Part shown: positions 1 through 35,357 of the stretch, piece after piece | Layout of the letters: every line of letters begins with the position of its first letter | Position numbering within the stretch: position 1 is the first letter of the stretch | Origin: an archaeon | GTDB taxonomy: Archaea > Micrarchaeota > Micrarchaeia > Anstonellales > Bilamarchaeaceae | DNA: 35,357 nt | NCBI GenBank assembly: GCA_020052735.1 | Contig: JAGVON010000076.1 | Span: 1-35,357, forward strand | Direction of reading: 5' to 3' | The notes under the pieces: generated by a model | Seen by the model: only the letters and a program-made list of their open reading frames with translations | Told to the model about the DNA's origin: nothing | Databases searched by the model: none | Program-made: the position numbers and the translations under genes

Positions 1-995
1 GGGTCCCCGATTAGCAGTATGTGGACGTCGTCCCTCAGGGGCGCATCCCCCTTCATCATCTTGTTCTTGGTGCCGCCGAAAAGCTGGAGCGCAAGCGCCT
101 GTTTCACTTCGTTGTAACCGTAAATTGCGGGGGCGACCGAGGCGATAACCTTCCTTTCAAGGGAAGGGTCGCGCGACAGTTCTATTATTTTTTTTTCTTC
201 TTCCCTGCTTATCTCTATCTCTTCAAAGTCCCTCTTGAGGCTGCGCGCATGGATGGCTTCCACGCACCGCCCGTATACAAATTCCCTCTTTTGTTTTACG
301 TTCGTGGGGATTTTCAGCCTTAGAATTCCGCATACCTCTATGTTTTCCCCGGGCGTTATCTTGTTGACCAGGTCGTCCTCCAGCCAGATCTCCATCTTTG
401 CGGCGAGCGAGCCGCCGCTTACCTTTTCCAGCAAATCCTGGACCTCCGCCTTCTGGAGGTCGGTGAATGTGCCTTCTTCCTCTACCGGGACCAATGCCAG
501 CTTCTTGCATGCGTCGCACTTCTTGGGCTCGTGGAAATTCCTTCCCACCAAAACCTTGTATTCGGTGTCGCATGCCTGGCACTTGTATTTCGCCATTTTC
601 ACCTTGTGCATGACGTCCGTGCGCTTGGTTACGACGCCCCTGAACGTGACGAGCTCGTTGAGGCTCTTGGAGCCGATGTGCTCAATCATTGCGGTATCCG
701 CGGAAGGGCCGTTGAAAAAGCGCACGTGCGGCGAGAAAATGCCCGTGCCGGAAGGGAGGGTCTTGTTCTGGTTTTTTATCGCCTGCTCCGCCGCCTCCAC
801 GACCAGTTCGGGGGACTCTATGAGCGCGTCGCTGAGTGCGGGGTCAAACTTTTCCAGCTCGCCGTAATCCACCTCTATGCTCCTTATCCTGGGGTATGCG
901 AGAAGGACGTCGTTTATCTTTTCCTTATGGATGGTGGTGAAGAACTCCTCGAAGGAGGAGATGAGAGATGATAAGTCCTGGTTTTTGTCCGCCAT
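1..995 (-). CDS. mcm: Replicative DNA helicase MCM (N-terminal part, runs off the left edge)
   Basis: Hand translation from ATG at 995: MADKNQDLSSLISSFEEFFTTIHKEKINDVLLAYPRIRSIEVDYGELEKFDP...; zinc-binding pattern YKCQACDTEYKVLVGRNFHEPKKCDACKK; EIEISREEEKKIIELSRDPSLERKVIASVAPAIYGYNEVKQALALQLFGG; ends at the start of Walker A (LLIGDP). Missing from the ORF track because it is truncated. Confidence 0.95.
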   Translation of the reverse strand, partial: MADKNQDLSSLISSFEEFFTTIHKEKINDVLLAYPRIRSIEVDYGELEKFDPALSDALIESPELVVEAAEQAIKNQNKTLPSGTGIFSPHVRFFNGPSADTAMIEHIGSKSLNELVTFRGVVTKRTDVMHKVKMAKYKCQACDTEYKVLVGRNFHEPKKCDACKKLALVPVEEEGTFTDLQKAEVQDLLEKVSGGSLAAKMEIWLEDDLVNKITPGENIEVCGILRLKIPTNVKQKREFVYGRCVEAIHARSLKRDFEEIEISREEEKKIIELSRDPSLERKVIASVAPAIYGYNEVKQALALQLFGGTKNKMMKGDAPLRDDVHILLIGD

Positions 996-1157
996 CCGCC
1001 CACCAGAATGTGCGGTCTTGATTTGGTTGGGAGGGTTATAAAAAGTATGGGTGGTTTGTTTCCGGTAATCGTTCGTGTAAGTGCATGGAAGATAAGTATT
1101 AAATTCTGTTGTCCGCAGGTATTTACTTCTCCCAGCATTACACTCAATGATGGGGGA

Positions 1158-1230
1158 GGGGTCGTGAGCTAACCTGGCATGCTGCCAGCTTCGGGAGCTG
1201 GTTGTCTGGGTTCAAATCCCGGCGACCCCA
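1158..1230 (+). tRNA. tRNA-Pro (anticodon CGG)
   Basis: Cloverleaf: acceptor GGGGTCG/CGACCCC, anticodon arm CCAGC-TTCGGGA-GCTGG (CGG), T arm CTGGG-TTCAAAT-CCCGG, discriminator A, no encoded CCA. Confidence 0.95.
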
Positions 1231-1259
1231 ATAGAATTTCATATTCTCCCCATCGCCCG

Positions 1260-1976
1260 TTACTTCCCGAAAAACAGCGCCTTCACGAAGTCCTTAACTT
1301 CCTCATACATCTCCTTCCCGTTGGGGCTGGGGAGCATGGAGTCTATCTTCCCCATATCTGTATCTGCATAATGGTGGGTGGTCGCAATTATGCGCGGGTC
1401 CACCCTGTTCCTGTTCGCAAGCCGCACCAGCCACATGTAGAATTTCTTACTGTCGTATTCCATGCCTATGCAGGCCCAAGCGTCGTAGAGGTCCTTCGCG
1501 GCACCCCTGCGCGTGAATGCGAGCATCTTCTCCGCGAAAAGGACCTCAAAGGGATAGACGCGGAAGCCCGCGTCTGCAAGGGGATAACCGAGAATCTCAA
1601 ACATTGATTTCGCTTTTTTATATTCCGCTTTTGCGGGGGTGTAGGAACGGGCCAGGTCTATCTGCACCCCATCCGCAGAGAAGCGGTAGAAAATATCGGA
1701 GCGGGTGAGCTCCCTGTAATGCTTGCTGAGCAGGGCGTGGATGGAATCCGTGTTCCTAGCCTCCAGGTCTATATCGTAGGAAAGCCGCTGCTTGTCCCCG
1801 AAATAGAACAGGTTGAGGGCGGTGCCTCCGAAAAGGACCGCCTTCGCCCCTAGAAGGCCGTCCAACTCCCTCAGCGTGGCGAGCACTCCGTAGCCCTTGT
1901 CCAGCTTTTCATGGGAGATGCCCGTCCTTGCGGCCATGTCGCGAAGCACGTTCTCCAGTTCCGGGGGTTTTGCCAT
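1260..1976 (-). CDS. AbiEii-like nucleotidyltransferase (type IV TA toxin family)
   Basis: 238 aa; AVLFGGTALNLFYFGDKQRLSYDIDLEA matches the GG(T)xLxx...RxSxDIDL signature of AbiEii/DUF1814 nucleotidyltransferases. Confidence 0.8.
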   Translation of the reverse strand: MAKPPELENVLRDMAARTGISHEKLDKGYGVLATLRELDGLLGAKAVLFGGTALNLFYFGDKQRLSYDIDLEARNTDSIHALLSKHYRELTRSDIFYRFSADGVQIDLARSYTPAKAEYKKAKSMFEILGYPLADAGFRVYPFEVLFAEKMLAFTRRGAAKDLYDAWACIGMEYDSKKFYMWLVRLANRNRVDPRIIATTHHYADTDMGKIDSMLPSPNGKEMYEEVKDFVKALFFGK

Positions 1977-2029
1977 GTATCCGTTGTGTATGGGAACATA
2001 TTTAAATTTAAGTATCCAAAATGACTAAT

Positions 2030-2761
2030 ATGTCACTTTCAACTAAATATTTAAAACAAAGGCTCTTCAGGGAGCTGCCGGACGTCTTCAGCCACAGGAA
2101 CGTCGCCGCGTGGATGCAGGACAGGGCCGCGTTCCGCCTCATTGCGGAGTGGGGGAAGGCAGGCGCCATAAGGAAGGCGGGCAGGGGCATTTATGCGAAG
2201 GTGGGGGGCGACGCCTATCTCATCGCCTCGCAGGTTTTCGGCGGGTACATCTCATTTTCTTCTGCGCTTTACCTGCGGGGCCTCAAGACGGAGACGGAAA
2301 AACGGATTTTTGTTGCCGTGTCATCGGCAAAAAAGCCGCTTGTGCTTTCTTCGGTCACCATAATCCCGGTTCGGATGAAGGGGTTCGTAACTGGATACGG
2401 AATGGTAAAAAGGGAAAAACATGACCTGCCTGTCGCAACAATGCCAAAAACCCTCTTTGACATGTGCCACAGGCCCGGGCATGCGGACTTCTACTGCATG
2501 TACCGGGCGATGAACTGGAATCCTTTCGCAAAAGAGGATTGGGAAGAGCTGCTCGGGTATGCAAGGATGGCGCCCCTCAGCACGGTGAGGAGGATCGGGT
2601 ACATCACGGAGGGGAAGGCGCCCGCGTGGTTCATCAAAAAGCTGGAGAAGCTGAACAAGCCCATGGGGGTTTCTTTTCTTTACGGGAAGGGAGGGCATTA
2701 CGACAGGAAGTGGCGCATATATGATGAGCAGAGGGTAAGAAGGTGGGTTGGGGAGGAATAG
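2030..2761 (+). CDS. AbiEi-like winged-helix antitoxin/transcriptional regulator
   Basis: ORF 2021..2761; ATG at 2030 preferred because TATA lies about 27 nt upstream. N-terminal HTH-like part (VAAWMQDRAAFRLIAEWGKAGAIRKAGRGIYAKV), then SSALYLRGL...PVATMPKTLFDMCHRP, typical of AbiEi-like proteins; divergent to AbiEii. Confidence 0.7.
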   Translation: MSLSTKYLKQRLFRELPDVFSHRNVAAWMQDRAAFRLIAEWGKAGAIRKAGRGIYAKVGGDAYLIASQVFGGYISFSSALYLRGLKTETEKRIFVAVSSAKKPLVLSSVTIIPVRMKGFVTGYGMVKREKHDLPVATMPKTLFDMCHRPGHADFYCMYRAMNWNPFAKEDWEELLGYARMAPLSTVRRIGYITEGKAPAWFIKKLEKLNKPMGVSFLYGKGGHYDRKWRIYDEQRVRRWVGEE

Positions 2762-2764
2762 GCT

Positions 2765-4042
2765 TCAGGCGGGCTTTATCTCCACCTTCATCATTTCCGA
2801 GACGATCCTCGCGAGGAATTGCTTCCCTTTTTCGGTAAGCGCACCGCGGCACTCATCCTCTTCCTTCAACAGACCATTCTGCTTTAGGAATTCCACCGAT
2901 GGCTCCCACCAGTCGGTATCGACCATATTTCCGAAGACGAGCGGCATGAGGGAGACGCGTATGTCAAGCCCGGCTTTCGCAAGGCTTGCGAACTGTTCGT
3001 CTTCCATCAGGCTGTCCACCACGTTTGCGAATGGGGGGCTGAAGTGCCTGAAAGCAGGCATTTTGGAAAGCACTCTTTCCGAAGCGACATTGGTCACGTG
3101 GAGAAGGAATGCAACCTTGTGCACCAACTGTTCCATGGAAACGCCGGATATGCCAAACTCCCGGGCTATTTCGTCCAGCGGGATGGCTGTAAGGAGCGCT
3201 CTCACCTTGATTTGGGTGGACGCATCGTGGCAATAGCTTTCCATGCACGCCTCACCGCACTCGGCTCCTATGATCTGTAACGGAGCAAGATCCTGGAGCC
3301 GCCCGGATTTTGCCAGGTTCTGTATCGTGGCTGCCGACCATATGTGGCCAAGCACGCTGCTGGGCTGGAACGCTTCAAAATCGCCTGCATATTTGTCCGT
3401 GAAATAGGAAAGCGCATGCGCAAGAACCCAGGCGCGGGAAATGGTTATGAGGTGCCCTGTTGCCGCAGCGCCCACCTCATGCGGCACGGCATTCTTATCC
3501 CCGGGATTGGAGTTGAGATATAAGTTCGCGAGGAATTCGAAAATCTCATGCGCGAAGAACACCTTCCCGGCCTCCAGCGCCATGTGCCCCACGCTGAGCA
3601 TCTCGGCGGGGGTTATGGCCCCTTCAGCAATGTCGCTCCGCACTATGGAGTCCAGGTAGAAAAAGCGGTCGCCTAGCCTGTTCGCGAGTTTCTCCGCTTT
3701 CCTGCCCAGGCTGGCTTCCGGGGCCTTCTGCCCGCAAATTTTCTTGAACTCATCCCGCGCCGGGGGGGCCATTTTCATTACTATTTGCTTTGGGTCGCGC
3801 CCGCCTAACCTTGCATTCGGGTCGGGCAAGCCCAGTACTGCGCTCACCAAGGTCGCAAAACCGCCGCTTCTGTCCATTGGGGCGGGGCGGGGAAACGCGA
3901 GGGCGCGCATTTCATCACGTTCCTCCGGTTCCGCCGGAATGTTCCTGCCGTGCCTGAACCTCCCCAGGCCCGTTTTTGCATCAGGGCCTGAACCACGCGC
4001 TTCCGCCCTTTCTCTGCATTCATCAGCATGTAATCTGCGCAT
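2765..4042 (-). CDS. Hypothetical protein, 425 aa, no recognised family
   Basis: Long ORF with TATA-like TTTAAATATATA upstream; C-terminal segment NGLLKEEDECRGALTEKGKQFLARIV resembles a winged-helix end. Confidence 0.75.
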   Translation of the reverse strand: MRRLHADECRERAEARGSGPDAKTGLGRFRHGRNIPAEPEERDEMRALAFPRPAPMDRSGGFATLVSAVLGLPDPNARLGGRDPKQIVMKMAPPARDEFKKICGQKAPEASLGRKAEKLANRLGDRFFYLDSIVRSDIAEGAITPAEMLSVGHMALEAGKVFFAHEIFEFLANLYLNSNPGDKNAVPHEVGAAATGHLITISRAWVLAHALSYFTDKYAGDFEAFQPSSVLGHIWSAATIQNLAKSGRLQDLAPLQIIGAECGEACMESYCHDASTQIKVRALLTAIPLDEIAREFGISGVSMEQLVHKVAFLLHVTNVASERVLSKMPAFRHFSPPFANVVDSLMEDEQFASLAKAGLDIRVSLMPLVFGNMVDTDWWEPSVEFLKQNGLLKEEDECRGALTEKGKQFLARIVSEMMKVEIKPA

Positions 4043-4091
4043 AGAAACCGGAATTATTGTGTCCGGAACTGTTTAAATATATAAGAGATAA

Positions 4092-4796
4092 TCAGGCGAG
4101 CGTTATCTCTATTCTCTCTTTCCCTTTTCCGAGGTTCTTTCTTTTGAGCTTTAGGGCGCCGATTTCCCTCAAATTCTTCAGATGCGTACCTCCGCAGGGG
4201 CACTTCCATTCGCCCATTTCCCACCAGCGGCGTTCGGAGTTTCCAGTTTCCACATCGCTGCTGCGATGACCGGCAGAATTCTGCGGAATTCCGCCATCCA
4301 GTTGCCCGTTTCCAGTCTCGTAATAGGTTTTGATTTCCATTCCTTTGGAGATTAGTTCATTCACTTCCTTTTCCAGTTCCAGAAGGATGGATGAAACGGA
4401 TTCCGGGAATTCGTAATCTATTCTTGATTTTTCATTTGTAACGTTGGAGCCAATCAACTTTTTTACGCCGGTTTTCCTTTCAAAAAGGAACCATACAATA
4501 TGAGCGGCGGTGTGCAATTTCATTATTCTGTAGCGCTTATCCCAGTCAATAGCCACGCGGACTTCTTGTCCAGGTGCAAAAGTTGGCGGCGACTCTAATA
4601 TGTAAGTTATGCTCCCGTCCGCCTCCTTCCTTGCCTCCTTTACAGGGATTCCGCCAACCGTCCCGGAATCGGATTCCTGCCCACCGGAAAAGGCGAAGAA
4701 AATGGATTGGGAGAGCTTTACTTCGTTGCCGTTGATTGATTCCACTATTGCGGTGCATTCCTTGAGGTAAGGGTCTTCCCAGAATAATTTCCTCAT
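4092..4796 (-). CDS. alaX: AlaX-type alanyl-tRNA editing protein
   Basis: FSGGQESDSGTVGGI, HTAAHIVWFLF (HxxxH metal motif), KCPCGGTHLKNLREIGALKLKRKNLGKGKERIEI. ATG at 4796 (MRKLFWEDPYLKEC) preferred; TATA about 27 nt upstream. Confidence 0.9.
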   Translation of the reverse strand: MRKLFWEDPYLKECTAIVESINGNEVKLSQSIFFAFSGGQESDSGTVGGIPVKEARKEADGSITYILESPPTFAPGQEVRVAIDWDKRYRIMKLHTAAHIVWFLFERKTGVKKLIGSNVTNEKSRIDYEFPESVSSILLELEKEVNELISKGMEIKTYYETGNGQLDGGIPQNSAGHRSSDVETGNSERRWWEMGEWKCPCGGTHLKNLREIGALKLKRKNLGKGKERIEITLA

Positions 4797-4857
4797 AAGC
4801 GGATTAGTAATGGCAATTATTTTAAACCTGATAAGAGCAGGCAGAAGAGGTGTAACC

Positions 4858-6264
4858 ATGGCATACGGAGGATATACTTATTTTGATGCGAAATATGAGC
4901 CTGCGAAGGATGATTTTATCGTCCTCATATGGGCAAAGGGAACTGCGCCAATAGAGAAGATAGCGGAAGGGATCGCCTCGGAAAGCAGCGTGGGCACCTG
5001 GACCAAATTGAAAACGATGAACCAGTTCGTTTGGGAGCACCTGCGTGCGAGGGTTTTCAAGATACATAACGTGGGCAAGAACGCTGGCTTCATCTGGATC
5101 GCTTATCCGTATGAGCACTTTGACTCCAAAAACATAATGCAGTTCTGCGCCTCCGTGATGGGCAACATCTTCGGGCTGAAGGAACTGGAAGAATTGTATG
5201 TGTGCGACATAAAATTCCCCCTGAAATACCAAAAACAATTCCCGGGGCCGAAAGCCGGGATGGAGGGGGTAAGGAGGTATGTGGGCACGGAAAAGAGCAG
5301 GAGGCCCCATACCGGAACTATTCCTAAACCAAAAGTTGGGCTGAACCCGAAGGAATTCGCGCATGTTGCGTATGAGAGCTGGATTGGCGGCCTGGATTTC
5401 GTAAAAGATGATGAGAACCTAGTGGACCAGAAGTTCTGCCCGTTCAAGGAAAGATTCCATGAGGTTGTGAATGCCGCTGAACGGGTGGAGAAGGAGACGG
5501 GGCGGAAGGTGCTCTATTCTCCAAATATTTCGGACAGGTACGACCGGATGATGGACAGGATGGATTACGTGAAGGCGCACGGATGGCCGATGGTGATGAT
5601 GGATGTTTATCTAATGGGCTTTTCCGTGCTTCCGATGGCGCTGGAGCAGGCGCACAGATACAATCTCTTTACGCATGCCCACCGCGCGGGGTATGCAGCG
5701 GCGCACAGGGGGAATTACGGGGCCAACTTTGTGATTTATGAGAAGTATTACAGGATGCTGGGGGTGGACCAGCTGCACATAGGGACCGGAGTTGGGAAGA
5801 TGGAGGGCGGCCCCCTCTTGATTAAGAGATTGCACCAGGTTGCGGATGAGAAAAAGGGGCCGGCGAAAATGTATCTGGGAATGCTGGACTTTGAATGGGC
5901 TCCACATATCAAACCGATATTCTCCGTATCTTCCGGAGGGATGGATGCGGGGAAAGTGGAGGCCTCGGTCGCCCTGCACGGAAGGGACGTGGTGGTGCAG
6001 GCAGGAGGCGGGATACATGGGCATCCCCTGGGAACCCGCGGAGGGGCTGCTTCCATGCGGCAGGCCGTGGATGCGGTTGCGAAGGGCATTTCCCTTCCAG
6101 CTTATGCGAAAACACATAAGGAACTGAAAATGGCGCTGGACAAATTCGGGTATGTAAGCCCGAAAGCCGTGTTGAAGGAACTGGCGGATGAAAAGAAGAA
6201 TTGCAAAAAGATGGATGCGGAAGTCCTGAGGCAAGGGAGAGGGGGGATGGAAAAGTATTCGTGA
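4858..6264 (+). CDS. rbcL: Ribulose-1,5-bisphosphate carboxylase large chain, archaeal form III type
   Basis: GTIPKPKVGL, GGLDFVKDDEN (carbamylated Lys motif), HAHRAG, QLHIGTGVGKMEGG, SVSSGG, QAGGGIHGHPLGT. ATG at 4858 preceded by AGAGGTG SD-like site. Confidence 0.95.
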   Translation: MAYGGYTYFDAKYEPAKDDFIVLIWAKGTAPIEKIAEGIASESSVGTWTKLKTMNQFVWEHLRARVFKIHNVGKNAGFIWIAYPYEHFDSKNIMQFCASVMGNIFGLKELEELYVCDIKFPLKYQKQFPGPKAGMEGVRRYVGTEKSRRPHTGTIPKPKVGLNPKEFAHVAYESWIGGLDFVKDDENLVDQKFCPFKERFHEVVNAAERVEKETGRKVLYSPNISDRYDRMMDRMDYVKAHGWPMVMMDVYLMGFSVLPMALEQAHRYNLFTHAHRAGYAAAHRGNYGANFVIYEKYYRMLGVDQLHIGTGVGKMEGGPLLIKRLHQVADEKKGPAKMYLGMLDFEWAPHIKPIFSVSSGGMDAGKVEASVALHGRDVVVQAGGGIHGHPLGTRGGAASMRQAVDAVAKGISLPAYAKTHKELKMALDKFGYVSPKAVLKELADEKKNCKKMDAEVLRQGRGGMEKYS

Positions 6265-6270
6265 ATTGTT

Positions 6271-8046
6271 TCAAAAGAAGAACGTATCAAGGATGTGCGC
6301 CGCAACGGCTCCCAGCAGCACCGCGAATACCATCTCAAAAACCGAGATCGCGAGCGCCTTCTTCCAGCCGAATTCCCTCCTTAGCGTCTCTATCGTTGCG
6401 AGGCAGGGGATGTAGAATATCGTGACAATCGTCAGGACGACCATCTGCACGGGCGTGAAGAGTGCGCCGAGGTCCGCAGTCCCGTAGAGGATTGCGGGGA
6501 CGATTATCACCATCTCCTTGCGCACAATCCCGAAGAGGAGGAGCGTGCCGGCGAACGCGGGGAGCCCGAGCCAGCCCACCGTCACCGGGGAAAGGATGGA
6601 ATCCAGGGCGCCGAGGGCGCCGGCAAGCTGGAGAAGGGCGAGCAGGAGCCCTCCCGCCATATAGTATGGGAATACGATGGTGAGCAGGGATTTCGTGCGG
6701 AAGATTGTCTGCTTCACGACCACGGAAAGGGAAGGCATCCTGTAGCGCGGCATCTCCATTATGAGGCCCACGGGCTCCCCGGGAAGGATTTTGAACGCCA
6801 GTTTTGCGAGGATTGCGACCACCACGAGGTTCAGCGCATAAATTGCGAGGGCCCACTGGATTCCGAGGAAGGCGCCCACGAGCGCGAGGATTACAACGGT
6901 GCGGGCGGTGCAGGGGATCAGCGTGACCGCAAAGGCGGTGATGAGGCGGTCGCGCTCGTATTCCATCATCCTGCAGCCGATGCATGCGGGAACATTGCAT
7001 CCGTATCCGAGGAGGAGGGGGATTATCGCCTTCCCGTGGAAGCCGATGCGGTGGGCAAGCCCGTCCAGCAGGTAGGCGACGCGGGTAATGTAGCCGGTGT
7101 CCTCAAGGATGGAGAGCAGGAAGTAAAAGGGGAGCACGAATGGGAGCACGAGCGTGAGCCCGGCCACGAAGCCGCCCACCAGCCCTTCCCAGATGAGGTT
7201 CTCGGCAAGCGCGGAAGGCGGAGGGCGGAATGCGTTGAAGAAATTCCCGATTTCGGAGGAAAGGAAGCCGCCAACGGTGAAGATGGAATAGAAGACGCCC
7301 CCGAGCACAAGGAACATTATGGCATAGCCGAAGAGCCCGTGCGTTGTAATGTCATCAAGCCTTTCCGCCAGGCCGTCAGCTGGGGGTGCGGATTCCTGCA
7401 CCTTTGATGCGATTTTTGCCGCCTTGGCGTATATGCACTTGCTCAGTGCAATGGATGGGGATTTGGGGCAGGGCTTGCATACGCCACGCTTTGCTTTTTT
7501 GCCCGTGGAATCCATGCAGCGCAGGATGAGCTCCTGCACGCCCACGCCCTTTGTGGCCACCGTGGGCACGACCGGGACGCCCAGGAGGCGGGAAAGTTTT
7601 TTCGCGTCTATCCTGATGCCCCTCCTGCGGGCGACGTCCGCCTGGTTCAGTGCGATTACGACCGGGACGCCCAGCCCAAGGAGCTGCAGCGTGAAGAAGA
7701 GGTTGCGCTCAAGCGCGGCGCTGTCTATCACGTTGATCACCGCGTCCGGCTTTTCCTTCAGGATGTATTCCTCGCTGACGCGCTCCTCAAGCGAGAAGGT
7801 GGAGAAGGAGTAGATGCCGGGCAGGTCTATCACCCCAATCTCACAATCATGGAAAAGGAGCTTCCCCTCCGCCATCTCCACGGTCTTCCCCGGCCAGTTC
7901 GCGACGTGCTGGGACATCCCCGTGAGGTGGTTGAAGAGGGCGCTCTTGCCCACGTTCGCGTTCCCTGCGAGGGCAAACTTCAGTTTTTTTGCGCCGGGGG
8001 CGGCAGCGCCGCTGCGGCGCGGCGTGCAGCAGGGAACGGACGTCAC
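6271..8046 (-). CDS. feoB: Ferrous iron transport protein B
   Basis: N-terminal G domain ALAGNANVGKSALFNHLTGMSQHVANWPGKTVE; VIDLPGIYSF; multi-TM C-terminal region with LLLGYGCNVPACIGCR. Confidence 0.95.
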   Translation of the reverse strand: MTSVPCCTPRRSGAAAPGAKKLKFALAGNANVGKSALFNHLTGMSQHVANWPGKTVEMAEGKLLFHDCEIGVIDLPGIYSFSTFSLEERVSEEYILKEKPDAVINVIDSAALERNLFFTLQLLGLGVPVVIALNQADVARRRGIRIDAKKLSRLLGVPVVPTVATKGVGVQELILRCMDSTGKKAKRGVCKPCPKSPSIALSKCIYAKAAKIASKVQESAPPADGLAERLDDITTHGLFGYAIMFLVLGGVFYSIFTVGGFLSSEIGNFFNAFRPPPSALAENLIWEGLVGGFVAGLTLVLPFVLPFYFLLSILEDTGYITRVAYLLDGLAHRIGFHGKAIIPLLLGYGCNVPACIGCRMMEYERDRLITAFAVTLIPCTARTVVILALVGAFLGIQWALAIYALNLVVVAILAKLAFKILPGEPVGLIMEMPRYRMPSLSVVVKQTIFRTKSLLTIVFPYYMAGGLLLALLQLAGALGALDSILSPVTVGWLGLPAFAGTLLLFGIVRKEMVIIVPAILYGTADLGALFTPVQMVVLTIVTIFYIPCLATIETLRREFGWKKALAISVFEMVFAVLLGAVAAHILDTFFF

Positions 8047-8642
8047 TTCGCTACCTCCACGAAAACCTTTCCAGCGACCGTCCTGCCCAGGGCGAGGGTT
8101 GTGCCCCTGACGGATATTTTAACCGGGCCGCGGAATGGGGCGGCCTTTATCAGCGTTACGGCGGTCCCCTCGGTCAGGCCCATGTCCGCGAGCCTCTGGG
8201 ATGCCTTTGCGCCTGCCTCTATCCTTCTGACACTCCCTTTCCCGCCGGTGCGGAGGGACGTGAGAGGCACGAAGCCCGCGTCCAGCACGGCCTTCCGCAG
8301 GCGCCTCTCCACCTCGTCGGAAACCGCGTGCTCAAGGACGCATGCCTCGTCGTGCAGCTTGTCCTTCCTTATGCCTATGGTTTCAAGGAAGCGCTCTATG
8401 ACGCGGTGCCTGCGGAGGACGCGGCCGCCCTCCTTCCTCCCTTTTTCCGTAAGCTCTATCTTTCCGTACCGCTCGTATCCAAGGAAGCCGGAGGAGGCGA
8501 GCTTGCGCAGCATCTCGCTCACGCTCGCGGGGGAGATTTTGAGCATGGATGAGAGCTCTTTTACGGTTGGTTCCCTCTTTGCCTCGGTTATCCTCGCGAG
8601 CGCCTCAAGGTATTCCTCAACGCTTGCCCTGCCTTCGTGCAT
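8043..8642 (-). CDS. DtxR/MntR-family metal-dependent repressor with C-terminal FeoA/SH3-like domain
   Basis: VEEYLEALARITE...VKELSSMLKISPASVSEMLRKLASSGFLGYERYGKIELTEKG...RRHRVIERFL...HDEACVLEHAVSDEVERRL; C-terminal FeoA-like segment; 4-bp overlap with feoB. Confidence 0.9.
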   Translation of the reverse strand: MHEGRASVEEYLEALARITEAKREPTVKELSSMLKISPASVSEMLRKLASSGFLGYERYGKIELTEKGRKEGGRVLRRHRVIERFLETIGIRKDKLHDEACVLEHAVSDEVERRLRKAVLDAGFVPLTSLRTGGKGSVRRIEAGAKASQRLADMGLTEGTAVTLIKAAPFRGPVKISVRGTTLALGRTVAGKVFVEVAK

Positions 8643-8647
8643 GTTAA

Positions 8648-8663
8648 GTTAGGTAATCCTAAC
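8648..8663. promoter_or_regulatory. Putative DtxR-type operator
   Basis: Perfect inverted repeat GTTAGG-TAAT-CCTAAC between TATA (TTTTATAAA, about 8665-8673) and the dtxR ATG at 8642. Confidence 0.7.
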
Positions 8664-8738
8664 ATTTTATAAATGGGTTCCAGTCCCTCTAGGGTTTGGG
8701 CTGGAGGCGGGCGGAAACCGTTGCTGAAAACCGGATTT

Positions 8739-9716
8739 CTATTTCCTTAATTTCCTGCCCTGTTTTATGATTTCTTCGGCCAGAAACAGGGTGAATGGCT
8801 TTAGGTCCCCCTTGTTGCCAGCCGCCTGCGTGCGCATGTATGCACTCCTCCTGGCGAAGGGGATGTTCGTGAAGGGGAATCCATCCGACTGTAGGATGTA
8901 GTTCATAAGAAGGCGGGCCATCCTGCCGTTCCCGTCCGCGAAAGGGTGTATCGTTGTAAATTTGGTGTGGAATTTTGCTGCCAGTTCTACGGGATGAATC
9001 AGTCCTCTATTTTTGCCATGCCATCCAAGCAGTCCTTCCATCAGGGCCGGCACTTCAGAATGGTGGGGGAACCTGTGGTCCGAACCGCGAATCATCACAT
9101 TTACGGGCCTCCAGATTCCACGGTATTTCTCATAACCATTTATACTGGAAAGAAGGGCGAAATGAAGCTGAAGGATCATCCTGATGGAAAGAGCCCTTTC
9201 GCACTTCAAATAACCTTCATATGTGTCAAGGCATTTGTTTAGGTTGAGCGCTTCCTGTTCCTCCCTTCCGGAACCCGTTATGGCAAAACCCCTCCCAGCA
9301 AAATGCCCAGTCCGTTTCTGGCCGGATATCGCCTTCTCGGTCAGGTCATAGTCCAGCGGCGAGCCTTCTATGGCGTTTGAATCGGTGATGAACGTAATCC
9401 TCTCTCTCCTGATGAATTCAGCCCTCTTTCCAGGCGGAAGCAAACCAAGAAAACCCGCCTTTTTTCTGGCGGCCTGTTCCAGTTTTATGGCCTTGTTTCT
9501 TGTTATGAATTCGGTCAGGGGAGGCGTAAGCCCCTGGATGCCCTTCTTTTTCAGGTTGGCAGAAAATTCAGAATAGATATCCGCCAGCCTGGCCAGCTCA
9601 GGCATCTGATGGCCGAGGTAAAGGCTTTCCTTGACCCATTTGCCCCCCCGTTTCACGGATTCTTCCAAATAGAAGTATGTTCTCCCTTTCACTTTGCGCC
9701 TTGCTATTACGGACAT
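8739..9716 (-). CDS. Fic/DOC family protein (putative AMP-transferase)
   Basis: Fic motif HPFADGNGRMARLL; N-terminal inhibitory-type motif SNAIEG ([S/T]xxxE[G/N]). ATG at 9716 preferred over GTG at 9728; TATATA about 27 nt upstream. Confidence 0.9.
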   Translation of the reverse strand: MSVIARRKVKGRTYFYLEESVKRGGKWVKESLYLGHQMPELARLADIYSEFSANLKKKGIQGLTPPLTEFITRNKAIKLEQAARKKAGFLGLLPPGKRAEFIRRERITFITDSNAIEGSPLDYDLTEKAISGQKRTGHFAGRGFAITGSGREEQEALNLNKCLDTYEGYLKCERALSIRMILQLHFALLSSINGYEKYRGIWRPVNVMIRGSDHRFPHHSEVPALMEGLLGWHGKNRGLIHPVELAAKFHTKFTTIHPFADGNGRMARLLMNYILQSDGFPFTNIPFARRSAYMRTQAAGNKGDLKPFTLFLAEEIIKQGRKLRK

Positions 9717-9753
9717 GGTGGTTATCACTGAAATAAGGCATATATACCTTTCG

Positions 9754-9772
9754 GTGATAAGCCGGTTATCAC
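9754..9772. promoter_or_regulatory. Inverted-repeat candidate operator upstream of the Fic gene
   Basis: GTGATAA-GCCGG-TTATCAC, perfect 7-bp arms, just upstream of the Fic TATA; GGTTATCAC recurs at 9720-9728. Confidence 0.55.
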
Positions 9773-9811
9773 GGATTTATTGTGGCCATATAAACCAATG
9801 ATAACTTCAAT

Positions 9812-10507
9812 TCATGATTTGTTCTGGAGATGGGCGGAAACTATCTTGGCCACACCCCTAACCCCGTCCCATTCCTTTTCCCATTTATCTATCATTATTT
9901 TCTTTTTGAAGAAGGGGGCGTCCGTGACAAAGGTCTCTCCTTCCCCGCCCTCAAAGAAGGGATGGATGCGGGGCTTCTTCTGTATCTGGAACTTTGTTCC
10001 GAGCAGTTCGGGGCCCAGGCCTTCCGCGGATACGGCTATTATGTATGTTTCAAAATACTGCAAAACCTCGGAATACATCGGCTCATTCTTCCTCCAGAGC
10101 GGGGAATAGGTTGGGATTCCAAGGGATTCGCCGATTGCATCTATCCTCTGTTTTTGGTAATCGCTGTCTATCGCCCCGGCAAATATGCCATCTATGTGCA
10201 GCTCGGAAAGAGCATTCTCCAATGCATCAAGTTCTTCCAAACCAAAAGCCCGCTCATCCTGCCCACTTTTGCTCTGGGCATTTGGTTTGTCCTGCCCCTC
10301 GTTCGGCTTAACGAAAATCTGGGGCAAATCCATCGCCTCCGCTTGTAGCTTCGTCCATTCCACGTTCGGATGGTGGAACATGAGGGAATAGGGCGCAGGC
10401 TTCATGGTTACAAGGATTGGGCTCCACGCCCGCTCCAACGCACTAAATACGGAAAAGCAGGAATCCTTTCCCCCGGAGAAAAGGCACGCCACCTGCACCT
10501 TATCCAC
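9812..10507 (-). CDS. Diphthine--ammonia ligase-like PP-loop ATPase (Dph6/MJ0570-related)
   Basis: ACLFSGGKDSCFSVFSAL PP-loop; GAIDSDYQKQRIDAIGESLGIPTYSPLWRK. Confidence 0.85.
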   Translation of the reverse strand: MDKVQVACLFSGGKDSCFSVFSALERAWSPILVTMKPAPYSLMFHHPNVEWTKLQAEAMDLPQIFVKPNEGQDKPNAQSKSGQDERAFGLEELDALENALSELHIDGIFAGAIDSDYQKQRIDAIGESLGIPTYSPLWRKNEPMYSEVLQYFETYIIAVSAEGLGPELLGTKFQIQKKPRIHPFFEGGEGETFVTDAPFFKKKIMIDKWEKEWDGVRGVAKIVSAHLQNKS

Positions 10508-11234
10508 CGAAAGTGAGCTTTATCCAGAGCATGAAGAGGAGCCCGAGGATGAATGTGAGGAAGGTGAGGATTTTCGCAACGCCCTTGGATTTGTGGATTT
10601 CCGGGATGAGGTCAGCCCCGGCTATGTAGATGAAGCCGCCAGCCGCTATGGGGAGCAGCATGGATGCGAACTGCTCAGAGGATTCCGCAAGAAGGAAGCC
10701 GAGAAGCGCGCCGATTATGACCGTGGACTGGGCGAGGAAGGAATAGAGGAGCGCCTTCTGCTTTGTGAATCCTCCATGGAAAAGGACGCCGAAAATCCCC
10801 AATTGCTGCGGGAACTCGTGCCCCATTATTACGAGCGAGGTGGCGATTCCGAGCGGTATGCTGGCGATGAAAGCAGCGGCCATCACGAAGCCGTCAATCA
10901 TGTTGTGGATTGCATCCCCGAAAATCATGGTGTAGGTGAAGGGGTGGATGTCGCAGTCCTCGCAGTGGTGCCAGTGGAAATAGCCCTCTATCGCGAGGAA
11001 GGAGACGAAGCCGCCCACTATGAGGAAGGACATGTCCATGGGGGCGAAGAATTCCGATGCCTCGGGTATGAGGTGGAAGAACGCGCCGCCTATGAGGGCC
11101 CCGCCCGCGAACGCGGTGAGGTAGAATGCGAGCTTCTTCACCATGTCTTCCCTTAGGTAGAAGGAGAAGAGCCCTGCAAACCCCAGGAGCGCGTCAAGCA
11201 AAGCGGCGCCCAATATCCAGAAGAACAATTCCAT
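10500..11234 (-). CDS. ZIP-family metal transporter
   Basis: MELFFWILGAALLDALLGFAG..., HNMIDGFVMAAAF, MGHEFPQQLGIFGVL; start at the internal ATG (11234) preferred; overlaps the next gene. Confidence 0.85.
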   Translation of the reverse strand: MELFFWILGAALLDALLGFAGLFSFYLREDMVKKLAFYLTAFAGGALIGGAFFHLIPEASEFFAPMDMSFLIVGGFVSFLAIEGYFHWHHCEDCDIHPFTYTMIFGDAIHNMIDGFVMAAAFIASIPLGIATSLVIMGHEFPQQLGIFGVLFHGGFTKQKALLYSFLAQSTVIIGALLGFLLAESSEQFASMLLPIAAGGFIYIAGADLIPEIHKSKGVAKILTFLTFILGLLFMLWIKLTFGG

Positions 11235-11302
11235 GTTATCGGCTTTTGATGGGGCGGGAATGTTTTTTAACGTTTTGGGATGCAATAGGGTACGGGATTT
11301 GA

Positions 11303-12202
11303 ATGAAAGGATTAATTCTGGCTATGGCCTTGCTTGCGGTTTCGTTCGCCTGGGTGAACCCCGGGCAGGCGAAGCTGCTCCAGGCCGAATACGAGTATGT
11401 GGCGTGCAACGCGCAGTTCGCACATGATTATGTGGAGATGAAGGACAACTGCGCGCTTGTGCACGAGGTGCCCGTGATGGATTCTTCGGAATACCTCTCG
11501 GACATTGACGATGCGCTCGCGGATGCGCAGGAGGCCCTTGGGGACGAGGACAGCGTGAAGTACGGCGCCTCAATGTGGACCGCGAGGACCGAGATGCTCG
11601 CGCTGACGCTTGCCACGGTCGGGGACGCGTTCCAGAACAAGAGCTTCGCGTTCTTCGGCTGCGTGGACGCGGGGGACGAGCCGCTGAAGGAGGATTTGGA
11701 GACGTGCAGGGCGGCCGCGTTTGATACCGGGAAGGAAGGTGCGCACGAGTACCTTGCCGCGGAGATAGAACAGGGGGAGGTTGAGGCCGCACAGATGAGC
11801 GAGCTTGGCGCGAACGTGGTCGGGATGGAGCGCATCCTGGATTACGCAGACGAGCTGGATGGGGACATAGACGGTGCGTTTGACTCGCACGATACGGCGC
11901 AGATAACGAAGCTTTACCAGAGGAACAACAGGTTAATCCTCCTGTTCCGGCTGGAGAAGATGATCTCAACGATTGATTTCGCCGAGCCGATAATAGAGGC
12001 GGGCAACAACAGGGAGAAGGAAGAATTGCTTGAGGAGATGGCGGACCTGCGCGGGGACACCGCGGAGCTGGTGGATGAGTGCGAATATTCCGCGGACGTG
12101 GGTTCCGGGTACGCGCTCAAGAACGGCGAATGCTGGAGCGATGCGTTCGCATTGATGGCGAGGTTCAATTCGCTGCAGGCGCTCTATTGGGCGGGGAGGT
12201 AG
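11303..12202 (+). CDS. Secreted hypothetical protein, 299 aa
   Basis: Signal peptide MKGLILAMALLAVSFAWVNPGQA; mature part acidic and helical, no recognised family. Confidence 0.75.
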   Translation: MKGLILAMALLAVSFAWVNPGQAKLLQAEYEYVACNAQFAHDYVEMKDNCALVHEVPVMDSSEYLSDIDDALADAQEALGDEDSVKYGASMWTARTEMLALTLATVGDAFQNKSFAFFGCVDAGDEPLKEDLETCRAAAFDTGKEGAHEYLAAEIEQGEVEAAQMSELGANVVGMERILDYADELDGDIDGAFDSHDTAQITKLYQRNNRLILLFRLEKMISTIDFAEPIIEAGNNREKEELLEEMADLRGDTAELVDECEYSADVGSGYALKNGECWSDAFALMARFNSLQALYWAGR

Positions 12203-12565
12203 ATGCAAATGGATAACAAATTGTTGATAATCGGGTTGCTGGCGTTTTCCCTCGTATTGTTCGGGTGCGCCAAGGGAGGGAGCACCACCGCGCCCTCATC
12301 CGGGGCTTCGGTAGGGGCAGGGGCGCCTTCAAGCGCTCCTTCAGGGCAGGTGGAACCCTCTGGGGAAACCGAGGGCGCCGGAACCACGGAGCCTGAAGCG
12401 GGCGGGGAGGGGCAACAGGCGCCTCCTGAAACGCAAACCGGCGGGGAAGTGGAGCCGGCCCCTGAAAACAATTCAGAGGAGGACATCGGCGGGCTCTTCA
12501 ACATAGACACGGTGCAGCCGGAATCCGGGAGCGGATACGACGTGCCCGCGGCAGGGGAGGAGTAA
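12203..12565 (+). CDS. Putative lipoprotein with Gly/Pro/Glu/Thr-rich low-complexity region
   Basis: Lipobox-like LLIIGLLAFSLVLFGC; starts immediately after the upstream stop. Confidence 0.7.
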   Translation: MQMDNKLLIIGLLAFSLVLFGCAKGGSTTAPSSGASVGAGAPSSAPSGQVEPSGETEGAGTTEPEAGGEGQQAPPETQTGGEVEPAPENNSEEDIGGLFNIDTVQPESGSGYDVPAAGEE

Positions 12566-12603
12566 TCCTCCCATCCTTTATTTTTTTATGGTGATGATGG
12601 ATT

Positions 12604-12900
12604 ATGGCGTATGAGAAATTCTGCAAGGATGAGCTTATCCTCAGGGACGAGCTTGCGATTGAACGCACCAAACTTGCTGAGGAGAGGACTTATCTTGCAT
12701 ATATCCGGACCGGGATGACCGTCTCAATGGGCGGGATATTCTTCGTTGGGTATTTCCGGGAAGGGATTTTTTCCTATATTGGGTACGCGGCCGCCATCCT
12801 CGGGGTGGTTTTCTTCACATATGGGTTCTACAAGCACAAGAAGACTGTGAGCCTGATACGAAGCATAGCCGAATGCCTGCACCTGGCAAAGAAGAAATAG
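12604..12900 (+). CDS. DUF202 (YidH-like) small membrane protein
   Basis: LAIERTKLAEERTYLAYIRTGMTV motif followed by two hydrophobic segments. Confidence 0.85.
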   Translation: MAYEKFCKDELILRDELAIERTKLAEERTYLAYIRTGMTVSMGGIFFVGYFREGIFSYIGYAAAILGVVFFTYGFYKHKKTVSLIRSIAECLHLAKKK

Positions 12901-12913
12901 CTGCTTTAGTTTT

Positions 12914-13312
12914 TCATTTTCTATTTTTCAGTTTTTCATTCTCTATCTTCATGCAGTGGTCCATGATTACTTCCAATCCTGCTTTCCTTGCTTTTGCCGC
13001 CGCTTCTTCGTTGATTATGCCTAATTGCATCCAGATGACTTTTGCGCCTACTCTGATGGCTTCATCCACTATGGGCGGGACTTCCGCGGAGGGGCGGAAG
13101 ATGTCCACTATTTCCGGTTTTTTGGGAAGCTCGGAGAGGGATTTGTAGCATTTGCGTTCGCCGATTTGGTCGGCGAATGGATTGACTGGATATGCCTCAA
13201 ATCCATGCGCAAGTAAGTACTCAAAAACCATCCGGCTGTCCTTGGAGGGGTCGCGGGAGACGCCGACAACTGCGACTATTTTGAATTTCCTGAGGAGTTG
13301 CGGGATTTCCAT
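12914..13312 (-). CDS. CoA-binding domain protein (YccU-like Rossmann fold)
   Basis: MEIPQLLRKFKIVAVVGVSRDPSKDSRMVFEYLLAHGFEAYPVNPF...VIWMQLGIINEEAAAKARKAGLEVIMDHCMKIE; ATG at 13312 overlaps the HEPN stop. Confidence 0.85.
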   Translation of the reverse strand: MEIPQLLRKFKIVAVVGVSRDPSKDSRMVFEYLLAHGFEAYPVNPFADQIGERKCYKSLSELPKKPEIVDIFRPSAEVPPIVDEAIRVGAKVIWMQLGIINEEAAAKARKAGLEVIMDHCMKIENEKLKNRK

Positions 13313-13734
13313 TAAATCGCCTTCCTTAATCTCTTCATCCGTTCCACAAACTCCTCCGCTATTGAGCAGATGTCCTTGGCGGTGCTCTCGGAATAATCGT
13401 AATTGTAGTCCGCCGCCTGCCTTGCGCTCATGCATGCCTTGAAATCCGAGACATAACGGCTTTCCAGCTTGCCCTTCTTGGATAAAAAATCCAGGAATTC
13501 TCCCACTGCAAAATGGGTTTTCTCCCTGAAGCCCATGAGGAACATTATGCCTTTTGCGGAATGGAAAACAGAATAATATGCCTTTACTATTGCCCACTTG
13601 TAGTCCTTTTCGTGAAGGGCGGTTTCAGCGCTTTCCAAATCGTAATCCGCCTCGTGGAATTCCTTTTCCGCAAGGTCCTGGGCAGGCTGGATTTTCTGTA
13701 TGTAATTCGCCTTTACAAGCTCCTCAAGGTCCAT
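13312..13734 (-). CDS. HEPN-domain protein
   Basis: AEKEFHEADYDLESAETALHEKDYKWAIVKAYYSVFHSAKGIMFLMGFREKTHFAV; follows an MNT gene with overlapping stop/start. Confidence 0.8.
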   Translation of the reverse strand: MDLEELVKANYIQKIQPAQDLAEKEFHEADYDLESAETALHEKDYKWAIVKAYYSVFHSAKGIMFLMGFREKTHFAVGEFLDFLSKKGKLESRYVSDFKACMSARQAADYNYDYSESTAKDICSIAEEFVERMKRLRKAI

Positions 13735-14270
13735 CACATCAGCCTTATGCGGTCCTTCTCCACCCGCTCATAAAAAGCTTTGTCCTTGCGGGAAAAGGAA
13801 GAATATTCAAGGAAAGTGAAATAGACCGGAGCTAACTTATCCAGCTTGCCCAGTTTGCCAAGAACGTCTGCCCGGTTTAGATTTCCAACGAGCAGGAGGT
13901 CTATGTCGCTCTCTTCGGTATCTTCGCCTCGTGCACAGGAACCATAAAGGTAGGCTTCTATGCCAGTACCCTTCAGCTTTTCCAGAAGCGGCAGGATTTT
14001 GTCCAAAGTAAGCAGGATTTTGAGCTGGCAAATAATAGGGTTGCTGCGGACAAGCGAGTATTGTTTTGTCCGGCCAACTTCTTCCATCTCGAGCATGCCT
14101 GCCTGAAGAAGCTCGCGGAGGCCGTCCAGAATGCCTTTCCGGTAAATCTTCAGCTCCTTGTCAAGCAGCCCAGCATGAATCTTCTTAGTAGGATGCTGCA
14201 AAAAATAATCCAGGAGTGCAGACGTGTTCCATCTTTTCAATAGTTCTATTGAACGAACCATATGGTTCAC
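13734..14270 (-). CDS. Winged-helix/minimal nucleotidyltransferase (MNT) fusion
   Basis: N-terminal wHTH (ALLDYFLQHPTKKIHAGLLDKELKIYRKGILDGLRELLQAGMLEMEEVGRTKQYSL) followed by the NTase signature YGSCARGEDTEESDIDLLLVG. Start is GTG 14270 or ATG 14261. Confidence 0.8.
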   Translation of the reverse strand: MNHMVRSIELLKRWNTSALLDYFLQHPTKKIHAGLLDKELKIYRKGILDGLRELLQAGMLEMEEVGRTKQYSLVRSNPIICQLKILLTLDKILPLLEKLKGTGIEAYLYGSCARGEDTEESDIDLLLVGNLNRADVLGKLGKLDKLAPVYFTFLEYSSFSRKDKAFYERVEKDRIRLM

Positions 14271-14311
14271 ATTTAGATACTAATGGTTCTATTTAAAATA
14301 CTATATGGTTC
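14255..14311. promoter_or_regulatory. Operator/promoter region of the MNT-HEPN operon
   Basis: Palindrome GAACCATATGGTTC (14255-14268); ATGGTTC at 14262, 14283 and 14305 (21/22-bp spacing); TATA-like TTTAAAATA at about 14292-14300. Confidence 0.6.
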
Positions 14312-14341
14312 GTTGAAAGATACTATCCAAAGAACATCGTC

Positions 14342-14665
14342 TTGCTCGGGAAAACCACATCTTCCGTCATGAGGGCGGATTCCGTATATTGGATGAGTTT
14401 TGGGAATTGTGCGCTTGGGGGAAACTGTGCATCTGAGCTGATGGTATTCCTTGATGACGTGCAACGGTCAGGTTTTGTAAAACTGATAAACTTCATCCCA
14501 TTCAGCTGCAGAATTCATGGTGAAAATGCCGCAGAAATAGCCGGAACGGTATTGAGGTGGGGCAGGAATATGGGGATAACGAACATCTTTCTGGATGGAA
14601 TAGAGATTCCTGTGGGGGCGGATACGGAAACGATAGAGTTCCGCATAGACGTGTCTACCCACTGA
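14342..14665 (+). CDS. Possible small hypothetical protein (about 98-107 aa)
   Basis: ORF in an otherwise empty gap, divergent from the MNT-HEPN operon; TTG 14342 or ATG 14369; no homology recognised. Confidence 0.35.
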   Translation: MLGKTTSSVMRADSVYWMSFGNCALGGNCASELMVFLDDVQRSGFVKLINFIPFSCRIHGENAAEIAGTVLRWGRNMGITNIFLDGIEIPVGADTETIEFRIDVSTH

Positions 14666-14729
14666 TTTTTCTCCAGGCGGTGCGTTTCCTTTTTAATTAC
14701 ATTCATTTTAGAAGTATTAACTGTTTCTT

Positions 14730-16283
14730 ATGGTCCAGGTAAAGCGAGCCCTGCTCAGCGTCTTTGAGAAGGAAGGGATTGTTGAACTGGCGAAATTCCT
14801 GCATGGGCGCGGGGTGGAAATCATTTCCAGCGGCGGGACCGCGAAGGCGCTCTCAGAGGCAGGAATACCCGTGGTGGAAGTATCTACTCTTACCGGTTTT
14901 CCTGAGATGATGGGGGGAAGGGTGAAGACGCTCCATCCGAAGATTCATGGCGGCATCCTTGCTGACAGGAGGAAGAAGGAACACCTTGCAGAGGCGAAGA
15001 AGCTCGGGATCGGGCTGATAGACCTGGTTGTGGTCAATCTTTATCCATTTGAGAAGGTGGTGGCCAAGGGCGCGCCCCACGATGAGATTATTGAGATGAT
15101 TGATATAGGCGGGCCTGCTCTTGTGCGGGCTGCGGCAAAGAATTACAAGAGCGTTGCGGTCGTGGTGAGCCCAAAGAGATATGCGGGCATAATGGAAGAG
15201 ATGAAGAAGGACGGGAAGATTAGCGAGAAGATGCGGGAGGAGCTCGCGCTTGAGGCGTTTGAGCGCATTTCCCATTATGATATTGTAATAGAGGGGTACA
15301 TGCGGAAGGCATTCGGGCTGGGAGGGGATTTCCCGGAAGTGCTCAACCTCTCGCTGAACAAGATACAGGATTTGAGGTATGGGGAGAACCCGCACCAGCA
15401 GGCGGCGTTCTACAAGGACCCTAAATTCTTCCAGCCATGCGTGGCGAGCTCGGAGCAGCTGCAGGGGAAAACCCTTTCCTACAATAATATACTGGACACT
15501 AATTCCGCATTTGAACTGGTGAAGGAATTTGAGGAGCCCACCGCCGTGGTTGTGAAGCACAATAATCCTTGTGGGGTTGCTTCGCACGAGGATATCGCGG
15601 AAGCATATAGGATTGCGAAATCCGTGGACCCGGAAGCGGCCTTCGGGGGCGTGATTGCGGTCAATACGGAAGTTACCCTGAAATTGGCTAAGGAGGTGAT
15701 GAGCACTTTTGTAGAAGTTATTGTTGCGCCTTCCTACTCCAAAGAAGCGCTCGCGGAATTCAAGGGGAAGAAGAATTTGCGCGTGATGGAAGTGAAAGAT
15801 GGGAATGTGAAGAGGCAGCCGTACAGGGAATACCGTTCCGTGGTTGGCGGGCTGCTGGTGCAGGATGCGAACGTTAAATTGCTGGAGGGCGAGCCCAAGA
15901 TTGTTACGAAGAGGGCGCCCACCCCTGTGGAGAGGGAATCCCTTTATTATGCGTGGAAGATTGCGAAGTATGTGAAATCCAATGCAATAGTATATGCACG
16001 GGGAAAACGCGCCGTGGGGATTGGGGCAGGGCAGATGAAGAGGATTGATGCCGCTAAATTGGCGGCGATGAATGCTAAATCGTTTGGGGAGGATTTGAAG
16101 GGTGTGGCGATGGCCAGCGATGCCTTCTTCCCTTTCAGGGACGGGATAGATTATGCCGCTTCCCTAGGGGTTACGGCGATTATACAGCCGGGCGGCTCAA
16201 TCAAGGACGCAGAAGTGATTAAGGCGGCGGACGAGCATAACATTGCCATGCTCTTCACCGGGGTTAGGCATTTCAGGCACTAA
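14730..16283 (+). CDS. purH: Bifunctional AICAR formyltransferase/IMP cyclohydrolase
   Basis: GGRVKTLHPKIHGGIL, YGENPHQQAAFY, KHNNPCGVA, AFGGVIAVN, SDAFFPFRDGIDYAA..GVTAIIQPGGSIKD, FTGVRHFRH. Confidence 0.97.
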   Translation: MVQVKRALLSVFEKEGIVELAKFLHGRGVEIISSGGTAKALSEAGIPVVEVSTLTGFPEMMGGRVKTLHPKIHGGILADRRKKEHLAEAKKLGIGLIDLVVVNLYPFEKVVAKGAPHDEIIEMIDIGGPALVRAAAKNYKSVAVVVSPKRYAGIMEEMKKDGKISEKMREELALEAFERISHYDIVIEGYMRKAFGLGGDFPEVLNLSLNKIQDLRYGENPHQQAAFYKDPKFFQPCVASSEQLQGKTLSYNNILDTNSAFELVKEFEEPTAVVVKHNNPCGVASHEDIAEAYRIAKSVDPEAAFGGVIAVNTEVTLKLAKEVMSTFVEVIVAPSYSKEALAEFKGKKNLRVMEVKDGNVKRQPYREYRSVVGGLLVQDANVKLLEGEPKIVTKRAPTPVERESLYYAWKIAKYVKSNAIVYARGKRAVGIGAGQMKRIDAAKLAAMNAKSFGEDLKGVAMASDAFFPFRDGIDYAASLGVTAIIQPGGSIKDAEVIKAADEHNIAMLFTGVRHFRH

Positions 16284-16302
16284 TTCATTTTGGTGAAAGC
16301 CG

Positions 16303-16767
16303 TCAGCTGCATTCCACAGAATCAATAATCCTGTCCACCATCTCTTTTTTGCCGGTGTAGGCGTCCCTGCCGCACCCTATCATGGTTATGTAGACATTAT
16401 TGCCCTCGCAGGAGAGCAGCCTTATGGAGCCCCTGTACTGGTTGCTCTCGTCGCTTGCCCTAACCTGGAAATCGGCAACGGATGCGCCCACATACTCGTT
16501 TTCTATTGTCAGGCCGTCCACGCCCTCCCATAGCCCCTTGAGATAGGTGACAAATCCGCTGAAGGAGGGCTGGTCCCCTATCTTCATCACGCTAATTTGG
16601 CAGCCCTCGGAGGCGACCTTGAATATTTCGTCCCCTTCGGTCTGCTGCATGGTGCCCGCGGGATATTCCATGCTGAACTGGTCATCCGTGAAGGTTTCCC
16701 ATTTCTGGCCTGCGCATCCGAAAAGCAGCAGCAATGCTACGAACAAGGAGATGTGTGTGGCTTTCAT
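16303..16767 (-). CDS. Putative lipoprotein, hypothetical
   Basis: MKATHISLFVALLLLFGCAGQ signal/lipobox. Confidence 0.7.
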   Translation of the reverse strand: MKATHISLFVALLLLFGCAGQKWETFTDDQFSMEYPAGTMQQTEGDEIFKVASEGCQISVMKIGDQPSFSGFVTYLKGLWEGVDGLTIENEYVGASVADFQVRASDESNQYRGSIRLLSCEGNNVYITMIGCGRDAYTGKKEMVDRIIDSVECS

Positions 16768-16820
16768 GGAACCGGTTAGGAGAATGCAGATATAAAAAGA
16801 TTGCGGGTTTCGTCGGCTGG

Positions 16821-18332
16821 CTAGAGGTGCTTCGCATACTCTTCCGCGAGAAGGAGATATCTCCCTATTTTGCCCTTTTCCTCATCAGAAGGGTGCTGGG
16901 AGTATGTGAGGCAGGCTATTTTCGCGCGTACGTTGGCGCGGTAGCATTTGTAGTAGTTGAGGAGGGCGGGCATGCCCTCATCTTTGGAGAGCCGGAGGTA
17001 CTCGGAAACGAATAGATTGGATAAGTCCTTCCTCCCGTACGCATCCAAATCCATGGCCATGAAGCCGATGTCCGCAGAGGTGTCGGTATAGCGGAAGCCC
17101 TTGTTGAACTCTATGCAGTCAAAGATTGCGATGGGCTCCGTGAGGAAGATATTCCCGGAGTGCAAATCCCCGTGGCAGTCGCGGATGAAGCCCTTCTCCT
17201 GCCTCCGGAGAAACAGAAAATGATTTTTGCGGACGAATTCCGCGGCTTTATCCAAAATAAAATCCACTTTGTTTCCCATTCCGCTGGCCTTTTCCGCGGT
17301 TTCGCGCACTCCTTTTAGGTCCGCGAACTGTTCGGCAACCATTTCCGGGGAATTGTATCTGCAGTCTTCTATCACTTCTATTTTGGAATGGAACTCCGAG
17401 ATGATTTTGGCTATTGAGCGGATGTGCGCCTCAGCGACTTCCCCTTTTGCGAGCATGAGGGACATCATTTTCCCATAAGGGAGCTGCCTCATCTTCACCG
17501 CATAATCAATTGGAAATCCTGAGCCGCCGAAAGATGGGTGCGAATTCATGGATACAGGGACTACGCCCAGATAAACGTCGGGGCAGAGGCGCCTGTTCAG
17601 GCGCACCTCCTCTTCGCAGAGGGCTTTCCTCCTCCCGCGGGTGGAGAAGTCCAGGAACGAAAACTTCACGGGCTTCTTTATCTTGTATGCGTATTCTCCT
17701 GTTAGAAAAACCCAGGAGATGTGCGTCTGGAGGAGTTTGATGCTGGAAGCGTGGGGCGGGGTGCTGGGTGCTGTGTGCTGGGTGCCGGGAAAGGGGTGCG
17801 GGAAAGCGGAGGGGGATTGGAGCTGCGGAAGGAGAGGGGATATTCCGGAAACGGAACTGAGGATTGTGCGCAGGGATTCCTCCACCGGAAGGGAGGTGTC
17901 TATCGTGATGCGTTCTTCGGTAAAGGGCTCAAATGCCTTCGTCACTATGAGGTATTCCTCATACTTCGCCTCGCTGCCCCCTCCCCTGCGGCCCGAAAGC
18001 CGTTCCTTCACCTTTTCTTCGGGAAGGGTGCACTCTACGATGAAGAAATCCGTCCCTGCCTTTTCCGCGGCTTCCTTCATGCTTTTCCTCAAGCTTTCCT
18101 TGTAGAAGGTCGCATCAGCAATCACATTTTTGCCTTCGGAAAGGGAGAAGGAAACCTGCGCGGCCATTTCCGAATAGACGCGGGCCTTTTCCTCTTCCGA
18201 GTATGTGCGCTCCTTCAGCAGTTTTTGGCGGATCAAATCGGAGCTTACGTGCGCGGCGCCCAGCCTGGAGGAGAGCTCGCGGGAAATCCTGCTCTTCCCG
18301 GTCCCCGGAAGGCCTGCGACGAGTATGAGCAT
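16821..18332 (-). CDS. Fusion of P-loop kinase (N-terminal) and aminoglycoside phosphotransferase-like domain (C-terminal)
   Basis: LVAGLPGTGKSRISRELSSRLGA...VIADATFYKESLRKSM (AAA_33/COG0645-like); C-terminal FIRDCHGDLHSGNIFL..IAIFDCIEFNKGFRYTDTSADIGFMAMDL (COG2187/APH-like). Confidence 0.85.
   Translation of the reverse strand: MLILVAGLPGTGKSRISRELSSRLGAAHVSSDLIRQKLLKERTYSEEEKARVYSEMAAQVSFSLSEGKNVIADATFYKESLRKSMKEAAEKAGTDFFIVECTLPEEKVKERLSGRRGGGSEAKYEEYLIVTKAFEPFTEERITIDTSLPVEESLRTILSSVSGISPLLPQLQSPSAFPHPFPGTQHTAPSTPPHASSIKLLQTHISWVFLTGEYAYKIKKPVKFSFLDFSTRGRRKALCEEEVRLNRRLCPDVYLGVVPVSMNSHPSFGGSGFPIDYAVKMRQLPYGKMMSLMLAKGEVAEAHIRSIAKIISEFHSKIEVIEDCRYNSPEMVAEQFADLKGVRETAEKASGMGNKVDFILDKAAEFVRKNHFLFLRRQEKGFIRDCHGDLHSGNIFLTEPIAIFDCIEFNKGFRYTDTSADIGFMAMDLDAYGRKDLSNLFVSEYLRLSKDEGMPALLNYYKCYRANVRAKIACLTYSQHPSDEEKGKIGRYLLLAEEYAKHL
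17761..17788. repeat. Tandem heptanucleotide repeat, 4 copies
   Basis: GTGCTGG GTGCTGT GTGCTGG GTGCCGG within the linker of the kinase/APH fusion. Confidence 0.85.
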
Positions 18333-18356
18333 GCAGGGATTTGGGGCGCGTTATTT

Positions 18357-20897
18357 TTAATCGTGATTATATCTCGCATAATAGACCTTCTTTGAGATTT
18401 CCACTACCAGGACGTATGCGAGGACTATTCCGAACACAACCCCCAGCTCAAACAGGGTGAGGGGCTGGAACTGGAATATTATCCCTATGGGCAGGGTGAC
18501 CAGCAACACCGAAACGGCCACGATTATGAGCGTGAGCAGAATGAGGAGCGGGCTGGGCATGGACTTGTAGAAGGGCTTCATCGTGCGTATAGCAAATACA
18601 ACGAGGATTTCGGAGAGGAGGGATTCCAGGAACCATATGGTGTGGAACACGGTTTCGCCTGCGCCGAGCACAAGGATGATGAATGCAATGGTGAGGACGT
18701 CAAATACCGAGCTTATCAGCCCAAAGAATATCATGAAACGGACTATCCCCTTTATGTCCCACCTGCGTGGCTTCTTCAGCTCGTCCTTGTCCACGTTGTC
18801 CGTGGATACGGAGACCATAGGGATGTCTGAAAGGAAATTGTTGAGGAGTATCTGGGAGGGCAGGAGGGGGATGAAGGGAAGGAAGAGCGAAGCGGCGGAG
18901 AGGGTGAACATGTTCCCGAAATTGGCGCTTATGGTGTTCCTTATGTATTTCATTATGTTGCTGAAGGTCATCCTGCCCTCGGAGATGCCGTTCGCGACCA
19001 CGTTCAGGGATTTGCGGAGGAGCACTACGTCCGAGGCCTCCTTCGCGATGTCCGCCCCGTTCTTCACCGATATGCCCACGTCCGCCGCCTTGAGCGAGGG
19101 GGCGTCATTCACGCCGTCGCCCATGAAGCCCACAATGCGGCCGTTTGCGCGGAGCGCATTGACAACGCGGAGCTTGTCCGAGGGGCTCATGCGCGCATAT
19201 ATATTGTAATTCTTCACGGTCTCCTGCAATTCTTCGTCATCCTGGGATTCCACCTCCGCGCCGGTGAATATCCTTTCCGCGGCGTTCTGCACGCCCACCT
19301 GGGCGCATATGCCTGCGGTGACCTCCGGCCCGTCCCCTGTGAGCACATACACCTCAACGCCCAGCCGCCTGAGGTGGTCAAGGGCGGGAAGAGTGTCCTT
19401 CTTCGGCGGGTCCAGGAGTATGAGGAAGCCCATGAACACCATCCCCTCCTCGTCTTCCTTTGAGTATTCCTCCTTCTTCCCGGGCTTTTTGTATGCGACG
19501 GCGATTACGCGGTAGCCGTCCTCCCCGAACTTGTTATACATCCCTTCTAGCTTTTTGGAGTATGGGCGGATTGGGATTTCCTTCCCGGAGATAAGAAGCT
19601 TGGAGCATATGGGAAGCACGGTCTCCGGGGCGCCCTTCGTGATGAGCAGCCTGCCCTTTGAATTGTCAACTACTACGCCCATGCGCTTGCGCTCATAATC
19701 AAATGCGATTGTTTCAACCGGCGCGTATCCTTTAAGCCGCTCAATCTGGAATCTTTCCAATGCATATTTCCAGACGGCGGAGTCTATCGTGCCGCCCTTC
19801 ACGTGGCCGTGCTGGATGACTGCGGAGTTGCATAAGAGGGAATACAGGAGTATCTCATCGTTTTCATTCCCCATCGCGTCCAGGTAGCGGATCAGCGAGA
19901 CCTCGTTCTCGGTGAGGGTGCCGGTCTTGTCCGCGCACAATATGTCTATGTTGCCAAGGTCCTCTATTGAGTCAAGGCGCTTTACGATTACATGCTTCTC
20001 CATGAGGCGCATCGCGCCGTGGGAGAGCCCTATGGTTATTATTATGGGAAGGAGCTCCGGGGTGATGCCCACCGCGATTGCGAGGGCGAAGAGGAATGAG
20101 ACGAGCAGCCCGTGGCCCAGAAGTGAATTGATTATGAAGACAAACAGCGTCATTACGAGGATTACCTTCAGGAGCGTGTTGCCGAAGGAGCGGATGCTCT
20201 TCTCAAAATCCGTCTGCGGGGCGGGCGCCTTGAGCGCGGCGGATTCCTTCCCCATGTATGTGGCCCTGCCCGTGGAAACCACGATTGCCTTCCCTGAGCC
20301 ATATGTGATGCTGGAGCCCATCAGGAGCATGTTTTGGCCGGAGGCCTGGGGGCCGCCCTGGGCAGGGAGCGCATCCTTCGCCACGGGATTGGATTCCCCG
20401 GTGAGCGCCGCTTCGTTTGTTTCCAGCTGGTGCGCCTCAATGATGCGCGCGTCCGCGGGCACTATGTCCCCTATGGAGATGAGGACTATGTCTCCGGGAA
20501 CGAGGAACTTCGTGTTCATCTCCACAATCTGGCCGTCGCGCACCACGTGCGCGGACATTGAAACGTATTTTCTCAGCTCTTCCAGCGCCTTCTCCGAGCG
20601 GTATTCCTGCACGAAACCTAGGACGGCATTTACGAACACTATTATGAAAATGATGATTGCCTCGGTCGTGTCGCCGAGGAGGAACGCGATTATTGTCGCA
20701 ACGATTAGGATGTAGATGAGGGGGTTCTGGAACTGGGATACGAGGATGCGGGGAATTGTTTTCCGGTCCGGCGGCTCCAGCTCGTTCGTCCCGTACTTTT
20801 GGAGGCGGAGCTTGGCTTCCTTGGAGGATAAGCCGTCGCTGGATGTGGCCAGTGAAGAGAACAGCTCCGCGGGCTGCATCTTCCGGTATTCCTCCAT
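18357..20897 (-). CDS. P-type ATPase, magnesium-translocating (MgtA-like, P3B)
   Basis: AVGITPELLPIIITIGLSHGAMRLMEKHVIVKRLDSIEDLGNIDILCADKTGTLTENEV; TGES; VGFMGDGVNDAPSLKAADVGISV. Confidence 0.93.
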   Translation of the reverse strand: MEEYRKMQPAELFSSLATSSDGLSSKEAKLRLQKYGTNELEPPDRKTIPRILVSQFQNPLIYILIVATIIAFLLGDTTEAIIIFIIVFVNAVLGFVQEYRSEKALEELRKYVSMSAHVVRDGQIVEMNTKFLVPGDIVLISIGDIVPADARIIEAHQLETNEAALTGESNPVAKDALPAQGGPQASGQNMLLMGSSITYGSGKAIVVSTGRATYMGKESAALKAPAPQTDFEKSIRSFGNTLLKVILVMTLFVFIINSLLGHGLLVSFLFALAIAVGITPELLPIIITIGLSHGAMRLMEKHVIVKRLDSIEDLGNIDILCADKTGTLTENEVSLIRYLDAMGNENDEILLYSLLCNSAVIQHGHVKGGTIDSAVWKYALERFQIERLKGYAPVETIAFDYERKRMGVVVDNSKGRLLITKGAPETVLPICSKLLISGKEIPIRPYSKKLEGMYNKFGEDGYRVIAVAYKKPGKKEEYSKEDEEGMVFMGFLILLDPPKKDTLPALDHLRRLGVEVYVLTGDGPEVTAGICAQVGVQNAAERIFTGAEVESQDDEELQETVKNYNIYARMSPSDKLRVVNALRANGRIVGFMGDGVNDAPSLKAADVGISVKNGADIAKEASDVVLLRKSLNVVANGISEGRMTFSNIMKYIRNTISANFGNMFTLSAASLFLPFIPLLPSQILLNNFLSDIPMVSVSTDNVDKDELKKPRRWDIKGIVRFMIFFGLISSVFDVLTIAFIILVLGAGETVFHTIWFLESLLSEILVVFAIRTMKPFYKSMPSPLLILLTLIIVAVSVLLVTLPIGIIFQFQPLTLFELGVVFGIVLAYVLVVEISKKVYYARYNHD

Positions 20898-21020
20898 GCA
20901 CGGTAATCGGGGAATAAGGTAAAAAAGGATGCGGAAGGGCCGGCGCGGGGGCTGGCTGGAACGGTGCTGCCTGCCTGGGGCATGGGAACGCTTTTAATGC
21001 TCGCGCCCGATTCCTGCCAC

Positions 21021-21773
21021 ATGGCATCCGTCCATGGAAGGATTCTGTTTTCGGCGCTGGCCGCATTGTTTCTTGTTTCGGTTGCATACGCGCAGGCGGC
21101 GGGAGGCGACGCGCCAACGCACGGCACGTTCACCGGCACCGTGAACGGACCGAGGATAGACATAAACTACGTGCCTTGCCCGGACACGAATTGCGGCAAG
21201 ATAGTGCTTGTGCAGGTGGTCTGCAGGAAGGTCATCCTGAAGGATGACGGATGGTTCCCATTCATGCCGAGCGACGCGACGGCCGCATGGACCGAGAAGG
21301 ACGCCTCTACCGTGGACGGCGGGAAATTATGCACGGTGGATTACATCAACAATCCGGTTGAGCCGGAAAAGGGCGAGAAGGATCCATATTACAACGGGGA
21401 CGACCCGCAGGACGGCGGGGACAGGGGGGCTTCCACCGGCTCGGGCAACGCCGCGGACACGAAGAACGCCACCATCAATGACAAGCCGCGCTACGCGGAC
21501 AGGAACTTTGACTGGCTGCGGAGGAAATACGGGGACCCGGTGGGAAAAACCATAGAGAAGGTAACGCTTGAGTTTGAGGTCTGCGCCTTCTGCGCGGAGG
21601 GGAGGGACAGGGGCGCGAATTACGGCTGCTACCGATGGGATTACAACCAGAACCCCGGCCAGGAGGGGGCGGCATCGGATGCGGGCGGGAGCGGCGGGGC
21701 CTCGGGGAAATTCAACGAGGCGCTTGATGCGTGGTCAGCGGCACATGGGTTCAACCTGCCGAGGCCCGGGTGA
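21021..21773 (+). CDS. Secreted hypothetical protein
   Basis: ORF 20964..21773; ATG at 21021 gives signal peptide MASVHGRILFSALAALFLVSVAYAQA; several Cys (CPDTNC, VCAFC, YGCYRW). Confidence 0.7.
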   Translation: MASVHGRILFSALAALFLVSVAYAQAAGGDAPTHGTFTGTVNGPRIDINYVPCPDTNCGKIVLVQVVCRKVILKDDGWFPFMPSDATAAWTEKDASTVDGGKLCTVDYINNPVEPEKGEKDPYYNGDDPQDGGDRGASTGSGNAADTKNATINDKPRYADRNFDWLRRKYGDPVGKTIEKVTLEFEVCAFCAEGRDRGANYGCYRWDYNQNPGQEGAASDAGGSGGASGKFNEALDAWSAAHGFNLPRPG

Positions 21774-22639
21774 TGGCTATGAAGAAGGAGATTATACTTT
21801 TGGCGGCGTTCGGGGCATTGCTGATTGGCTGCACATTGAGGCTGCCGGATGGGACGGTTGTGGAGTTCCCGCCGGACCTAGGCGGGGGCGCGGCGCAGGA
21901 ATGCTTCTCCAGCGACGATTGCGCGTATAACGAGAGGTGCGCAGACGGCGATTGTGCGCTTGTGCCCGCGGGGGAATGCGGAACCTATTCCAACCACGCA
22001 TGGCAGGATTACGAGTGCTGCGCAAGCCCGGATTGCGGAGCCGGGTTCCAATGCACGGAGAATGAATGTGTGCCGGGCGGGGCACAGCCGGAGTGCGCTT
22101 CGGACTCCGAATGCCCGCAGGGATATGGGTGCGAATCCGGGGGCTGTGTAGAGTTACAGCCCACTCCGGGATGCACGCTGGACAGCGACTGCGCGGAGGG
22201 CTTCACCTGTAGCGGGAATGTGTGCGTGCAGATACCTCTGGAACAGTGGGGCGGCGTGGAGATGAAATTTACATACATAGGGCCGCAGGAGAAAATAGTC
22301 CCCAGTGTGGGGATTTCGGTCGGGGAGTTTGATTTGGCTGGGTTCGGGGGCGGTACCGAAGGGTTTGATTACAGCAACGACTTATATGAGATGGAAACCT
22401 TCAGGGTAACCGAGGAAGAGATGCGGGATTCCGTGCTTTCGGTGTTCTCCCTGGAATTCATGGACTCGGAGAATGCGCCCGAAGACCCCGCGGTATCCTT
22501 CATGGTTTACGACGCGGGGAGCGGAAACGTGGAGGAAATAATCCTGGACAGCGGGCAGGCGGGCATTGTGGCGGAGGCGATAAGGGATTCGCTCACCACT
22601 TCAATAGGGGATGCAGGTCCCCTGGACATATACGGATGA
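21773..22639 (+). CDS. Putative lipoprotein with Cys-rich C-x5-C-x5-C-x4-C repeat module
   Basis: MAMKKEIILLAAFGALLIGC lipobox; ECFSSDDCAYNERCADGDC..., ECASDSECPQGYGCESGGC, GCTLDSDCAEGFTCSGNVC; start overlaps the preceding stop (TGATG). Confidence 0.8.
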   Translation: MAMKKEIILLAAFGALLIGCTLRLPDGTVVEFPPDLGGGAAQECFSSDDCAYNERCADGDCALVPAGECGTYSNHAWQDYECCASPDCGAGFQCTENECVPGGAQPECASDSECPQGYGCESGGCVELQPTPGCTLDSDCAEGFTCSGNVCVQIPLEQWGGVEMKFTYIGPQEKIVPSVGISVGEFDLAGFGGGTEGFDYSNDLYEMETFRVTEEEMRDSVLSVFSLEFMDSENAPEDPAVSFMVYDAGSGNVEEIILDSGQAGIVAEAIRDSLTTSIGDAGPLDIYG

Positions 22640-22651
22640 CCTTCGTAATGC

Positions 22652-23563
22652 CTAGAGCTGCGCAAACGCCTGCGTGAGTTCGCCCTGGAGGAAAACCGTT
22701 CCATTCAGGAAATAGAAGAAGATGAAGAAATACCCCCAGATGGCGCAATACGCTATGAGGAGCTTGAACGCCAGCTTTGCGTTTCCAGGCTTGGGGAAGA
22801 TGGCGAGCCAGAGTGAAAGCAAGGTGAAAAGGGCCATGCTGCCCCCGGCTACGAGGGAGATGGACGGGGCGGTTTGGGAGAAGGAAGCGAACATCGCCGC
22901 GTTGGTTGCGAATATGGCGGCTGCGAAAAGGGCTGGCGCCCTCCCCCCGTATCTTGTGGCGAATGTGTCCTGCCCGGATTTCCTGTCGCCTTCCATGTCC
23001 ATTATGGTGGAGATGGCGTGCACTGCGGGCAGGTTGAGCGTGAGCACCAGCATCTTCCAGTCAAACAGGCCGGGGGAGCCGCTTAAGGAATAGGCCAGCC
23101 CGAAGGGGAAGAAACCGTACCCCATCGCGGACAACGAATCTATTATGGGGCGCTCCTTGAAGCGGAGCGGGGGGGCGGAATAGGAATAGGCGAACACCAC
23201 TCCGAGGGCTGCGAAGAGGATGTGGAGCGGGTTCAGGGTTGTTGCGGAAACCAGCACCATGGCGATTGCGGAGAAAAGGCACCAATTTTTTATCCACGGG
23301 ATATCCTCTTCCTGGATTTGCGCGCCCCAGATGATGGATTTCTTGCGCGGGTTCTTCCTGTCCGCTTCCCTGTCATATATGTCGTTCATGCCGTAGATTA
23401 TGAGGGATACGGGGAATGCGAGGATTGCCAATTCTATCCACTCAAGGGCTCCCGTGGGTATGCCTGCGGCCCAGAGCCCCGCCTTGTATGCTGCCACGGG
23501 CCCTATCCAGAAGAGGGGGCGGCTTATCCAGAACGCCTTCTTGAGCTTTTGGAAGAAATCCAT
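22652..23563 (-). CDS. UbiA-family prenyltransferase
   Basis: NDIYDREADRKNPRKKS and DMEGDRKSGQDTFATRYG (two Asp-rich motifs), multiple TM segments. Confidence 0.9.
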   Translation of the reverse strand: MDFFQKLKKAFWISRPLFWIGPVAAYKAGLWAAGIPTGALEWIELAILAFPVSLIIYGMNDIYDREADRKNPRKKSIIWGAQIQEEDIPWIKNWCLFSAIAMVLVSATTLNPLHILFAALGVVFAYSYSAPPLRFKERPIIDSLSAMGYGFFPFGLAYSLSGSPGLFDWKMLVLTLNLPAVHAISTIMDMEGDRKSGQDTFATRYGGRAPALFAAAIFATNAAMFASFSQTAPSISLVAGGSMALFTLLSLWLAIFPKPGNAKLAFKLLIAYCAIWGYFFIFFYFLNGTVFLQGELTQAFAQL

Positions 23564-23690
23564 CGCATCTGTAATGGAAAAAAACTGTTAAAAGGGGCGC
23601 GGGAAGGGGCATTCCAGGCACGGTTGATGGTTGCGGGCCATGGGCGCGCCATACAATAAATTTATATTGTTTATTGCACAGGACAATCAT

Positions 23691-23780
23691 ATGGAATCAT
23701 CGGACGCGTTCCTCATAGCCACCTTCTTCTCCGTGCTGCTGATTGTATTCTTCTATGCAAGGATAAGCCTGAGGAAATGA
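23691..23780 (+). CDS. Putative 29-aa single-TM microprotein
   Basis: MESSDAFLIATFFSVLLIVFFYARISLRK*; TTTATATT (23661-23668) about 26 nt upstream of the ATG. Confidence 0.5.
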   Translation: MESSDAFLIATFFSVLLIVFFYARISLRK

Positions 23781-23840
23781 ATGGCTGGCCCAACCCGGAA
23801 GACGGTTCATATAATCCGGCTTCAAGGTGTAAAAAGAGAG

Positions 23841-23913
23841 CGCCTTGGCCGGGATTCGAACCCGGGTCACCGGCTCGACAGGCCGGAATGCTGGACCACT
23901 ACACTACCAAGGC
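23841..23913 (-). tRNA. tRNA-Asp (anticodon GTC)
   Basis: Reverse complement: GCCTTGG acceptor paired with CCAAGGC, anticodon arm CCGGC-CTGTCGA-GCCGG, T arm CCGGG-TTCGAAT-CCCGG, discriminator G; T5 tract downstream. Confidence 0.95.
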
Positions 23914-23984
23914 ATTTTTGTTTCTCTGGGTTGAGAGATAAGATTAATGTAAGAAAGGAATAAAAAGGGGAGCCAGCGGGAGGC

Positions 23985-25301
23985 TCAATACCTCCTTACA
24001 TACCTGGGCGGCCTTGGCGGGGGCGCCTCGTGTTGCGGGCGCACAAGCCCGCTGCGCAGTACCCAACGGACATCAAACTCCTGGCGGTCATGCCCGGGGC
24101 CGAAGGGGCCGCAACTGAGGATTCTGCCGGTTCCGATCCGGTTGCATGTTACCGCCCTCCACCTTCCGTCCCGCAGGTGCGCGTCGCACCTCAGCCGGCT
24201 GTTGTTCACTTTGGAGCATTCAAAACCCACGACATCATAATCTTCGGGGTGCCGCTGGCGGCCTGAGGATTCCGCCCCGGGGGCGGTTCTTGAATGCGTT
24301 GGCTGGGCAGGGGGGCGTTCCCCCATGTCCGGGACTATCCTTGGGCCGCGGTGCCCGTCTTGGACCATTGGCAGGGGAGGGGTTGGCGGGGCGGTTTGGC
24401 GTGGTGCCTCATTTGCCGCATCCATTGCCGGTTCCCGGAGGCGCTCCGTAAGGGCAACAGTTTCATCTTCGGGCTGTTCCTGCTCCGGTTCGGAGGGCTG
24501 CACGACGCCCACGGCTGCATCCTCATGGTGGCCCCTGGACAGGAACTTGCGTATGTCCTGCCAGTACGCAAGTGTGAATATTGTCCCGATTATCAGCACG
24601 GCGGAGGCGGCCAATGAGATGAACAGTACCTTGTCGTCCGAAAACCCGGGAGAAAGCGATATCCTGGGGAGGAATGAATCCGATTCCTTCCATTCGAAAT
24701 ACTTGGGCTGGGAAGGGCGTGATGGGCATGGTATGTGGCGCTCTGCCGGTGGGGGGGAATCGTAATAATAGTTGACTAATTCCAGGATACGTAACCCCCT
24801 TCTGTCTATTATTTCATCGTCCGTCATGCTTTTGTAATCATCCAGGTCTTGGTGATGAATCGAATCCTCATTCCTGGCCTCCGCGTAGTGAATCCTGCGA
24901 TGAACCGAGCTTCCGCTTTCAGAATCCCCACATGAACGCCCATGGAATTCGTGGAACCCCGCGCTCCCTCCCGGGCTGGAGAATCCATCAACGGAGATTC
25001 CGTCCAGGTCGGTGTGGACATCCCTGTCATCGTAATGCTCGGTGCGGCTCCTCACATCCAAGGGGCTCACGCCAGTATGTATGTCGGCATCCCCATGCCG
25101 CTCGGTATGGCCGCGGAAGTCCAACGGGCTTAATCCATGGTGGTCAAGTCCGCCGTAGGCATTGGGTTCGCTCCTGCCACGGAAGTCGAACGGGCTTACT
25201 CCATAATGTTCCTGTTTGCCCGTTTCTTCGTCTATTTCAGTATGGCCGATAAATCCAAATAGACTACTCCCCTTATAGTGGTCTACCCGCTTAGTCCCCA
25301 T
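23985..25301 (-). CDS. Transmembrane protein with N-terminal repeat region and Pro-rich/Cys C-terminal region
   Basis: ORF 23985..25418; ATG at 25301 (MGTKRVDHYKGSS) preferred, TATA-like TTTTTAACTT about 26 nt upstream. Repeats GVSPFDFRGRSE/GLSPLDFRGHTE/GVSPLDVRSRTE; TM VLFISLAASAVLIIGTIFTLAYW. Confidence 0.75.
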   Translation of the reverse strand: MGTKRVDHYKGSSLFGFIGHTEIDEETGKQEHYGVSPFDFRGRSEPNAYGGLDHHGLSPLDFRGHTERHGDADIHTGVSPLDVRSRTEHYDDRDVHTDLDGISVDGFSSPGGSAGFHEFHGRSCGDSESGSSVHRRIHYAEARNEDSIHHQDLDDYKSMTDDEIIDRRGLRILELVNYYYDSPPPAERHIPCPSRPSQPKYFEWKESDSFLPRISLSPGFSDDKVLFISLAASAVLIIGTIFTLAYWQDIRKFLSRGHHEDAAVGVVQPSEPEQEQPEDETVALTERLREPAMDAANEAPRQTAPPTPPLPMVQDGHRGPRIVPDMGERPPAQPTHSRTAPGAESSGRQRHPEDYDVVGFECSKVNNSRLRCDAHLRDGRWRAVTCNRIGTGRILSCGPFGPGHDRQEFDVRWVLRSGLVRPQHEAPPPRPPRYVRRY

Positions 25302-25348
25302 AATAGTATTACTGCGCAAAAAGTTAAAAATAGGAAATAAGCAGGGGG

Positions 25349-28300
25349 CTACTTCTTCTCCCTGCCCTTCCTGTAAATGTAGTACGCCACCAGCAGGATG
25401 ATGATGAGCCAGAGCCACCAGAGGTTAAGTATCGCACCCCCGATGCCGCCCTGAGTGGTGGGCCTCTGCGGCCCCACGGGCGTGGGCTCGGGCCCCCCCG
25501 GTGTGGGCGTCTCCACGCACACTGTGTTGGTGCACACGAAGCCGGATTCGCAATCCCCGTCCTCAACGCATTCCGGAGGAACCGGGGGCGGCAGTATGCA
25601 GGCGCCAGAAGCGCAAACGTAGCCCTGCTGGCACTCGTTGTCAAGGGTGCATCCCGTGGGCTGCGGGACTTCCCTCTGCACGCATTCGTGCTCCGTGCAC
25701 TGCTCGCCCTGACCGCAATCAGAGGAGGAGCAGCACTCATAGCTCTCCCATTCATGGTTGGAATAGGTTCCGCATCCGCCTTCAGGGACCTTTTCGCATG
25801 CGCCCTGCGTGCATCTCTCATCATATTTGCAATCATCACTGGATTCACATTCCGTTGGCGCAACCGCGGTGAAGGAATCGTTTGCTGCCACATAGCCGAG
25901 CTTGGTTGCCCTTATCGTGTATAATCCGGCGTTCTCAGGGGTGAAGAACACCCTGCCCCAGGGGTCCGTGTAGCCGCTGAAGGCGGTTTCGCTTGCGAAC
26001 GTGATTGTCACAAGCGCGCCCGGGAGCGCAACATGGCCCTCGTGCTCCACTATGATGGCCATCTCGTTTCCAGTGGGGACTTCATCCTCCGCCACTATGG
26101 AAAGGGGTTCGTCCGCGGAGGGGTTGCCGGACTGTGTGGTGGTTGTGGTCGGGTTGGCCACCGCCTCCACCCATGCGCCGCTAGCCGCAGTTGAGGCGTC
26201 GTCGCTGCAGTTCACAGTGAAGTTATATGTCTGCCCCGCGGTCAAGCTGAAGTTCAGCGTCATGGAGGTGAGGGAGCTGTTCTCCACGGACTCATTGGTG
26301 CCGCCTGCAATTGTCCCATCAACGTATATGGTGCAGTTGAGGGTGGAATTGTCCGCGTCCGTGGCGTTGAAGATTATTATGGGCGTGAGCGACACTATCT
26401 CGCTGTTGTTCGCCTGCCCGTCTATGCTGGTTATGTTCACGGTCGGGAGGTAATTGAGGTTGTTGGTGAGGGGGAGGTAATCTATGCTGTCCGCAGGGGA
26501 TACGACGTTGAATGTCGCGTTCAGCTCGTATACGTCAACGCCGGCAGCGTCACCGGTGCCCATATAGCCGAGGGCTAACCAATCCACCAGCGTGTAATCA
26601 TAGCAGTATACGTCCGCCTTGACTACCCCTTTGTTCACTTCCCCGGCCACTTTCACCTGGAGCGGTTCCGTGCTCAGGCAGTCAGGCCCCCAATCAGTCC
26701 CGATGTTCGTTTCAGTTTCGGAACCTCCTGCCTTGATTGTGATGCTGCCCGAAGCGGTGGAGGCGCCCGCCGGGATGGTGAAATTGTAATAGCCCACCGC
26801 GCCGCTGGCTGCGTTCCCGTAGGTGTCCCAGTCCTGGTCGTAGGTATTCACGAAGTCCACCCATGTGCCCGTGCTGGCCTGCTGGAATGAATAGGCGTTC
26901 TGGGGCGCTGACGCGGAATAGTTGTTTACTGTGTAGGGTGTGTTCCCTATCCCGTCGCCGTCCGTATCCACCCCGGTGTAGTTGGAATAGAAGTTCCCTC
27001 CCTTGTATGCGCCCCCGATTATGTTCGTCCCAAGGGTTTTGGAGATGTTCCAATATTCATATGTGTTGGAGCTTATCACGCCCTGCGAGCCGCTCGCGTT
27101 CACGAGGTTGTTGTAAATCACGTTGGCGGCGCTCTTGTCTATGGCTATCTGGTGAACGCTGTTGTTCGCGACTATGTTGTCCATGAGGATGTTGTAGCCC
27201 GCCGTCACCGCCAACTCGGACATGTAGATGCCGTACAAGGTGTTGTTGGTTATCTCGTTATCCGTTAGATTGCTGTATGCCGCCGAATTGAAGTACACGC
27301 CGTAGTAAAGGCCGAAGATGGTGTTGTTGAAAATAACGCTGTAGTCCGCGCCTGCCAGCTGGATGCCGCTGGCCGCAGGTCCGTCATATATGGTGTTGTT
27401 GTATATCCTCTCGGCTGCGCTGGTGAAAATGCCATACGCGGTATTGTTGTGGATGACGTTCTGCGAGATGTTGTTGTCCACTCCGACCATGTAGAAGCCC
27501 GCCTCGGTGTTGTTGAACATATCGTTGTCCATCAGCGTGCCGTAGGCGGAGCCGACATATGCGCCTTCCGTATAGTTGGACACTGAGCAGTTGATTATGG
27601 AAACGTTCGTGAGCAGGGCATTGGTATATACGCCGTAGTAGACTCCGGCGGCAGTCCAGTCCCCGGTTATGGAATAGCCGTCGCAGTTTAGGGTGACGTC
27701 CGAGACGTCTATGTACATGCATGCGTCAATTGGCCCGGCATAGGTCCTATATCCGACCGCGTCGTATGTGAGCGTATAGGTCATTGGCGAGGAAATGTTC
27801 GTGCAAGTGACGACGGTGAGGGTGTCCGATGCGGTGGCGTTGGTGTAATTCCCGTTCCCCGTCGCGTTGCACTCGTATACATATGTGCCCTGCGCGAGCG
27901 TGGTGATGTCCTGCACAGAGGAGAAGCTGCTGTTCACTTCCACCCCGTTCCTGTAGAGGGTGAGGTTGACCTCTGAATTGCTGGCGTTGCAGGTCACGTT
28001 CGTTTCGGTGCCAAGGAATACGCTGGCGCTCGGCTGGATTGAGATGGATAGGGCGGTTATCTCCTCGCCGATTGCATAGGCGGAGAAGCCGGATACGCCG
28101 AAAGCCGCTATGTCGTTCGTGCAGGTGAAGGTTAATGGGACGTAATGCCTGCCCGTGTCCAGGACTTCGGCCAGGGTCAGCGGAACGTCGTAATCCCTGA
28201 GCACCCCCTGGCTGCAGTTGGAGGTGCTTACGGTTATGTTCGCGGAAACGTTCGCCTGCGCGGAATTGGCGCTGGTGTCATTGACGTAAACGAAATCCGG

Positions 28301-29116
28301 CTGCAGGAAGACGGTGCCTACGACTGGGGCGGGAGGGTATTGATACAGGGCGAGGCTGGAGACGTTCAGGTGGGTGAAGCTTACCCACCCTACTGTTGAG
28401 TTGTATCCGATAGTGAAATTGGTGAGGTTGTTGGCCGGGCCCCCCGTGTCGTACTGGGTGACAAAGTTGCTCTGGTTGTAGATGAACATGTTGGTGACGT
28501 TGTTGTAATAGGCATCGGCTGCCATGATCAGCGCATAGCCGGTGGTGTTGAACACGACGTTGTCAATGAGCGAGTTGTTTTGGCTGCCGCTGCTGACCAC
28601 GAAACCCACCCCCGAATCGTCCGTGGCGTCGCGCATGGTGTTGTTCGCGAAGGTGTTGTTGCTTGAGCCGACTCCCAGGAGGATCTGCGCCATGCGGAAC
28701 CCGTAGCTCGTATTAATGGCGCTGTTGTTAATGAGGGTGTTGTTCTTGGAGGACAGGAGGTTGAAGCCGATGTAGTAGCCGGACACCGTGCAGTTGCTTA
28801 CGAGCTCGCTTCCAAACGCGCTAATGGTCCCTATCTCTATCCCGGACCCGCTCCCGTTGCTCTGCAATATGGAGCTGTTGCAGTCAAGGCTCAGGCCGGA
28901 GTTGTTGAACTGCAGGACGGGATAGTACAAGTCCGATGGGATGATGTTGTATGTGTCCGTGCACAGGACTGTATCTTCGTTGATGTAGATTATGCCTGTG
29001 GTGGAATCGTTCACTATCATCGTTCCCCATGTGAGGTCGTTCGAGAGGTTCGCGCACTGCGCGGTGAGCGTTGAAACAAAGGCCAGGACTAGGATGACGG
29101 CGATGAAGCTCCTCAT
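25349..29116 (-). CDS. Giant surface protein: parallel beta-helix (NosD-like) repeats, Ig-like domains, Cys-rich module, C-terminal TM anchor
   Basis: 1255 aa; signal MRSFIAVILVLAFVSTLTAQC; repeats such as NNTFANNTMRDATDDSGVGFVV; Cys module ECESSDDCKYDERCTQGAC...; C-terminal NLWWLWLIIILLVAYYIYRKGREKK; TATA 27 nt upstream. Confidence 0.88.
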   Translation of the reverse strand: MRSFIAVILVLAFVSTLTAQCANLSNDLTWGTMIVNDSTTGIIYINEDTVLCTDTYNIIPSDLYYPVLQFNNSGLSLDCNSSILQSNGSGSGIEIGTISAFGSELVSNCTVSGYYIGFNLLSSKNNTLINNSAINTSYGFRMAQILLGVGSSNNTFANNTMRDATDDSGVGFVVSSGSQNNSLIDNVVFNTTGYALIMAADAYYNNVTNMFIYNQSNFVTQYDTGGPANNLTNFTIGYNSTVGWVSFTHLNVSSLALYQYPPAPVVGTVFLQPDFVYVNDTSANSAQANVSANITVSTSNCSQGVLRDYDVPLTLAEVLDTGRHYVPLTFTCTNDIAAFGVSGFSAYAIGEEITALSISIQPSASVFLGTETNVTCNASNSEVNLTLYRNGVEVNSSFSSVQDITTLAQGTYVYECNATGNGNYTNATASDTLTVVTCTNISSPMTYTLTYDAVGYRTYAGPIDACMYIDVSDVTLNCDGYSITGDWTAAGVYYGVYTNALLTNVSIINCSVSNYTEGAYVGSAYGTLMDNDMFNNTEAGFYMVGVDNNISQNVIHNNTAYGIFTSAAERIYNNTIYDGPAASGIQLAGADYSVIFNNTIFGLYYGVYFNSAAYSNLTDNEITNNTLYGIYMSELAVTAGYNILMDNIVANNSVHQIAIDKSAANVIYNNLVNASGSQGVISSNTYEYWNISKTLGTNIIGGAYKGGNFYSNYTGVDTDGDGIGNTPYTVNNYSASAPQNAYSFQQASTGTWVDFVNTYDQDWDTYGNAASGAVGYYNFTIPAGASTASGSITIKAGGSETETNIGTDWGPDCLSTEPLQVKVAGEVNKGVVKADVYCYDYTLVDWLALGYMGTGDAAGVDVYELNATFNVVSPADSIDYLPLTNNLNYLPTVNITSIDGQANNSEIVSLTPIIIFNATDADNSTLNCTIYVDGTIAGGTNESVENSSLTSMTLNFSLTAGQTYNFTVNCSDDASTAASGAWVEAVANPTTTTTQSGNPSADEPLSIVAEDEVPTGNEMAIIVEHEGHVALPGALVTITFASETAFSGYTDPWGRVFFTPENAGLYTIRATKLGYVAANDSFTAVAPTECESSDDCKYDERCTQGACEKVPEGGCGTYSNHEWESYECCSSSDCGQGEQCTEHECVQREVPQPTGCTLDNECQQGYVCASGACILPPPVPPECVEDGDCESGFVCTNTVCVETPTPGGPEPTPVGPQRPTTQGGIGGAILNLWWLWLIIILLVAYYIYRKGREKK

Positions 29117-29224
29117 GCGTCCGCCTACTCTTATTAGATTTATAAATGTTGCTGACGTTGGCGGAAAATTGAAAAAACAGGGAGAAAATGGGGGGGAAAA
29201 TAAAAAATTAAAGGAAGGAGGGGC

Positions 29225-32200
29225 TCACTTCTTCCTGGGCCTTCCCCTCTCCTCTTCCTGCGCTATGAGCTCTTCCTGCGTCCTGGGGGCGCGCCTGCCC
29301 TTCCTCTTCTTCCAGAAGAAGAACCAGAGCAACAGCAGCAGCGCCAATAGCAGGACTATGAAGACGAAGGACTTCTGCACGGCGTTCGCTATGTTGCCCA
29401 GGAGGCCCGATATGCCCCCTCCCTCAACGCCGCCGCCTCCTATGACAGTCTGCTCGTCCACGCAGGCGTTCTCCCTGCACAAATAGCCAGAGCCGCACTG
29501 GGCGTCCGCGGTGCATTCCTCAATGGGCTGCTGGGCGCATAGCCCGGTGGTTGCGCACCCATAGCCCGCGGGGCAGTCCGAGGCGATTGTGCATGGCCTT
29601 TCCTCAGGGGGAACCTCGTCCCTCGGGACGCACTGGCCTCCCCTGCACAGGTCGCCCTGGCCGCAGTCCTCGCTTGACTCGCATTCCTGGCATTCCTGGC
29701 TTGAGGGCAGGGTGCCGGAGGTCTCGTACCGGATTCCGTCCTCCCCTGTCGCGACTATCAGCACGTAGCCGTCCACCGCGTCGGTGGTTGCCTGGCCGTT
29801 CTCATCCGTGGTGTAGGTCCCTATGAGCTCGCCGCACTCAACCACTTCCGCTATGTAGGGCTCGGGGCAGCGGTAAACGTCCACCCTGATGCCCTCCGCG
29901 GGGCGCCCTGCACAGAGGACCATTGCAGGCAGCCCGGCCGTGGCCGGCTCAACGCAGCCCTCCTCCATGACCGATATCGTGCTCGGGCAGCCCGGGTCAA
30001 ATGTCAATTCCGTGATTTCGGGCGGCTGCTCGGCGCACTCCTCCGAGGAGAGGAGCGGCACCAGCCTCTCTATGGCGCCGTGCGTTGCGGCCGCGGGCAC
30101 GACCACGACTATGTTCCCGTCCGTGTAATCTACGCTGACTTCGCCGTTTGAGTCCGTGGTGAGCGTTTCAAGGAGCGCGGTGCAGTCCTCGCCTTCGCAC
30201 CTGCATCCCTCGCCTTCACACCCGTATATCTGCACTGTTTCCCCGGCGAGCGGCACCTGCCTGCATACAAGCGCTCCCATCGTGGGCTCGGAAGGCGCCT
30301 CCTCGCACACTTCCGTGTATATGGATATGGTGGTGCTTGTGCAGCCCAGCTCCACGCCTACGTTGACCGGAGTTGGCTCCACCACGCGGAAAGTGCCGTC
30401 CGTGTCGTAGCAGTCGCCGAAGAACGCCGCGTAGGTGTATGTGCCGGTTTCTGTCGGCGTGAAGAACACGTAGCCGCGGGTGTCCGTCCTGTATGAGGTT
30501 GTCGTTCCACCGTGTATTATGTTTACGTCCGCCCCGGACAGTGTGGTGTGCGTGGGGTCGTCGTCGCTGTACCTGAATATCTGGATTGCGGTCTCGCCGC
30601 CCGCCGGCACCTCGCCCATGGCAAGCGCCTCAAGGTAGCATTCCGGGGTTGAGCCCCCGCCGGAAGAGACGGTTACGACATGCATGGTGCCGCTGGCGCT
30701 CGCGGAGGTGTAGTTCTCGCTTCCGGTGGTGTTGCAGATATATGAGTATATGCCTGCCGGCAGCATGGCGATGTCGTGGATTTCGGAGGTCCCGTTGGAC
30801 ACGTTGACATCGTTCCGGTATAGTGTGAGGTTAACCGCCGAGTTGCTCGCTGCGCAGACCACGTCCGTGGCAGTGCCGACCCGCGGGCGGCTGGGTGTCG
30901 TGAGCGTCAGCGTGGTGGTTATCTTCTCAACGAGGTAGCCGGTGACGGCCGTCGCGTTCGCGGCGGTGTAGTTCTCGTTGCCGGTTGTGTTGCACGTGAA
31001 GTTGTACGTGCCCACGGACAGGTTCTGCATGTAACTGGCGGAGCCGTTCGCGGAGCTCACAACAACGCCGTTCACGGATATGTTCAGGACCACCTGGGGG
31101 TTGCTTGCGCTGCACGAGATGTTGGTCTGGTTGCCGACAGTGGTTGGGCTGGCGGGGACAACCGTGAATGATGTAATCGTGGTCGTCTCCTTGCCCAGCG
31201 TGTAGCCGGAGAACCCGGAAACGTTGAACGTCGCCAGGTCGCCGCTGCACGTCTTCACCGTGCCGTTGTAGTGCACGCCGCTGGCGAGGATTGCCGCCAT
31301 GGAGGCGGGGAACCCGGTCGCCCGGATTACGCCGAGCGTGGAGCAGTTGCTGTTATTTATGGTTATATAAGCGGGGACATTCCCGTCCGCCGCGCCCGCA
31401 TCCGAGGAATCCATGGAAACCCAGTCCGGCCTGAGGTATATGTTCACGCCGTCCACGAGCTGCAGCCCCGTTGTAACGTTGATGGACTGGTACCTTATGA
31501 TGCCTACCGTCGCGTTGTAGCCCAATGTGAGGTTCGTGAAGTTGCTGTCCGAATCTGCCGAGAGCAGGGCTATGTTGGTGTGGTTGTATGCCAGGGTGTT
31601 CGTGAAGAGGTTTATGGCGAGGGGGCTGGAATAAATCCCGTATCCTCCGTTGCCGTATGCCACGGAGTCCGTGAAGTTGTTGTCCATGGAGTTTGCCGCG
31701 GAGAAGCCCCTGTTCGCGTTGTTGTAGCTCGTGCTGTTGGATATTGTGCTGCCGTTCGCATAGCTCATGAAGAAGCCATGGGTGTTGTTGTATGCGACGT
31801 TGCGCTGCAATACGCTGTAGTTGGAATATTCCACCCTGAAGCCGTTGGTGGAATCGTAGGCGGTGTTGTTTGTGAGGATGCTGCTGTTGGTTCCGATGAG
31901 ATAGAAACCATACACTTCGTTGTTGTAGGCGGTGTTGTTGGCGAGGTTGTTGCCGGAGCTGGATTGCAGGTGGAAGCCGGTGACCGTGTTGTTGTCCGCG
32001 ACATTGCTTGTGAAGGTGTTGCTGTTGGAGCTTGTGACCAGATAGAAGCCGTACCAGTTGTCGTATGCCGTGTTGGTGATGAGGTCGTTGATGTTTGAAT
32101 TCATGAGGAGGTAGAAGCCCTGGGTGTTTCCGTAGGCGGTGTTGTTTATGAAGGTGTTCTCATCTAGGTAAAATTCTATGATGAAGCCGGCGTCCGTGTT

Positions 32201-34903
32201 GTTGCGGGCGGTGTTGTTCGTGAAGGTGTTGTTGGAGGAGTAGTCGGAGAGGTAGTAGCCGAAGCTTGAGTTGAACGCGATGTTGTTGGACACGTTGTTG
32301 TGGTTGGAGAGGTAGCCTAACTGGAAGGCGTTCGTGGCTTCGCTGAGGTCGTTGCCGATGAAATTGCTGTAAGTCGCCGAATTCACGCCTATGCCGTAGG
32401 TGTTGTTGTAGGCGGTGTTGTTCGCCATCATGCAATTTGAGCTGTTGAAAATCCAGAGTCCGCTCTGGCCGTTGTCATAGCCGGTGTTGTTGGCCACTAT
32501 GCTCCCGTTTGAATATTCAAGGTAGATGCCGTCGTGGTAGACCGTCAGCCGGCAGTTCATTATCGTGTCGTTCTCCTTGTTGGAGGAATAGATGCCGTCC
32601 CCCGAGCCGGCTACGCCCTGCAGGAGCGAGCTGTTGCAGTCAAGGAAGATGTTTGAGGAGTTCATCTGGATTGCCTGGTCCGCGAGGACGACCTGGTTGG
32701 AGATGGTATAAGTGTCCGTGCAGAGCGTCGTGTTCCTGTTCACGTTGAGTATGCCGGTCACGCTGTCGTTCACGACTTTCGCGCCCCAGGTGGCCGTGTT
32801 GGAAAGGTTCACGCATCCCACCGTGTCGTTCATCGTGTAGCCGGAGAAGCCGGTCACGTTGAAGGTGGCGGTGTAGGGGGCGGCTGCGCCCGTGCATGTG
32901 GTCGCGGTTGTGTATGCGAAGCTGCTGAGCATGATTTCCGCAACCGAAGCCGGGAAGCCGTATGCCTTCAGAACCGGGAATGCGCAATCATCCGTGTAGA
33001 CGGTTATGTTCGCGGAGAGGTTTGCCTGCGTTGCGTTGGTGTCGTTGAGGGACACGAAGTACGGCTGCAGGAGGACGTTGGTGGTGTTCAGGAAAACGTC
33101 GGTTATGTTCAGGAGGTTGAAGTTTATCCAGCCGATTGTTGCGTTGTAGCCCAGGGTGAGGTTGGTGAAGTTGTTCTCGGTCTGGGCTGCCATCGCCCCC
33201 TGGAACAGGTAGTGGTCCTGGGTGTGGACGAGGGTGTTGGTGAAGTTGTTCCGGGAAGTGGTGCCCTGCAGCCAGATGCCGAAATCCAGGTTGCCGTATG
33301 CCACCGTGTCTATGAAGGTGTTGTTAAGGACGGTCAGCGAGAGCATGAAGCCGCGCAGCGTGTTGTTGTAGGCGAGGTTGCTGGTAAAGGTGTTGTTCTT
33401 GCTGCCGCCGGTCAGTATGAAGCCGTTCTGCGTGTTGTTGAATGCGGTGTTGCTGGTGAAGGTGCTGTTCTCCACGCCGGTCAGGAAGAAACCCGTGCTG
33501 GCCGTGCCGGTGGATGCGACGTTGTCGGTGAGTGTGGTCTGGTCGGCGGTGGCGATGTTGAAGCCGTAGAGCCCGTTGTTGTACGCGTTGTTGCTGAAGA
33601 ACGTGTTCAGGTTGGAGTTCGTGCTGGAGAACCCGTCCAGCACATTGTCGCGTGCATAGTTGTCGGAAAGGATGTTTGAGACCGACTGGGAAAGGAGGTA
33701 GCCCTCCTCGCCGTTGGAGTACGCGGAGTTGTTGGTGAGGTTGTTGTAGTCCGCCTGGAGGAGGTTGAAGCCATCCACAGTGTTGCTGAAGGCGGTGTTG
33801 TCGCTGACGTTGTTGTAGGCCGAGCCCTGGCTCATGTTGACGCCGTAGCCGTTGGAGGACGCGGTGTTGTTCTCCACCACGTTGGAGGACGCGGCGGAGA
33901 TGTGGATGCCCGCGCCGTTGTTGGATGCGGTGGAAAAGCCGAGGGTGTTGTAGTATGATGAAGCGGTGATGGCGAAGCCGTTCTTTGGGTTGTCAAACGC
34001 GGTGTTGTAATTGATAGTGCTGCTATTGGACTGGGCAAGGTGGAAGCCGTTGAGGGTGTTGTTGTATGCGGAGTTGTTTAGGATTGTGGTGCTTATCGCA
34101 GATAGAAGGTAAACACCATATTGGGAATTGTTGTAGGCGCTGCTGTTTGAAACGGAAGTGAAGTTGGAGTTTTCAATGTCAAAACCATATGGAGTATTGT
34201 TATACGCGGAGTCATTGTCAAAAGTATTATAGTGGGCATTATCGGTGGAGAATCCCTTATTAACGTTACCAAACGATAGACTATGCTTCACGGTATTATT
34301 GTTTGAGGTAGTAAGGTAGAAACCCATATTTGTGTTGTTGTATGCTGAGCTTCCTGTGAAGGTGTTATTCTCTGCCCCCTCCAGGTAGAAGCCCGTATCC
34401 GAGTTATTGTACGCCGTATCATTCAAGTAAGTCGTGTTGGCCGAACCGATGCTGAAACCATAAAGGGTATTGTTGTAAGCCACGCTGTTTGAGATGACGT
34501 TGTTCCTGGAATTTGCAGGCAGGATGAAACCGCTCCCGGTATTTTGGGTGGTGTGCGCGATTACATTCGTAATGAAGCTGTCATTGGCGGAATTCAACCT
34601 TACTCCAAAGGAGTGGTTGGCCACGATGCAGTTCTGGAGCGTGACGTTGTATGTCTGGTACAGATAAATGCCCGTGCTGCCGCTCTCGTTCCCTGTCAGG
34701 GTTTTACTGTTGCAGTTAAGGGTGACGTTTGAGATGTTTATGTATATGCATGAGCCGGTCCCGCCGAATATGGAATTGCCGGTGATGTCGGCATCAACGG
34801 TGTAGCTACCCGGATTGGTTATGTTCGTGCAGGCAACAAACTGAGAAAAGCCGAAACCCATCAGCCCCAATAACGCCACGAGAACGAATGTGCGCCTGAA
34901 CAT
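29225..34903 (-). CDS. Giant surface protein: two parallel beta-helix blocks, Ig-like domains, carboxypeptidase-regulatory-like domains, Cys-rich module, C-terminal TM anchor
   Basis: ORF 29225..34927; ATG at 34903 (MFRRTFVLVALLGLMGFGFSQ signal peptide) preferred, TATA about 27 nt upstream. About 23-aa repeats AYNNTxxGFxLxxSxxNT; C-terminal FVFIVLLLALLLLLWFFFWKKRKGRR. Confidence 0.88.
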   Translation of the reverse strand: MFRRTFVLVALLGLMGFGFSQFVACTNITNPGSYTVDADITGNSIFGGTGSCIYINISNVTLNCNSKTLTGNESGSTGIYLYQTYNVTLQNCIVANHSFGVRLNSANDSFITNVIAHTTQNTGSGFILPANSRNNVISNSVAYNNTLYGFSIGSANTTYLNDTAYNNSDTGFYLEGAENNTFTGSSAYNNTNMGFYLTTSNNNTVKHSLSFGNVNKGFSTDNAHYNTFDNDSAYNNTPYGFDIENSNFTSVSNSSAYNNSQYGVYLLSAISTTILNNSAYNNTLNGFHLAQSNSSTINYNTAFDNPKNGFAITASSYYNTLGFSTASNNGAGIHISAASSNVVENNTASSNGYGVNMSQGSAYNNVSDNTAFSNTVDGFNLLQADYNNLTNNSAYSNGEEGYLLSQSVSNILSDNYARDNVLDGFSSTNSNLNTFFSNNAYNNGLYGFNIATADQTTLTDNVASTGTASTGFFLTGVENSTFTSNTAFNNTQNGFILTGGSKNNTFTSNLAYNNTLRGFMLSLTVLNNTFIDTVAYGNLDFGIWLQGTTSRNNFTNTLVHTQDHYLFQGAMAAQTENNFTNLTLGYNATIGWINFNLLNITDVFLNTTNVLLQPYFVSLNDTNATQANLSANITVYTDDCAFPVLKAYGFPASVAEIMLSSFAYTTATTCTGAAAPYTATFNVTGFSGYTMNDTVGCVNLSNTATWGAKVVNDSVTGILNVNRNTTLCTDTYTISNQVVLADQAIQMNSSNIFLDCNSSLLQGVAGSGDGIYSSNKENDTIMNCRLTVYHDGIYLEYSNGSIVANNTGYDNGQSGLWIFNSSNCMMANNTAYNNTYGIGVNSATYSNFIGNDLSEATNAFQLGYLSNHNNVSNNIAFNSSFGYYLSDYSSNNTFTNNTARNNTDAGFIIEFYLDENTFINNTAYGNTQGFYLLMNSNINDLITNTAYDNWYGFYLVTSSNSNTFTSNVADNNTVTGFHLQSSSGNNLANNTAYNNEVYGFYLIGTNSSILTNNTAYDSTNGFRVEYSNYSVLQRNVAYNNTHGFFMSYANGSTISNSTSYNNANRGFSAANSMDNNFTDSVAYGNGGYGIYSSPLAINLFTNTLAYNHTNIALLSADSDSNFTNLTLGYNATVGIIRYQSINVTTGLQLVDGVNIYLRPDWVSMDSSDAGAADGNVPAYITINNSNCSTLGVIRATGFPASMAAILASGVHYNGTVKTCSGDLATFNVSGFSGYTLGKETTTITSFTVVPASPTTVGNQTNISCSASNPQVVLNISVNGVVVSSANGSASYMQNLSVGTYNFTCNTTGNENYTAANATAVTGYLVEKITTTLTLTTPSRPRVGTATDVVCAASNSAVNLTLYRNDVNVSNGTSEIHDIAMLPAGIYSYICNTTGSENYTSASASGTMHVVTVSSGGGSTPECYLEALAMGEVPAGGETAIQIFRYSDDDPTHTTLSGADVNIIHGGTTTSYRTDTRGYVFFTPTETGTYTYAAFFGDCYDTDGTFRVVEPTPVNVGVELGCTSTTISIYTEVCEEAPSEPTMGALVCRQVPLAGETVQIYGCEGEGCRCEGEDCTALLETLTTDSNGEVSVDYTDGNIVVVVPAAATHGAIERLVPLLSSEECAEQPPEITELTFDPGCPSTISVMEEGCVEPATAGLPAMVLCAGRPAEGIRVDVYRCPEPYIAEVVECGELIGTYTTDENGQATTDAVDGYVLIVATGEDGIRYETSGTLPSSQECQECESSEDCGQGDLCRGGQCVPRDEVPPEERPCTIASDCPAGYGCATTGLCAQQPIEECTADAQCGSGYLCRENACVDEQTVIGGGGVEGGGISGLLGNIANAVQKSFVFIVLLLALLLLLWFFFWKKRKGRRAPRTQEELIAQEEERGRPRKK

Positions 34904-35000
34904 GTGCTTCAAATCCATAATAAACATTATAAAGGTAGCGTCAAGGTGGAGTTTGTGGATAAGGGAAGGTTTTTAAACATTAAACACCGTGTATAACAAC

Positions 35001-35357
35001 ATGACGAATGATATTAGGTTTCTTGCAAGGAAGAGGTTTGAGCAGGGGAAGGATTTGCATTCTTCCGTTCCGAAGAATAGGCACGAGAGGAGGGCTGCGC
35101 AGAGGCATGCAAAACTTCTTGATGCAACGAGGGCGAGGATGGTTGGGCAGAAGAATCCCCATGTTGCTGATTCTGCAAAAGAAAGGCACGAGGATACTCT
35201 CAGGGCGGAGCTTGAGGCGCAGGAAATTCACCGCATGGGAACGAGGACTGGAAGAATGGCTGTGCTTGCGGCTGCAATTGAATTTGCAGTTGCATTGGCA
35301 TGCGGCAGCGCCATGACCGACGATCAGGATGCGACAGATGCTGATGCCGTGCAGGAA
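35001..35357 (+). CDS. Hypothetical protein (N-terminal part, runs off the right edge)
   Basis: Hand translation MTNDIRFLARKRFEQGKDLHSSVPKNRHERRAAQRHAKLLDATRARMVGQKN...; TATA TTTTTAAAC about 26 nt upstream of the ATG. Confidence 0.6.
   Translation, partial: MTNDIRFLARKRFEQGKDLHSSVPKNRHERRAAQRHAKLLDATRARMVGQKNPHVADSAKERHEDTLRAELEAQEIHRMGTRTGRMAVLAAAIEFAVALACGSAMTDDQDATDADAVQE

What the first reader, a model, noticed from the sequence alone, without database searches (positions are those of the whole stretch)
25349..34903. Two tandem giant beta-helix surface proteins built from the same modules in permuted order
Seen directly: the 1892-aa protein begins with module A (CTNITNPGSYTVDADI...CIYINISNVTLNCNSKTLTG), then helix and cap, and has module B in the middle (CVNLSNTATWGAKVVNDSVTGILNVNRNTTLCTDTYTI...LDCNSSLLQ). 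The neighbouring 1255-aa protein begins with module B (CANLSNDLTWGTMIVNDSTTGIIYINEDTVLCTDTYNI...LDCNSSILQ) and has module A in the middle (CTNISSPMTYTLTYDAVGY...CMYIDVSDVTLNCDGYSITG). A cap module (LGYNATxGW...LQPxFVxxND...FNVSGFSGYT) occurs three times: about 33170-32835, 31545-31195 and 28415-28065. Ig-like units also recur in both (SCSASNPQVVLNISVNG, VCAASNSAVNLTLYRND, TCNASNSEVNLTLYRNG). This suggests the cassettes recombine to diversify a surface structure, which is inference.
Basis: partly seen in the sequence, partly recalled or inferred. Interest (0 to 1): 0.62.

Follow-up and report, generated by a model that had tools for sequence, protein, structure and literature searches.

The report
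Mix-and-match beta-helix surface proteins
Two neighbouring genes of a tiny-genome archaeon encode long, rod-shaped, membrane-anchored surface proteins assembled from the same interchangeable building blocks; the blocks really are the same and really are in different order, but such reordering is normal in this protein family and, at this locus, old rather than an active shuffling device.

Summary
Both proteins have a signal peptide, asparagine-rich right-handed beta-helices, Ig-like units, a Cys-rich stretch and a C-terminal membrane anchor. The A/A, B/B and cap/cap pairs are homologous (z 18-38 over shuffles), with orders A-cap-B-cap-Ig-Ig and B-cap-Ig-A. A and B are two kinds of N-terminal head of a beta-helix; the B head plus its helix is modelled confidently. 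The fold of 'cap' stayed unresolved. Between the two window proteins there is no sign of recent exchange (A 42%, B 51-55%, caps 39-47% amino-acid identity), and A-cap-B is collinear in a congeneric species. Among 43 head-to-head steps in relatives, AB (7) and BA (8) are about equally common, so a mirrored pair is unremarkable. However, modules have reassorted within the family: an A-headed and a B-headed paralogue share a cap-Ig stretch that jumps from about 40-60% to 97% DNA identity inside the cap, and p2 shares an 80%-identical tail with a gene whose upstream part differs. Best reading: a paralogous adhesin-like family of a DPANN archaeon that evolves by unit addition, duplication and occasional ectopic exchange. 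No reverse transcriptase and no convincing invertible repeats were found.

The parts
29225..34927 (-). p1, 1900-aa beta-helix surface protein (A-cap-B-cap-Ig-Ig-REG-Cys-TM)
   Evidence: ORF; Beta_helix E 1e-70, NosD 3e-63, para_beta_helix 2e-63; module HMMs
25349..29116 (-). p2, 1255-aa beta-helix surface protein (B-cap-Ig-A-...-REG-Cys-TM)
   Evidence: ORF; NosD E 6e-27, Beta_helix 3e-18; module HMMs
34826..34891 (-). p1 signal peptide (hydrophobic residues 13-34)
   Evidence: hydropathy peak
34679..34837 (-). p1 head module A, start of helix 1
33176..34678 (-). p1 beta-helix 1, rungs of about 23 residues
   Evidence: rung spacing
32828..33175 (-). p1 cap 1
32603..32818 (-). p1 head module B, start of helix 2
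   Evidence: modelled as helix start
31547..32602 (-). p1 beta-helix 2
   Evidence: model pLDDT mostly 88-98
31193..31546 (-). p1 cap 2
30653..31174 (-). p1 two Ig-like units
30353..30604 (-). p1 REG (CarboxypepD_reg/transthyretin-like) unit
   Evidence: weak TTR-52 hit nearby
29462..29692 (-). p1 Cys-rich repeats (DUF7107-like)
   Evidence: (E 1e-4)
29303..29395 (-). p1 membrane anchor
   Evidence: hydropathy
28847..29059 (-). p2 head module B
28433..28846 (-). p2 beta-helix 1
28067..28432 (-). p2 cap
27812..28051 (-). p2 Ig-like unit
27650..27811 (-). p2 head module A
26909..27649 (-). p2 beta-helix 2 (no cap module after it)
   Evidence: NosD best stretch 571-715
25847..26077 (-). p2 REG unit
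   Evidence: CarboxypepD_reg E 0.004
25517..25849 (-). p2 Cys-rich repeats (DUF7107)
   Evidence: E 3e-7, above curated cut-off
25373..25450 (-). p2 membrane anchor
   Evidence: hydropathy

Best explanation
p1 and p2 are two members of a paralogous family of secreted, membrane-anchored, probably N-glycosylated beta-helix surface proteins of a DPANN archaeon, most likely adhesin-like rods used for cell-cell or host contact. Shown: each is a string of units [head A or B - beta-helix - cap] with Ig-like spacers, a REG unit, Cys-rich repeats and a C-terminal membrane anchor. The order differs because each protein has, from long ago, a second helix unit of the other head type: p1 = A-unit plus B-unit, p2 = B-unit plus Ig plus A-unit. 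Single-unit paralogues of both kinds (C41 with head A, C111 with head B) sit side by side elsewhere in the same genome. Units and tails spread by duplication, ectopic recombination and gene conversion between paralogues, as ordinary homologous recombination among repeated genes would do. Inferred: the rods are adhesive, and variation in unit number and type changes reach or binding specificity. That p1 and p2 arose by addition of a unit, rather than by loss of one from C41 and C111, is also inferred.
For: Family hits and topology. B-head plus helix model confident as beta-helix, nearest solved folds NosD, alginate epimerases and phage depolymerases. p1 collinear with congener G003:C63 through A-cap-B, 33% over 852 columns, E 3e-83. 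p1 705-1401 collinear with C111 (B-cap-Ig); p1 33-331, 354-709 and 943-1412 match C41 (A-cap-Ig-Ig-Ig). Nearest neighbours of p1's Ig units and REG are in C41, of its B in C111; of p2's B in C111 and of its tail in C106 (89%). C111 and C41 adjacent by an exact 99-bp contig overlap. C111/C92 identity step from 40-60% to 97% inside the cap, with 271 bp at 94%. C106/p2 777 bp at 80% with an unlike upstream part. Internal duplications at 86-91% DNA identity in G014. Sequons 93 and 59 against 48 and 23 in shuffles, nearly none in the tails; an STT3 relative just over cut-off.
Against: No binding partner, expression or phenotype is known; adhesion is by analogy. The sequon excess partly follows from the Asn-rich rung motif, and the STT3 hit is weak. 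Head trees rest on 50-65 columns and are poorly resolved. p2's cap and p1's cap 2 grouping together is not rejected (p-AU 0.38), so co-inheritance of the B-helix-cap unit between p1 and p2 stays possible. C92 ends inside the shared stretch, so the full tract is not seen. A single MAG without read data cannot exclude strain mixture.
Confidence: 0.72

Rival explanations
1. Active cassette shuffling: the p1/p2 locus is a recombination hot spot that swaps A, B and cap cassettes between the two genes in living populations to vary a surface structure, as in antigenic or phase variation.
For: Shared modules in different order; paralogues with a recent exchange tract; neighbouring genes differ between congeners around the UbiA gene.
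Against: p1/p2 module DNA is at most about 83% identical and only over 40-50 bases; blastn finds no long high-identity tract between p1 and p2; p1 order conserved in G003; no reverse transcriptase; no strong inverted repeats.
Confidence: 0.1
2. Independent recruitment: A and B are just the two common start elements of archaeal beta-helices; p1 and p2 acquired them separately, with no exchange between the two genes at all.
For: Both heads, in all four pairings AA 15, BB 13, BA 8, AB 7, occur across the order; the ends of A and B are alike.
Against: B heads of this genus cluster together, if weakly; caps of p1, p2, C41 and G003:C63 form a starred clade (98/96), so units were copied within the lineage.
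Confidence: 0.15
3. The proteins are secreted polysaccharide-acting enzymes (epimerase, lyase or glycosidase on a beta-helix) and not adhesins.
For: Nearest solved structures include alginate epimerases, lyases and phage depolymerases.
Against: PDB sequence matches are weak (E 3e-4 at best); the mannuronan epimerase motif DPHD is absent; multi-unit rods with Ig spacers and a membrane anchor fit a structural role better (inference).
Confidence: 0.08

Closest known systems
[quoted passage not shown]
   Same: Large archaeal surface proteins built of one or several right-handed beta-helix domains plus archaeal big domains (ABD) and a membrane anchor; many paralogues per genome; in subgroup IB the relative order of beta-helix and ABD domains is not fixed; adhesion inferred, not shown.
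   Different: Here the anchor is C-terminal (mostly N-terminal in ALPs), helix units end in a 'cap' module that matched no Pfam family, Cys-rich DUF7107 repeats are present, and the organism is a DPANN archaeon.
Giant surface and LamG/PKD proteins of nanohaloarchaea, including SPEARE proteins (PMC10266531)
   Same: DPANN, signal peptide, tandem Ig-like domains, membrane anchor, presumed host contact.
   Different: SPEARE proteins carry beta-propellers, about 75 Ig domains and a VirB4/TraG-like ATPase; no beta-helix is reported in the passages read.
VARTIG modules of Thermococcales (PMC8416519)
   Same: Archaeal Ig-domain proteins with recombination between genes.
   Different: VARTIG variability lies in a hypervariable C-terminal Ig domain in a gene module organised like polymorphic toxin systems; here units of beta-helix heads, caps and tails reassort and no such module was seen.
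NosD (nitrous oxide reductase maturation) family
   Same: Same right-handed beta-helix fold and repeat; NosD chains are among the best fold matches.
   Different: NCBIfam NosD score 74.6 against a cut-off of 300.

Membership tests
Right-handed parallel beta-helix proteins (Pfam PF13229, TIGR03804) | Profile match above curated cut-off | tested here: met
   p1 236 bits against 25.9 and p2 66 against 25.9; TIGR03804 210 and 53 against 19.45
Right-handed parallel beta-helix proteins (Pfam PF13229, TIGR03804) | Predicted beta-helix fold | tested here: met
   B head plus helix modelled with 306 residues at pLDDT 90 or more; Foldseek to beta-helices
NosD copper family (TIGR04247) | Subfamily score cut-off 300 bits | tested here: not met
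   74.6 and 34.7 bits
Archaeal adhesin-like proteins (methanogen ALPs) | Right-handed beta-helix and/or ABD repeats with a membrane anchor | tested here: inconclusive
   Beta-helix, signal peptide and anchor present; the ABD profile itself was not compared, and the anchor is C-terminal
Archaeal adhesin-like proteins (methanogen ALPs) | Adhesive function | not testable with these tools
   Needs binding assays
Diversity-generating retroelement targets | Reverse transcriptase in the genome | tested here: not met
   No RVT_1 match in the 88%-complete genome; the search rang in 3 of 14 control genomes
Invertible (site-specific) phase-variation cassettes | Inverted repeats flanking the modules | tested here: not met
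   Best pairs are 18-27 nt, 70-89% complementary, and do not bracket the modules
VARTIG | Hypervariable C-terminal Ig domain and downstream Ig-gene array | not tested
   Strain-level data were not available; p1/p2 end in REG, Cys and a membrane anchor, not a C-terminal Ig

The most novel reading that the evidence does not exclude
In this DPANN lineage the scattered beta-helix genes act as a donor pool, and frequent ectopic gene conversion, with breakpoints inside the cap, keeps re-pairing heads, helices and tails so that host-contact proteins are diversified within the species, without any dedicated recombinase.
Probability: 0.12. Interest if true: 0.6.

Novelty: new member of a known kind. 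Interest (0 to 1): 0.33.

Why it matters
DPANN archaea are thought to depend on contact with other cells, yet the proteins that make the contact are mostly unknown. This family gives a defined candidate set in one lineage, a unit grammar (head-helix-cap, Ig, REG, Cys, anchor), a lineage-restricted cap module with no Pfam family (18 of 301 phylum genomes), and DNA evidence that paralogues exchange parts. It also shows that a permuted module order between neighbours is not in itself a sign of active shuffling.

Tried and rejected
Recent shuffling between p1 and p2: rejected, no long high-identity DNA between them. Simple circular permutation of a periodic array: rejected, because reading p1 into p2 gives A-B then B-A, a mirror order that shifting a breakpoint in an A-B-A-B array cannot give. 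Retroelement-driven diversification: no reverse transcriptase. Invertible cassettes: no fitting inverted repeats. NosD membership: score far under cut-off. Enzyme reading: epimerase motif DPHD absent. Viral origin of module B: no relative in the viral contigs. Fold of the cap: the model stayed at pLDDT 43, so it was not interpreted and not searched; its only PDB sequence match was E 0.08. Whether the upstream divergent gene makes G003:C63 the positional orthologue of p1: only weakly supported (pairwise E 0.005; a first comparison in the wrong frame gave nothing). Whether p2's cap is nearer p1's cap 1 than cap 2: not decided (p-AU 0.38). Literature searches for DPANN beta-helix surface proteins found no direct description in the held library.

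Full report
SETTING. The window is the whole of contig C6 of a 1.09-Mb, 112-contig, 88%-complete archaeal MAG. It is therefore a DPANN archaeon near Iainarchaeota (Diapherotrites) or Micrarchaeota; the public labels disagree. Neighbours of the two genes downstream are a 439-aa membrane protein, tRNA-Asp, a UbiA prenyltransferase and a P-type ATPase.

OBSERVATION. Both ORFs and all listed segments are present at the stated places. The homology of A with A, B with B and the three caps is far beyond chance (z 18-38). Architectures by iterated HMMs: p1 A-cap-B-cap-Ig-Ig-REG-Cys; p2 B-cap-Ig-A-REG-Cys. Both have an N-terminal hydrophobic signal and one C-terminal membrane span, followed by basic residues. 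Low pI (4.3, 4.1), about 10-12% Asn and a doubled number of N-glycosylation sequons, nearly all outside the tails, fit an exposed glycoprotein; an STT3 relative is present but weak.

WHAT THE MODULES ARE. A and B each precede a run of beta-helix rungs of about 23 residues. Modelled with seven window or permitted related sequences, head B plus helix 2 of p1 forms a confident right-handed beta-helix (most blocks pLDDT 88-98 to about residue 380), while cap and Ig units were not resolved. Foldseek returns NosD, alginate epimerases and phage depolymerases. A and B share their last 28 columns in profile comparison: they are alternative helix-start elements. A second model of the cap alone failed (pLDDT 43). 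The cap matched no Pfam family in p1 or p2; it was found in 18 of 301 genomes of the phylum, 15 of them in the window's family.

IS THE PERMUTED ORDER SPECIAL? In relatives of the same order, among 43 successive head pairs in multi-unit proteins, AA 15, BB 13, BA 8 and AB 7. B-cap-A occurs in G009, G030 and G021 (three other genera), A-cap-B in G003 of the same genus, and B-cap-B-cap-A-cap-B in one giant protein of G014. From these frequencies, two random two-unit proteins would show opposite mixed orders in roughly 6% of cases (2 x 7/43 x 8/43), so this is unremarkable in a genome with several such genes. These counts come from loci chosen because they matched, so they are rough.

IS IT RECENT? 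Between p1 and p2 the best module DNA matches are 70-83% over 40-65 bases, and blastn finds nothing longer than a 203-column match at 67%. p1 residues 6-837 align collinearly to the congener's G003:C63 protein (33%, E 3e-83), including A-cap-B. That order is therefore most simply older than the split of the two species. The genome context is partly shared: G003:C35 has PurH, the 439-aa gene, an AAA gene, UbiA and, beyond it at the contig end, the tail of a related gene (Ig-Ig-REG-Cys). That tail is nearest p2 in REG and Cys (46% and 40%), but has the Ig-Ig-REG layout of p1. If C63 and C35 are two ends of one gene, it joins a p1-like front to a p2-like tail; the gap between the contigs is not closed, so this is a lead only.

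IS THERE REASSORTMENT IN THE FAMILY? Yes. (1) C111 (head B) and C92 (head A): DNA identity 35-57% through the helix and first part of the cap, then 97-99% in the second part of the cap and 89-96% into the Ig unit, third codon positions included, up to the end of contig C92. No Ns are in these contigs. (2) C106 and p2 share 777 bp of tail at 80% while the parts upstream are unlike. (4) In G014 three copies of two stretches are 72-86% identical within one ORF, and another pair is 91% identical.

A SIMPLE ACCOUNT. The same genome holds single-unit relatives: C41 (A-cap-Ig-Ig-Ig-REG-Cys) and C111 (B-cap-Ig, then REG beyond an in-frame stop). Contigs C111 and C41 overlap by an exact 99 bases, so these two genes are neighbours too. 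p1's front matches C41 and its stretch 705-1401 matches C111 end to end; p2's front (1-419) matches C111. Nearest neighbours of p1's Ig units and REG are C41's; p2's REG is C106's (89%). The mirrored order is then explained by each of two differently headed proteins carrying a second unit of the other type. Gain of the unit and loss from the relatives cannot be told apart here.

FUNCTION. By inference the proteins are rods of tens of nanometres at most, carried on a Cys-rich stalk in the membrane and used for attachment. The nearest described systems are methanogen adhesin-like proteins, in which beta-helix and ABD domains also vary in order (PMC11532034), and nanohaloarchaeal giant surface proteins (PMC10266531). 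Recombining archaeal Ig proteins are known as VARTIG (PMC8416519). None of these was shown to be the same family. No experiment bears on binding.

VERDICT. Observation confirmed; interpretation partly supported: family-level reassortment is shown, but ongoing cassette shuffling at this locus is not. A new set of members of a known kind, with a lineage-restricted cap module.

Noticed in passing
L050 (G000:C111) 2447-4963 and L049 (G000:C41) 1-3137: The B-headed gene in C111 carries an in-frame TAA at 4601-4603; homology (REG, Cys, membrane span) goes on behind it into C41, so it is either a broken gene or a sequence error. C111 and C41 share an exact 99-bp overlap.
   Followed up: partly
L050 2317-2367 and L052 (G000:C92) 6444-6494: 51 bp at 94% identity between the region just upstream of the C111 beta-helix gene and the end of what looks like a TnpB-type transposase gene in C92; possibly an insertion-sequence remnant.
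   Followed up: no
window 21731-22639 (+): A lipoprotein-like gene carries the same Cys-rich repeats as p2 (56% identical over 134 residues); the CGTYxNHxWxxYxCC unit recurs in several otherwise unlike surface proteins of the genus.
   Followed up: partly
window 23985-25304 (-): A 439-aa membrane protein with degenerate repeats of about 22 residues (SPLDFRGHTE-type), 70% identical in G003 but in a different place relative to the AAA and UbiA genes; no Pfam match.
   Followed up: partly
L053 (G003:C35) 7217-10582, L172 (G002:C42) 2519-5923, L165 (G004:C15) 2-1240: A different surface protein of about 1,120 aa sits beside UbiA in three congeners (truncated by the contig end in G004) and is absent at that place in the window: gene content around UbiA varies.
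   Followed up: partly
window 4810-6264 (+): Large chain of RuBisCO in a DPANN genome, next to genes for a FeoB-type iron transporter and an iron-dependent regulator.
   Followed up: no
window 1260-1976 (-) and L049 3976-4731 (+): AbiEii-type nucleotidyltransferase gene next to tRNA-Pro, and what looks by sequence like another member beside the beta-helix gene of C41 (the latter not scanned).
   Followed up: no
window 29117-29224: The 108-bp gap between p1 and p2 holds a TTTATAAA box about 25 bases before the p2 start, which suggests that p2 has its own promoter.
   Followed up: no
L056 (G014:C12) 7578-19001: A nearly 5,000-aa beta-helix protein with heads and caps in the order B-cap-B-cap-A-cap-B and internal duplications at 86-91% DNA identity.
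   Followed up: partly
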